Shown here piece by piece: positions 1 through 45,691 of a stretch of 45,691 nucleotides of DNA. Where the stretch lies: contig JACOSH010000566.1 in NCBI GenBank assembly GCA_016178945.1, positions 1 through 45,691 on the forward strand. The letters are read 5' to 3'. The notes below the pieces were generated by a model. That model saw only the letters and a list, made by a program, of their open reading frames with translations, did no database searches and was not told the origin of the DNA. The translations under genes and the position numbers were made by a program. Source of the stretch: Acidobacteriota bacterium (GTDB lineage: Bacteria > Acidobacteriota > Terriglobia > Bryobacterales > Bryobacteraceae). Position 1 is the first letter of the stretch. Each line of letters begins with the position of its first letter.

Positions 1-2
1 AC

Positions 3-578
3 CACCGCCCGTGGGAGACCTGCGCTACTCTCGGCCGCCAGTGGGCCTACAAGCCCGATGACACGCCGCGGTCGATCGAAGAGTGCCTGCGGGGGCTGGT
101 CTGCTGCGCCATCGGCGACGGCAACTTCCTGTTCAACGTGGGCCCGCGGCCGGACGGGCTGATCGAGGAATCGCACGCGGCGCGCCTGCGGGAGATGGGC
201 CAGTTCCTGAAGCAGTACGGCGAGAGCATCTACTCGACCCGCGGCGGCCCGTTCATCGCACCGGACGAAAAGATGCGCCCCGCGAAAGCCCAGGGATTCG
301 CGCTGGCCGAAGGCCGCTGGTGGGGCGGCAGCACGCACCGGGAAAACTCGATCTACCTGCACATCCTGCGCTGGCCGTCCGAGACAATCGAACTGCCCGC
401 CATTCCGCGCAGGATCGTCCGCGGCAGCCTGCTCGCGGGCGGCAGCGCGGCGGTGAAGCAGACCGCGAGCGGCATCCGGGTGGGCGTGCCTCCGGCCCGC
501 CGCCACGCGGTGGACACCATCGTCAACCTGGAGCTCGACGGCCCGGCGAGCAGCATCGCGGCGATCCGTCCCGCGTAA
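3..578 (+). CDS. alpha-L-fucosidase (GH29), C-terminal part
   Basis: The frame is open from the left edge of the window, so only the C-terminal 191 residues are seen and the start lies outside. The visible part begins with PWETC and a WAYKPDD stretch, followed by NFLFNVGPRPDGLI and RLREMGQFLKQYGESIY. These match the end of the catalytic barrel of GH29 alpha-L-fucosidases, where the usual wording is NLLLNVGP followed by RL.EIG.WL..NGE.IY. The enzyme would release L-fucose from glycans, probably outside the cytoplasm as most relatives do, but the signal peptide is not in view. The remaining ~85 residues are a small C-terminal beta domain. The next gene starts 45 bp downstream on the same strand, so the fucosidase may be co-transcribed with the corrinoid genes. 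The family call is firm; the exact substrate is not known. Confidence 0.9.
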   Translation, partial: HRPWETCATLGRQWAYKPDDTPRSIEECLRGLVCCAIGDGNFLFNVGPRPDGLIEESHAARLREMGQFLKQYGESIYSTRGGPFIAPDEKMRPAKAQGFALAEGRWWGGSTHRENSIYLHILRWPSETIELPAIPRRIVRGSLLAGGSAAVKQTASGIRVGVPPARRHAVDTIVNLELDGPASSIAAIRPA

Positions 579-623
579 GGCCAGGCGGCGTCTGGTAGAC
601 TAGTCGGCGCGCCCAGTGCGGCA

Positions 624-1265
624 ATGTCTATGCCCGATCTTACAAGTTTGTACACAGCCATTCTGAACGGCGACGCGAAAGCCGCCACTGCCATCACCAA
701 GGAAGCGCTGGCGGAGAACGCGGATCCGCTGGAGATGGTGAACCGGTACATGGTTCCCGCCATGAGCGAAGTCGGCAAGCGGTTCGAGTGCGAGGAATAT
801 TTCGTCCCGGAGCTGCTGCTGGCGGCCCGGGCGATGAAAGGGTCGCTGGAGCTGCTGCGGCCCTTGCTGACCGAGCGGGGCTCCGAGCCGACCGGCCGCG
901 TGGTCATCGGGACCGTCAAAGGCGACCTGCACGATATCGGCAAGAACCTGGTCGCCTCCCTGCTCGAAGGCGGGGGCTTCGAAGTCATCGACCTCGGCGC
1001 CGACGTGGGGCCGGAACGATTCGTCGCGGCGGTCCGGGAGAAGAATGCGAATTTCGTCTGCCTCTCCGCGCTGCTGACGGTCACCATGCCCTCCATGCGG
1101 AAGACGATCGAAGCGCTCCGGGCGGCCAATCTCCGGGACCGGGTTCGCGTGCTGGTGGGCGGCGCGCCGGTGACCCAGCAATGGGCCGATGAGATCGGGG
1201 CCGACGGATTCGCTCCGAACGCCAGCGCCGCGGTAACGTTGGCGCGCCGGCTCGCGGCCGCCTGA
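624..1265 (+). CDS. corrinoid (B12-binding) methyltransferase carrier protein
   Basis: This 213-residue protein has the size and two-domain layout of MtaC/MtbC/MttC-type corrinoid proteins. Residues 1-85 form a helical cap like that of methionine synthase (MVPAMSEVGKRFECEEYFVPELLLAARAM). From about residue 90 follows a Rossmann B12-binding domain. The signature D101-L-H103-D-I-G106 is intact, and H103 is the expected lower axial cobalt ligand. LLTVTMPSM and VLVGGAPV cover the other nucleotide-loop contacts. Such proteins carry a methyl group on cobalt between a substrate-specific methyltransferase and a second methyltransferase in the cytoplasm. Here the partners are likely the adjacent homocysteine methyltransferase and one or both URO-D proteins. 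The methyl donor cannot be read from the sequence. Confidence 0.93.
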   Translation: MSMPDLTSLYTAILNGDAKAATAITKEALAENADPLEMVNRYMVPAMSEVGKRFECEEYFVPELLLAARAMKGSLELLRPLLTERGSEPTGRVVIGTVKGDLHDIGKNLVASLLEGGGFEVIDLGADVGPERFVAAVREKNANFVCLSALLTVTMPSMRKTIEALRAANLRDRVRVLVGGAPVTQQWADEIGADGFAPNASAAVTLARRLAAA

Positions 1266-1278
1266 GACACCAGCGCCC

Positions 1279-2163
1279 GTGATTCATCCGCTCATCCGGC
1301 AATTGACCGCGGAAGGCCCGGTGGCGACCGACGGGGCCTGGGGTACGGAGCTGCAGGCGCGCGGTCTTGAACCCGGCGAGTGCCCGGACGCCTGGAACCT
1401 CACCCACCCGGATCGTGTCCAGGAGGTGGCGCGGGCTTACGTTGAAGCCGGATGCCGCCTCATCATGACGAACACCTTCCAGGCCAATCGCATCGCGCTC
1501 GACCGGTATGGCCTGGCGGAGCGGGCCGGAGAGATCAATCGGGCCGGCGCCGCGATCTCGCGCCGGGCGGCGGAGGGCAGGGCGCTGGTGTTCGCCTCCC
1601 TGGGTCCTAGCGGGAAGCTGCTGGACGAATTCCCGGAACAGGCGTTGTACGCCGCCTTCGCGGAGCAGGCGCGGTCCCTGGCGGAAGGGGGCGCCGGCGC
1701 CCTGGTGGTCGAGACGATGTCCGACCTGGCCGAAGCGAGAATCGCCATCGGCGCGGCGCGCGAAACCGGTCTTCCAGTAGTAGCCTCCATGGTCTTCGAC
1801 ACGGGCAAGAACAAGGACCGCACCATGATGGGGGTGACGCCCGAGCGAGCGGCGGAGGAGCTGACCCTGGCCGGGGCCGATGCCGTCGGCGCAAATTGCG
1901 GGGCCGGCATCGCCGGGTGCGTCTCCCTCTGCCGCCGTCTTCGCGCCGCGACCGGGCGGCCCATCTGGATCAAGCCCAACGCCGGACTTCCGCGGCTGAT
2001 CGAAGGACGCGCCGTCTACACGACAACTCCCGAAGAGTTCGCCGGCTATGTGCCCGCGCTGATCGAAGCGGGCGCCTCCTTTATCGGCGGCTGCTGCGGC
2101 ACGGGTCCGGCGTTCATCGCGGCTGTCCACAGGGTGATCGTGCAGCGCCTTCCCTCACGTTAA
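1279..2163 (+). CDS. homocysteine S-methyltransferase family protein
   Basis: The start is a GTG 13 bp after the corrinoid gene. The 294-residue protein is a zinc-dependent methyltransferase barrel (Pfam S-methyl_trans), like the N-terminal module of MetH or betaine-homocysteine methyltransferase. DGAWGTELQ near residue 18 and MTNTF near residue 63 are family motifs. The three zinc thiolates are present: C207 in GANCGAG and C272/C273 in GGCCGTGP. The protein lacks the folate, B12 and reactivation domains of full MetH. It therefore works as a stand-alone module and probably uses the neighbouring corrinoid protein as methyl donor or acceptor. Methyl transfer to homocysteine is the family-based expectation; another thiol or folate partner is possible. 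Confidence 0.9.
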   Translation: MIHPLIRQLTAEGPVATDGAWGTELQARGLEPGECPDAWNLTHPDRVQEVARAYVEAGCRLIMTNTFQANRIALDRYGLAERAGEINRAGAAISRRAAEGRALVFASLGPSGKLLDEFPEQALYAAFAEQARSLAEGGAGALVVETMSDLAEARIAIGAARETGLPVVASMVFDTGKNKDRTMMGVTPERAAEELTLAGADAVGANCGAGIAGCVSLCRRLRAATGRPIWIKPNAGLPRLIEGRAVYTTTPEEFAGYVPALIEAGASFIGGCCGTGPAFIAAVHRVIVQRLPSR

Positions 2164-2176
2164 AATAGGCGATGCG

Positions 2177-2941
2177 GTGCGCCTGAAGCTGATCAGTTGC
2201 GAGATCTTCTACCGCGAGATCCGCGCGGCGGTGGCGCGCTCGCCCCATGCAGTGGACGTCGAGTTCCTTCCCAAGGGCCTGCACGATATCGGCGCGGAGG
2301 GAATGCGCGGCAGCCTCCAGGCCGCTCTTGACCGCGTGGACGGGACCCGCTATGACGCCGTGCTGTACGGGTACGGGCTGTGCGGCAACGGGCTGGCCGG
2401 CCTCGCCGCGCGCTCCCTTCCGGTGGTAGTCCCTCGCGGCCACGACTGCATCACGCTGTTTCTGGGCGGCAAGGAACGGTACGCCGACTACTTTCAGAAC
2501 CATCCGGGCGTCTACTTCAAGACCACCGGTTGGATCGAGCGCGGACAAGACCTCCAGCAACTGCACCAACCCTCGATCCAAAGCATAACGGGCATGAACC
2601 GCAGCTACGAAGAACTGGCGGCCAAGTATGGCGAGGACAACGCCCGGTATCTGTACGAGGAACTGGTGAACTGCCGGCGAAACTACCAGCAGTTGACCTT
2701 CATTGAAATGGGCGTCGAGCCCGACGACCGTTTTGAACGGCAGACCCAGGAGGAGGCCGGGAGGCGCGGCTGGAAGTTCGAGAAGGTGCAAGGCGATTTG
2801 TCGCTGATCCAGCGGCTGGTCGACGGACAGTGGGACGAGCGGGAGTTCCTGGTCGTGCCGCCGGGGTGGCGGGTGGTGGCCCGCTACGACGAGGGAATCA
2901 TCGCCGCGGAGCCTCCTCTCGGCGCGGAACCTCATCGATAA
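2177..2941 (+). CDS. DUF1638 domain protein linked to corrinoid methyl transfer
   Basis: The gene starts with GTG 13 bp after the methyltransferase and encodes 254 residues. It shows the DUF1638 pattern: LISCEIFYREI at the N-terminus, YGYGLCGNGLAGL, then VPRGHDCITLFLGGKERY and a VYFKTTGWIER segment. DUF1638 proteins have no settled biochemical role, but they recur beside corrinoid methyltransferase genes, and this gene is third in such a row. Conserved Cys and His residues (C9, the Cys of GLCGNG, the GHDC motif) suggest metal or cofactor binding, which is inference. No signal peptide or membrane segment is seen, so it should be cytoplasmic. Confidence 0.85.
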   Translation: MRLKLISCEIFYREIRAAVARSPHAVDVEFLPKGLHDIGAEGMRGSLQAALDRVDGTRYDAVLYGYGLCGNGLAGLAARSLPVVVPRGHDCITLFLGGKERYADYFQNHPGVYFKTTGWIERGQDLQQLHQPSIQSITGMNRSYEELAAKYGEDNARYLYEELVNCRRNYQQLTFIEMGVEPDDRFERQTQEEAGRRGWKFEKVQGDLSLIQRLVDGQWDEREFLVVPPGWRVVARYDEGIIAAEPPLGAEPHR

Positions 2942-2996
2942 TGGAAGTACGATAGACGCAGCGTCCCCTGCTGGTAGGTTGTCAAGGGAGGCTTTC

Positions 2997-4013
2997 ATGC
3001 GCACTTTTTTCCTGTTAGCTGTTGTGCCGTGGCTGTGGGCCGGCGCGTTGCAGGCGGCGTCGAGGCAGGTCCTGGCCTTCTATTACGGTTGGTATGGCAA
3101 CCCGGGGACCAGCGGCAAGTGGGTTCACTGGAAAGACGTCAACGAAGCCAAGAAGGATATCGGCGGATCGACGAACTACCCCAGGCTGGGCCCCTATGAC
3201 AGCCACGATCCGAAGGTGATCGAGGAACATTGCCGGCTGGCGAAGGCGGCCGGGATCACCGGCTTCATCATGACCTGGTGGAGTCAGGGCGATTTTCACG
3301 ACCAGGGCCTGCCGTTGATGCTGGACACCGCTCAGAAGCACGGCCTGAAGATCATGGCGTACTTCGAGACGATCCACCCGCCGAAGGAGCCCACGCCCGA
3401 AGGGGCCGCGTCCGGCGTACTCTACATCCTGGAGAAGTACGGAAAGCACCCGGCGTGGCTGAAGGAGAACGGCAAGCCGGTGCTGTTCATCTACGGCCGG
3501 GCCGTGGGTCAGATCAAGGTAGACAAGTGGGAACGGGCGCTGGCGCTGGCCAACCAGCGATATGCGGGCGGGGCGGTGTTCATCGGAGACCAGATCTCGG
3601 AACGCGCGGCCCGCATCTTCGACGGGATCCACACCTACAATCCGACCGGGAAGACGGCCGGCAAGTCCGTGCGGGAAATCCAGGAGTGGGCGCGCGCGGC
3701 GTATCCGCGGTGGGTGAAGACCGCGGGCGACCGGATCGCCTGCGTCACCATCATCCCGGGCTACGACGACACGGAGGTGGGCCGCCCGGCTCCGCGTCCC
3801 AACACGGACCGGCACCAGGGCGAGACCTACAAGGCGCTGTGGAAGGAAGCGATCGCGGCCAAGCCGGACTGGGTGCTCATCACGAGCTGGAACGAGTGGC
3901 ACGAAGGGAGCGAGATCGAGCCGTCGGTCGAGAACGGCGAGCGCGAATGGAAGACGACGCGGCAGTTCGCACCGAAGTTCGCGAAGAAGCCTGCGCGGCC
4001 CGTTTCAAGGTGA
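2997..4013 (+). CDS. secreted GH99-like (endo-alpha-mannosidase-type) protein
   Basis: The ATG at 2997 is preferred over an upstream start at 2979. A GGGAGG ribosome site sits just ahead of it, and it opens directly into a signal peptide (MRTFFLLAVVPWLWAGALQA). The mature protein starts with FYYGWYGNP, followed by LGPYDSHDP, a GITGFIMTWW segment and a C-terminal TSWNEWHEGSEIEPS. These are marks of the GH99/glycan endo-mannosidase-like barrel (glycosyltransferase WbsX-related GH99-like clan). It probably acts on a periplasmic or secreted glycan. Its stop overlaps the end of the opposite-strand URO-D gene by 9 bp. The barrel type is fairly clear, but the substrate is uncertain and a noncatalytic role cannot be excluded. 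Confidence 0.82.
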   Translation: MRTFFLLAVVPWLWAGALQAASRQVLAFYYGWYGNPGTSGKWVHWKDVNEAKKDIGGSTNYPRLGPYDSHDPKVIEEHCRLAKAAGITGFIMTWWSQGDFHDQGLPLMLDTAQKHGLKIMAYFETIHPPKEPTPEGAASGVLYILEKYGKHPAWLKENGKPVLFIYGRAVGQIKVDKWERALALANQRYAGGAVFIGDQISERAARIFDGIHTYNPTGKTAGKSVREIQEWARAAYPRWVKTAGDRIACVTIIPGYDDTEVGRPAPRPNTDRHQGETYKALWKEAIAAKPDWVLITSWNEWHEGSEIEPSVENGEREWKTTRQFAPKFAKKPARPVSR

Positions 4014-5186
4014 GGCCGCCACTTTGTCCGTGATGTATTGCAGGCGGTCCCACTCGGCGTCGGCCGTCACCATGTCGCTGACGCCGAGAATGAAGCGGCT
4101 CTTGCGGCCGTGGCGCTCGACCACTTCGTCGATGTAGCGCCGGAAGTCGGCCTGGCTTGCGCTGCCGGCGCACAACAGGACCGAAGGGATGCCGCCCCAG
4201 ACGGTGATGCGGCCGGCAAACGCCTCCAGAATCTCCTCGAGCCGGCAGCGGGTCATGGGGTACGGACAGACCGAATCGGCGATATCAAAGCCGGCCTCCA
4301 GGTAGAGGGGCAGCAGCTTGCGGTTCTCTCCGTCGGTGTGGGTCATCAGGTACTTGCCTTTGAGGTGCAGCACCTCGGCGTAGGAGCGCAGCGGAGGGAG
4401 GATGTGCTGGGCGAAAAAGCGGGTGTAAGTGATGGAGTCATCGTAGTTGGCGCCGAGCAGCACCACTTCGGCCGGGGAATCGGCGGCGATCTCCTGGATG
4501 CGCCGATAGAACGGCTGCATCTGCCCGGCCAGGCGCTCGACCGCCGCGGGACAGTCGTGAAGGGCGTAGAAAAACTGGTCGAGCGGCATCAGGTCCTTCA
4601 TGATGTGCTGCATGGGACAGGCCGTGCCGCTGGTGTAGGCCACCACAATGCCGCGCTCCCCGACTTGCCGCCGCCGCGCCAGGTAGCCGCCGGGCTGGGG
4701 CTCGACCTTGAGATGAGAGAAGATGTAGCCCACCACGCCCATGTCGCGGGGCTCGCGGATGGCGTGTTCGGCGATCCAGGAAATGGAGGCGCCGCCATCC
4801 AGCATCTCCCCGGTGAACACGGTGGCGGTGCGGATGGATCCCATCGGGGTATGGTATTCGACCGCAGTCTCCAGCCCGCGCCGGAACACGCGGCGGTCCA
4901 CGCCTTCGAGTGTGGCCTGGTAGGGCAAGATCGGGAGACGGTAGATGCCCAGCGCCCGGTCGATCATGTCCGTGTCTTCCGCGCATTCGGTGAAATCCGG
5001 GACCACTGAGTAGCAGGCCACGCCCAAGCGGTCGGCGATCTCCAGGAGGCTCAGCGAGCGGAGCTCGGCGGGCAGAGTGCCGGCGCGCAGGCGGGCGCGA
5101 TGCCAGAAATCGAGCCTCGGGGCCCACGGCAACCGGTCGGGCGTGTCGCCCCGGATGGCGGCCAAGATGCGTTCGCGATCCGTCAT
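4005..5186 (-). CDS. URO-D superfamily methyltransferase-like protein (first copy)
   Basis: The start at 5186 gives MTDRERILAAIRG, the typical beginning of this family; the upstream extension to 5240 has no family similarity. The 393-residue protein has the uroporphyrinogen decarboxylase fold, which also covers corrinoid and coenzyme methyltransferases such as MtaA, MtbA and CmuA. The metal region reads THTDGEN. It therefore has an H-x-D pair rather than the H-x-C of classic zinc MtaA/MtbA proteins, although Cys residues occur later (SVCPYPMT, LLCAG). A role in heme synthesis is unlikely because the gene lies inside a corrinoid methyltransferase and glycosidase cluster. It is divergent from the MFS gene, with 56 bp between start codons. 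It may be a substrate-specific demethylase; the substrate is unknown. Confidence 0.85.
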   Translation of the reverse strand: MTDRERILAAIRGDTPDRLPWAPRLDFWHRARLRAGTLPAELRSLSLLEIADRLGVACYSVVPDFTECAEDTDMIDRALGIYRLPILPYQATLEGVDRRVFRRGLETAVEYHTPMGSIRTATVFTGEMLDGGASISWIAEHAIREPRDMGVVGYIFSHLKVEPQPGGYLARRRQVGERGIVVAYTSGTACPMQHIMKDLMPLDQFFYALHDCPAAVERLAGQMQPFYRRIQEIAADSPAEVVLLGANYDDSITYTRFFAQHILPPLRSYAEVLHLKGKYLMTHTDGENRKLLPLYLEAGFDIADSVCPYPMTRCRLEEILEAFAGRITVWGGIPSVLLCAGSASQADFRRYIDEVVERHGRKSRFILGVSDMVTADAEWDRLQYITDKVAASP

Positions 5187-5242
5187 GGGATTCTCTGGAC
5201 ATCGTAACGCGATCAGAGCACAATGGCCGCAGGACCCCACAA

Positions 5243-6523
5243 GTGACTCCGCCCGAACAGAACCGGCTGGCCTGGTCCGTCGTTCTCCTGCTGTTTGCCG
5301 GATCGGTGATGAATTACGTGGACCGCTCCGTGCTGGGCGTGGTGATGCCGCAAGTGCGGAAAGATCTCTCGCTGACGAACGCCGACTACGGCCTGGCGGT
5401 CAACGCCTTTCTGGTGCTGTACATGGTTTTCTACATTCTGGGGGGGCGGGTGGCCGATCGGCTGGGCTGCCGGCGCGCTTACTCGTTGACGGTCATCTTC
5501 TGGTCGATCGCCAGCATGTTGCACGCCTTCGCGCGGGGACTGAGCAGCTTCTGCGTGTTTCGGGGGCTGCTGGGCATCGGAGAGGGCGGCTTCTACCCCG
5601 CCGCGATACGAGGCGCGGCGGAGTGGTTCCCCGCGGAGAATCGCGCCAAGGCGGTGGGCCTGTTCCTGTGCGGCCTGAGCGTGGGCGCCTTGATCACGCC
5701 ACCGCTGGTCGCGTGGATTACGGTGCACTACGGCTGGAGAGCGTCGTTTCTGGCGACCGGCGCCGCCGGCTTCCTGCTCCTGCCTCCCTGGCTTCTGCTC
5801 CACCGGCGGGTCAAGCAGGTGTACGGGGTGAGCGATCCGGCGCCGGCCTCCAGGCATCCGGAGGCCGCCGGGCTTTCCATCGAGGAGACTCCCGCGCTGT
5901 TCGACGTGCTGGCGGGCCGCAAGTATTGGTGCGTTCTGACGGCCCGCGCGCTGACCGATGGGGCGTGGTACTTTTACCTGTTCTGGCTGCCGGGCTATTT
6001 TCAGGAGGCCCGAGGGTACACGCTGGAGAGGGTCGGCCAGCAACTGTGGTTCCCGTACTTCAGCGCGGATCTGGGGGCCCTGGGCGGTGCCTGGGCCGCG
6101 AGCGCGCTGATCCAGCGCGGGTTCGGCCTGGACCGCGGCCGCAAGATGGTCTTGATTCCCTCGGCTGTCCTGGGCGCGCTGGGCGGGCTCACCTACTTCG
6201 CCGGCAGTCCTCTATTGGCCCTTGCCCTGGTCAGCGTGGCGCTGTTCGGGCATCTGTCCTGGGCCACCAACATCCATACCGTGATCTCGGAGATCACTCC
6301 CCGGAAGCACATGGCCGTTCTCTACGGGATAACCGGCGCCGCGGGCACGCTGATGGGCGCGGTCACGCAGCCGCTGATCGGCCGGGCCGTCGATTGGGGC
6401 GGGTACGCGCCGCCGTTCCTGGGCGTCGGCGCCGCCTACACCCTGGCGATTGTCCTGCTGCTCGCCGCCGGCAGAATCGAGCCGATCCGGCGGGCTGCAC
6501 CGATTACGGCGCTGTCCCGTTGA
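5243..6523 (+). CDS. MFS transporter, ACS family (hexuronate/organic anion type)
   Basis: This 426-residue inner-membrane protein starts with GTG and has about twelve hydrophobic segments. The first loop carries MNYVDRSVLGVVMPQVRKDLSL, a hallmark of the anion:cation symporter family that includes ExuT, GudP and related sugar-acid carriers. The A-loop between TM2 and TM3 is GGRVADRLGCRRAY. FRGLLGIGEGGFYPAAIRGAAEWFP, around TM4-5, is also typical of this family. It probably imports a sugar acid or similar anion, coupled to protons or sodium. Its position between the two URO-D genes suggests that it brings in the substrate of this locus, but that link is inference. Confidence 0.87.
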   Translation: MTPPEQNRLAWSVVLLLFAGSVMNYVDRSVLGVVMPQVRKDLSLTNADYGLAVNAFLVLYMVFYILGGRVADRLGCRRAYSLTVIFWSIASMLHAFARGLSSFCVFRGLLGIGEGGFYPAAIRGAAEWFPAENRAKAVGLFLCGLSVGALITPPLVAWITVHYGWRASFLATGAAGFLLLPPWLLLHRRVKQVYGVSDPAPASRHPEAAGLSIEETPALFDVLAGRKYWCVLTARALTDGAWYFYLFWLPGYFQEARGYTLERVGQQLWFPYFSADLGALGGAWAASALIQRGFGLDRGRKMVLIPSAVLGALGGLTYFAGSPLLALALVSVALFGHLSWATNIHTVISEITPRKHMAVLYGITGAAGTLMGAVTQPLIGRAVDWGGYAPPFLGVGAAYTLAIVLLLAAGRIEPIRRAAPITALSR

Positions 6524-6611
6524 ACTCGAGCAACGCGCCGATCAACGCCGGGCGGGGATTCTGTTACGGTAAGAGTGAATACGGCCCGCCTCCTGACGAG
6601 GAGAACCAGAT

Positions 6612-7724
6612 ATGCCGCCAAGAGATCCCAATTTCGAGAACCTCCGGTTCAACCTGATGCGGAGAGGAGAACCGGCCTATGTGCCGATCGTGGAATTCGG
6701 CGTCGACTATGACGTCAAGTGCGCCTTCGTGGGAAGACCGATTGAGACGCTCCAGGACGAAGTCGAGTTCTGGTATGAGGCGGGATACGATTACGTGCCG
6801 TTGCAGGCCGGAATCCGGACCTTGTTCTGGCCCGGGTTCACGGCTTCCGAGAAGGCGGGTGAGCGGGGTCTGAAGACCAACCCTCTGCTCCACCAGCGCA
6901 CGCACACCAAGTACACGGTCTACCAGGACGCGGACCGCGAGATGGACTGGGCGCCGGAGGGGAAGGGCGCCATCAGCAATCTGGAAGAGTTCGAACGATT
7001 CGCCTGGCCCGATCCCGAGCAGATGAACCTATCGGTCTTTGAAGACGTGAGGCAGTACCTCCGTCCTGGGATGAGAGTCATCGCCTACCTGGGGTACATC
7101 TTCACGGCCGCCTGGTGGCTGATGGGGATGGAGACGTTCTGCATCGCCCTCTACGAACAGCCGGAGCTGATCCGGCGCCTCTATGACCGCATCTGGGCCA
7201 TCCAGAGCCGCGTGCTCTTCCGGATTCTCCGGTCCGACCTGGTGGGGGCGCTGGTTCACGCCGACGACCTGGCCTACTCCGAAGCGCTGATTATTTCCCC
7301 CAAACATTACCGCGAATTCGTGTTCCCCTGGTATCGCTGGTGCGGCGCGATCGCGCGGGATCGCGGCCTGGCCTACATCTTCCATTCCGACGGACGCCTC
7401 ACCCCGGTCCTGGACGACCTGATCGGGTGCGGGTTCAACGCGCTGCACCCCATCGAGCCGAAGGCGATGGACATTCGGGAGGTGAAGAAGATCGCCGGCG
7501 ACAGGCTTTGCCTGCTTGGCAACATCGACCTGGGTTATACGCTGACCCGGGGAACGCCGCGGGAGGTGGAGCAGGAGGTCAAGGAGAAGATCAACACCGT
7601 GGCGCCCGGCGGCGGCTATTGCGTGGGATCGAGCAATTCGGTGACCGCCTACGTCCCCCTGGAGAATTACAACGCGATGCGCGAGGCGGCCTTCAAGTAC
7701 GGCGTCTACCCGCTCTCGATCTGA
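6612..7724 (+). CDS. URO-D superfamily methyltransferase-like protein (second copy)
   Basis: The ATG at 6612 follows a GAGGAG ribosome site and gives a 370-residue protein of the URO-D superfamily. Family features are an N-terminal VPIVEFGVDYD strand, WPDPEQMNL in the usual FPWPDP position, HADDLAYSEALIISPKHYREFVFPWYR, IFHSDGRLTPVLDDLI and the late LHPIEPKAMD followed by LLGNIDLGYTL. The HSDG motif is the H-x-D variant seen in many URO-D proteins outside heme synthesis. Together with the first copy, the carrier protein and the homocysteine-type methyltransferase, it would complete a methyltransfer set in the cytoplasm. It ends 10 bp before the convergent glycosidase gene. The substrate is not predictable from sequence. 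Confidence 0.88.
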   Translation: MPPRDPNFENLRFNLMRRGEPAYVPIVEFGVDYDVKCAFVGRPIETLQDEVEFWYEAGYDYVPLQAGIRTLFWPGFTASEKAGERGLKTNPLLHQRTHTKYTVYQDADREMDWAPEGKGAISNLEEFERFAWPDPEQMNLSVFEDVRQYLRPGMRVIAYLGYIFTAAWWLMGMETFCIALYEQPELIRRLYDRIWAIQSRVLFRILRSDLVGALVHADDLAYSEALIISPKHYREFVFPWYRWCGAIARDRGLAYIFHSDGRLTPVLDDLIGCGFNALHPIEPKAMDIREVKKIAGDRLCLLGNIDLGYTLTRGTPREVEQEVKEKINTVAPGGGYCVGSSNSVTAYVPLENYNAMREAAFKYGVYPLSI

Positions 7725-7734
7725 CCCGGGTCGA

Positions 7735-10700
7735 TCACGGCGCGACGCTGACCGTTACCGGCGACATCAGGCCGTAATCCAGGACGTCGTACCGCGCGCC
7801 AGGTGGCTGGCGCTGGGGAAAATCGTTCCACGCCGCGGGCCAGGCCCGCATGCGCGGCTTGGTCCGGTTGTGGAAAGGCCCGAACAGGTTGCGCGGCGTC
7901 GAGACGATCCGGACTCCGACGGAATGGTTACCTGGAGCGGCGGAGAACTCCGCCCGGTGGGGCTGCCATCCGAGGGCGGCCACCTGCCGGCCGTCGAGCA
8001 AGACGGCGGCCACGCTTCCCTCCCACCGGCCCAGCTCGACGCGCATGCGGCCCGCGCCCGCGGGGACCTGTACTTGCGTGGCATACAAGACCGCGTCCGG
8101 ATAGAAGGGATATCCCTGCGCCGCCCAGGATCCGAAATCCAGCCTGGCCGGGGCCGCCAGCCGGAATCCCTTCTCCGCCGCGCGCACGCTGAAGTTGCCG
8201 CGCAGGTAGATGTTCTCCAGCTCCATCCGGACGTCGAAGGGCCGGCCGGCGATGCGGATGATGTTCTCGCCCACCCGGGCCCACTTCTCAACGGCCACGC
8301 TGCGCAGGTGCGGGTCCAGCCATCGGGCGGTTCCTTCGAACGAAACCGGGTTCCCGTTGAGCGTCACGCGGTAGAGCGCCGGTTCCTCGACAGCCAGTTC
8401 CAGCCCGCGCAGCGCGGCCACGTCCGCCGCATCGAACCGGAAAGCCGCCTCAAAGCCGGACCGCGGGTCAAAATGATTCTGGTCGAAGACCCGTGTCTTG
8501 AACTGCACGGCGTTGTCCCAAGCCGGCCGCACGAAGCCATGCTCCTGCCACAGTCTCCAGTTGGCCTCCCAGGTATTCACGTCGCGCAGGCCGGCGATCG
8601 AAGGTGGCACGGCCAGGTCGCAATAGTCGAGCACCAGCACGTTGGGAGCTTCGGGGCTGACTCTCCAGACGCCGGCCGCCAAGTTCGTGAACCGGGGTTC
8701 AGCGTTGGGCCGCGCCGCTGCTGCCGCCTTTTTCGCCACCAGCAACTCCGAGCCCGCCGGTGGCAGTTCCAAATTGAAGGGCGACTCGGCCGTCTCGATC
8801 CGCCCGGTGATGGTGTCCCACCTCTCCAGCGACCCGGCGTCGACGGTGAGCTTCGCTCGCGCCGCGCTCACCCCGGTATTGGCGAAGAAGATGACGCGAT
8901 CCCCGTTCTCCAGGAAGCGCTCCGAGACACCCACGTTGGGCAGCGCCGCGTCCAACTTCACACGCGGCTTTAGCCTGCGCCGGATCTCGCGCAGCAGATC
9001 CTCCAGCCCGCTCACCGCGCGCCACTGCGCGGCGTAGCGCGTCTGAAGCACCGCGACGCGATCGCTCGATCGCCCGTCGACATACGCCGCCGCGGGCGCC
9101 AGTGCCAGGATCTCGCCTCCCGCCGCCAGGTAGCGCTCCAGGCGCGGCAGGGTCTCGCCCCGCAGGTTGATCATGTTCGCGGGCCACACCAGCAGCTCAT
9201 AGCGCGCCTGCCCGATGGCCAGCCGCCGCCCGTCCTGCCCTCCGTGCCACTCCAGCAGGTACTCGTCGCCGAGATCGAAATCCACCTGGTGGTCGGCCAG
9301 AAACTGGATCATCTCGCCGTTGTCGGCGCGCATTCCGGCCAGCTCGGGCGTGGGGTCTCCGCGGCGGGCCCACAGGAATCCGCTGGTGGTCGGCTGGAGG
9401 ACCAGCAGCCGGTTCCGCGCCGCTCCCTGGCTGAGCATGTAGCTCACGCGCCCCAGGTGATCGCCGTGCAGTTTGTAGTAGGGCCACCAGGCCGACACGC
9501 CGGAGAAACTTTGCGGGTGATCGCGCTTCCGCGCGCCGCGCACGGTGGCAAACGCCAGGTGCTGATCGATGAAGTTGACGCCGTGCGCCAGGAGCCAGTC
9601 GCCAAAGCGCTTGTAATGCTCGAAGGTCGAGTCCCATCCGCTGACGCCGTAGGCCTCGCAGAAGGCCCGCCGCCCCAATTGATGCGCCACGCTGGCCACC
9701 TGCTTGATGGTGAACAGCATGTGCGGGTCGGAGCCCTTCGTACGGATGTTCGAGCCTTCCAGCATGTCGATGCCGGGAACGTGCTGGAACGCGTACATGG
9801 AGGCGTCGGCCGGCGAGATCCAGGGATAGGGCCACTCGTGCTCCATCCAATGCCCGGTGAACTGGAGGCGGTTCCGGTCGCACCACTGGTAGAGCGGCTG
9901 GAAATAGTTCTCCTTCCACACGTCGTGCAGGGTTTGCCAGTAGTCGAAACGCAGCCTCCTCCAATCGCCCACGTCCCAATAGAGCGAGGGCAAATGGTCC
10001 GCCAGATCGTAGCCATGCCGCTTGCGGAACTCGGCCAGCGTGTAGGGGCTGAGCGGCAGCGCCAGCGAGGCCTGGTCGTACGCTCCGCCGGTGGCGATCA
10101 GCGGCTCGTCGTCGAATACCCACCGGATGGTCTTGCCAAACTCGGCCCCCAGGTGCTTCTTGTAGCGCTCGTAGGTGGTCTCAATAAACGCGGAGGCGGT
10201 TTGCGGATTGGTCAGGTCGACGTACGGAAACCCGCCGGTCCAGGGATTCCCGGATGCGCGCCGGAGGCGGAACACCACGGCGCGCGCGCCAGGCGGAAGG
10301 CCGTCCGCGCGGTGGACCCGGGGCCCTTCCCGCGAAGCAAACACGGCCACCGTTTCGGCCGCCTTCCAGGGGACGCGCTCCGGCGGAACATCCAGTTCCG
10401 CCTGCACGTACTGCGCGACCGTGTCGGGCGCCATGGCGGGCACGTGCCCGCCCGCAAATCCCGCCGGATAACTGTTCTCGTCGTAGATGTTGACGAACAG
10501 GCCCAGGCGCTTGGACTCCTCGACCGACAGCTTCCACAACCGGAACCAGTCGGCGCCCAAGTACTCCGTCATCAGGCCGGGGCGCGGATGGACGAACACC
10601 CCGCCCATGCCCTGCCGGCGAAATTCCCCGAGCTGTTCTTTCAATCGCGGCCACTCCAATTGGTCGTTCCAGACCCAGAGCGGCATGGAGCGGAACTCAG

Positions 10701-10785
10701 CGGGCGGATCGGCGAAGCGCTCGCGGTCACCGGCGGCCGCCATCACCGCCAGCAACAGGCCAATAATTAGAATGAAAGATTTCAT
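7735..10785 (-). CDS. large secreted glycoside hydrolase, GH106-like (alpha-L-rhamnosidase type)
   Basis: The chosen start at 10785 has a strong GGAGGGAG site and begins a signal peptide (MKSFILIIGLLLAVMAAAG). The longer frame to 10893 is polar and lacks a ribosome site. The mature protein begins FADPPAEFRSMPLWVWND, then GMGGVFVHPRPGLMTEYLG and IYDENSYPAGFAGG. This opening is characteristic of GH106-like enzymes. A barrel follows (FDDEP, FTGHWMEHEW, FCEAYGVSGWD), then a glutamine-amidotransferase-like domain around residues 530-640, and a C-terminal beta-sandwich with a galactose-binding-like fold. The full length of 1016 residues fits the family. It would remove alpha-L-rhamnose or a related deoxysugar outside the cytoplasm. 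The family is likely; the linkage specificity is not established. Confidence 0.82.
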   Translation of the reverse strand: MKSFILIIGLLLAVMAAAGDRERFADPPAEFRSMPLWVWNDQLEWPRLKEQLGEFRRQGMGGVFVHPRPGLMTEYLGADWFRLWKLSVEESKRLGLFVNIYDENSYPAGFAGGHVPAMAPDTVAQYVQAELDVPPERVPWKAAETVAVFASREGPRVHRADGLPPGARAVVFRLRRASGNPWTGGFPYVDLTNPQTASAFIETTYERYKKHLGAEFGKTIRWVFDDEPLIATGGAYDQASLALPLSPYTLAEFRKRHGYDLADHLPSLYWDVGDWRRLRFDYWQTLHDVWKENYFQPLYQWCDRNRLQFTGHWMEHEWPYPWISPADASMYAFQHVPGIDMLEGSNIRTKGSDPHMLFTIKQVASVAHQLGRRAFCEAYGVSGWDSTFEHYKRFGDWLLAHGVNFIDQHLAFATVRGARKRDHPQSFSGVSAWWPYYKLHGDHLGRVSYMLSQGAARNRLLVLQPTTSGFLWARRGDPTPELAGMRADNGEMIQFLADHQVDFDLGDEYLLEWHGGQDGRRLAIGQARYELLVWPANMINLRGETLPRLERYLAAGGEILALAPAAAYVDGRSSDRVAVLQTRYAAQWRAVSGLEDLLREIRRRLKPRVKLDAALPNVGVSERFLENGDRVIFFANTGVSAARAKLTVDAGSLERWDTITGRIETAESPFNLELPPAGSELLVAKKAAAAARPNAEPRFTNLAAGVWRVSPEAPNVLVLDYCDLAVPPSIAGLRDVNTWEANWRLWQEHGFVRPAWDNAVQFKTRVFDQNHFDPRSGFEAAFRFDAADVAALRGLELAVEEPALYRVTLNGNPVSFEGTARWLDPHLRSVAVEKWARVGENIIRIAGRPFDVRMELENIYLRGNFSVRAAEKGFRLAAPARLDFGSWAAQGYPFYPDAVLYATQVQVPAGAGRMRVELGRWEGSVAAVLLDGRQVAALGWQPHRAEFSAAPGNHSVGVRIVSTPRNLFGPFHNRTKPRMRAWPAAWNDFPQRQPPGARYDVLDYGLMSPVTVSVAP

Positions 10786-10944
10786 TTCTCCCTCCTTCAC
10801 GACCGCGACCGCACCGGATACGCCCGGTCCGCCATGAAGCAGGTCGGCGGGTAATCGACTCGCGCGGCCGCGACGATCTGTTGTCATTCTCATGATACGC
10901 CGAAACTTGGGGGGCGAGCCGCTTTCGTTCCATAATCAGGATTC

Positions 10945-12351
10945 GTGCTGATCCGCATTACAAACACGGCTGAACCGGCCACGGATCTCGGGTTTCTTCT
11001 GCACAAGAATCCCGCGAATCTGCATTCCGCGGATTTGGCGTTTGGCAAAGCCTACGTCTTTTACTCGAATGCGGCCGCGCAGCGCTGCACGGCGTGCCTC
11101 TTGTTGGAAATCGATCCCGTGGAGCTGGTGCGCGGGGCGCAGCGCCCCGAAGACTACGTGAATGACCGGCCCTATGTGGCGTCGTCGTACCTCACCGTGG
11201 CCATGGGGCGAATCTTCGGCACGGCGCTGGCGGGCCACTGCCAGAAGCGCCCGGAGCTGGTCGCTACGAAATTGCCGCTGGAAATCACCGTGGAGGTGAT
11301 CCGCTCACGCGGTGGAGCGGAGATCCTGCACAGGCTCTTCGAACCCCTTGGCTATCGCGTTGGCGCCGCCCAACTTCCGCTGGACGACAACTTCCCGGAG
11401 TGGGGAGAGAGCCGGTATTTCCGGCTGAACTTGGAAGCCCGCGCGACGGTTCACGATGCCTTGTCGCACCTGTACGTATTGCTGCCGGTGTTGGACGACG
11501 AAAAGCACTACTACATCGGCGACGCCGAGGTCGACAAGCTGCTGCGGCACGGCGAGGGATGGCTCCGCAACCACCCGGAACGACAGTTAATCGTCAGCCG
11601 CTACCTCAGGCGCAGATCCTCTCTGATGGATCAAGCGTTCGACAAGCTGCTGGATGAAGAGGGCGCGGCTGTGGAAGCGGCGGAATCGAACCTGGAAAAG
11701 GCGGCGCGCGCGGAGAAGGACCTGGAGAGGCCGATGACGCTCCACACGCAGCGGTTGAACCTGGTGGCGGCCAAGCTTAAGGATCTCGGGACCAAGACAG
11801 TCCTGGATCTCGGCTGCGGCGAAGGCAAACTGCTCCGGCGCCTGCTGGCGGATCGCGCATTTGAGCAGATTGCCGGCATGGACGTCAGCCACCGGTCGCT
11901 CGAAATCGCTTCTTCGCGGCTCCGGCTGGAGCGCATGCCGGAGCGCCAGCGGAAACGGATCCGGCTGATGCAGGGTTCCCTGCTCTACCGCGACAAGCGG
12001 TTGAGCGGATTCGACGCGGCGGCGCTGGTGGAGGTCATCGAGCATTTGGACCGCCCGCGCCTGGCCGCGCTGGAGAGAGTGCTCTTCGAGTTTGCCAGGC
12101 CCCGCCACGTGCTGGTGACCACCCCGAACCGGGAATACAACGTGTTGTTTCCGACGCTCCCTCCAGGCAAGCTGCGCCACGGCGACCACCGTTTCGAGTG
12201 GACCAGAGCGGAGTTCGCCAGTTGGGCGGACGCCGCCGGCGCGCGTTTCGGCTACCAAGTGAGCTTCGAGCCGGTAGGGCCGGTCGACGCTCAACACGGC
12301 GCACCCTCGCAAATGGCGGTCTTTTCGCTGCCAACGGAAGGCGGCGAATGA
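10945..12351 (+). CDS. hen1: bacterial Hen1: 3'-terminal RNA ribose 2'-O-methyltransferase
   Basis: The GTG start at 10945 gives the standard opening MLIRITNT..PATDLGFLLHKNP of bacterial Hen1. The 468-residue protein has the N-terminal ligase-activating domain (about 1-250) and a C-terminal SAM methyltransferase. The SAM loop is VLDLGCGEGKLL near residue 287. The metal-binding set characteristic of Hen1 is present: E363-x-x-E366-H367, and H415 in GDHRFEW. The enzyme methylates the 2'-OH at the 3' end of a cleaved RNA before ligation. The repaired junction then resists being cut again by the same ribotoxin. The gene overlaps pnkp by ATGA, which indicates translational coupling. The assignment is secure. 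Confidence 0.97.
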   Translation: MLIRITNTAEPATDLGFLLHKNPANLHSADLAFGKAYVFYSNAAAQRCTACLLLEIDPVELVRGAQRPEDYVNDRPYVASSYLTVAMGRIFGTALAGHCQKRPELVATKLPLEITVEVIRSRGGAEILHRLFEPLGYRVGAAQLPLDDNFPEWGESRYFRLNLEARATVHDALSHLYVLLPVLDDEKHYYIGDAEVDKLLRHGEGWLRNHPERQLIVSRYLRRRSSLMDQAFDKLLDEEGAAVEAAESNLEKAARAEKDLERPMTLHTQRLNLVAAKLKDLGTKTVLDLGCGEGKLLRRLLADRAFEQIAGMDVSHRSLEIASSRLRLERMPERQRKRIRLMQGSLLYRDKRLSGFDAAALVEVIEHLDRPRLAALERVLFEFARPRHVLVTTPNREYNVLFPTLPPGKLRHGDHRFEWTRAEFASWADAAGARFGYQVSFEPVGPVDAQHGAPSQMAVFSLPTEGGE

Positions 12352-14900
12352 AGACCCTCGAGATTCCGGACCTGGCTTTGGTTGCGCTGATCGGCGCTTC
12401 GGGTTCCGGCAAGTCCACACTGGCGCGGCGGCATTTTCTCGCAACGGAGGTGCTTTCCTCGGACTTCTTCCGGGGACTCGTGAGCGACGATGAGAGCGAT
12501 CAGGCCGCGACCCATGACGCGTTCGACGCGCTCTACTACATGCTCGAAAAACGGCTGGCGCGAGGAAAGCTGACGGTAGTCGACGCGACCAACGTGCGCG
12601 CGGAAGACCGGAGGCGATTGGTCGCACACGCCCGCAAGTATCACTGCTTCGCGGTAGCCTTGGTGCTGAACACGCCGGAGAGGATCTGCCTGGAGCGCAA
12701 CAGCCACCGGCCGGATCGCGCCTTCGGACCGCACGTTGTGAGGCGCCAGATTAGCGATCTACGGCGCGGCCTTCGGGGGTTGGAGCGTGAGGGCTTCCGT
12801 TACGTTCATATCCTGAACGACCGGGAGGAAATCGAGATCCGGCGGGTTCCGCTGTGGAACAACAAGAAGGATCAGACCGGACCCTTCGACATCTTCGGCG
12901 ACCTGCATGGCTGCGCCGATGAACTGCGCGCACTTATGGAGCAGCTCGGCTGGCGGCGCGACGCTTTGGAAGCTCCGGAGTCGCCCTGGGGCAATGAGTG
13001 CTGGCGGCACCCCGCGGGGCGCCGGGCGGTCTTCCTGGGCGACCTGGTCGACCGGGGGCCGCACGTGGTGGATACGTTGCGTATCGTTCGCAACATGGTC
13101 ACCGCCGGAACCGCGTTTTGCGTGGCCGGCAACCACGACGTGAAGTTCCTGCGATGGTTGCGCGGGAAACAGGTTCAGGTGAAACACGGCCTGGAGATGT
13201 CCATCGCGGAAGTAGAATCCTTGGCCGCCGAAGATCGGGGAAACCTGGCCTCGTTCCTGGACGGGCTGGTGAGCCACTACGTCCTCGACGGCGGCCGGTT
13301 GGTGGTCGCGCACGCCGGCCTTCGCGAGGAAATGCACGGCCGGGGTTCGGGGGCAGTCCGCGAGTTCTGCCTGTACGGCGAGACGACGGGCGAGACGGAT
13401 GAGTTCGGGTTGCCGGTGCGGTACAACTGGGCCGCGGAATATCGGGGCAAAGCGACCGTGGTCTATGGCCATACCCCGGTTCCGGAACCCGAGTGGTTGA
13501 ACAACACGACGAACATCGACACCGGCGCGGTGTTTGGAGGCAAGCTCACGGCGCTGAGGTACCCGGAGCGCGAGTTCGTCTCGATTCCGGCGGCGCGAGA
13601 GTACTCCCCTCCGATCCGGCCTTTCATCCAGCCTGCGTCCGAGGCACGGACCAGCCAGCAGGAGCTGGACGACGTGCTCGACCTGGAAGACGTCACGGGA
13701 AAACGAATCGTCGAAACCCGGCTGCACCGGAGCATCACCATCCGCGAGGAGAACTCCATAGCGGCCCTGGAAGTGATGAGCCGGTTTGCCACCGATCCGC
13801 ATTGGGTGATCTACCTGCCGCCGACCATGTCGCCGAGCGAAACATCCTCGCTCCCGGACTACCTGGAATACCCGACGGAGGCGTTTGACTACTTCCTTGG
13901 GGCGCAGGTGCAAAAAGTAGTTTGCCAGGAGAAACACATGGGATCGCGGGCGGTGATTGTGATTGGCCGCGACCTGAAGGCGGCCCGCGAACGATTTGGC
14001 GCGATCGATGGCAGGATCGGCGTGTGCTACACCCGCACCGGGCGGCCGTTCTTCCCGGATGGCGGCGAAGAGGCCGAATTCATCGTCCGGGTTCAAACCG
14101 CATTAACGAAAGCCGGCTTCTGGGAGGAGTTTGGCTCCGGCTGGTTCTGCCTGGATTGCGAGCTGATGCCTTGGTCGGCGAAGGCGCGGGAGCTCCTCCA
14201 ACGCCAATACGCAGCCGTGGGCGCGGCCGGCGTAGGCTCGCTCGAATCCGTGGTCGCGGCCATGGAACAGAGCCCCGCGGCCGCGGGAATGCTGGAGACG
14301 TATCGACAGCGATTGGAACGGCTGCGCCTGTACCGGCAAGCCTATCGCCGTTATTGCTGGCCCGTCCACTGTTTGGACGATTACCGGCTGGCGCCGTTCC
14401 ATCTGCTCGCGTCGGAAGGCGCCGTCCACAGCGGCAAGACCAACCGATGGCACATGGAAACGCTGCATCGTCTCGCGGCCGCCGATCCCAACTTCATCGT
14501 GGCCACGCCATTTTTGGAAGTCGAGGTAACGGATGAAGCCGCCGTCGCGCGGGCGTCGCTCTGGTGGGAGCAACTGACCGGCACGGGCGGCGAAGGAATG
14601 GTGGTGAAGCCGCTCGAGTTCGTTGCGCGTGGACCGGACGGTTGGGTGCAGCCTGCCCTCAAGTGCCGCGGGCGCGAGTACCTCCGGATCATTTATGGCC
14701 CGGAGTACACGGCCGGCGATCAGTTGCCCAAGCTCCGGTCCCGGGGTCTTTGGAGGAAACGGTCGCTGGCCATCCGCGAATTCGCGCTGGGCATCGAAGC
14801 GCTGCAGCGCTTCGTGGACCGCGAGCCGTTGCGGCGGGTCCACGAATGCGTATTCGGCGTGCTGGCGCTGGAAAGCGAGCCGGTGGACCCGCGCTTGTGA
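12348..14900 (+). CDS. pnkp: bacterial Pnkp: RNA 5'-kinase / 2',3'-phosphatase / adenylyltransferase
   Basis: The ATG at 12348 overlaps the hen1 stop and yields 850 residues, normal for this family. Three domains follow in order. The kinase has the P-loop GASGSGKST with K22 and S23. The metallophosphoesterase has D185-L-H187 in FGDLHG, D232 in GDLVDRG and N262-H263 in GNHD. The ligase-type adenylyltransferase has nucleophile K529 in EKHMGSR and the downstream motifs EGMVVKP and LKCRGREYLRI. The protein heals both ends of a broken RNA and forms the ligase core; sealing needs Hen1. All major catalytic residues are visible, so the repair system looks functional. An upstream in-frame extension to 12198 overlaps hen1 and is not real. 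Confidence 0.97.
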   Translation: MKTLEIPDLALVALIGASGSGKSTLARRHFLATEVLSSDFFRGLVSDDESDQAATHDAFDALYYMLEKRLARGKLTVVDATNVRAEDRRRLVAHARKYHCFAVALVLNTPERICLERNSHRPDRAFGPHVVRRQISDLRRGLRGLEREGFRYVHILNDREEIEIRRVPLWNNKKDQTGPFDIFGDLHGCADELRALMEQLGWRRDALEAPESPWGNECWRHPAGRRAVFLGDLVDRGPHVVDTLRIVRNMVTAGTAFCVAGNHDVKFLRWLRGKQVQVKHGLEMSIAEVESLAAEDRGNLASFLDGLVSHYVLDGGRLVVAHAGLREEMHGRGSGAVREFCLYGETTGETDEFGLPVRYNWAAEYRGKATVVYGHTPVPEPEWLNNTTNIDTGAVFGGKLTALRYPEREFVSIPAAREYSPPIRPFIQPASEARTSQQELDDVLDLEDVTGKRIVETRLHRSITIREENSIAALEVMSRFATDPHWVIYLPPTMSPSETSSLPDYLEYPTEAFDYFLGAQVQKVVCQEKHMGSRAVIVIGRDLKAARERFGAIDGRIGVCYTRTGRPFFPDGGEEAEFIVRVQTALTKAGFWEEFGSGWFCLDCELMPWSAKARELLQRQYAAVGAAGVGSLESVVAAMEQSPAAAGMLETYRQRLERLRLYRQAYRRYCWPVHCLDDYRLAPFHLLASEGAVHSGKTNRWHMETLHRLAAADPNFIVATPFLEVEVTDEAAVARASLWWEQLTGTGGEGMVVKPLEFVARGPDGWVQPALKCRGREYLRIIYGPEYTAGDQLPKLRSRGLWRKRSLAIREFALGIEALQRFVDREPLRRVHECVFGVLALESEPVDPRL

Positions 14901-14916
14901 TGCAAGCGGTAGGCGC

Positions 14917-14935
14917 TCAGCGATCAGCGATCAGC
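14917..14935. repeat. short heptamer repeat after pnkp
   Basis: Just after the pnkp stop, the heptamer CAGCGAT occurs twice in tandem and a third copy begins. It marks the start of the untranslated stretch between pnkp and the convergent hicA gene. No terminator hairpin with a T-run was found here. Confidence 0.6.
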
Positions 14936-14943
14936 CCAGAGCA

Positions 14944-14966
14944 GCGTCCAGATCCAGATTCTGCGA
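14944..14966. repeat. dispersed 23-bp repeat, copy 1
   Basis: This is the first of three near-identical copies of a short sequence: GCGTCCAGATCC followed by AGATTCTGCGA. The others are at 15474-15497 and 24119-24142. This copy stands alone between pnkp and hicA, whereas the other two lie inside the duplicated hic segments. Confidence 0.75.
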
Positions 14967-14998
14967 CGGGAATGACGGAAGTTGGGAGTTGGCGGGCG

Positions 14999-15211
14999 CT
15001 ACAGATTCTCAGGGCGCAAGCCCGTATGCTTGGCTATCTCAGCGAGGATGACCGGCCCCAATTCTTCTTTGTCGTGGTAGGCGAAACGATACTGGGGCCA
15101 ACCCTCACGCCGCAATGTCCGATGGGAACCCGACGTGCGGACAACACGCCAACCGATCCGTTGTAGCGCCGCAAGCACGCGCCGAGCCTTGGTCGCGGGC
15201 CCTGCGCTCAT
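14999..15211 (-). CDS. hicA: HicA-type mRNA interferase toxin
   Basis: This 70-residue basic protein has the compact double-stranded-RNA-binding-like fold of HicA. The catalytic histidine lies in SGSHRTLRR (residues 27-35), preceded by the usual LQRIGWRVVRT strand. HicA cleaves mRNA and tmRNA independently of the ribosome and is held inactive by HicB. Its ATG overlaps the stop of hicB by four bases (ATGA), so the antitoxin is translated first. The C-terminal part, GPVILAEIAKHTGL, is normal for the family, so this copy looks intact. It is convergent with the Pnkp RNA-repair gene, whose stop is about 100 bp away. Confidence 0.92.
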   Translation of the reverse strand: MSAGPATKARRVLAALQRIGWRVVRTSGSHRTLRREGWPQYRFAYHDKEELGPVILAEIAKHTGLRPENL

Positions 15212-15417
15212 GCAGCTACGGAAAACTGTAACGTGCCGGCTCCTGGCGGCATCTCCCCGTGCTCGATTTCTTCGGCGATCACGCGGAGAGCAAGGGCCTT
15301 GGCTCTGATGGTGGCTTCTTCGGCGGTTGCACCGTACACCGTCACGCCCGGCAGTTCAGGAATGTCGGCAATCCAGCGGCCGTCCGTTTCCCGGAGCAAG
15401 CGGATCGTGAGTTGCAT
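15208..15417 (-). CDS. hicB: HicB-type antitoxin
   Basis: The protein is 69 residues when started at the ATG at 15417. It begins MQLTIRLLRETDGRWIADIPELPGV and continues YGATAEEATIRAKALALRVIAEEIEHGE. This is the partly degraded RNase H-like fold of short HicB antitoxins, which bind and inhibit HicA. An AGGA ribosome site lies about eight bases upstream. An alternative ATG three codons earlier (15426) is possible. No DNA-binding tail is visible, so autoregulation may need another protein. The frame is open upstream into an exported-protein ORF because of an indel. A decayed duplicate lies at 23.9-24.06 kb. Confidence 0.92.
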   Translation of the reverse strand: MQLTIRLLRETDGRWIADIPELPGVTVYGATAEEATIRAKALALRVIAEEIEHGEMPPGAGTLQFSVAA

Positions 15418-15945
15418 ATGTCCCATCCTACCATTTGCCACGCTGGATACCGCACTGGAGCGCCACATCAGAAGCGTCCAGATCCAGATTCCGCGAAGCC
15501 AGCCGGGCAAGTAATGCTCATTGCACCCGAGAGGTTCGAGGAGCAAGGCTAGGCGGGGGTGTAAAGAGAAGCGTTCAAGAAACTCCAGGTCCGGGGGGGC
15601 TCGGCAAACCACATGAGTCCGCGTGCAGCCGGTGGAGTAGCGGCCGTCGCGAAGGCGTCTTGCATAGACGACGTGGTCCTCGCCAACCCTGTACGGAGCG
15701 TCGTAGCATGCGCCACCGCCGTAGAAGCCGATGGACATACCCACTCTGAGCGGCCCTTTGTAATGCTTCACGACGACGCCGCGCGACTCTGTTGAATAGC
15801 GCGTCGGATGCCAGGCAGCGTCGAGCCGGACGATGGCCACGACATCGGCCTGCATAAACGCGCCGCAGGGACTTGCGGCAGAAGCGCAGGAAGCGAGCAG
15901 CGTTCGCGCCGAAACCAGCACCGGCAAACAGAGCAGGCGATGCAT
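15208..15945 (-). CDS. secreted NTR/TIMP-like protein ORF, reading through into hicB
   Basis: From the ATG at 15945 the frame opens with a signal peptide (MHRLLCLPVLVSARTLLASC, cut near SAASPC). A Cys-containing beta domain follows, with FMQADVVAIVRL, VVVKHYKGPLRVGMSIGFYGGG, YRVGEDHVVYARRLRDGRYSTGC and an ending PDLEFLERF. This resembles the secreted NTR/TIMP-like proteins common in soil bacteria, which usually end just after a D-L-x-x-L motif. Here the expected TAG (15549-15551) is out of frame, so translation would run on through noncoding sequence into hicB. The related sequence at 24.19 kb still has that stop in frame. I read this as a recent +1 shift in a degenerating gene, not a designed fusion. 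No function is assigned. Confidence 0.6.
   Translation of the reverse strand: MHRLLCLPVLVSARTLLASCASAASPCGAFMQADVVAIVRLDAAWHPTRYSTESRGVVVKHYKGPLRVGMSIGFYGGGACYDAPYRVGEDHVVYARRLRDGRYSTGCTRTHVVCRAPPDLEFLERFSLHPRLALLLEPLGCNEHYLPGWLRGIWIWTLLMWRSSAVSSVANGRMGHMQLTIRLLRETDGRWIADIPELPGVTVYGATAEEATIRAKALALRVIAEEIEHGEMPPGAGTLQFSVAA
15474..15497. repeat. dispersed 23-bp repeat, copy 2
   Basis: Second copy of the GCGTCCAGATCC-type sequence, continuing AGATTCCGCGAA. It lies between the exported-protein ORF and hicB, inside the larger duplicated segment. Confidence 0.75.
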
Positions 15946-16379
15946 TCTGATTTCTTCGACTCCGGAATGAGATGCTTTGTTCCGACCTTGAGAAGGCAAT
16001 GAATGTGAGAAAAGTAGCGAAACCCGGTAGGACTGTGCGCCTGCCACGCTGTTGGAACAGCACGGGACCGCGTCCACGAATCTCGTGCGCGGGCATGGCG
16101 ATATGATGAGAGTCTCACCCTATAACGCAGATGGGTGTGGAGAGAGCGGACCTGGAGTCATGTGTCAGCCGGGACCAGCGGGAACGCTTGCTCATCACCC
16201 GAAAGGGCAGGCCCGGGGCGCTGGTTGTAGGTGTGCAAGATCGCACGGCGGCGCGGGCAAGGTACGATGAGCCGAGCCATGCCGGAACCTAGAATCAACA
16301 CCGGAAAGCAGCAGCAGGAACCGCCTAACGAGGCGTTGCAACGAACGGCGCAAAAACGACGACGCCGCTGAACGCCCGG
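15946..16379. other. 434-bp gap between exported ORF and helical-repeat gene
   Basis: Apart from the Phd-like relic at 16131-16292, I see no convincing gene, RNA or terminator here. The stretch just upstream of the exported ORF (15946-16110) probably holds its promoter, but no clear -35/-10 pair stands out. Confidence 0.4.
16131..16292 (+). pseudogene. short Phd/YefM-like antitoxin relic
   Basis: This is a 53-codon frame from the ATG at 16131 to the TAG at 16290-16292. The core, LESCVSRDQRERLLITRKG followed by RPGALVVGVQD, matches the central strand-helix-strand of Phd/YefM antitoxins, which typically read S.CV..AQRER.LITRHGRP.A.VVGV. The usual N-terminal strand is missing from this frame, and the C-terminal toxin-binding tail is replaced by an unrelated Ala/Arg-rich end. 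No toxin gene follows. A truncated antitoxin left from a lost toxin-antitoxin pair is the simplest reading; a short functional regulator is less likely. Confidence 0.6.
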
Positions 16380-17708
16380 TCATAAGCCGCCTTTCCCGTA
16401 CCGAACGCCCCAGCGCGCTTTAGCGCGCTCCAGAAAGGACGGCGGGTTCTTCGGGCGGGAGCCGGTGGCCAGGGCCTCAAACCCGGACAGGAAGCCGGTC
16501 TTGCGGGAGTGGCTGACCCGCACCCGGCGCGCGGTCTCGTCCCAAGCGGCGGCGAGCCCCGCGCGTTCGAAGCAGCGCTTGGCGCGCTCGAAGTTCGAAA
16601 GCGCCTGGTCGTAGTACTTGCTCTTCCCTGCGTCCACGATGCGGAATCCTTGGGCGCGCCAGAGGCGGGCGGCAAGGTCCGGGTGGGCCTTCTCCAACTT
16701 CTTCGCCGCGGACTCGGTAGCGTAGTGACTCACCGCTTGCAAGACATCGTCGGTGGCGCCGCGCACCAGTTCCGCCAGACGTTGGATCTCTTTGGTCTTG
16801 AGGAGCAAGCCGATGATGGAGCGGAGATCGGAACCGCTGGCAGCGTCCATGGCCTTCTCGCGCCAGGTCGAGCGTTCGGCCGCGGGCACGAACTTCATGA
16901 GCTCGTCATACGTGGAGGTGCTGGGATGCTTCCGGAATTCGGCCCAGGCGGCATCGAGCGCGTCGTTGGCCCGGCCGAGTTTGGTCCACAGCTCGCGCTG
17001 GAGCTTGGCCAGGTCGTAACCGGACATGAACATTTGCGGGTTGTCCCGGGCAAGGGCGATCCCGCGCTCGACCCATGCCAGCGCCTCCTCCGGCTTGCGG
17101 CGCGCGACGAGCAGCGTGGCGAGCGCTTGGCAGTCCTGCGCGGTGAGTCCGGTCTGATCGGCGAGAGCGATGTAGGCCGGGATGTTTCTCTGGATGACGT
17201 AGAGCGTGCGCAGAACATCGCCCCAATGCCGGCGGGGGTACTCGGGTTGCTCGCCCGCGGCCTCGAACCGCTCTCTGACCTGCCTCTCGAAGGCGGCCAG
17301 CCCGGCCCGGTCGAATACCTTGGCGGCCTGCTGCTCGATCTGGTAACAAAACCCATAGGGATCATCGTCCATCCGCGCGAGCAGCATCGCGGCCGTCTCG
17401 TTGGGGTCGGCGCCCGACGCCTGCCTGGCTCGAATCCACGAGCAGATGAGATCTTCCACGAACTGCCCGAGGCTGCCGCTCGAGTCGTCGAGCTCGTCGG
17501 CCTTTGCATAGCAGCCCGCGAGGAAGATCTCGTAAAGCGCGATCGAAGGGGCGCTCCCGGCGGGGAGCTTCCGAATCTTCTCCGCGACCCGCTCCAGGCC
17601 GCTCACGAACGAGAAGCAGTCCCGGTCGCCGACGAACTTTCCGGGGCTGAGCGCCTGTTCGATGTCACGCTCTATCGGGTCGATCGTGCCGGGAGGTTTT
17701 TGTTTCAT
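16380..17708 (-). CDS. uncharacterised alpha-helical repeat protein
   Basis: This 442-residue cytoplasmic protein (start MKQKPPGT at 17708) has no signal peptide or membrane segment. It is almost wholly helical. The middle part has TPR-like features such as CQALATLLVARRKPEEALAWVERGIALA and LWTKLGRANDALDAAWAEFRKHPS, and the C-terminus has KYYDQALSNFERAKRCFERAG. The pattern resembles the helical C-terminal region of SWIM-zinc-finger-associated proteins and DUF6880-like proteins. I see no SWIM Cys/His motif, so the family name is tentative. It is divergent from the AbiE operon and sits inside the toxin-antitoxin island, which hints at a conflict-related scaffold, but no function can be given. 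Confidence 0.75.
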   Translation of the reverse strand: MKQKPPGTIDPIERDIEQALSPGKFVGDRDCFSFVSGLERVAEKIRKLPAGSAPSIALYEIFLAGCYAKADELDDSSGSLGQFVEDLICSWIRARQASGADPNETAAMLLARMDDDPYGFCYQIEQQAAKVFDRAGLAAFERQVRERFEAAGEQPEYPRRHWGDVLRTLYVIQRNIPAYIALADQTGLTAQDCQALATLLVARRKPEEALAWVERGIALARDNPQMFMSGYDLAKLQRELWTKLGRANDALDAAWAEFRKHPSTSTYDELMKFVPAAERSTWREKAMDAASGSDLRSIIGLLLKTKEIQRLAELVRGATDDVLQAVSHYATESAAKKLEKAHPDLAARLWRAQGFRIVDAGKSKYYDQALSNFERAKRCFERAGLAAAWDETARRVRVSHSRKTGFLSGFEALATGSRPKNPPSFLERAKARWGVRYGKGGL

Positions 17709-17844
17709 TGGCCGCTCTCATCTCCCTTTCGCCGTTAGCCCGGCGTCTCTCAGTTTGCCATAGTCCGGCCAGGGCGCCCTATGCGCCCTCATCGGCGAAC
17801 CGATCCACTCCCAGCGCGGTTCAAGAAAGTTGTAGTATTGTGTC

Positions 17845-18456
17845 ATGGCCCGGTCTCACCGTGAAGCGGCGCGGCGGCTCTTCGAGTTCGCCGAGCAACA
17901 GCAGGGCTTCTTCACCACGAAGCAGGCCAAGGCCGCTGGATTCGCCGGGAACACCCATCCCTATCACGTGCAGGTTGGGAACTGGATCCGCGAGCATCGG
18001 GGCATCTACCGGCTCGCCCTGTTCCCGACGTCCGATCGGCCCGACCTCGTGCTTTGGGCACTCTGGTCGCGGAACCGGGATGAGGAAGTGGAGGGTGTTT
18101 ACAGCCACCATACGGCCCTCAGCCTTTACGACCTGTCCGATCTGAATCCGGCCAAGCTCCACATGACAGTCCCGACGGATTTCCGGCGCAACAGCAACAT
18201 ACCCGGAATTCTAGTACTGCACCACGCCGATCTGCCTGAGACCGACGTCAAGATGGGGCAGGGCTTCAAGTTCACTCGACCTCTGCGGTCGATTCTTGAC
18301 CTGATCGAAGCAGGCACGGTTGAGCGGAGCTTCATCCGTCAGGCACTGCGACAGGCTGTCGACCGCGGTCTGATCACTCGCCAACAGATTCGGAATACGC
18401 GAATGAGCGGCCCCGCACGCAAGATCGTCGAAGAGGCGCTGCGACGGGTTGCCTGA
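17845..18456 (+). CDS. AbiEi-family type IV antitoxin
   Basis: The protein of 203 residues begins with a winged-helix antitoxin domain: FEFAEQQQGFFTTKQAKAAGF, then NWIREHRGIYRLALFP. A C-terminal AbiEi-like domain of the Streptococcus AbiEi type follows (SHHTALSLYDLSDLNPAKLHMTVP, then a late FIRQALRQAVDRGLITRQQI). AbiEi binds inverted repeats at its own promoter and neutralises AbiEii without a stable direct complex. The gene ends by sharing one base with the start of the AbiEii gene (TGATG), so the pair is co-translated. The start ATG at 17845 lies in a locally A+T-richer leader, but I could not define a convincing operator. Confidence 0.88.
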   Translation: MARSHREAARRLFEFAEQQQGFFTTKQAKAAGFAGNTHPYHVQVGNWIREHRGIYRLALFPTSDRPDLVLWALWSRNRDEEVEGVYSHHTALSLYDLSDLNPAKLHMTVPTDFRRNSNIPGILVLHHADLPETDVKMGQGFKFTRPLRSILDLIEAGTVERSFIRQALRQAVDRGLITRQQIRNTRMSGPARKIVEEALRRVA

Positions 18457-19337
18457 TGCCGCCCAAGAGGTACAAGACCGCCGGAGCATTCCGAAAGGCT
18501 CTGGAAGAACGCCTGAAGCGGACATCTCTGACCGAACAGATCGATCTCAACCGCCTCAGGCGCCAAGTGTCCTTCGACCGTCTGCTGGCCCGGTTGTTTC
18601 GGTTAGAGCGGGCACCCTGGGTCTTGAAGGGCGGTTATGCGCTGGAGCTTCGCTTCAAGACTGCAAGATCCACAGTGGATATCGACTTGACAGTGCGGCG
18701 AGTGGAGGCATCGCCTTTGGCTGGCGGCGACACGAACGAGGTTGTGCGGGAGATGTTGCAGAGCGCGGCTGATGTCCCTCTGGGTGACTGGTTCGAGTTC
18801 ACGATCGGACCGCCTGCCATCGATTTGACGGCGGCGCCGTCCGGCGGCGCACGCTACCCCGTCGACGCTCGCATGGACGAACGGATCTTCGCCCGTTTCC
18901 ATCTGGACGCAGGTATTGGTGACGTGGTCATGGAGCCGCTGGAAACAATCGCCTGCCGGGACTGGCTGGGATTCGCCGGCATCGAATGCTGCCAGGTTCG
19001 GATGATCGCGCGTGAACAGCAGTTCGCCGAAAAGATTCATGCCTACACGCTCCCACGGAACGCCGCGAACAGCAGAGTGAAGGACTTGGTGGATATCGCG
19101 CTTCTGGTCGAATCCGGTGGTCTGGACACGAAGAGGATTCTGGACGCCTTGTGCCTAACGTTCGAACACAGGGGAAAGCACCAGTTGCCGGAGGATCTGG
19201 TTCCGCCGCCAGCCGACTGGCAGATTCCGTTCCAGGCCTTGGCCAAAGAGTGCGGGCTCCCATTTGATGTCGATGCAGTATTTGTAAGGGTGCGGCTGTT
19301 TCTTAAGGAAGTGCTGGCAGGCCACACTGAGCGGTGA
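18456..19337 (+). CDS. AbiEii/AbiGii nucleotidyltransferase-type toxin
   Basis: The 293-residue protein has the minimal nucleotidyltransferase fold of AbiEii. K58-G-G-Y starts the glycine motif and D75-x-D77 in TVDIDL supplies the metal ligands. Later AREQQFAEKIHAY and SRVKDLVDIALLV match the third and fourth family motifs. Known members transfer nucleotides to tRNA or to another target and so stop growth; AbiE systems can give abortive phage resistance. All key residues are visible, so the toxin should be active. The next gene, a primase-helicase, starts 7 bp after its stop on the same strand, which suggests a three-gene transcript. Confidence 0.92.
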   Translation: MPPKRYKTAGAFRKALEERLKRTSLTEQIDLNRLRRQVSFDRLLARLFRLERAPWVLKGGYALELRFKTARSTVDIDLTVRRVEASPLAGGDTNEVVREMLQSAADVPLGDWFEFTIGPPAIDLTAAPSGGARYPVDARMDERIFARFHLDAGIGDVVMEPLETIACRDWLGFAGIECCQVRMIAREQQFAEKIHAYTLPRNAANSRVKDLVDIALLVESGGLDTKRILDALCLTFEHRGKHQLPEDLVPPPADWQIPFQALAKECGLPFDVDAVFVRVRLFLKEVLAGHTER

Positions 19338-19344
19338 ACACCGT

Positions 19345-21807
19345 ATGCGTGAGAACGGTTCCGAACCTCTTCCATTCGAGTCGCCAGACGAGGAAAACAA
19401 GCGTCTGCGAGAGGAGAACGCCCGCTTGCGGCGGCTTCTGGCGGTTCACAGCATAGCGATTCCGCAACTTGCGCCAGAAAATCCCGCTCCGCCTAGACCC
19501 GCCGAAATAGCGCCGCCAGTGGACAAGGAAGAGCGTGCCCGGCGGCGGATCGCGTTATTTCGAAGTCTCTTTCGCGGGCGAGACGACGTGTATGCGCGGC
19601 GATGGGAGAACGCTGACGGTCGACATGGATATATGCCGGCAGTCGTAAAGGATTGGAAGGCCATCAATAAGAGCCGCCCGGAGGACCGAAAGAGAGTCGA
19701 CCAGAAGACACGGAAGATTCTCCCGGTAACAGACGCCGTCATCGCGAACCACCTCATGGGCAAGGAGACCGTTGGCGTGTACCCCCTGCTGCCCGACGAA
19801 ACGTGCTGGTTTCTCGCGGCAGACTTCGACAAGGCGACGTGGGAGTATGACTCCTTGGCTTTCCTGGAGACCTGCAAGGAGTTGAATGTGCCCGCCGCCT
19901 TGGAACGTTCTCGTTCCGGGAAAGGCGGCCACGTGTGGATCTTCTTTGATCGTGCGCTGCCGGCGATCACCGCGCGTAAACTCGGATGCGTGCTGCTCAC
20001 GCGAACCATGGAGCGAAGGCATCAGGTCGGCCTTGATTCTTACGATCGCTTTTTCCCTAACCAGGACACGATGCCCAAGGGAGGGTTCGGGAACCTGATT
20101 GCACTCCCCCTACAGTTTGCGCCGCGCAACGCGGGCAACAGCGTATTCATTGACTCCGGCTTCCACCGTTACCCCGACCAGTGGGAGTTCCTCTCCACGA
20201 TCCGGCGAATGCCGGCCGATGCCGCGGAGGAGATCGTCGCAGAGGCTCAGCGCAAGGGCGACCTAATCGGAGTTCGGATGAGCATCGCCGATGATGACGA
20301 GGCACAAGACCCGTGGACCCTGCCACCTTCCCGCAAGCGGAGGGAGCGGCCGATAGAAGGGCCGCTGCCAAAGACGGTTCAGATCGTTCGCGCGAATCTT
20401 ATTTACGTGGAGAGTAAGGATCTGCCACCAGCCATGCTGAATCGGCTACTCCGGCTGGCAGCCTTTCAGAACCCGGAGTTCTACAAGGCTCAGGCGATGC
20501 GGCTTTCGACGTACGACAAGCCGCGTGTGATCGCATGCGGTCAGGAATTCATCCAGCACATCGCCGTGCCTCGTGGATGTCTGACCGAGACCTTGGCTCT
20601 TCTGGAAGCGCATAAGATCCGGCCGGAGATTCGGGACGAACGATATACCGGAACAGCGATTGAAGCCGAGTTTCGAGGTCAGCTTCGGCCGTTCCAGCAA
20701 GAAGCCGTCGCTAAGATCACCGGCTACGACGAAGGTATCCTGTGCGCGCCGACGGCGTTCGGAAAAACCGCCGTTGCGGCGTGCCTGATCGCGAAACGCA
20801 AGGTCAACACTTTGGTCCTCGTTCACCGGCAGCAGTTGCTCGATCAGTGGCAGGAGCGCCTTGGGATGTTCCTGGATCTGCCAGCCAAATCGATCGGCCA
20901 TATCGGTGGCGGGAAAACCGACCGGACGGGGTGTGTGGACGTCGCCGTCATCCAAAGCCTGTACCGAAAGGATGAAGTGAAGGATTTCGTTGCCGAGTAC
21001 GGCCAAGTGATCGTCGATGAATGCCACCACATTTCCGCTTTCACTTTCGAACAGGTGATGCGGCAGGTGAAGGCCAAGTATGTAGTCGGTCTGACCGCCA
21101 CGCCGACGCGGAAGGACGGGCACCATCCGATCATTTACATGCAGTGTGGCCCTGTACGGTTCAGCATGAGCGCCCGGACAATGACCGAGACGACGCCCTT
21201 CGAGCACAAGGTGATGCCCCGCCATACGGAGTTCCGGATAGCTTCCGACCTCAACGACGTCACGATTACGGATATCTATGCCGCGCTTGTGAATGATCTC
21301 CCGCGCAACGAGACGATCGCCAACGACATCGTGCACGCCATAGAATCCGGTCGTTGCCCGCTGCTTCTGACGCTGCGGACGGAGCATCTGCAGTATTTCG
21401 CCGCAAAACTTGCAGGCGCCGCCAAGCATGTCTTCGTGTTGAAGGGTGGCATGGGAAAGAAACAGCGTGGGGCAACGGCGGCGGCACTCGCGGCCGTACC
21501 GGAAAACGAATCGCGGGTGATCCTGGCGACGGGAAGCTATATCGGAGAAGGGTTTGACGACGCGCGGCTGGACACGTTATTCCTGGCCATGCCGATCTCG
21601 TGGAAGGGCACGTTGCAGCAGTATGTGGGCCGGTTGCATCGCCTCCACGACGACAAACGATTCGTGCAGGTCTACGATTATGTGGACAACTACGTCCCGA
21701 TGCTGGCCCGGATGTACGGTCGCAGGTTGAACGGCTACAGCACGATGGGCTATGCGATCGAGCAGGAGAGGGTGACGGCCGCCGCACCGGCGAGTCGTAC
21801 AGGGTAG
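19345..21807 (+). CDS. TOTE-type archaeo-eukaryotic primase fused to SF2 helicase
   Basis: The protein has 820 residues. It starts with a short coiled coil (DEENKRLREENARLRRLL), typical of this family. A primase-polymerase (AEP) domain follows, with D160-F-D162 as catalytic acidic pair, H196 in SGKGGHVWIFFD and LIALPLQ. The second half is an XPB/RAD25-like SF2 helicase: Walker A APTAFGKT (K474), DECHH box (D558-E559), TATPTR motif III and QYVGRLHR motif VI. Such AEP-helicase fusions define TOTE conflict systems, proposed to act against mobile DNA. No C-terminal nuclease domain is seen. Codons end in A or T more often than in the flanking genes, which fits acquisition by transfer. Confidence 0.9.
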   Translation: MRENGSEPLPFESPDEENKRLREENARLRRLLAVHSIAIPQLAPENPAPPRPAEIAPPVDKEERARRRIALFRSLFRGRDDVYARRWENADGRHGYMPAVVKDWKAINKSRPEDRKRVDQKTRKILPVTDAVIANHLMGKETVGVYPLLPDETCWFLAADFDKATWEYDSLAFLETCKELNVPAALERSRSGKGGHVWIFFDRALPAITARKLGCVLLTRTMERRHQVGLDSYDRFFPNQDTMPKGGFGNLIALPLQFAPRNAGNSVFIDSGFHRYPDQWEFLSTIRRMPADAAEEIVAEAQRKGDLIGVRMSIADDDEAQDPWTLPPSRKRRERPIEGPLPKTVQIVRANLIYVESKDLPPAMLNRLLRLAAFQNPEFYKAQAMRLSTYDKPRVIACGQEFIQHIAVPRGCLTETLALLEAHKIRPEIRDERYTGTAIEAEFRGQLRPFQQEAVAKITGYDEGILCAPTAFGKTAVAACLIAKRKVNTLVLVHRQQLLDQWQERLGMFLDLPAKSIGHIGGGKTDRTGCVDVAVIQSLYRKDEVKDFVAEYGQVIVDECHHISAFTFEQVMRQVKAKYVVGLTATPTRKDGHHPIIYMQCGPVRFSMSARTMTETTPFEHKVMPRHTEFRIASDLNDVTITDIYAALVNDLPRNETIANDIVHAIESGRCPLLLTLRTEHLQYFAAKLAGAAKHVFVLKGGMGKKQRGATAAALAAVPENESRVILATGSYIGEGFDDARLDTLFLAMPISWKGTLQQYVGRLHRLHDDKRFVQVYDYVDNYVPMLARMYGRRLNGYSTMGYAIEQERVTAAAPASRTG

Positions 21808-22162
21808 GCGATGATTTGACGTACCAACTGCGTTCCGGCACACGCTTGGCGCGCGGCCGGCTTCCTGGGGTTTGCTTTTCTGGAGCATTGCGAACTCATT
21901 GTAACGGCGTTGACGCGCCCGCCATAGCGATTCGCTCCAGCGGCGCGATGCCCCATGGCCGCCGGCTTCGGCATGACTTCAGGCCCTGCGGGAGTCGCCG
22001 TGTTTGCCGCTAGCCTGGCTCCGATCGATTTTCATCTCGATCCGATAGACCCATTCCCCGAAGCTCTCGTATCGCGAAAAAACCAGTCGATAGCTGGCTC
22101 CGCCAAGGAGTACTTGGTGGTGCCGCTGGACTGTATCGTCCAGGTGGCGCCCGCAGGCTGTA
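21808..22162. other. gap upstream of hipBA
   Basis: No gene is recognised in this stretch. It holds a perfect six-base hairpin, CTGGAC-TGTATC-GTCCAG, at 22126-22143. This is too short and lacks a T-run, so I do not call a terminator. The small frames in it show no known motif. Confidence 0.4.
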
Positions 22163-22216
22163 GATCCCTATCGCTGGGATCGCGCAATATGCTATACTAT
22201 ATGAGTTTGTTATAAT
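22163..22216 (+). promoter_or_regulatory. probable hipBA operator and promoter region
   Basis: A perfect inverted repeat, GATCCC-N7-GGGATC, lies at 22163-22181. It resembles the spaced TATCC/GGATA operators bound by HipB. Downstream the sequence becomes A+T-rich, with candidate -10 elements TATACT (22193-22198) and a consensus TATAAT (22211-22216). If the second is used, the transcript would be almost leaderless because ATG follows at 22220. No good -35 is visible. Operator function is inferred. Confidence 0.5.
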
Positions 22217-22219
22217 GAT

Positions 22220-22579
22220 ATGTCTTCACATGTCACCAACACGCGTCTGAACCGGCTGCCCGAGGCGATGCGGCGTGATTTGGTGGCGGCAAGGCGGAAG
22301 CGCTGCTGGAGCCAGGCCGAACTGGGCCGACGGGTCGGCCTGCCGCAAGCCCACATCTCGGGCATTGAAACCGGCAAGGTCGTGCCGCGGTTCAACACGC
22401 TGCTCGATCTGGTGCGGGTGCTCGATTATGACCTGCTGCTGGTTCCGCGGACATTGGCTCCCGCCGTCCAGTCGATGATCCGCGATCACCGCCAGCCGGG
22501 TGCCTTCGATGCCGGGGAGGGCGAACGTCCGCTCTATGCGGCCGATGAACATGACGAGGGCGGCTCCGATGAATCCTGA
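22220..22579 (+). CDS. hipB: HipB-like XRE-family antitoxin
   Basis: The 119-residue protein carries one Cro/CI-type helix-turn-helix at residues 13-70: LVAARRKRCWSQAELGRRVGLPQAHISGIETGK, then FNTLLDLVRVLDYDLLLVPR. The last phrase is the strand and edge typical of HipB antitoxins. The acidic tail (about residues 95-119) may contact HipA. HipB dimers repress their own operon and hold HipA in an inactive complex. The gene overlaps hipA by 11 bp. The start at ATG 22220 is the only sensible one, though no Shine-Dalgarno is visible. Confidence 0.9.
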   Translation: MSSHVTNTRLNRLPEAMRRDLVAARRKRCWSQAELGRRVGLPQAHISGIETGKVVPRFNTLLDLVRVLDYDLLLVPRTLAPAVQSMIRDHRQPGAFDAGEGERPLYAADEHDEGGSDES

Positions 22580-23819
22580 GCTGGAAAACGTCACCTCGCT
22601 GGCGGTGCATCTGCACGGCCGCCGGATCGGGATCATCAATCGGCTGGCGGGAGACCGCCACTTGTTCGCCTTCGAGCAGGATTACGTTGATGATCCGGAC
22701 CGCCCGATCCTGAGCCTGTCGTTCAAAGGCCAGGCGGGCGGACTGGTCACGGCGGTGCGCACAGTGACGCGCCGTCTGCCGCCGTTCTTTTCGAACCTGT
22801 TGCCGGAAGGGCATCTGCGGACTTATCTGGCCCAGAAAGCGGGCGTGAAGCCGGAGCGGGAGTTCTTTCTGATCGCCATGCTGGGAGCCGACCTCGCCGG
22901 AGCCGTGACGGTCAAGCCTCTGGATGGGCGCGAGCGGGACGATGACCAGGAGCATCCTCAGGATGTTGGCCTGCATGACGAAGGCCAGCGGCAAGAGGGC
23001 GTTCTGCGTTTCTCGCTGGCGGGCGTGCAACTGAAATTCTCCGCGATCCTGGAGGCGTCGGGCGCGCTGACGATCCCGGCGCACGGAGTGGGCGGCTCGT
23101 GGATTGTAAAGCTGCCTTCCACAGGGTTCCCGGCGGTCTCCGAAAACGAATACGTCATGCTGGAACTCGCGCGGGCCATCGGCATTCAGGTTCCGGCCAT
23201 CCGGCTGACGCCGGTCTCGGGCATCCAAGGGCTGCCGCCGGATGTGGCGCGGATAGAAGGACAGGCGCTAGCCGTCGAACGGTTCGACCGCGGTGCCGGC
23301 CGCCGGATTCACATGGAAGATTTTGCGCAGGTGTTCGGGCTGTTCCCGGATGACAAGTACAGGCGTCGCAGCTATGCCAACATCGCCTCCGTGCTGTGGG
23401 CCGAAACCGGGGACGCGGGCACGTACGAATTTGTCCGCCGCCTGGTTTTCACGGTGCTGATCGGGAATGCCGACATGCACCTGAAGAACTGGGCGCTGCT
23501 GTATCCGGACGGCCGCACGCCGGTCCTGGCTCCGGCCTATGATTTTGTGGCGACGCTTCCCTACATTCCCAGCGACAGTCTGGCCCTGTCTTTTGGCGGA
23601 AGCCGAACCCTCGACGGGATCACCCTCGACCGGGTGCGGCGCTTTGCCGATACGGCACGCCTGCCGGTGCAGCCGGTCTGGAAGATCGTGCGCGAGACGG
23701 TGGAACGCACGGCGGAGGAGTGGAAGTCGCTGCCTTGCAAAGACCTCATCCCGGCAGCGACGCTGAAAGTCGTGGACGGGCAGATTCAGCGCGCCATCGC
23801 CGGTACAGAGCGGGTGTGA
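22569..23819 (+). CDS. hipA: HipA-like serine/threonine kinase toxin
   Basis: The ATG at 22569 is chosen because it starts the Couple_HipA N-domain (LAVHLHGRRIGIINRL). This gives 416 residues, the normal length. LSLAGVQLKFSAIL is the start of the kinase domain and WIVKLPS carries the ATP-binding lysine strand. GNADMHLKNW provides catalytic D302 and N307, and APAYDFVAT provides metal-binding D325. HipA kinases phosphorylate glutamyl-tRNA synthetase or other targets and induce dormancy. The active site looks complete. The longer frame starting at 22500 lies inside hipB and is rejected. It is the last intact gene of the island before the decayed hic copy. Confidence 0.93.
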   Translation: MNPELENVTSLAVHLHGRRIGIINRLAGDRHLFAFEQDYVDDPDRPILSLSFKGQAGGLVTAVRTVTRRLPPFFSNLLPEGHLRTYLAQKAGVKPEREFFLIAMLGADLAGAVTVKPLDGRERDDDQEHPQDVGLHDEGQRQEGVLRFSLAGVQLKFSAILEASGALTIPAHGVGGSWIVKLPSTGFPAVSENEYVMLELARAIGIQVPAIRLTPVSGIQGLPPDVARIEGQALAVERFDRGAGRRIHMEDFAQVFGLFPDDKYRRRSYANIASVLWAETGDAGTYEFVRRLVFTVLIGNADMHLKNWALLYPDGRTPVLAPAYDFVATLPYIPSDSLALSFGGSRTLDGITLDRVRRFADTARLPVQPVWKIVRETVERTAEEWKSLPCKDLIPAATLKVVDGQIQRAIAGTERV

Positions 23820-23876
23820 CGGCGGGCGGTGGCGTAAAGGGTCAAGAGTAGTTGCCGTTGATCAGGGACTATGACG

Positions 23877-24056
23877 AGGCCCAACGTCCTGGGGCAATGT
23901 CCGATGGAAACCTACGTGTGGACTGAGCCTTGGTCGCGGGCCATGCTTTCTTGTGGTTTCTTCGGATGTTGCGCCGTACACCGTCACGCCTGGCAGGTCG
24001 GAAATGCCAGCAATCCAGCGGCCCGTTTCCCGGAGCAAGCGGATCGTGAGTTGCAT
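23877..24056 (-). pseudogene. decayed hicB-hicA remnant
   Basis: Starting at the ATG at 24056, the frame reads MQLTIRLLRETGRWIAGISD then LPGVTVYGATSEE, nearly the same as the intact HicB at 15.2-15.4 kb. It then breaks into unrelated residues. By hand alignment, about 100 bp covering the second half of hicB is deleted. The following fragment, matching the hicA start region and then its centre, carries a further deletion of about 40 bp. Neither toxin nor antitoxin can be made. It is the right-hand copy of the duplicated segment. Confidence 0.8.
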
Positions 24057-24240
24057 ATGTCTCATCCGTTTGCCACGCTGGATTACCGCGTCGGCCGGGC
24101 AAGAGCGCTACATCGGAAGCGTCCTGATCCAGATTCTGCGAAGACAGCCGGGCAAGCGATGCTCATTGCATCCGAGGGGTTCGAGGAGCAAGGCTAGCCA
24201 CGGGTGCAAAGAAAGCGCTCGAGAAACTCGAGGTCCCGGC
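23880..24240. repeat. right copy of duplicated NTR-tail/hicB/hicA segment
   Basis: This is the shorter, decayed partner of 15095-15600 in direct orientation. It ends at the tail of the NTR-like ORF, where the ancestral TAG (24194-24196, minus strand) is still in frame, only eight bases before the sulfatase stop. The limits are estimated by eye. Confidence 0.75.
24119..24142. repeat. dispersed 23-bp repeat, copy 3
   Basis: Third copy, GCGTCCTGATCC continuing AGATTCTGCGAA, with a single base change from the first. It sits inside the right-hand duplicated segment. Confidence 0.75.
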
Positions 24241-24247
24241 AGTCACC

Positions 24248-25705
24248 TCACATGGGACGGCTGTAGCCCTGCTGCTTGTACTGATCCAGCAGGGCGGTGA
24301 GCTGAGCTACCACATCGGGGTATTTGAGCCAGACGTTATCGGTTTCCGCGGGGTCTTTCGCCAGATTGTAGAGCTGGCCCTGGGGTCCACCGGGCGCCGG
24401 ATCGATGTGCCGCGGCTGGCTGAATCCACCCGATCCCAGCCCCAGCTCCAATTTCCACTCGCCGCGCCGGATGGAAAACATGCCCAGACTGGAATGGTGC
24501 ACCACCGCGTCGCGAATCGGTTTGCCCTTCTTTCCCAGCAGCGCCGGGAGCAGGTCATAGCTGTCTTCGCCGGCGTTTTTCGGCAGCTTGTAATCGACGA
24601 TGCCGGCGAGGGTGGCCATCAGGTCCGTAAGGCACCCCAGCTCGTTGGTGGTACCCGGCTTGATCCTGCCGGGCCAGCGCGCGAGAAACGGAATGCGATG
24701 CCCGCCGTCCCAGATATCCGCTTTTTCGCCGCGCCAGTTGGCATTGGCCCGATGCGCGAATCTGGCTTTGTCTTCCACCTTCCAGTCCGCGCCGTTGTCG
24801 CTGGTGAACACGACCAGCGTGTTGTCCGCCAACTTGTTGTCGTCCAGCGCCTGCAGCACGCGGCCTAGCGTGTCATCCACCTGCGCGACGAAGTCGCCGT
24901 AGAGCCCGGCTTTGGAACGCCCGAGATACTGCGGTTTCGGCACCCACGGCGTGTGCGGAGCGGTCAGGGCAAGATAGAGGAAAAAGGGCGACTCCGGCCG
25001 GCGCGAGCGCTCGCGGATCATCGAAACCGCCTTGCCGCCGAGCGTGGGCAAGACCTCCGGGATATCGAAGTGCGGCGCGATGGCGCCCGGTCTCCAAAAC
25101 ACGCCGCGAGGGGAGTTCTGCCCGGCTGTGTTCGAGGTGGGCTTTTCGACCACGCGGTCGTTCTCGAAGTAAAGATAGGGATCCATGTCGAGGGAAGCGG
25201 GAATGCCGTAGTAGGAATCGAACCCGTGATCCACCGGCCCGGGCCGGAGCGGTTGATCGTAGTCGGTCCTCTCGCGATTTCCCAGGCCGAGATGCCACTT
25301 GCCAACGCCGGCGGTATAGTAACCTGCCAGCTTCAACATCGCCGGCACGGTCAGGCGCCCGCTCTCAATCAAGTTCGGAGAATAGCCCGCGAGAACGCCG
25401 CTCTTCAGCCGGGATCGCCAGCAGTATCGGCCCGTGAGAATGCCGTAGCGCGTGGGTGTACACACCGCCGAGGGGGAATGCATGTCGGTGAACCGAATGC
25501 CCCGCGCGGCAAGCCGGTTGGCATGCGGCGTGGGGACGGCCGACTCCGGGTTGTAACAGCCGAGATCGCCCCAGCCCAGATCGTCCGCCAGGATATAGAC
25601 GATGTTGGGCAGCTTCCCCGCCGCCCGAGCGGCGTCTCTCATTCCCAGCTCGGCCGCACTCATCGCCAGGCCTGTACAGAAGTCTCTGCGCGTCACTCTG
25701 CTCAT
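24248..25705 (-). CDS. exported arylsulfatase-type sulfatase
   Basis: The protein has 485 residues and starts with a twin-arginine-like signal (SRVTRRDFCTGLAMS). The sulfatase core opens with NIVYILADDLGWGDLGCY, whose aspartates D41 and D42 bind calcium. The formylglycine signature is C82-T-P-T-R, the Cys type matured by a formylglycine-generating enzyme. GKWHLG and DNGADWK are further active-site strands. It probably removes sulfate esters from polysaccharides in the periplasm. It lies 11 bp after the TonB receptor gene on the same strand, so the two form an operon for uptake and desulfation of a sulfated substrate. The substrate is unknown. The required activating enzyme is not in this window. 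Confidence 0.93.
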   Translation of the reverse strand: MSRVTRRDFCTGLAMSAAELGMRDAARAAGKLPNIVYILADDLGWGDLGCYNPESAVPTPHANRLAARGIRFTDMHSPSAVCTPTRYGILTGRYCWRSRLKSGVLAGYSPNLIESGRLTVPAMLKLAGYYTAGVGKWHLGLGNRERTDYDQPLRPGPVDHGFDSYYGIPASLDMDPYLYFENDRVVEKPTSNTAGQNSPRGVFWRPGAIAPHFDIPEVLPTLGGKAVSMIRERSRRPESPFFLYLALTAPHTPWVPKPQYLGRSKAGLYGDFVAQVDDTLGRVLQALDDNKLADNTLVVFTSDNGADWKVEDKARFAHRANANWRGEKADIWDGGHRIPFLARWPGRIKPGTTNELGCLTDLMATLAGIVDYKLPKNAGEDSYDLLPALLGKKGKPIRDAVVHHSSLGMFSIRRGEWKLELGLGSGGFSQPRHIDPAPGGPQGQLYNLAKDPAETDNVWLKYPDVVAQLTALLDQYKQQGYSRPM

Positions 25706-25716
25706 CAGGAATCACC

Positions 25717-28700
25717 TCAGAAGATTACTTTCAACCCCAACTGCATCTCGCGCATCGGCGTGGCAAGCGCAGTAATGGTGGCGCCCTGCGGAATGTCGAC
25801 GCGCGAGTTGGGGATGTCGAACTGTGTGTGATTCACCGCGTTGAACGCCTCCACCCGGAACTGCACCTCGCCGCCTTCGCCGAGCCGCTTCACCGGCACC
25901 CGCTTAAACACGCTGGAGTCGAAGTTCACTCCGCCGGGTCCAATCAAAATGTTTCGGCCGGCGTTGCCGAAGTTGAACGGCGTGGCCGCCGCGAAAGCGG
26001 TCTTGTCGAACCAATTGCCCACGGATCTGGCGTTGGAGGGCAGATTCCCGTCCCGGAGGCGGTCTGGCCGGGGGTCGCCAGTATTGGCGGTGCTGAAGCC
26101 AAGACTGGGAGTGAAGGGCTGGCCGCCGCGCACGGTGAAAATGCCGTTCACCTGCCAGTTCCCGGCAATCAGGCTGAGGATTGGATTCGAAATACCGAAG
26201 CGTTTGCCGCGGCCGAACGGCAGATCGTAGAGGAAGCTGCCGACGAAACGATGCCGCATGTCGAAACCGGCCAGTCCGCGCTCGGCGAAGATGTTTCGCG
26301 TATCGCGGTACTGCAGGTCGCCCCCGCCAAGTTGCTCGCCGCCGGCGTCGGTCGCTTTGCTGTAGCTGTACGAGGTAAGGAGCGCGAAGCCGTTCCGGTA
26401 GCGGCGCTCCAGTCGAGTCTGCAGGGACTGGTAGTTGGAGAAGCCCGCCGGAGTCGTGAAGGCGACGCCGCCGAGGGCCGGGAACGGGCGGCGGCTTTGG
26501 ACCGTCCCTCCGCCCGGTCCTGGCTGGTTCACGTCGTAGTGCACATAATAGTGCGATCCCCGGGTGCCGACGTAGTTCGCTTCGAACAGAAACTGGCCGA
26601 TCTCCTGTTGCAGCCCGAAGCTCCATTTCGAAACGTAGGCCACCGGGAAATTCACCTCGAATCCCTTCCACGCCGCGGTGACCGGATCGATGGACCGTAC
26701 GTCGAGCGCGTCGCTGGGGAAACCGGAGGCAAACGTGACGCTGGGCGTGATCTGGTCGGTCGGGTACGTGGACGTGATGGAGAACGGCGGGTTGCCAGGC
26801 AGCGTTGCGCCGACACCCGGAAAGGCCGGCGACGCGTAGAAGATGCCGCCTCCGGCGCGCAGCACGGTGCGCCGAGTGAGCTGATACGCAATTCCCAAGC
26901 GCGGGGCCAGGTTGTTCCTGTCCGTCTTGACCAGCGTGCGGTTGCCGGCGCCGTCCGGAATCCTTGCCGCGATCGATGCCGGAATGCTGGGTGGAACGTT
27001 GTTGCCCGGGAAGATGAACTTACCCGTCCCGGGCAAGAAGTTGGCCTGCAGGCCGGTCCGCTCGAAGCGCGGCGTCCAGATCTCGTAGCGTACACCGAGG
27101 TTCAGAGTGAGCCTGGTGGTGGCCTTCCAGTCGTCCTGGAGGAAGAAAGAAACGTACTTCTGCCGCACATCGCCGATGTTGGTGCGGCTGATGCTGGAGG
27201 AGGCGGGAACGCCGAGCGCGAAGTCGGCAAAGGCGTCGCCGGTCGGCGGCCGGTTCTGCGGATTCTGGGTGAAGACCTGTGAGAAACTGAACGTTCCCCG
27301 CGCGGAGTTGGAAATATCGAAATAGCTGCGCACCCACTGGAACTGGCCGCCGGCTTTGAACGAGTGGCTGCCGCGAAGCCAGGAGATGTCGTCCTTGAAC
27401 TGCATGACCTCGGCGATCTTGCCGTTCGGCACGAAGCTGGTTTCGCCGAGATTCGTATAGCCGGAGATCGAGACGCCCGGAAGGCCGCTGATGCCGTTGC
27501 CGGGATTGGCGGGAATCCCCTTGAAGCCGAACCGCGGCCCCAGGAAGGGGCCGTCGACGATGTCGCCGCGCAGGTCGTACACGCGGCTATAGCCGGAGCG
27601 GAATTCGTTCACCAGCGAGGAGCTGAACACGTGCGTCTCGCTGATCACCGCCGAGTGCGCGCGCGTGGTCTTGCGGTGCTGATCGTTGGTGGTGGCGCCG
27701 ATCAGGGGCGGCGGAAACACTCCGGGGTTGAGGAACTGCCGCGTCAGATAGCTGTAGCGCAGGAATGCCTTGTCGCGGTCGCTGATGTTCCAGTCGCCGC
27801 GATTGTCGGCGCGGTGGACGCGGTCGGTCTGGGCGGGGTTGGAGACGAAGTTGTTGGAGCTGCCGGGGCGGTTCGGCTCGGGAATCACATCCGTCAGCTT
27901 GGCCGAGACCGGATCGATGCGGCTCGCGGGAATGAGGTTGCCGGGGAACTGCGTACGCAGGAAGCCCGGGCCGGCCGGATTCGCGCGCGTGGTTGCCGGA
28001 TCGAAGATCGGCCGCGCGGCGCCAAAATCGCCGCGGCGCAGTGGCGCCGCCGGCACCGTGGTGGTGAGGGTGAGGCCGCGGTTCTCGATGGTGCGCTCCC
28101 AACTGCCGAAGAAGAACAGTTTGTCATGGACGACCGGCCCGCCCACGACGCCGCCAAACTGGTTGCGCTGCAGGATCGCCTGTGGATCGGCCGGCCGCTG
28201 GAAAAAGTTGCGCGCGTCAAAGTGGTTGTTGCGGACGAACTCGAACGTGGAGCCGTGGTAGCGGTTGGTTCCCGACTTGATCGTCGCGTTGACTACCGCG
28301 CCGGCCGAGTAGCCGTATTCGGCGGCGTAGGTATTGGTCTCGATCTTGAACTCCTGCACCGCGTCGACCGAGGGCTGCACCACCTCATGCGAGCGGTTCT
28401 GGATGTCCACGATGCGCGTGTTGTTGTCGGCGCCGTCGAGGTTGTAGTTGTTGAGCTGCGCGCGAACGCCGTTGGCGACAAACGATCCGCCGAGCGCGCC
28501 AACGTCTCCGCGCCGCGGTTCCACAACCCCGGCCGCGAGTTTCGCAAGCTGCAGATAGTTGCGGCCGTTCAGCGGCAGATCGCTGATGACTTTCGTCTCG
28601 ACGATCTGGCCGAGGGACGCCGACTGGCTCTCGAGCAGCGGCGCGGTGGCCGACACTTCGACCGTCTCGGCGACGCCGCCCACCTCGAGCGTGAAATCGA

Positions 28701-29001
28701 TGCGCGCCACCTGCGCCACAACCAGCGTCACGCCGCTGCGGTTGACCGATTTGAAGCCCTGCGCGTGCGCCGCCACGCGATAGTCGCCCGGCGGAAGCAG
28801 CGGTGCGGTGTAGTACCCGGAGTCATTCGTGGTGAGTTGCCAGCGGCTGCCGGTCCCGGCGTTGATCACCTCGACCCGTGCGTTCGGAACGACGGCGCCG
28901 GTGGAATCCTGGACCAGACCGGTCACTTGGGCAGTGGGATTCTGAGCCCATACCGGAAAGTGGAGCGCCGCGAACAGAACGGCGGACACCGCGCACTTCA
29001 T
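25717..29001 (-). CDS. Oar-like TonB-dependent receptor with carboxypeptidase-regulatory domain
   Basis: The ATG at 29001 has a GAGGAGG site five bases upstream and is preferred over the GTG two codons earlier. The 1094-residue protein has a signal peptide ending in PVWAQ. A carboxypeptidase-regulatory-like domain follows (QVTGLVQDSTGAVVPNARV, about residues 25-105), then a plug (LESQSASLGQIVETKVIS, LPLNGRNYLQLA), and a long beta-barrel ending in the outer-membrane signature LQLGLKVIF. This is the expanded Oar/SusC-like type that is very abundant in Acidobacteria. It would import large glycan fragments using TonB. The sulfatase downstream suggests a sulfated glycan. A 922-codon frame on the opposite strand is a shadow. 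Confidence 0.93.
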   Translation of the reverse strand: MKCAVSAVLFAALHFPVWAQNPTAQVTGLVQDSTGAVVPNARVEVINAGTGSRWQLTTNDSGYYTAPLLPPGDYRVAAHAQGFKSVNRSGVTLVVAQVARIDFTLEVGGVAETVEVSATAPLLESQSASLGQIVETKVISDLPLNGRNYLQLAKLAAGVVEPRRGDVGALGGSFVANGVRAQLNNYNLDGADNNTRIVDIQNRSHEVVQPSVDAVQEFKIETNTYAAEYGYSAGAVVNATIKSGTNRYHGSTFEFVRNNHFDARNFFQRPADPQAILQRNQFGGVVGGPVVHDKLFFFGSWERTIENRGLTLTTTVPAAPLRRGDFGAARPIFDPATTRANPAGPGFLRTQFPGNLIPASRIDPVSAKLTDVIPEPNRPGSSNNFVSNPAQTDRVHRADNRGDWNISDRDKAFLRYSYLTRQFLNPGVFPPPLIGATTNDQHRKTTRAHSAVISETHVFSSSLVNEFRSGYSRVYDLRGDIVDGPFLGPRFGFKGIPANPGNGISGLPGVSISGYTNLGETSFVPNGKIAEVMQFKDDISWLRGSHSFKAGGQFQWVRSYFDISNSARGTFSFSQVFTQNPQNRPPTGDAFADFALGVPASSSISRTNIGDVRQKYVSFFLQDDWKATTRLTLNLGVRYEIWTPRFERTGLQANFLPGTGKFIFPGNNVPPSIPASIAARIPDGAGNRTLVKTDRNNLAPRLGIAYQLTRRTVLRAGGGIFYASPAFPGVGATLPGNPPFSITSTYPTDQITPSVTFASGFPSDALDVRSIDPVTAAWKGFEVNFPVAYVSKWSFGLQQEIGQFLFEANYVGTRGSHYYVHYDVNQPGPGGGTVQSRRPFPALGGVAFTTPAGFSNYQSLQTRLERRYRNGFALLTSYSYSKATDAGGEQLGGGDLQYRDTRNIFAERGLAGFDMRHRFVGSFLYDLPFGRGKRFGISNPILSLIAGNWQVNGIFTVRGGQPFTPSLGFSTANTGDPRPDRLRDGNLPSNARSVGNWFDKTAFAAATPFNFGNAGRNILIGPGGVNFDSSVFKRVPVKRLGEGGEVQFRVEAFNAVNHTQFDIPNSRVDIPQGATITALATPMREMQLGLKVIF

Positions 29002-29031
29002 GCGCACCTCCTCAATATGGACATGTTAGTT

Positions 29032-29047
29032 CATTCTCGAATGTCAA
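29032..29047 (-). promoter_or_regulatory. possible promoter/operator of the receptor-sulfatase operon
   Basis: Read on the minus strand, a consensus TTGACA (29047-29042) overlaps a perfect 12-bp palindrome, CATTCGAGAATG (29043-29032), about 30 bp upstream of the receptor start. No matching -10 at normal spacing was found. The palindrome is a candidate repressor site; this is inference. Confidence 0.35.
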
Positions 29048-29469
29048 GGCGGTCTCCATGGCGCGTTCGGAAAGGATGGCCAACTCCTGGCCGTCTTTCG
29101 GCAATCGTTCGGCGAACGGCAACATTCGGCAAGTCCGAGAGACTACGCCCCGGTATATGCCGCCTTCACGCGGAGGGTCTGACGCAGGCTCGGGTCGAAG
29201 GAGGGGCCAGGTCTTCGTCGGCTGGCACACGCGAGCTTTGCCTAGCCCTTCGCGTGAAGTACAGGGTCAAGCGCAGCTTCGTGAAGCTCGTCGATCGTGA
29301 CCCGACGAGGCCTCATGGCGCGCTCCCGTGGTCGCTTAGCAGAGAGGTAGTGCCGGCGGCGACCATGCGGGAGGGGGAAGAATACGGGGTGAAGTGTCGC
29401 CAAATCCAACAGTCTAGTTCAGCTAGTACTCATGACAATGGCTTGCAAGTAGCTAAATTGAAATGGCTC
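29048..29469. other. gap between receptor operon and multicopper oxidase
   Basis: About 420 bp with no gene I can support. Frames in both directions have no recognisable motif. The right part becomes clearly A+T-rich toward the oxidase promoter. Confidence 0.4.
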
Positions 29470-29505
29470 TTGTCTCACATGAACAGTTCGTGTAACATAT
29501 GTTAC
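29470..29505 (+). promoter_or_regulatory. multicopper oxidase promoter with 14-bp palindrome
   Basis: A -35-like TTGTCT (29470-29475) and a -10-like TAACAT (29493-29498) are separated by exactly 17 bp. A perfect palindrome, GTAACATATGTTAC (29492-29505), covers the -10. Its core ACA-TA-TGT matches the ACAnnTGT core of BlaI/CopY-type operators, which suits repression of a copper enzyme gene. The leader to the ATG is about 80 bases. The regulator is not encoded nearby. Confidence 0.5.
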
Positions 29506-29587
29506 GAATGCAAATGGATTGCAGTTACTCCCGACGCACGATTACGCCTTTGCGGCTCGATCAGCCAGACCTGGAAAGGGGGAAACT

Positions 29588-31612
29588 ATGCGCAGAAGGG
29601 ACCTGTTGAAAACCGCAGGAGGCTTATTCCTGGTTGGAAGGCTTTATGGCCGGAAGAAGATCACGCTGTCGATGCCGCTCCCCGGGGGCACCCTGGACCC
29701 GCTCAGTATTGCCAAATTCCAGATGCCGCTGCCGGCGCCTCCGGCCATGCCGTCGCTGGGCGAGATCAGCCTGGGCGGAGGAAAAAAGGCCGACTACTAC
29801 GAGATCGCAATCAGGCAGTTCTCGCAACAGATTTTGCCGCCACCCTGCCCCGCGACCACTGTATGGGGCTACGGCGCACCCGCCGCTCCGGGGTCGTTTT
29901 CCTATCCTGCCTTCACGATCGAGGCCACTCACAACAAGCCCGTGCGCGTGAAGTGGATCAACGGCCTGGTGAATACGGCCGGCCATTACCTTCCCCACTT
30001 GTTGCCAGTGGACCAAACGCTTCATTGGGCGAATCCTCCGGGTTCCCGCGACTCGCACGGATCCAGCCAGCTTCGCTACACCGGCCCGGTGCCGATCGTT
30101 ACGCACCTTCACGGCGGCCACTCGGGCGATGAAAGCGATGGGTACCCCGAAGCGTGGTTCTTACCACAGGCGAATAACATCCCGGCAGGTTATTTCAAGA
30201 CAGGGAGTTGGTACGACGTCTTCAAGACGAAGGCCCAAGCACTGTTCGGCCAGAATTGGGACGAAGGGACGGCGGTGTTCCAGTACCCCAACGACCAGCG
30301 CGCAACGACCCTGTGGTACCACGATCACACGCTCGGCATGACACGGGTGAACGTCTATGCCGGGCCCGCCGGCTTTTATCTAATCCGGGGTGGTGCGGGG
30401 GAATTCCAAGGCTCGCTTCCCGGTCCTGCTCCGAAGATCGGCGATCCCCCGAACCGGCCATACTTTGAAATCCCGATCGTTATCCAGGACCGGGCCTTTA
30501 ACGCCGATGGCTCGTTGTTCTACCCGGACAATCGCGCCTTCTTCGAGGGGATGAGCGCCTCGCAATTGCAGATTCCCTTCCAGCCGCTGACCGGCTGCGG
30601 CGGCGCAAGCGATGTGCCCCCGGTCTGGAATCCGGAATTCTTCGGAAACGCCATGGTCGTTAACGGACGCACCTGGCCCTTCCTGGACGTCGAACGCCGC
30701 CAGTACCGCTTCCGCTTTTTGAACGGCTGCAACACGCGTTTCCTGCTGCTGGAGTTCGATCGGCCGCTGAAGTTCACGCAGATCGGAACGGATGGCGGAT
30801 TCCTTCCGCGCCCGGTGTTGCGCAACCGCCTGCTCCTGAATCCAGCATCGCGGGCTGACGTGCTGGTCGACTTCCAGCAGGTCCCGCCCGGCGCCAGGGT
30901 GCGGCTGCTGAATGCCGGTCCCGATGAACCGTTTGGCGGTGGAGAACCGGGTAAAGACTTCGATGTGTCCGACCCGAATTCCACGGGGCTGGTGATGGAG
31001 TTCCGGGTGGGAGGCAACCCGCCGGGCCCGTCGGTCTCCCTTGACCAAGTCAAGCAAGGACTGCCGGCGTTTGGCCCGCTACCGCGGGCGACACGGACCC
31101 GGCAGTTGTCTATAAACGAGAATGCATCGTTCTCCGTGTTCGTCCGTCGAGATGCGGCCGGCAATGTGGTGCTGGACTGCGCAAACGGTGAGGCGTTTGG
31201 CCCGACAGCCGGCCTCCTGGGCGTCATGACCGCTCAGGGCACAACCGACGCCAAGATGTGGGGTGATCCGATCACGGAAACCATTTCACAACAGACCGTC
31301 GAAGAATGGGAGATCTTCAACTTTACGGAGGACGCGCATCCGATCCATCTTCATCTGGTGCAGTTCCAGGTCGTCAATCGCCAGCGCCTGGCGACCGGCC
31401 CGGACGGGGCGCCCTTGCAACCGGTAAGACTCATGCATCATCCGATCCAGCCGGAAGACTGGGAGAGCGGGTTGCTGGACACCGTGATCGTGTATCCGGG
31501 AATGGTCACCCGCATCCGGGCGCAATTCGATAAGAAAGGCCGCTACGTGTGGCACTGCCACATCCTCGAGCACGAAGACAACGAGATGATGCGGCCCTAC
31601 GAGGTCACCTAG
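29588..31612 (+). CDS. multicopper oxidase (CotA/bilirubin-oxidase-like laccase)
   Basis: The ATG at 29588 follows a GGGGGAA site and gives 674 residues starting with a Tat-like MRRRDLLKTAGGLFLVG. The four copper motifs are intact: H173-L-H175 in HLHGGH, W-Y-H245-D-H247, H584-P-I-H587-L-H589 near the end, and H656-C657-H658 followed by H662 and M667. C657, H584, H662 and M667 form the type 1 site; the others form the trinuclear cluster. The enzyme oxidises phenols, metal ions or pigments with reduction of O2 to water. The long insertion between the second and third domains is like that of CotA. No clear signal-peptidase site follows the twin arginines. Confidence 0.93.
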   Translation: MRRRDLLKTAGGLFLVGRLYGRKKITLSMPLPGGTLDPLSIAKFQMPLPAPPAMPSLGEISLGGGKKADYYEIAIRQFSQQILPPPCPATTVWGYGAPAAPGSFSYPAFTIEATHNKPVRVKWINGLVNTAGHYLPHLLPVDQTLHWANPPGSRDSHGSSQLRYTGPVPIVTHLHGGHSGDESDGYPEAWFLPQANNIPAGYFKTGSWYDVFKTKAQALFGQNWDEGTAVFQYPNDQRATTLWYHDHTLGMTRVNVYAGPAGFYLIRGGAGEFQGSLPGPAPKIGDPPNRPYFEIPIVIQDRAFNADGSLFYPDNRAFFEGMSASQLQIPFQPLTGCGGASDVPPVWNPEFFGNAMVVNGRTWPFLDVERRQYRFRFLNGCNTRFLLLEFDRPLKFTQIGTDGGFLPRPVLRNRLLLNPASRADVLVDFQQVPPGARVRLLNAGPDEPFGGGEPGKDFDVSDPNSTGLVMEFRVGGNPPGPSVSLDQVKQGLPAFGPLPRATRTRQLSINENASFSVFVRRDAAGNVVLDCANGEAFGPTAGLLGVMTAQGTTDAKMWGDPITETISQQTVEEWEIFNFTEDAHPIHLHLVQFQVVNRQRLATGPDGAPLQPVRLMHHPIQPEDWESGLLDTVIVYPGMVTRIRAQFDKKGRYVWHCHILEHEDNEMMRPYEVT

Positions 31613-31972
31613 GCGTCGCGACAGCCTTGCAAGGCGTCGACACTCGCGGAGAGTTGACCTGCTCGAGGAAGTGATCACTCGGGCCTCGTGAAGGAACCGT
31701 TTGACGCGAGGCGCCGCCAGGGCTTGGCACGCGCCAAGTGCTGCCGCGGGCCATACTTTGCCGCCCGGGCGGGTGATGCTTTCCCGTACGGACCCGGCCT
31801 CCCCAGGGAACCGAGGACAGTACGGGTGAAGGAAAACCACCTCGCACGCCTTCCGCGTGGATGATATCGCCGGTCTTCGGGTCAATTAAACCGAAGGCCC
31901 GCGTTCAGTCTTCGGGTGGCGACTCCTGGTACTCTTGGTCTGGACCGGGACGAATCCAGAAGTGGCGATGCG
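31613..31972. other. gap holding an interrupted minus-strand ORF fragment
   Basis: On the minus strand just after the Imm50-like gene, a frame reads HFWIRPGPDQEYQESPPED, then a TGA, then TRAFGLIDPKTGDIIHAEGV before becoming low-complexity. It looks like the remains of a protein but I do not recognise the family. No RNA gene or terminator is visible. Confidence 0.35.
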
Positions 31973-32397
31973 TTAGATTCCGGCCGATGTCAGGTAGTGA
32001 CTGCCGGCGGGAAGCCCGGGCTGGAATTCAATATGGATGTGATCAGCAGTGATCGTTACTTGTATGCCGTGACAGCCGTCTAGAGTAAGTTGGTAGCCTT
32101 CGGCCGTCTGCTTTAGCCGAAGTCCACCGATGACGTTTTGTCCGTTGAAGCCGTCCAGATGAAGGTCCGTCACACCCTCAAGAACGAGGCTGACGATGGT
32201 GTGTTTATCGCAGATTAAAAGCCTTGAGTGTTTACCTGGCCGGTCGTTTCGAACGCGTGAATGCGAATTGTCGACTGGCCGGTCCGGTGTAACTCCAGAT
32301 CGAGCACCTCGGCGTCGTGGAAGGAGGGCCAATAGCCGAACCACGCGATCAGTTCCGACGTGCCGGGCACTTCGCCGGTGAGTTCACGCTCATTCAC
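31973..32397 (-). pseudogene. Imm50-like immunity protein, frameshifted
   Basis: The GTG at 32397 starts a frame with WFGYWPSFHDAEVLDLEL and IHAFETTGQVNTQGF, which stops at a TAA (32217-32215). The matching second half continues in another frame as LLICDKHTIVSLVLEGV, LHLDGFNGQNVI and GYQLTLDGCHG, and ends at 31973. Together they make about 140 residues resembling Imm50 immunity proteins. The break lies at a run of four T on the minus strand (A at 32217-32220); one more T would restore a single frame. A true mutation, a sequencing slip or programmed slippage are all possible. Its start overlaps the universal stress gene stop (GTGA). Confidence 0.7.
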
Positions 32398-33257
32398 ACG
32401 GACACCACGGGGCAGGAGGACTCGCGAATCAGGGTGTAGGCGTGGGAGCGCAAGCGGCCCACCAGGCCCTTGGACGATCCGCGGCCGATGACCAGGAGGT
32501 CGGTGTTGCGGCGGGCGGAGAATTCGTAGACGGTGCGCGCGATGTCACCGGTGGCGACCTCCACTTCGGCCGCCGCGTCCGCCTGCTGCCGCAGCTTTTC
32601 GATTTCTTCCCGGGCCTGGCGGACAAGCTGGTCCGCCGGATCCGGCTCCGAGGATTCCGCCACGATCCGCTCCACGGGCGGAACCACATGGATCAGGTAC
32701 AGGCGCGCGCCGAATTCCCGGGCCATCATGGAGGCCCAGGACAGGGCGGCGGCGCTCTGCGGGCCCAGGTCCAGCGCGCAGACGATTCTCCGGAAGCCGA
32801 TGACGCCGGCGGCTGGAGCTTCCTCCAGGTGCACGCCGGTCCAGACCGGACAATCCGCGTCGTGCAGGATTTTGGCCGCCACCGAGCCGAGCAAGAAACG
32901 GCGGAAGGGGCCATATCCGTGCGTGGACACCGCCAGGAGATCCACTTGCTCGGAGTGCGCGTACTCGACGATCCTTCGCACCGGATCGCCTTCCACCAGG
33001 ATCCGGCTGACCGCCAGAGCCTGCAGTTCCGCGCCCAAAAACCCATCCAGCCGCTCCTTGGTATGGGCCTTCAGCTTCGCGTACCAGTCCGGGCCCGGTA
33101 TACCGACTTCCACGCCGCCGTAGGCCAGGCGTCCGGAGTCGAGGACGTGAAGCAGGATGAACTGGGAGTGAAAGTGAGCGGCCAGAGTTTCCGCATAGCG
33201 AGCGGCGCCGGCGCACCGGTCGGAGAAATCCACCGGCACGAGGATTTTTCGCAACAT
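32394..33257 (-). CDS. tandem universal stress protein
   Basis: The ATG at 33257 follows a GGGGGA site; the longer frame to 33275 is unlikely. The 287-residue protein has two UspA domains. Domain 1 is MLRKILVPVDFSD to about residue 148, with the nucleotide-binding loop STHGYGPFRRFLLGSVA. Domain 2 starts at FRRIVCALDLGPQS and has the loop GRGSSKGLVGRLRSHAYTLI. Both loops fit the ATP-binding G-x2-G-x9-G(S/T) type, at least partly. Such proteins bind ATP or other ligands during stress in the cytoplasm. It probably forms a unit with the Imm50-like gene downstream. bshA lies 62 bp upstream on the same strand. Confidence 0.92.
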   Translation of the reverse strand: MLRKILVPVDFSDRCAGAARYAETLAAHFHSQFILLHVLDSGRLAYGGVEVGIPGPDWYAKLKAHTKERLDGFLGAELQALAVSRILVEGDPVRRIVEYAHSEQVDLLAVSTHGYGPFRRFLLGSVAAKILHDADCPVWTGVHLEEAPAAGVIGFRRIVCALDLGPQSAAALSWASMMAREFGARLYLIHVVPPVERIVAESSEPDPADQLVRQAREEIEKLRQQADAAAEVEVATGDIARTVYEFSARRNTDLLVIGRGSSKGLVGRLRSHAYTLIRESSCPVVSV

Positions 33258-33319
33258 AGACGTCCCCCTTTCCAAGCACCATCATCCCACCGGGCGCGGA
33301 CCAGGTGGGTGCGCGCCGG

Positions 33320-34426
33320 TCAGCCGCCCGCGCCCAGCACCCGCTCGTACATACGCTCATAGAGCGGGATGATCCGGGCGCTCGCGAAGCGCTCGACCGC
33401 GTCGTTCCGGGCCGCCTGCGCCATGCGGGCATGGAGCGGCCCGTCCGTCAGCAGACGCAGCGTGGCCGCCGACAGCGCCTCGATGTCGCCCACCGGCGTC
33501 AGAAAGCCGGTGACGCCGTCCTCGATCAGCTCCGGCACGCCGCCCACGTTGGTCGCGACCGGCGGCACGCCGCAGGCCATCGCCTCCAGCGCGGCCAGGC
33601 CGAAGCTTTCCAGCTCGCTCGGCAGCAGCAGGACATCGGCCTGGGAGATGAGCTGCGGGATGGCGTTCTGCTTCCCGAGAAAATTCACGTAGCGGTCGAC
33701 ACCCAGCTCGAGCGCCAGGGACTCGGCGGCGCCGCACTCGGGCCCGTCGCCGACCATCCACAGCTCGGCATCGACATGCTCGCGGACGCGATGCAGAATC
33801 CGCACGCAGTCGAGCACCCGCTTCACCGGCCGGAAGTTGGACACGTGGACCAGGGTTGGGCGACCGCGGCGCTGCGGATCGCGCGGGCGGTAGGTATCGA
33901 CGTTGACGAAGTTGTAGACCACCTCCATGGGGCGCGCGATTCCGAATACGTCCTCGGTCCGCTGCTTCAAGTATTGGCTGATGGTAGTCACGCCATCGGA
34001 CTGTTCTATCGAATACTTGGTGATCGGAAAGTACGAGCGGTCGACGCCTACCAGCGTGATATCGGTGCCGTGCAGCGTGGTGACAAACGGCAGCCGGCGG
34101 CTGACTTCCAACATGCCTCGGGCCAGTAAGGCCGACACGGAATGCGGGATGGCGTAGTGGACATGCAGAAGGTCGAGGCGATGATGGTCCGCCACTTCGG
34201 CCATTCGCGAGGCCAGCGCAAGGCAGTAAGGCGGGTACTGAAACAGGGGATAGGTGGAGACTTCGACCTCGTGGTAGTGGATGTTGGGGCGGCTCTCCAG
34301 CCGGATGGGGTTCGCGTAAGAGATGAAGTGCACCTCGTGGCCGCGCATGGCCAGCTCCAGCCCCAATTCCGTGGCCACGATGCCGCTTCCGCCATAAGTT
34401 GGATAACAGGTGATCCCAATCTTCAC
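33320..34426 (-). CDS. bshA: BshA: N-acetyl-alpha-glucosaminyl L-malate synthase
   Basis: The start is GTG at 34426, giving KIGITCYPTYGGSGIVATELGLELA, the standard BshA opening. The 368-residue protein is a GT4 glycosyltransferase with two Rossmann halves. Typical BshA phrases are GHEVHFISYANPIRL, HVHYAIPHSVSALLA, TTLHGTDITLVG and the C-terminal ELESFGLAALEAMACGVPPVATNVGGVPE that binds UDP-sugar. It joins GlcNAc from UDP-GlcNAc to L-malate, the first step of bacillithiol synthesis. The gene is divergent from a PIG-L deacetylase gene, with only 18 bp between starts, which supports the pathway assignment. bshC is not in the window. Confidence 0.9.
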   Translation of the reverse strand: MKIGITCYPTYGGSGIVATELGLELAMRGHEVHFISYANPIRLESRPNIHYHEVEVSTYPLFQYPPYCLALASRMAEVADHHRLDLLHVHYAIPHSVSALLARGMLEVSRRLPFVTTLHGTDITLVGVDRSYFPITKYSIEQSDGVTTISQYLKQRTEDVFGIARPMEVVYNFVNVDTYRPRDPQRRGRPTLVHVSNFRPVKRVLDCVRILHRVREHVDAELWMVGDGPECGAAESLALELGVDRYVNFLGKQNAIPQLISQADVLLLPSELESFGLAALEAMACGVPPVATNVGGVPELIEDGVTGFLTPVGDIEALSAATLRLLTDGPLHARMAQAARNDAVERFASARIIPLYERMYERVLGAGG

Positions 34427-34444
34427 ATTTGCTAGCGTATCAGT

Positions 34445-35164
34445 TTGGATACTCGAATCTTGATTGTGACGGCGCATGCCGATGATGAAACCATTGGCAT
34501 GAGCAGTCTGCTAGCGGCAAAACCAGGCGACTGCCTGCTGCTCCACGCGACCGACAGCGCTCCGCGCAACCTCGCCTATGCCAAGAAGGCGGGGTTCGAG
34601 TCGCGGGAGCTGTATGTCCAAGCCCGCCGCGCGGAGCTGTTAGAGGCGATGGCTGTGGCGGGAATCCGCCCGGAGCAATGCCTGGAATCGCCCATCGCCG
34701 ACCAGGACGCCGTGCGGCAGATTCCGCAGATCGCCGGGCGCGTGCGCGATCTGATCCAGGAGTGGCGGCCGGCGCGGGTCTACACGCACGCGTACGAAGG
34801 GGGGCATCCGGATCACGATGCGGTGGCGCGGGCGGTCCACCTGGCGTCCAGCGTGCCTGTGTGGGAGTTTGCCGGATACCATTTGCGCGACGGCGAGTAC
34901 GAAGTGATGCGATTTCTGCCGGGCGGCGGCCAAGAGGAAGCCGTATCCCTGGACGCGGCCGAACGCGCGCGCAAGCGGGCCATGTTTGAGTGCTTCCGGT
35001 CGCAGCGGCGGGTGCTGTCGAGGTTTCCCGTGGACGAGGAGCGGTTCCGCGAAGCGCCGGCCTACGATTTCGGCCAGCCGCCCCACTCCGGTCCGCTGTA
35101 CTACGAGACCCGCGACTTGGGTTGGACCTGGCGGGAAGCGTCCGCCTATTTCAAGGTCCGGTAA
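34445..35164 (+). CDS. PIG-L/LmbE-family deacetylase, possible BshB
   Basis: The only suitable start is a TTG at 34445, giving MDTRILIVTAHADDETIGMSS. The A-H-A-D-D-E motif and the later GGHPDHDAVARA provide the zinc ligands and catalytic Asp of the PIG-L/LmbE family. The protein has 239 residues and no signal peptide. In this position it is a candidate for the second bacillithiol step, removal of acetyl from GlcNAc-malate. However, the A-H-A-D-D form differs from the usual AHPDDxE of BshB1, and the family has many substrates, so a mycothiol-conjugate-amidase-like or other role is possible. Its end overlaps the DinB gene by 19 bp on the other strand. Confidence 0.8.
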   Translation: MDTRILIVTAHADDETIGMSSLLAAKPGDCLLLHATDSAPRNLAYAKKAGFESRELYVQARRAELLEAMAVAGIRPEQCLESPIADQDAVRQIPQIAGRVRDLIQEWRPARVYTHAYEGGHPDHDAVARAVHLASSVPVWEFAGYHLRDGEYEVMRFLPGGGQEEAVSLDAAERARKRAMFECFRSQRRVLSRFPVDEERFREAPAYDFGQPPHSGPLYYETRDLGWTWREASAYFKVR

Positions 35165-35643
35165 TACAGGATCAGGTCGAGGGGCGGAGGAGTGTGGCCC
35201 ATCGCGCGAAGGAAGCCGGAGACCTGGCCGCGATGATGAGCGCCGTGATTCACCACATGGAGGACGATCTGCCACAGGGGCGAGCTGTAGGGATTGCCCT
35301 TTAGATCGCGGTAGGCGACTTGCGCCTGGGCCGACTCGTCGGTGAACTGGGCCGCCCAGGCCTTCCAACGCTCGTGCAGTGCGGGCCACTCGCGCTGCAA
35401 GACCGTCAGTTCGCGATCTTCCGGGTCGATGAAGGTGGCGCGGGGAGCGCCCTGGATGCGGCCGAGCCAAATGCGGTCGGCGGCGAAGACGTGGACCAGC
35501 GTTCCCAGCACGCCGCCGTCGGCGGTCTGAAAGTCGCGCGACAGCTCGGCGGGCGAGAGCTGGGCCGCCGATTCGAGGAGCCGCCCAGTGGCCCAGGCGG
35601 TGTAATCGAGGTGAGTGCGCAGGGTGCCGGCGGAGACGGGCAT
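35146..35643 (-). CDS. DinB/YfiT-like metal-dependent protein
   Basis: The 165-residue four-helix protein shows the DinB-superfamily pattern. THLDYTAWATGRLLESAAQL opens helix 1; LVHVFAADRIWLGRI carries one metal histidine and VLHVVNHGAHHRGQVSGFL the others. Members include thiol S-transferases that use bacillithiol (BstA), mycothiol or glutathione. Its location beside BshA and a PIG-L deacetylase makes a bacillithiol transferase an attractive idea, but the family is broad and this is inference. It is convergent with the deacetylase and divergent from the exosortase gene. Confidence 0.85.
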   Translation of the reverse strand: MPVSAGTLRTHLDYTAWATGRLLESAAQLSPAELSRDFQTADGGVLGTLVHVFAADRIWLGRIQGAPRATFIDPEDRELTVLQREWPALHERWKAWAAQFTDESAQAQVAYRDLKGNPYSSPLWQIVLHVVNHGAHHRGQVSGFLRAMGHTPPPLDLILYYRTLK

Positions 35644-35728
35644 AAGCCATTATATGAGGTTTAGAAGTCCCCGTGTTCAGCCCGCCGTTTTCGGTCTTGC
35701 GCTATGATTGTCCCTTAGCCGCTCCATC

Positions 35729-36601
35729 ATGTCCGATTCCCAAAGCAGCTCTCCCCGCGTGCCCTGGATGGCGATCGTGTGGTTTGGCGCGCTCCTGATC
35801 GCCTGCTACGCGCCGGTGCTGGCGCGCCTGGTGAAGCAGTGGGAGAACGACGAAGACATGGGTCATGGCTTCTTCGTGCCCGTGATCGCCGCCTACATCG
35901 CCTGGCAGAAGCGCGAGGAGATCCTCAACGCGGTCGGCGCGCCCAACGGCTGGGGCCTGATGCTGGTGATCTACTCGGCCGTCCAGCTCACGGTCGCGAC
36001 TCTGGGGGCCGAGATCTTCCTGGCGCGCACCGCCTTCGTGCTGGCGGCCATCGGGGCGTTTCTCTACCTGGGAGGAACCGGCGCGGTGCGGGCTCTGGCC
36101 TTCCCGCTCTTCCTGCTGTTCTTCATGATCCCGATTCCGAACATCTTCTACAACATGATCACGTTCCCGCTGCAGATTCTGGCCAGCCAGATGGCCGAGT
36201 TCGTCCTTATGTTCCTGGGCTTCCCGGTGCTGCGCGAGGGCAATGTCCTGGAATTAGCCGGCCAGCGTTTGCAGGTGGTGGAAGCGTGCAGCGGAATCCG
36301 GTCGCTGCTCTCGTTGAGCTTCCTCTCGTTGGTCTACGGGTATTTCTTTGAAAACCGGATGGGGATGCGGGTGACGCTGTTTTTCCTGACCGTACCGGTG
36401 GCCCTGGTGGCCAACGCCAGCCGCGTGACCACCACGGGCGTCCTGAGCGAGATCCGGCCGGAGCTGGCCCGCGGCTTCTTTCACAGCGCCTCGGGCTGGG
36501 TGATTTTCATGGTGGCCCTGCTGCTCCTGGTGGCGATCCATCAGGCCCTGACCCTGTTCCACAGATACATTTATGGCAAACGGCAGCTTCCTTCCGAGTA
36601 A
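35729..36601 (+). CDS. exosortase (EpsH-type transpeptidase)
   Basis: The ATG at 35729 is preferred to the upstream TTG. The 290-residue protein has about eight membrane spans. The catalytic triad of exosortases is visible: C187 in VEACSGIRSL, R232 in NASRVTTTG and H252 in FFHSASGW. Exosortases process PEP-CTERM sorting signals at the inner membrane and usually sit in exopolysaccharide loci. Here only epsI accompanies it, with a 29-bp overlap. No PEP-CTERM target was noticed in the window. Near the N-terminus MGHGFFVPVIAAYIAWQKR is a typical family segment. Confidence 0.93.
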   Translation: MSDSQSSSPRVPWMAIVWFGALLIACYAPVLARLVKQWENDEDMGHGFFVPVIAAYIAWQKREEILNAVGAPNGWGLMLVIYSAVQLTVATLGAEIFLARTAFVLAAIGAFLYLGGTGAVRALAFPLFLLFFMIPIPNIFYNMITFPLQILASQMAEFVLMFLGFPVLREGNVLELAGQRLQVVEACSGIRSLLSLSFLSLVYGYFFENRMGMRVTLFFLTVPVALVANASRVTTTGVLSEIRPELARGFFHSASGWVIFMVALLLLVAIHQALTLFHRYIYGKRQLPSE

Positions 36602-37238
36602 GCAGGCCAAGATTCTCACCGTGGCCCTGTTGGCTCAGGGCGCGCTGTTCTATGCCACCTCGCGCACCGAGGCCGCCGTTCACGCGCTTCCCCTGCGCGA
36701 GTTCCCCCTGCGCGCCGGCGACTGGGTGACGGCGCGCGAAGGCTACGTCGACGAAGAGACCCAGTCCGTGCTGCGAGCCGACGACACCCTGACCCGCACC
36801 TACGCGCATTCCGATCAACGGCGGGCGGCGCAATTGTTCGTAGCCTTCTTCAAGACCCAACGCACCGGCCAGAAACCGCATTCCCCCAAGAACTGCCTGC
36901 CCGGCTCCGGATGGGAGATGACGCGCCCGGGGCGCATCCAGGTCGCCGTGGCGGGCGAGCCTCGGCCGATTGAGATCAACAAGTACCTGGTGACGCACGG
37001 CGAGGAGCGCAGCATCGTTCTCTACTGGTATCAGACCAGCAATCGCATCATCGCCAGCGAATACTCGGCGATGTACTGGCTGATCGCCGATTCCATCCGC
37101 TACAACCGCACCGACACGGCGCTGGTCCGGGTGGTGTCGCCGGTGGCCGGCAATGACGAAGACGCCGCCGTCCAGACCGGTGTCGAGTTTGTCCAGGCCT
37201 TCTACCCGAGCCTGCGCCGGCAGCTTTGGCCCGAGTAA
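36573..37238 (+). CDS. epsI: EpsI-family exosortase-associated protein
   Basis: The protein of 221 residues has one N-terminal membrane anchor (KILTVALLAQGALFYATS) and an EpsI domain facing the periplasm. Typical phrases are LPLREFPLRAGDW, VAFFKTQRTGQKPHSPKNCLPGSGW and VLYWYQTSNRIIASEYSAMYW. EpsI is found with exosortase and is thought to assist sorting or polysaccharide export; its exact activity is not known. It starts inside the exosortase gene and ends 33 bp before zwf. The downstream genes are metabolic, so any shared transcript is uncertain. Confidence 0.9.
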   Translation: MANGSFLPSKQAKILTVALLAQGALFYATSRTEAAVHALPLREFPLRAGDWVTAREGYVDEETQSVLRADDTLTRTYAHSDQRRAAQLFVAFFKTQRTGQKPHSPKNCLPGSGWEMTRPGRIQVAVAGEPRPIEINKYLVTHGEERSIVLYWYQTSNRIIASEYSAMYWLIADSIRYNRTDTALVRVVSPVAGNDEDAAVQTGVEFVQAFYPSLRRQLWPE

Positions 37239-37271
37239 TTCGGGGCCCGGCTTTCTGCTAAATTTGAAGCC

Positions 37272-38792
37272 ATGCCCACGGAGAATCCGTTTCAGGACCC
37301 GCTGCGCTTTGAGCGGCGCGTGCCGGAGTGCACGGTCGTCATCTTCGGGGCCAACGGGGACCTGACCAAACGGAAGCTGCTGCCCGCGCTCTACCGGCTG
37401 ATGTACGAGCGTCGATTGTCGCCGGGCTTCGCCGTGGTGGGGATCTCGCGGACGGCGATGAGCGACGATCAGTTCCGCGACAAGATGCGCGACCCGGTGT
37501 CCCGCTACCTGGAAGATTCTCCGTTCGACGAGGACGTCTGGAAGGGCTTCGCGCAGGGCCTGTTCTATATGTCCGGCGACGTAGCCGACCCGGCCGCCTA
37601 TGCCGCGCTGGCCGCGCGCCTCCGGGAGATCGAACAGACGCGCAAGACGGGCGGCAATGTCCTGTTCTACCTGTCCACGCAGCCCAGCCAGTACGCCATC
37701 GCCGCCGCCGGGCTGGGCGCGGCGGGGATCGCCAACGGCCAAGGCTGGCGCCGGCTGGTGGTGGAAAAGCCTTTCGGGTCCGACCTGGGGAGCGCCCGCG
37801 CCCTCAGCCACAAACTGCAAGAGGTGTTCGCCGAGTCGGACGTCTACCGGATCGATCACTACCTGGGCAAGGAGACGGTCCAGAATATCCTGGCATTCCG
37901 TTTCGGCAACGGCATCTTCGAGCCGCTGTGGAACCGCCGCTACGTCAACCATGTCCAGATCACCGCGGCGGAGTCCATCGGGGTGGAGGGCCGCGGCGCC
38001 TACTATCAGGAATCGGGCGCGCTGCGGGACATGATCCAGAACCATCTGCTGCAGGTGATGGCCACCATCGCGATGGAGCCCAGCGCCACTTTCGAGCCCG
38101 GCGCGGTGCGCGACGAGCGCGCCAAGCTGCTGCGCTCCATCCGGGTCATGAAATCCGGCGAGGTACGCGAGAACGCGGTGGCCGGCCAGTACGGTCCGGC
38201 CCGGATCGGCGGCGCCGAAGTGCCCGGCTTCCGCCAGGAAGCGGGCGTGGCCCCCGATGCCCGCATTGACACCTACGCCGCGGTCACCTTCTTCGTCGAC
38301 AATTGGCGCTGGGCCGGCGTGCCCTTCTACATTCGGACCGGCAAGCGCCTGCCCAAACGCGTCAGCGAGATCGCCATTCAGTTCAACGACGCGCCGCATT
38401 CGGTCTTCGGGGGCAACGGCGATGGGACCACGCCGAATCTGCTCATTCTGCGCATCCAGCCGGAAGAGGGCATCTCGCTCAAGTTCCTCTCCAAGCAGCC
38501 CGGGGCCGGGATGAACCTGCGACCGGTGTCAATGGACTTCAATTACGGCTCCAGCTTCGGCGAGCGCTCACCCTCGGCGTACGAGACTCTGCTGCTGGAC
38601 GCCATCCAGGGCGACGCCACGCTCTACACCCGGCAGGACATGGTGGAGGCGAGCTGGCAGGCCGTCGAGCCCATTCTGCACGTGTGGCGGAACCAGCAGC
38701 CGGACTTCCCCAACTACGCCGCGGGAACCTGGGGACCGCCAGCCTCCGACCAGATGCTGGCACGGCGGGGCCACGCCTGGAGACGCATATGA
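37272..38792 (+). CDS. zwf: glucose-6-phosphate 1-dehydrogenase
   Basis: The 506-residue length is standard. The N-terminal NADP site is VIFGANGDLTKRKLLPALYRL. The active-site signature RIDHYLGKETVQNIL contains the substrate-binding D195-H196-Y197 and K200; EKPF and the later YIRTGKRLPKR are also typical. It oxidises glucose 6-phosphate to 6-phosphoglucono-1,5-lactone, making NADPH for the oxidative pentose phosphate path. Its stop overlaps the opcA start by ATGA, and opcA overlaps pgl the same way, so three consecutive functions are translated together. Confidence 0.98.
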   Translation: MPTENPFQDPLRFERRVPECTVVIFGANGDLTKRKLLPALYRLMYERRLSPGFAVVGISRTAMSDDQFRDKMRDPVSRYLEDSPFDEDVWKGFAQGLFYMSGDVADPAAYAALAARLREIEQTRKTGGNVLFYLSTQPSQYAIAAAGLGAAGIANGQGWRRLVVEKPFGSDLGSARALSHKLQEVFAESDVYRIDHYLGKETVQNILAFRFGNGIFEPLWNRRYVNHVQITAAESIGVEGRGAYYQESGALRDMIQNHLLQVMATIAMEPSATFEPGAVRDERAKLLRSIRVMKSGEVRENAVAGQYGPARIGGAEVPGFRQEAGVAPDARIDTYAAVTFFVDNWRWAGVPFYIRTGKRLPKRVSEIAIQFNDAPHSVFGGNGDGTTPNLLILRIQPEEGISLKFLSKQPGAGMNLRPVSMDFNYGSSFGERSPSAYETLLLDAIQGDATLYTRQDMVEASWQAVEPILHVWRNQQPDFPNYAAGTWGPPASDQMLARRGHAWRRI

Positions 38793-39799
38793 CGGCCACC
38801 ATCCAGCCCGAGCGCATCCTGCGCGAGCTGGCCGATCTGTGGGTGTCGCTGGCCCAGGAGCACGAGCCTTCGACCGGCGTGCTACGCGCCTGCGCCATGA
38901 CGCTGGTGGTGCTGGCCGAGGCCGAAGAAGATCCCGCCGGCGTGGGCGAGACTCTGGCCGCCCTCATGCGCGATCATCCCAGTCGCGCCATCGTGGTGCG
39001 CGTGGATGGCGCGGGCCAGCCTCTGAGCGCACGGGTGCTGGCCCAGTGCTGGATGCCGTTCGGCAGCCGGCAGCAGATCTGCTGCGAGCAGATCGAGATC
39101 TCCGCCACCGAGCAGGCGTTGACAGAAGTGGCCGCCGTGGTCCTTCCGCTGACGGCGGCGGACCTGCCGGTGATCCTGTGGTGCCGCATTCCGCGCCTGG
39201 TCGCCTCGCCCGGGTTCAGCGAGTTTGCGCGCCTGGCCACCAAGACCATCGTGGATAGCGCCGCGGCCCCCGACCCACGGATCGCCCTCCGCCAGGTCGC
39301 CGGGCTGATCGCCGGAGGCCAACTGCTGGCCGACCTGCCCTGGACAAGGCTCACGCGCTGGCGCGAGCTGATCGCCCAGGTCTTTGAGAACCCGGTCTAT
39401 TTCGCCCATCTATCGGCGATCAGTGAGGTCAAGATTGTGCATGCCGGCGCGGCCGCTCCGGTGTCGGCGTGGTACCTGGCGGCGTGGCTGCGGAACTGCC
39501 TGGAAAAGGCGGGCAGCCGTCCCCGCATTGGATTTGAGACCACCTCCGACCGGATTGCCGGCAACCTGGGCCACGTGGAGCTGTTCGCCCCGGACTTCCA
39601 CCTGTCCCTGGGCCGCGTGGACGGCTCGGCGGCCGAGATTCGCGTCAACTCCCTGGTCAGCCGCACCGTGTTCGCCAAGCCGAACGAGTACGAGCAACTG
39701 CGCGAGGAGCTGTCCATCTCCGGGCGCGACCCGGTCTTCGAGGAAAGCCTGGCGCTGGCTGCTAAGCTGGTAATCGAGGAGCCCGGGCCGCATCCATGA
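38789..39799 (+). CDS. opcA: OpcA-like glucose-6-phosphate dehydrogenase assembly protein
   Basis: The ATG at 38789 overlaps the zwf stop and gives 336 residues. The larger frame beginning at 38303 lies inside zwf and is a shadow. Family features include TLVVLAEAEEDP, RAIVVRVDG, the Cys-containing SRQQICCEQIEI, and LPLTAADLPVILWCRIPR. OpcA helps assemble and activate Zwf and mediates redox control in cyanobacteria and actinobacteria. Its place between zwf and pgl fits this role. The C-terminal third (RPRIGFETTSDR onward) is less conserved. Confidence 0.88.
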   Translation: MTATIQPERILRELADLWVSLAQEHEPSTGVLRACAMTLVVLAEAEEDPAGVGETLAALMRDHPSRAIVVRVDGAGQPLSARVLAQCWMPFGSRQQICCEQIEISATEQALTEVAAVVLPLTAADLPVILWCRIPRLVASPGFSEFARLATKTIVDSAAAPDPRIALRQVAGLIAGGQLLADLPWTRLTRWRELIAQVFENPVYFAHLSAISEVKIVHAGAAAPVSAWYLAAWLRNCLEKAGSRPRIGFETTSDRIAGNLGHVELFAPDFHLSLGRVDGSAAEIRVNSLVSRTVFAKPNEYEQLREELSISGRDPVFEESLALAAKLVIEEPGPHP

Positions 39800-40524
39800 G
39801 CGTTCGCTGGCATTCCTACCCCGACCCCCGCGCGACCGCCGAGGCCTGCGCGCACCACATCCTGGCGCTGCTGGAGGATTCGCTAGCCGGCAACGATCAG
39901 GCGACGCTGGCGGTGTCCGGCGGCAGCACGCCCAAGCTGCTGTTCGAGCATTTGGTGGCGGCGCGCTTCCGCTGGGACCGCGTCCATCTGTTCTGGGTCG
40001 ACGAGCGCGCCGTCCCGCCCTCCGACCCCCAAAGCAACTACCGCCTCGCCAACGAGTCGTTCATCGGTCCGGCCGGCTTCCCCAGGCGCAATGTCCATCG
40101 CATTCCGGCGGAGCTGGTGGCGGAGCGCGCCGCCGAGCACTACGCCGACGATATCCGCCGCTTCTTCGGCATCGAGGAGGGCGATCTACCGCACTTCGAC
40201 GTGGTGCAGCAAGGCTTGGGCGCCGACGCCCACACCGCCAGCCTGTTCCCAGGCGAGCCCCGCATCGAAGATCGCGACTGCGTGGCCGCCGCGGTGCACG
40301 TCGAAAAGCTGGGCCAGTGGCGGATCACGCTGCTGCCCGGCGTGCTGCTGGCCGCGCGCCACAGCGTCTTTCTGGTCACCGGCGCGGACAAGGCGGAAGC
40401 CGTGGGCGCGGTCTTTCACGAGGAGTATCAGCCTTCACGCTTTCCGGCGCAGGTGGTGTCGCACCACGGCCGCCGCGTGGCCTGGTTTCTGGATCAGGCG
40501 GCGGCGCGCCTGATGGAGGAGTGA
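39796..40524 (+). CDS. pgl: 6-phosphogluconolactonase
   Basis: The protein of 242 residues has the NagB/DevB fold. VSGGSTPKLLFEHL is the phosphate loop, HLFWVDERAVPPSDPQSNYRLA carries the catalytic segment, and GLGADAHTASLFPG has the histidine used in hydrolysis. It opens 6-phosphogluconolactone to 6-phosphogluconate in the cytoplasm. It is the last gene of the zwf-opcA-pgl operon, and its stop is only 5 bp from the convergent CRTAC1-like gene. Confidence 0.96.
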   Translation: MSVRWHSYPDPRATAEACAHHILALLEDSLAGNDQATLAVSGGSTPKLLFEHLVAARFRWDRVHLFWVDERAVPPSDPQSNYRLANESFIGPAGFPRRNVHRIPAELVAERAAEHYADDIRRFFGIEEGDLPHFDVVQQGLGADAHTASLFPGEPRIEDRDCVAAAVHVEKLGQWRITLLPGVLLAARHSVFLVTGADKAEAVGAVFHEEYQPSRFPAQVVSHHGRRVAWFLDQAAARLMEE

Positions 40525-40529
40525 CCGCC

Positions 40530-42164
40530 TTACCGGTCCTCTTCCTGCTGTCTCACGAACACGATCCGCCGCGCCTTGACGCCGGCGACCGTCTGCTTCT
40601 TTCCCCCCGGCCACCAGATCTCCAGCCGGTCCGGCGCCTGCCCCTTGGGAGCGCCGAAGTGAACGCCAAAATGGCTGGATGAGGCGTATCCCACGGCGCT
40701 GGTCATCACGTTCCACTGATTTCCCCACCGGAGGCGCGCGCCGATGCCGTCGCGGTTCGACCACACGCCCTCCAGTTTCACGATCAGCCACTCGCCATCG
40801 GTCTCGGAGATGTTCTCCCACAACTCCGCCGCTTCGCCCAGAGCGGACACCACCACGTCGATCTTGCCATCGCCGTTGAAATCGGCGAACGCCGCGCCCC
40901 GGTGCGCGCGCGCCGCCTGGAAACCTTGGCCCGCTTCGGCCGTGCCGTCGCGGAAGCTTCCATTTTCGTTGAGGAAAATGCTGTTGGCGAGCCTGTAGCG
41001 GGTCGGCTCGAACTGCTCCACCAGGTCGTTGACGTGCGAGTTTGCGGTGAACAGATCCTTCCAGCCGTCCAGGTTGAAATCGAACAGGCCGTTGCCCCAG
41101 CCGCTGATCCGCGCGCTCGACCGGCCCAGACGGCTCGAATAGGTCGCGTCGCGGAATCCGCCCTTGCCCGTGTTGCGGAACAGCGGGTAGGTTTCACCGA
41201 ACAGCGCCGTCACGCTCACATCCGGCCAGCCGTCATTGTCGTAGTCGCGGAAGTCCGCGCCCATGCTGGCGACCGGTTTTCCGCTGTCCAGCAGCGCCAC
41301 GCCGGCCGCCAACCCGGTCTCTTCGAACTTTCCGTTGCCCAGGTTGCGGAACAGGAAGTTCGGCTCGTTATCGTTGGTGACGAACGCGTCGATGAAGCCG
41401 TCGCCGTCGTAATCGGCGAAGGCGACGCTCATGCCCCGCCCGGCATGGCGTCCCACGCCGGACGCTTCGCTGACATCCTCGAACTTGCCGCCGCCGAGAT
41501 TCCGGTAGAGCCGGTTGGGAAGACCTTGAAAGTATTTCGGGTGGCAGTAGATCCGGATTCTCTTCTCCGAGTCCCCACAGAAGCGGTCGGAGGCCGGAGG
41601 CCACTGGGCATAGTGCACGATCCACAGATCCAGCCGCCCGTCGTTGTCGAAGTCCAGCCAGCCCGCCGCCACGGCCCACTGGTCGTCGTGGATGCCGGCC
41701 TTGGCGGTGACGTCTTCGAACTTCCCGTTGCCGAGATTGCGGTACAGCCGGCTGCCGCCGACTCCCGCGACAAACAGGTCCACCAGGCCGTCGTTGTCAA
41801 AATCGGCCGCCGCCGCGCCCATCGAATAGCCCTCGCCGGCCAGTCCCGCCTCCCGGGTGACGTCGGTGAACTTCATGCCGCCCTCGTTGCGGTAGAGCCG
41901 GTTCCAGTACTTCGGCGACTCTTTTCGCATGGACGGAATCGCGGCCCCGTTGGTGAAGAAGATGTCGGTGCGGCCATCCTGGTTATAGTCGAAGGCCGCC
42001 ACGCCCCCGATCATCGTCTCGATCATGCGCTTCTCGGGTGTGGCGGAATTCTCCAGCACGAACCGTAGCCCGGCGGCATCGGCAACATCCCGGAAGCGCA
42101 CCGGCGGCGCCGGACCGGCGGCGAGCAGGGCGCACGCTGACAGGAGCAGGCGGAAGCAGCGCAT
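40530..42164 (-). CDS. secreted CRTAC1/FG-GAP repeat protein with UnbV domain
   Basis: Starting at the ATG at 42164 gives a short signal peptide (MRCFRLLLSACALLAAGPAP). A seven-bladed propeller follows, made of repeats with calcium loops: DYNQDGRTD, DFDNDGLVD, DFDNDGRLD, DYDGDGFID, DYDNDGWPD, DFNLDGWKD and DFNGDGKID. The C-terminal ASPIC/UnbV domain (HFGVHFGAPKGQAPDRLEIWWPGG) is normal for CRTAC1 proteins. The total is 544 residues. These exported proteins are very numerous in Acidobacteria and Planctomycetes and have no proven function; adhesion or ligand binding is likely. The start is 28 bp from the divergent ankyrin gene. An alternative ATG at 42194 would overlap that gene's start. Confidence 0.92.
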   Translation of the reverse strand: MRCFRLLLSACALLAAGPAPPVRFRDVADAAGLRFVLENSATPEKRMIETMIGGVAAFDYNQDGRTDIFFTNGAAIPSMRKESPKYWNRLYRNEGGMKFTDVTREAGLAGEGYSMGAAAADFDNDGLVDLFVAGVGGSRLYRNLGNGKFEDVTAKAGIHDDQWAVAAGWLDFDNDGRLDLWIVHYAQWPPASDRFCGDSEKRIRIYCHPKYFQGLPNRLYRNLGGGKFEDVSEASGVGRHAGRGMSVAFADYDGDGFIDAFVTNDNEPNFLFRNLGNGKFEETGLAAGVALLDSGKPVASMGADFRDYDNDGWPDVSVTALFGETYPLFRNTGKGGFRDATYSSRLGRSSARISGWGNGLFDFNLDGWKDLFTANSHVNDLVEQFEPTRYRLANSIFLNENGSFRDGTAEAGQGFQAARAHRGAAFADFNGDGKIDVVVSALGEAAELWENISETDGEWLIVKLEGVWSNRDGIGARLRWGNQWNVMTSAVGYASSSHFGVHFGAPKGQAPDRLEIWWPGGKKQTVAGVKARRIVFVRQQEEDR

Positions 42165-42192
42165 GATTCGGATGAGGTATCCTATCACGGTC

Positions 42193-44037
42193 ATGAGATT
42201 TCGGGGATGGGCGGTGTGCGCGATTCTTCCGGCCCTGCACGCGCAGATGGACTCGCCAAAGCGGCTTCGCGCGTCCGCGACCCGATCCGTCGAGCTGCTC
42301 CAGCGTGCCGCGACGGGCTTCTACAAATCCCAGGATTGCTTCTCATGCCACAGCTACGGGTTGCCCATGCTGGTGTTCCGGACCGCCCGCGAGCGGGGAA
42401 TCCCGGTGGACGAGGCGGCCGCGCATGCGGCGGCCGTCAAGGGCCTCGCCCACAATCCGGATTTCACCTCCATCGACCGCGCCATCCAGAGCATTGCGGT
42501 CAGCGATCCGCTCCAGGCGGGATGGGCTCTGCTCGCCGTCGAAGCGGCCGGGCTCCGTCCCAACCTGGTCACGGCGATCTACGCGCGCCTGAGCGCCAAC
42601 TGGCAGCATCCGGACGGGCGCTGGACGACGCTGGATACTCGACCTCCGCAATCGAACAGCGAGTTCACCGCCACGGCCGTCACGCTTCGCGCGATTGCGC
42701 TGCATGCGCCCGAGACGATGCGGAAGGAAGTCGCGGAGCGATCCCAGAGAGCCCGGAAGTGGTTTCTGGCGGCCCAGCCGCGAACGACCGAGGACTACAC
42801 GTTCCGTCTGTTCGGTCTGACCTGGGCCGGGGCGCCGGCGGCGGAGCGTTCCGGGCCGGCTCGGGATTTGCTCCGCCTGCAGCGTCCCAATGGCGGCTGG
42901 GCGCAGATTCCGCGAATGGAGCCCGACGCGTATTCGACCGGCGAAGCGCTGGTCGCTCTGGCCGAGGGCGGCGGAATCGCGGTAACCGATGCGGCCTGGA
43001 AAAAGGGGTTGAGCTTCCTTCTCTCGTCGCAGAAGACCGATGGTTCCTGGCACGTTCCGACACGCATGGTTTCCCCGGCTCAGGTCAGCCCGCCGTACTT
43101 CGAGACCGGATTCCCGCACGGCAAGGACCAGGTCCTCTCCACCATGGCGACGTCCTGGGCGGCCCTGGCGGTGATGCGGGCCCTGGACAAAGTGGATCAC
43201 CCCGCGGCGCCCCTCCCCTTGCCGGAGCTCGCTCCCAAGGACCCCAAGCCGTGGATGGAGACCGTGCTTTTCGGCACGGCCGGGCAATTGAAGGCGCACC
43301 TGGACCACGGCCTTGATCCCAATACGAAAACCGCGGAAGGCACCAGCTTGTTGATGGCGGCGGCCCCCGACGCGGCGAAAGTGAAACTGTTGGTCGAGCG
43401 GGGAGCGGATGTGAAAGCCAAGGCGAAGTCCAGGTACACGGCCCTGATGTGCGCCTCGCTGTACCGCGGGACCTCGGACATCCTCAAGGTCCTGCTGGTC
43501 AAGGGGGCGGAGGCGGCGCCTGGCCCCGGAGTGATGTTCAGCGCTTCTCCCTTGTTTCTGGCGGCCCTGGCTGGTGATCCGGAAAACATTACGCTCTTGC
43601 GATCCAAAGGCGCCGACCCGAACCGAAAGATGATACTGTTCGGGTTCTTTCCGAGCAGCGCGCTGCTGACCGCGGTTACCTTCGGTGATCCGGAGGTAGT
43701 CAAAGCCCTGGTGGCCGCCGGCGCCGATGTCCGCGAGAAAGACCCGGATGGAATGAGCGCCCTGCACTGGGCCGCCCTCTCCGATCACGTGGGCGTCACC
43801 CGGGTGTTGGTGGAGGCTGGAGGCCTCCTGAACGCCACCGACAAGCATGGATATACGCCCCTAATGTATGCCGCCACGGTCGATTTCGGCAGCGCGGAAA
43901 TGGTGTCGGCGCTGCTGAACGCCGGCGCCGATCCCCAGGTCAGGAACAAGGACGGAAGAACCGCCCTGGCGCAAGCCAAACATTATCGCTACGCGCACAT
44001 CCAAACCGCCCTGGAACAATCAGGCGCGCGCGAGTAA
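42193..44037 (+). CDS. exported protein: CXXCH motif, terpenoid-cyclase-like toroid and ankyrin repeats
   Basis: The ATG at 42193 opens a signal peptide ending PALHAQ; a longer frame from 42025 overlaps the divergent gene and is rejected. The 614-residue protein has a single haem-c motif, C49-F-S-C52-H53, near the N-terminus. A helical region follows with squalene-cyclase/prenyltransferase-like repeats (GWALLAVEAAGLRPN, NWQHPDGRW, LLRLQRPNGGWAQI, SFLLSSQKTDGSWHV), ending near residue 340. The last 260 residues hold about six ankyrin repeats (AEGTSLLMAAA, SRYTALMCASL, GMSALHWAAL, HGYTPLMYAAT, GRTALAQAK). Similar fusions occur in Acidobacteria and Planctomycetes. Haem attachment and function are unproven. 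Confidence 0.85.
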   Translation: MRFRGWAVCAILPALHAQMDSPKRLRASATRSVELLQRAATGFYKSQDCFSCHSYGLPMLVFRTARERGIPVDEAAAHAAAVKGLAHNPDFTSIDRAIQSIAVSDPLQAGWALLAVEAAGLRPNLVTAIYARLSANWQHPDGRWTTLDTRPPQSNSEFTATAVTLRAIALHAPETMRKEVAERSQRARKWFLAAQPRTTEDYTFRLFGLTWAGAPAAERSGPARDLLRLQRPNGGWAQIPRMEPDAYSTGEALVALAEGGGIAVTDAAWKKGLSFLLSSQKTDGSWHVPTRMVSPAQVSPPYFETGFPHGKDQVLSTMATSWAALAVMRALDKVDHPAAPLPLPELAPKDPKPWMETVLFGTAGQLKAHLDHGLDPNTKTAEGTSLLMAAAPDAAKVKLLVERGADVKAKAKSRYTALMCASLYRGTSDILKVLLVKGAEAAPGPGVMFSASPLFLAALAGDPENITLLRSKGADPNRKMILFGFFPSSALLTAVTFGDPEVVKALVAAGADVREKDPDGMSALHWAALSDHVGVTRVLVEAGGLLNATDKHGYTPLMYAATVDFGSAEMVSALLNAGADPQVRNKDGRTALAQAKHYRYAHIQTALEQSGARE

Positions 44038-44053
44038 AAAACGGGCGAAGCCC
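44036..44053 (-). terminator. rho-independent terminator of the YncE-like gene
   Basis: On the minus strand the sequence GGGC-TTC-GCCC is followed by G and six T (positions 44053 down to 44036). The stem is short but G+C-only, and the T-run is clean. It ends transcription of the gene at 44115-45101 and lies directly against the stop codon of the convergent ankyrin gene. Confidence 0.65.
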
Positions 44054-44063
44054 CACCTAATCC

Positions 44064-44105
44064 CCTTTTGCCTCTTGATTTTGCCTTTTGCCTCTTGCCT
44101 TTTTT
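44064..44105. repeat. heptamer repeat CCTTTTG/CCTCTTG
   Basis: Between two convergent genes, the 14-bp block CCTTTTGCCTCTTG occurs at 44064-44077 and again at 44084-44097, and it is followed by CCTTTTTT. The basic unit is CCTYTTG, repeated five times with one broken unit. The array is strongly pyrimidine-biased on this strand. Confidence 0.75.
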
Positions 44106-44114
44106 CCCGCTTCC

Positions 44115-45101
44115 CTAACGTCCGACCACCAGCACCCTAAACGTCCCAGGCTTCACGCGCCCCCGCTGCCCCGGAACCGGCTCCATCTCGGCGGTCGGAA
44201 GGAACAGTTTCCCGGTCTTCGGATCGAACGCCATGGTCTTGGCGCCCTGCTGGGTAGGGATCGTGCCGGCCGCCTCATAGACATCGGCCGACTTCTGCCG
44301 GATCACGCTAATATTCCCTTCCCCGTTGGAAAAAAACGCCAGCTTACTCTTCGGGTCAAACGCCGCCGCGTCCACGCCCGTGCCGATGGGCAGGGTCGCG
44401 ATCACCTTGCCGGTATCGGAGTTCATCACCGCCGCCACCTTGCTCCGGCAGCCGATGAAGATCCGGTGCGTGCGGTTATCCATGGCGAAACCGGTGGGAG
44501 TCTGGCAGCCGGCGATCGGAAAGCGGGCCGTGATCTCGAGCGTCTTCGGATTCACTCGCGCCACTTCCGAGGTGTCTTCCACGGGAATGTAGACCATGCC
44601 GTCGGGCCCGGTTGCCATGGCCTCGCCATCGCCTTTCAAGTCGATGACGCCCGCCACGTCTCCGGTTTTCGCGTCGATCACGGTCACATCGTGCGAGCCG
44701 TGATTGGTCACGAACACGCGTCCGGACCCCTCATCGTAGTAGATCGCATCCGGGCCCTTGCCCACCGGCACTTTCTTGATCAATGCCAGAGTCTCGGAAT
44801 CGAACACCGAAACCATGTTCTCGGCGCCGTTACTGGTGAATCCGCGCTTGAACTTGGCGGCAAGCGCCACACCGTGGATTCCCGGCGTGCCCTCGACCTT
44901 GCCCACCGGCTTACCCGTGTCCGCGTCGATGACGTCGGCTTGCGGCCCGTGCGACAGGTACAGGCGGCGGGCCTGGGAGTCGAGCGTAATATAGTCCCAG
45001 CGGCCCTCGCCGGCCACGGGATAGCGGGTCTGGACTTTGTAGTCCGACGCGGTCTGCCCCAGGAGCAGACCGGCAACCAGGAACAAGATGATTCGGCGCA
45101 T
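44115..45101 (-). CDS. exported YncE-like beta-propeller protein
   Basis: The start at 45101 (MRRIILFLVAGLLLGQTAS) gives a signal peptide, and 328 residues in all. The mature part is a seven-bladed propeller of the YncE/cytochrome-cd1-like type, with repeats such as LYLSHGPQADVIDADTGK, VSVFDSETLALIKKVPVG, VFVTNHGSHDVTVIDAKTG, VAAVMNSDTGKVIATLPIG and LAFFSNGEGNISVIRQ. Such proteins are secreted or periplasmic, and many have no known ligand; DNA or metabolite binding has been suggested for YncE. No cytochrome motif is seen. A terminator follows downstream. Confidence 0.88.
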   Translation of the reverse strand: MRRIILFLVAGLLLGQTASDYKVQTRYPVAGEGRWDYITLDSQARRLYLSHGPQADVIDADTGKPVGKVEGTPGIHGVALAAKFKRGFTSNGAENMVSVFDSETLALIKKVPVGKGPDAIYYDEGSGRVFVTNHGSHDVTVIDAKTGDVAGVIDLKGDGEAMATGPDGMVYIPVEDTSEVARVNPKTLEITARFPIAGCQTPTGFAMDNRTHRIFIGCRSKVAAVMNSDTGKVIATLPIGTGVDAAAFDPKSKLAFFSNGEGNISVIRQKSADVYEAAGTIPTQQGAKTMAFDPKTGKLFLPTAEMEPVPGQRGRVKPGTFRVLVVGR

Positions 45102-45569
45102 TGGTACATAGTAGCTCAATCGAGACGGCGACGGTCACTGAAACAGCGAGGGAAAATACCGCTCGACGCGGTTGGACCTCGCGCAGGACGCGGTAGGACA
45201 AGTTGGGCAGCCTTCCTGCTCCCGCTTCGTCGCGGCAATACAGCTCGATTCTCCGAAGAAGGTTGTGCGGATCGAGAATGGATTGCATGAAGCTTGGTCG
45301 AGACGTTTCCAAGTGAGGAAAAAAGACTTGCTTTCGAGTTCCAAAGGAGGCAAGCTGGTGTTGACTTCTAAAATGTCCGCTCTGGCCACTTCCGTCACGC
45401 TGACCTAATGTCCCTGGCCGGATCGGCAAACGAGACGGCGTCAAGAAGGATCGATCCGGTTCTTCAAGTGATCACAACGGCGACGGGCCTGACCACAAGA
45501 GGGTGTACTGCCGTTGGGATTGGCTGATGTCGAGCGTAGGGATACTCGCGGCGAGGCAAAGTCAAATAT
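45102..45569. other. gap between YncE-like gene and tRNA-Gln
   Basis: About 470 bp without a supported gene. An 87-codon Cys-rich frame on the minus strand (45135-45398) has no recognisable motif. Two imperfect copies of ATGTCC(GCT)CTGGCC lie at 45373-45387 and 45408-45419. These resemble the closely spaced terminal repeats of some insertion sequences, but no transposase is present. Confidence 0.4.
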
Positions 45570-45644
45570 TCCGGGGTAGTTCAGTGGCAGAATACTCGGC
45601 TCTGGACCGAGAGGGCGCTGGTTCGAATCCAGCCCCCGGATCCA
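45570..45644 (+). tRNA. tRNA-Gln (anticodon CUG)
   Basis: A complete cloverleaf is readable. The acceptor stem TCCGGGG pairs with CCCCGGA. The D-arm is GTTC..GAAT. The anticodon arm CTCGG-CTCTGGA-CCGAG places CTG at positions 34-36, and the T-arm GCTGG-TTCGAAT-CCAGC is perfect. The discriminator is T, followed by an encoded CCA. The CUG anticodon reads CAG codons for glutamine. Confidence 0.95.
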
Positions 45645-45691
45645 TTTTCCGGGCAACGAGATGACAGAGAGTGAACAGGATCCCAGTACAG

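Follow-up and report, generated by a model that had tools for sequence, protein, structure and literature searches.

A putative corrinoid-dependent demethylation module with homocysteine as the likely methyl acceptor in the Bryobacteraceae

We analyzed a stretch of 45,691 nucleotides, referred to here as the window, which is the whole of contig C514 in a 7.3-Mb, 606-contig genome of the Bryobacteraceae (Acidobacteriota). On balance, we favor the reading that the window carries a corrinoid-dependent demethylation module that delivers methyl groups to homocysteine and that the glycoside hydrolase genes around the module are mere neighbors. Most known cases of B12-dependent demethylation by URO-D proteins come from acetogens and methanogens, in which the methyl group is passed to folate or coenzyme M. 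The locus appears to represent a variant of corrinoid demethylation, with homocysteine as the acceptor and with a dedicated importer, in a soil-type family of Acidobacteriota. We found no description of such an arrangement in the open-license literature that we searched. The identity of the substrate would reveal methylated compounds used by these abundant and poorly understood bacteria, and the locus would give DUF1638 a study setting and two URO-D clades a role.

Gene content of the window

The window begins inside a gene for a GH29 protein (alpha-L-fucosidase family; positions 3 to 578, + strand). The gene is truncated for that reason, and in a profile search its match to PF01120 (63 bits) was confined to positions 272 to 345 of the profile, the final 74 of 345. 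Four genes follow on the same strand. The first encodes CP, a corrinoid (B12) carrier protein of the MtgC/MtbC type (624 to 1265), which matches PF02607 and PF02310, reaches 190.7 of 215.3 bits with TIGR02370, and contains the motif DLHDIG, matching the DxHxxG pattern. The second encodes HMT, a zinc-type homocysteine S-methyltransferase (1279 to 2163; PF02574, 224 bits) that retains the zinc cysteines in GANCGAG and GGCCGT. These are followed by genes for a DUF1638 protein (2177 to 2941; profile match) and a GH99-like protein with an N-terminal signal-peptide-like stretch (2979 to 4013; PF16317, 174 bits). The five co-directional genes are separated by gaps of only 45, 13, 13, and 37 nt, so that a common transcript is plausible in the window's genome. 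A scan of the window for promoters and terminators gave matches that were not above chance, and no cobalamin riboswitch was found in the window.

Next to this group, on the − strand, lies the gene for UROD1, a divergent URO-D superfamily protein (4005 to 5186) that scores just above the cutoff for PF01208 (25.7 bits); we picked its start, the ATG at 5186, by conservation. It is followed on the + strand by genes for an MFS transporter of the DgoT/ExuT (anion:cation symporter) type (5243 to 6523; TIGR00893, full length, 223 bits) and for a second URO-D superfamily protein, UROD2 (6612 to 7724; PF01208, 86.5 bits). A GH106-like protein with a signal-peptide-like stretch is encoded on the − strand at 7735 to 10893; it matches the family profile only weakly (43.9 bits) and in part.

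A sequence-only reading of this DNA had named all nine of these proteins, and profile matches bore it out. It had placed them between positions 624 and 7724, where the corrinoid, GH99, and MFS genes do lie; the GH29 and GH106 genes are outside. Its label of deoxysugar glycosidases leans mainly on the truncated GH29, because GH99 does not count among the deoxysugar families and the GH106-like protein is only weakly assigned.

The corrinoid gene set is conserved

We found that the corrinoid part of the locus is real and conserved. CP orthologues with 59 to 79% identity are present in 78 of 200 genomes of the family. We annotated 23 carrier loci, namely, 20 CP-orthologue neighborhoods plus L097, L132, and L138, and called neighborhood genes with a simple codon-score gene finder. 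DUF1638 recurs at 18 of these loci, HMT recurs at 14, and the reductive activator RACo recurs at 13; RACo is also found within the operons at L132 and L040. An MtaA-like URO-D that we call URO-Db (about 160 bits to TIGR01463) is present at 14 of the 23 loci, and another, URO-Da, is present at 12. The corrinoid methyl-transfer set proposed from the sequence is thereby supported: orthologues of every corrinoid component co-occur repeatedly across many genomes. Two pectate lyases, both from one genus, were also seen among the carrier neighbors.

URO-D/corrinoid systems of this kind need a reductive activator. We found no RACo gene within the window. A second corrinoid set is located on contig C487 of the same genome and encodes a URO-D, a second carrier (CP2), an 81-aa protein, RACo2, and a PF00809 methyltransferase. 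The genome also encodes a full-length MetH of 1183 aa (contig C390). Genome-wide absences are provisional here because assembly completeness is 92%; with this limit, RACo2 is the sole RACo found in the genome, and no MttB-type methyltransferase (PF06253) was found in it, which led us to reject MttB-type glycine betaine demethylation.

DUF1638 is presumed to be a helper of corrinoid reactivation. Fitness data from Phaeobacter tie DUF1638 and a RamA-like protein to a split methionine synthase and come with no specific biochemical proposal (PMC5764234). In Ruegeria, a related module is common to methionine synthesis and glycine betaine demethylation (PMC12478193).

UROD1 is paired with an MFS transporter

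UROD1 orthologues (61 to 78%) are present in 15 other genomes of the family. Beyond the family, we found no strong match to UROD1 among 396 sampled genomes of the phylum, and plasmid records gave no match. At 12 of about 15 assessable loci, window included, UROD1 adjoins an orthologue of the window's MFS transporter (57 to 75%), mostly in divergent orientation. The exceptions are L104 and L105, which lack the pair, and L100, which has a different MFS protein; L103 was too short to judge. The pair is flanked by unrelated genes (topoisomerase, leucyl-tRNA synthetase, squalene synthase, and others) and lies away from the carrier gene in most genomes. It adjoins CP-DUF1638-URO-Db-RACo in G097 and G199; in G199, the block is joined to MFS-UROD1 through a 120-bp overlap (100%) between two contigs. 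UROD1 is encoded with a corrinoid carrier in the window, at L097, and in G199. In G142, genes for UROD1, UROD2, DUF1638, RACo, the MFS transporter, and URO-Da are spread over two contigs; a 217-bp overlap of their ends (95%) makes the join likely but not certain. A CP orthologue is present in 14 of 16 genomes with UROD1 versus 64 of 184 without it (Fisher P = 5e-5, uncorrected for kinship).

The closest solved relative of the MFS transporter is the galactonate transporter DgoT (6e9n; E = 7e-43). The MFS transporter keeps D27, R28, R107, and E114, aligned with DgoT D46, R47, R126, and E133, and has L145 at the position of DgoT Q164. Given the roles that we presume for these five DgoT positions, the residue pattern would be compatible with an organic anion as substrate but does not single out galactonate. 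A distant UROD1 paralogue (27 to 30%) adjoins genes for an aldo/keto reductase, a DHDPS-family protein, and an MFS protein; for the latter two, no solved relative was found at the cutoff.

UROD2 is tied to corrinoid methyl transfer across phyla

The ties of UROD2 to corrinoid methyl transfer are strong and cross phyla. Among the 200 genomes, eight besides the window's have UROD2 orthologues (about 60 to 85%), and the close named relatives are Bryobacterales/Bryobacteraceae MAGs. More distant relatives, down to 41%, are present in Methylomirabilota, Chloroflexota, Calditrichota, and Neomarinimicrobiota. On a Methylomirabilota contig (L132), RACo, CP, a URO-D, UROD2 (77%), HMT, and DUF1638 are encoded on a single strand, and we identified no glycoside hydrolase in this operon. 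CP is followed by UROD2 at a Chloroflexi locus (L138), and a Neomarinimicrobiota locus (L141) contains UROD2, CP, and an MtaA-like URO-D; here, too, we identified no glycoside hydrolase gene. Eight of nine genomes with UROD2 have a CP orthologue, versus 70 of 191 without UROD2 (Fisher P = 0.003, uncorrected for kinship).

In one genus, three genomes have UROD2 behind a GH95 gene, and in two of these the genes overlap; in G056, UROD2 follows an S41 peptidase gene. We considered the enolase beside UROD2 at L048 as a sugar-acid dehydratase and ruled this out, as the enolase is of the N-succinylamino-acid racemase type. Plasmid records gave four weak matches to UROD2, three of them unannotated and one annotated as "hypothetical protein."

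UROD1 and UROD2 lack the thiolate ligands of MtaA

In its predicted model (pLDDT, 82), UROD2 adopts the URO-D/MtaA fold. The best Foldseek match was the methylcobalamin:coenzyme M methyltransferase MtaA (4ay7; E = 5e-14), and the model gave a Z score of 28 to both URO-D and MtaA. For UROD1, the structure predicted from the single sequence had a pLDDT of 38 and was not usable, and a profile search against solved structures found no clear relative (best match, CdmB at E = 0.45). A tree placed UROD1 and UROD2 in two separate, well-supported clades. With TIGR01463, whose cutoff is 235 bits, UROD2 scored 54 bits and UROD1 gave no score. Neither protein matched the hemE model TIGR01464, which argues against their being true uroporphyrinogen decarboxylases (HemE); a different gene, on contig C274, gives the strongest URO-D match in the genome (267 bits).

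We take His237, Cys239, and Cys316 to be the zinc ligands of MtaA (4ay7). The aligned residues are H, C, and C in URO-Db; H, C, and H in URO-Da; H, D, and D in UROD1; and H, D, and N in UROD2. In UROD1, the triad is replaced by H283-T-D285 ... D371, with the third position aligned less surely, and in UROD2 it is replaced by H258-S-D260 ... N342. Thus, although UROD2 has the fold of MtaA in its model, it has H-x-D...N where MtaA has H-x-C...C, and this replacement makes thiol activation unlikely. Without either thiolate ligand, UROD1 and UROD2 are poor candidates for methylating a thiol and are likely substrate-side enzymes. This suggests that both are substrate:corrinoid methyltransferases. 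HMT, in which the zinc cysteines for homocysteine are present, is the likely acceptor-side enzyme.

Candidate mechanism and alternatives

We propose that the DgoT-like MFS transporter imports a methylated small molecule that is probably a carboxylate. UROD1 and UROD2 would each, independently, transfer the methyl group from its substrate to the Co(I) of CP, and HMT would pass it from CP to homocysteine, yielding methionine. DUF1638 and a RACo-type activase, which here may be RACo2 from contig C487, would restore Co(I) from oxidized cobalt. The GH29, GH99-like, and GH106-like proteins would be neighbors in the window's genome only, outside the conserved set. It had been suggested from the sequence that the methyl group goes to homocysteine or folate; the locus codes for the homocysteine acceptor, HMT, and has no folate methyltransferase.

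It is possible, although we hold this only tentatively, that UROD1, UROD2, or both act on methoxylated aromatic acids (e.g., vanillate), as do OdmB, VdmB, MtvB, and MtoB, with homocysteine instead of folate as the acceptor. The DgoT/ExuT-type transporter family, to which the MFS transporter belongs, also includes aromatic-acid carriers. The UroD-superfamily O-demethylases and chloromethane dehalogenases (OdmB, VdmB, MtvB, MtoB, and CdmB) share with our system a UroD-superfamily methyltransferase, a carrier, and an activating enzyme, which are represented here by the predicted fold of UROD2, by CP, and by the activase on C487; the characterized O-demethylases of this superfamily act on methoxylated aromatics (PMC13222342). 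In contrast to those systems, the acceptor encoded in the window is homocysteine and not folate, and a PF00809 MT2 protein is missing at the locus, with one encoded on C487. The lack of a folate methyltransferase counts against aromatic substrates, and so does the scan of neighboring genes, in which we identified none for aromatic ring cleavage.

We consider it unlikely that the locus serves methyl-sulfur or methyl-selenium salvage, as mlp clusters do, or is a plain split methionine synthase, with the URO-Ds acting as methyl exchangers rather than as nutrient demethylases. Type 1 mlp clusters contain several URO-Ds, a carrier, and an activase and lack a folate methyltransferase (PMC10418091), features that are shared by the window or, for the activase, by its relatives. 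By definition, such a cluster has two or more Mlps together with a carrier and a Ram protein; all of its genes are co-directional, and no divergent gene lies between them. The window, however, adds HMT and DUF1638, contains no Ram protein, and has UROD1 on the − strand. Mlps are also defined by closeness to MtaA, and the TIGR01463 scores place UROD1 and UROD2 far from it. The separate carrier, HMT, and DUF1638 in the window correspond to the split methionine synthase of Phaeobacter (PMC5764234), and the Roseobacter-type systems for split methionine synthesis and glycine betaine demethylation (MtgC, MtgD, DUF1638, and RamA; PMC5764234, PMC12478193) have this block in common with the window, along with a RamA-like activase that is encoded elsewhere in our genome. 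Unlike in those systems, the presumed donor enzymes of the window are URO-Ds and not an MttB-type MtgB, and a full-length MetH is also present, which weighs against a methionine synthase role. The tie of UROD1 to an importer likewise speaks against this reading.

The sequence-only reading had linked the locus to O-methylated sugars. In the form considered here, exported GH29, GH99, and GH106 enzymes would free an O-methylated sugar or sugar acid, which the MFS transporter would then bring into the cell for demethylation by UROD1 and UROD2. We regard this as improbable, and we say the same of the form in which UROD1 with the DgoT-like transporter, or UROD2, is a corrinoid O-demethylase acting on a methylated sugar or sugar acid (e.g., 4-O-methylglucuronate or O-methyl fucose) that passes the methyl group straight to homocysteine. 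In favor of sugars are the tight, co-stranded arrangement of GH29-CP-HMT-DUF1638-GH99, seen in the window's genome only; the overlap of UROD2 with a GH95 gene in one genus; the galactonate transporter as the closest match of the MFS transporter; a galactonate-dehydratase-like enolase encoded directly upstream of CP in G056; and the neighbors of the distant UROD1 paralogue. These hints are possibly meaningful but too scattered to carry the claim. The replacement of DgoT Q164 in the MFS transporter and the Methylomirabilota UROD2 operon argue against it.

The link to sugars also failed at the level of the neighborhoods. Relatives of the window's GH29, GH99, and GH106 proteins were absent from all 53 neighborhoods examined and from all 23 carrier loci, and none lay near any other carrier, UROD1, or UROD2. 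Recurrence of GH29 and GH106 around CP, which the sequence-only reading had set as its test, was therefore 0 of 23, and we rejected a conserved linkage of GH29, GH99, or GH106. Among 97 other carrier neighbors, no glycoside hydrolase family recurred among the 25 families listed, a scope that may miss rare single glycoside hydrolases. GH106 orthologues (57 to 69%) are present in many relatives, always distant from the corrinoid genes or on other contigs: GH106 and CP lie at 3.00 and 2.39 Mb in the single-contig genome G143 and at 8.31 and 4.63 Mb in G144, and each gene is on a separate contig in G075. GH99 orthologues are present in seven other genomes, on contigs that lack CP, UROD1, and UROD2 orthologues. 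The window's genome contains four GH29 genes, so that a GH29 gene near any one locus is less remarkable.

URO-D relatives and a second corrinoid set

Among the loci examined, we found only one repeated glycosidase link: in one genus, a GH95 gene and the orthologue of UROD2, one of the window's two URO-D superfamily proteins, overlap by 1 to 4 nt (L043, 8070-11608; L042, 10194-13735). A distant paralogue of the other, UROD1, is adjoined by an aldo/keto reductase, a DHDPS-family protein, and an MFS gene (L110, 2455-6665), a set that looks like a sugar-acid pathway.

We also found that the genome carrying the window has a second corrinoid set (contig C487, L049, 1-3991, and contig C580, L146). 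It comprises a URO-D gene, which is apparently divided between the two contigs, a second carrier (CP2), an 81-aa protein with no Pfam match, a reductive activase (RACo2), and a PF00809 methyltransferase. This set is present in the related genome G142 too (L109).

Radical SAM proteins lie near the carrier operon at L128 (8684-10219) and L114 (4282-5568), and one of these two has a weak B12-binding match. Among the 97 carrier neighbors, Radical_SAM accounted for 4 and shared first place as the commonest family. In G025, the carrier operon includes a further, very divergent URO-D protein with an HDCG motif (L113, 9086-10117), which had no placement in the URO-D tree.

Other genes in the window

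At 10945-14900, two neighboring plus-strand genes look, from their translations, like a bacterial Hen1 RNA 3'-methyltransferase and a Pnkp polynucleotide kinase-phosphatase-ligase; the couple would be an RNA repair pair. At 22268-23819, a HipA-family kinase (PF07804 and PF13657) comes after a small helix-turn-helix-like ORF, and the two are likely a HipBA-type toxin-antitoxin pair. A sulfatase adjoins a large TonB-type outer-membrane barrel protein (24248-29007), an arrangement common in glycan uptake loci. The window also encodes an exosortase (35768-36601; PF09721, 232 bits), and another small gene overlaps the end of its gene.

Follow-up and report, generated by a model that had tools for sequence, protein, structure and literature searches.

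The stretch of DNA analyzed here, referred to as the window, is 45,691 nucleotides long and derives from a bacterium of the phylum Acidobacteriota. Near its end lies a gene whose predicted product of 614 residues combines an export signal, a helical toroid with a CXXCH motif, and an array of ankyrin repeats. The features of the locus are as follows.

40530-42164, reverse strand: FG-GAP/UnbV-ASPIC protein, divergent neighbor, no recurring pair (Pfam; recurrence by blastp)
42193-44037, forward strand: whole gene, signal peptide plus haem-motif toroid plus ankyrin array (614 residues; AlphaFold2 pLDDT 94.2, pTM 0.93)
42193-42243, forward strand: putative signal peptide, residues 1-17 (by reading; similar starts in five orthologues)
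42256-43185, forward strand: α/α toroid, residues 22-331, squalene-cyclase-like fold with three QW motifs and without DxDD (profiles, AlphaFold2, fold comparison)
42337-42351, forward strand: CXXCH haem c motif, residues 49-53 (128 of 129 complete toroids, one with CX3CH; helix borders from the AlphaFold2 model)
42640-42648, forward strand: R150-P151-P152, loop between helices 5 and 6 on the CXXCH side (R150 in 128, P151 in 120 and P152 in all 129 toroids)
42925-42933, forward strand: D245-A246-Y247, start of inner helix 10 on the CXXCH side (D245 in 124 and Y247 in 120 of 129)
43063-43065, forward strand: R291, long loop between helices 11 and 12 on the CXXCH side (127 of 129)
43117-43119, forward strand: H309, candidate distal haem ligand, not strictly conserved (His in 81, Tyr in 37, Phe in 9 and Gly in 2 of 129)
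43237-44028, forward strand: ankyrin array, residues 349-612, about eight helix pairs (Pfam, AlphaFold2, fold match)
44115-45101, reverse strand: YncE-like β-propeller, convergent neighbor, not recurring (Pfam; recurrence by blastp)

Gene start and export signal

An earlier note on this DNA, made from the sequence alone, had described the open reading frame, its coordinates and its motif, all of which stand as given, and had proposed a signal peptide. Residues 1-17, MRFRGWAVCAILPALHA, are followed by Q18 and by reading fit such a peptide. The start at position 42193 is supported because the five nearest orthologues listed share the N-terminal pattern of the window protein, namely a methionine, one or two basic residues, and a hydrophobic stretch leading to A-Q. 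In 65 of the 66 toroid-first members of the family (motif no more than 140 residues from the frame start), a crude test of hydrophobicity places a hydrophobic stretch ahead of the motif. By this crude measure the signal-peptide-like start expected of a c-type haem protein is present, and the window protein is probably exported to the periplasm.

The toroid and its relation to the terpene cyclases

The AlphaFold2 model, which was built from 81 sequences with the confidence scores listed above, consists of a toroid followed by the ankyrin array. Residues 22-331 are predicted to form 12 helices arranged as six helix pairs, and the toroid modelled alone gave a pLDDT of 92.8. Such a prediction had been called for in the earlier note, which had recognized squalene-cyclase-like repeats lacking an obvious catalytic DxDD, and both parts of that description hold at the level of the family. 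The window protein matches the Pfam model SQHop_cyclase_C with an E-value of 0.0025 and 17.3 bits, below the cut-off of 26.1; the same model is matched at an E-value of 0.01 or better by 81 of 81 aligned family members, some of which exceed the cut-off (27.3 bits for the paralogue L002). A profile of 66 family members finds squalene-hopene cyclase with an E-value of 4.3e-30. The window toroid reaches the cut-off of no Pfam or NCBIfam model, and the curated cyclase cut-offs are missed by the window protein (20.3 bits versus 431.1 for TIGR01507 and 27.7 versus 322.7 for TIGR01787). The DxDD motif is absent from all 129 toroids of the family set described below, the window protein included, and is present in the squalene-hopene cyclase of the same genome.

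When the full model was compared with known folds, the matches included oxidosqualene cyclase (Z 23.1, rmsd 3.3, 274 aligned residues), squalene-hopene cyclase (Z 22.4) and drimenyl diphosphate synthase (Z 22.3). Squalene-hopene cyclase, as represented by 2sqc, matches the two models with Z scores of 22.4 and 22.7. The window protein resembles the class II terpene cyclases in its α/α toroid, its three QW motifs, and its Z scores of 22-23 to oxidosqualene and squalene-hopene cyclases. When the toroid alone was searched, these cyclases again ranked first (Z up to 22.9), ahead of GH105 at 20.4 and complement C4 at 20.0. Because the GH105 and complement domains lie only 2-3 Z units below the cyclases, the predicted fold by itself is no indication of a terpenoid.

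An hhalign comparison of the toroid with squalene-hopene cyclase gave a probability of 98.4 and an E-value of 4.3e-15, with slips in register between the internal repeats. The end points of the structural alignment pair residues 22-334 of the model with residues 8-630 of squalene-hopene cyclase. The CXXCH motif would accordingly sit where two-domain cyclases appear to insert their second (gamma) domain, a position that we take to be equivalent from the general layout of these enzymes; because the repeats slip the sequence register, the placement is drawn from the structural end points and that layout only.

Position and conservation of the CXXCH motif

The window protein contains a single CXXCH, formed by C49-F-S-C52-H53. 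From the composition of the protein 0.00067 copies would be expected by chance, and the motif arose in 41 of 100,000 shuffled sequences. In both AlphaFold2 models C49 belongs to the loop that follows helix 1 of the toroid (residues 22-46), and C52 and H53 are positioned at the start of helix 2 (residues 52-67). The layout in the earlier note is thus retained in part: there is one CXXCH and it is on the N-terminal side, but it lies inside the toroid, at the turn between helices 1 and 2, rather than ahead of the cyclase-like region. Since the motif falls within the toroid, it is the cyclase-type domain that would carry a haem.

On that placement in both models, a separate cytochrome domain ahead of the toroid was rejected, and no cytochrome family was found on the window protein with Pfam up to an E-value of 1. 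In the region of the motif the family profile weakly matches a cytochrome c555 construct (summed E-value 1.8e-5, with no individual stretch passing by itself), as would fit a grafted cytochrome fragment.

Conservation was assessed with 129 distinct complete toroids, 73 from 80 pattern-search loci and 56 from whole-genome searches. Duplicate sequences entered the set a single time, and incomplete toroids, such as L122, L133, L136, L149 and the split frames of L134 and L165, were excluded beforehand. The full CXXCH is present in 128 of these toroids, and the remaining one (L084:4977-6806) has CX3CH. One of the two patterns used in the pattern search itself contained CXXCH, so that its 80 loci, and with them 73 of the 129 toroids, are biased toward the motif. 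At loci fetched with a motif-free query (residues 92-331) the motif is present in 26 of 26 complete toroids; these searches gave loci for the best matches only, and some of the 26, including two paralogues from the window's own genome, were also reached by other queries. The earlier note had let its haem proposal stand or fall with the conservation of the CXXCH among homologues, and conserved it is, as would be expected of a c-type haem protein.

Among other positions of the toroid, in addition to the residues listed above, W286 is found in 129 of 129 toroids and Q313 in 122. Across the 129 toroids there is no strictly conserved histidine or methionine that could serve as a sixth ligand. Conservation in at least 90% of the sequences is reached by 30 of 155 positions on the side that bears the CXXCH and by 5 of 76 on the opposite side (Fisher p 0.011), and the five on the side away from the motif are only Ala, Gly and Leu. 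Without the QW and CXXCH positions the difference is 16 of 139 versus 5 of 76 (p 0.34), and the loops of the two sides show no difference in mean information content (p 0.86). The test for a conserved face is significant only with the QW and CXXCH positions counted.

The ankyrin array and the architectures of the family

The C-terminal ankyrin array recognized in the earlier note is unequivocal, with a Pfam Ank_2 E-value of 4.5e-32, a fold match of Z 23, and repeats in tandem. Searches of the window protein against a defence-system library gave matches only to ankyrin-carrying models.

The 129 toroids occur in several architectures, as labelled with small profiles of our own and by adjacency within 200 bases. 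The arrangement of the window protein, toroid-ankyrin, is seen in 42, followed by PSCyt1-ankyrin-toroid (22), ankyrin-toroid (22), toroid plus adjacent ankyrin gene (7) and ankyrin-toroid-PSCyt1 (4); the 32 toroids without a detected ankyrin constitute an upper bound, the next frame in L060, for example, being ankyrin-like. Ankyrin repeats are therefore encoded in the toroid gene itself or beside it for 97 of the 129 toroids, and PSCyt1 for 33. The PSCyt1 domain was confirmed with Pfam in L002, L003, L035, L050, L081, L030 and L033, and the adjacent PSCyt1-ankyrin genes in L003, L030 and L033.

As can be seen from these arrangements, the modules are permuted among siblings or split into adjacent genes. 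A quick family tree, calculated without bootstrap, needs 15 architecture changes versus a minimum of 5, with 42 of its 126 inner branches poorly supported. In this tree the window protein belongs to a six-member clade, all toroid-ankyrin, with an SH-aLRT value of 97. Relatives in its own genome include a permuted paralogue (L002), a split pair (L003) and a toroid-only gene (L015). A more distant relative in the same genome (L211:100-3273, ~1057 residues) contains a CVACH motif, a SQHop_cyclase_C region, HEAT repeats and a C-terminal CVHCH, and so presents the proposed toroid-haem layout with HEAT repeats in place of ankyrin. Elsewhere, a toroid is fused to a β-lactamase-family domain (L073:4521-7145) and another to dienelactone-hydrolase/peptidase S9 domains (L090:4875-8234).

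Genomic context and distribution

The start of the FG-GAP/UnbV-ASPIC gene is separated by 28 bases from that of the toroid gene, and its product is one of 18 such matches in the genome. Further upstream (36573-40524) the genes look by reading like a pentose-phosphate cluster, encoding glucose-6-phosphate dehydrogenase, an OpcA-like protein and 6-phosphogluconolactonase. Among 878 home-made gene calls at 99 loci of relatives, blastp at an E-value of 1e-8 found no match to either of the window's two immediate neighbors, and the FG-GAP/UnbV and YncE-like genes were rejected as conserved operon partners. The commonest neighbor cluster occurs at 11 of the 99 loci. Twenty selected neighbors were run against Pfam. 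The neighboring genes name no substrate, and the single suggestive context, that of the RoxA-like di-haem genes described below, is seen in only 2 genomes.

Several individual contexts may be recorded. DUF1501 genes (L047:3371-4729 and L028:3308-4834) lie just upstream of toroid-only genes, and a DUF1552 gene (L071:2944-4212) is similarly placed. On what is, to judge by its length, one contig, RoxA-like di-haem genes (PF21419, ~500 residues) are interleaved with toroid genes (L025, L026, L184, L163), with neighboring frames overlapping by 1 base in L025, and at L086 a RoxA-like gene adjoins a toroid gene. All complete RoxA-like genes here carry two CXXCH motifs; when three of these neighbors were scanned, one passed the PF21419 cut-off and two fell just below it. 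Viewed from the RoxA-like side, 1 of 20 loci has a toroid in its flanks, and 19 are without one within 1.5 kb. An operon partnership with RoxA-like proteins, seen in two genomes only, was not built upon.

Matches at an E-value of 1e-10 were found in 125 of 200 genomes of the window's family and in 8 of 297 in a sample of the phylum, the window's own genome being included in both. The toroid family is therefore frequent among close relatives of the window's organism and patchily distributed at greater distances. Named records with the toroid belong to the Acidobacteriota, Planctomycetota, Verrucomicrobiota, Armatimonadota and Gemmatimonadota. The window's own genome has two Cytochrom_C_asm (PF01578) matches above the cut-off and 34 PSCyt1 matches, with which haem c could be made and its attachment would be possible in this host.

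Proposed function

The window protein is very probably a c-type haem protein on an unexpected fold. Covalent attachment of haem to the toroid is the best reading, and one in which we place considerable confidence, because the CXXCH is consistent across the family, an export signal precedes it, and the toroid is linked to PSCyt1. Cysteine-histidine sites bind zinc in other proteins, and the CXXCH could in principle do so here, as a zinc or structural site in a protein that carries no haem. Set against this are the full order of the motif in all but the one toroid with CX3CH, the export signal, the PSCyt1 linkage, and the cytochrome c assembly genes in the genome, and we regard a zinc or structural site as very unlikely.

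What the haem would do is less certain, and sequence cannot choose between an enzyme, a sensor and an electron carrier. There is about an even chance, in our estimation, that the protein is a periplasmic mono-haem c protein that works at the toroid mouth, probably by redox catalysis or by binding a haem ligand, and whose ankyrin arm docks a partner. Thioether bonds to C49 and C52 would fix the haem, and H53 would provide the proximal ligand. The haem would be positioned at the mouth of a single squalene-cyclase-type α/α toroid without DxDD, where it would face the same-side loop residues R150, P152, D245, Y247, R291 and Q313. Since no histidine or methionine is strictly conserved as a sixth ligand, the haem is expected to be open or weakly ligated and, at the toroid mouth, to bind or oxidize some small ligand or substrate. 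That feature, along with the conservation of R150, D245, Y247, R291 and Q313, suggests that a ligand or substrate meets the haem there. The simplest reading of the ankyrin array is that of an arm that would dock a partner protein, given that it may precede or follow the toroid or be encoded by a separate gene. The PSCyt1 domain, which in some siblings is fused or next door, would plausibly feed or remove electrons.

Were the toroid haem instead to bind NO, O2 or CO, the ankyrin array might relay the resulting change to a partner, and the protein would be a haem-based gas or redox sensor, in line with the redox or ligand sensor suggested in the earlier note. The haem c Cache domains, for which such a relay has been proposed, offer a parallel, NO sensors being reported to result from a CXXCH grafted into a non-cytochrome fold (PMC12889525, a preprint), and a sixth ligand that is not strictly conserved fits this idea as well. 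A sensor is nevertheless improbable: Pfam detects no signalling or output domain, either in the window protein itself or among ten scanned fusion and paralogue proteins, and the window's neighbors do not recur. The occurrence of PSCyt1 on the same or an adjacent gene, together with a histidine or tyrosine at position 309 in 118 of the 129 toroids, could be accommodated by a simple electron carrier, in which a six-coordinate haem would shuttle electrons between PSCyt1-type cytochromes and other enzymes and the toroid would be a scaffold. The conservation of R150, P152, D245 and R291 goes beyond the apparent needs of a scaffold, and 11 of the 129 toroids have phenylalanine or glycine at position 309; a carrier function is likewise considered unlikely.

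The earlier note had stated that an exported ankyrin protein has no known role, which is too strong, since support of haem catalases has been reported for periplasmic AnkB and Cj1386 (PMC7567364, PMC10294975). By analogy, the window protein might be an accessory factor for a periplasmic haem enzyme, either as a haem donor or as a stabilizer of a catalase or peroxidase, and at one locus a peroxiredoxin gene (L043:3619-4347; AhpC/TSA, 1-Cys type) is followed after 32 bases by an ankyrin-toroid gene. Haem that is covalently bound could not be passed on, however, and no catalase is found among the window's neighbors or the 20 selected neighbors run against Pfam, so that such a role is considered very unlikely.

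A bolder extension of the proposed redox or ligand-binding role at the toroid mouth is conceivable, albeit doubtful. The c-type haem grafted into the turn between helices 1 and 2 might have made the old cyclase cavity the pocket of an exported oxidoreductase, for which an isoprenoid or a sugar may be cited as examples of possible substrates. The ankyrin or HEAT arm and PSCyt1 would then be interchangeable docking and wiring modules of a new class of haem enzymes.

If haem is bound, the family would provide a c-type haem protein on a fold without a haem link in the searches made here, and another example, in addition to the haem Cache domains, of a haem motif hosted by a fold other than that of a cytochrome. 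The titles and abstract openings of the open-access literature searched contain no description of a haem-carrying toroid. The family occurs in the Acidobacteriota, Planctomycetota, Verrucomicrobiota and others, where planctomycete-type cytochromes are presented as having no assigned function (PMC5615132). The toroid is a well-predicted domain with named residues for tests of function, namely C49, C52, H53, R150, D245, Y247, R291 and H309.

Comparison with known systems

The class II terpene cyclases, including the squalene-hopene cyclases, oxidosqualene cyclases, drimenyl diphosphate synthases, MstE and the single-domain enzymes 8paj and 8pak, resemble the window protein in their toroid and QW motifs and provide its best fold and profile matches. 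The window toroid differs in that it lacks both DxDD and a gamma domain, is apparently exported, carries the CXXCH at the turn between helices 1 and 2, and shows 14-20% identity. The same toroid is seen in the thioester domains of complement and α-macroglobulins (C4Adg, Z 20.0), in which the reactive thioester is also located between helices 1 and 2. The window toroid has the CXXCH rather than the thioester motif, and there is no complement-like surrounding chain. The GH105/GH88 unsaturated glucuronyl hydrolases and other (α/α)6 sugar enzymes share the barrel topology with Z scores of about 19-20, whereas identity is about 7-13%.

The exported ankyrin proteins AnkB and Cj1386 are tied to haem enzymes and are reported to act with catalases (PMC7567364, PMC10294975). 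The window gene, in contrast, is flanked by genes for FG-GAP/UnbV and YncE-like proteins rather than by one for a catalase. We know of no toroid or CXXCH in AnkB or Cj1386. The RoxA-like di-haem proteins (PF21419), operon-like neighbors of toroids in two genomes, belong to a different protein family.

The PSCyt1 (PF07635) planctomycete cytochromes are haem c domains from the same phyla that are fused to, or lie beside, siblings of the window protein; PSCyt1 is a separate small domain and is absent from the window protein itself. PSCyt domains are presented as lacking an assigned function; they often lie close to sulfatases and in some cases occur together with carbohydrate-binding modules (PMC5615132). 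A parallel in principle is sCache_heme (DUF3365/Tll0287), reported in a 2026 preprint, in which a c-type haem motif lies inside the Cache sensor fold and so likewise in an exported, non-cytochrome domain (PMC12889525). The two differ in their folds, that of sCache_heme being Cache and that of the window protein being predicted, with high confidence, to be a helical toroid.
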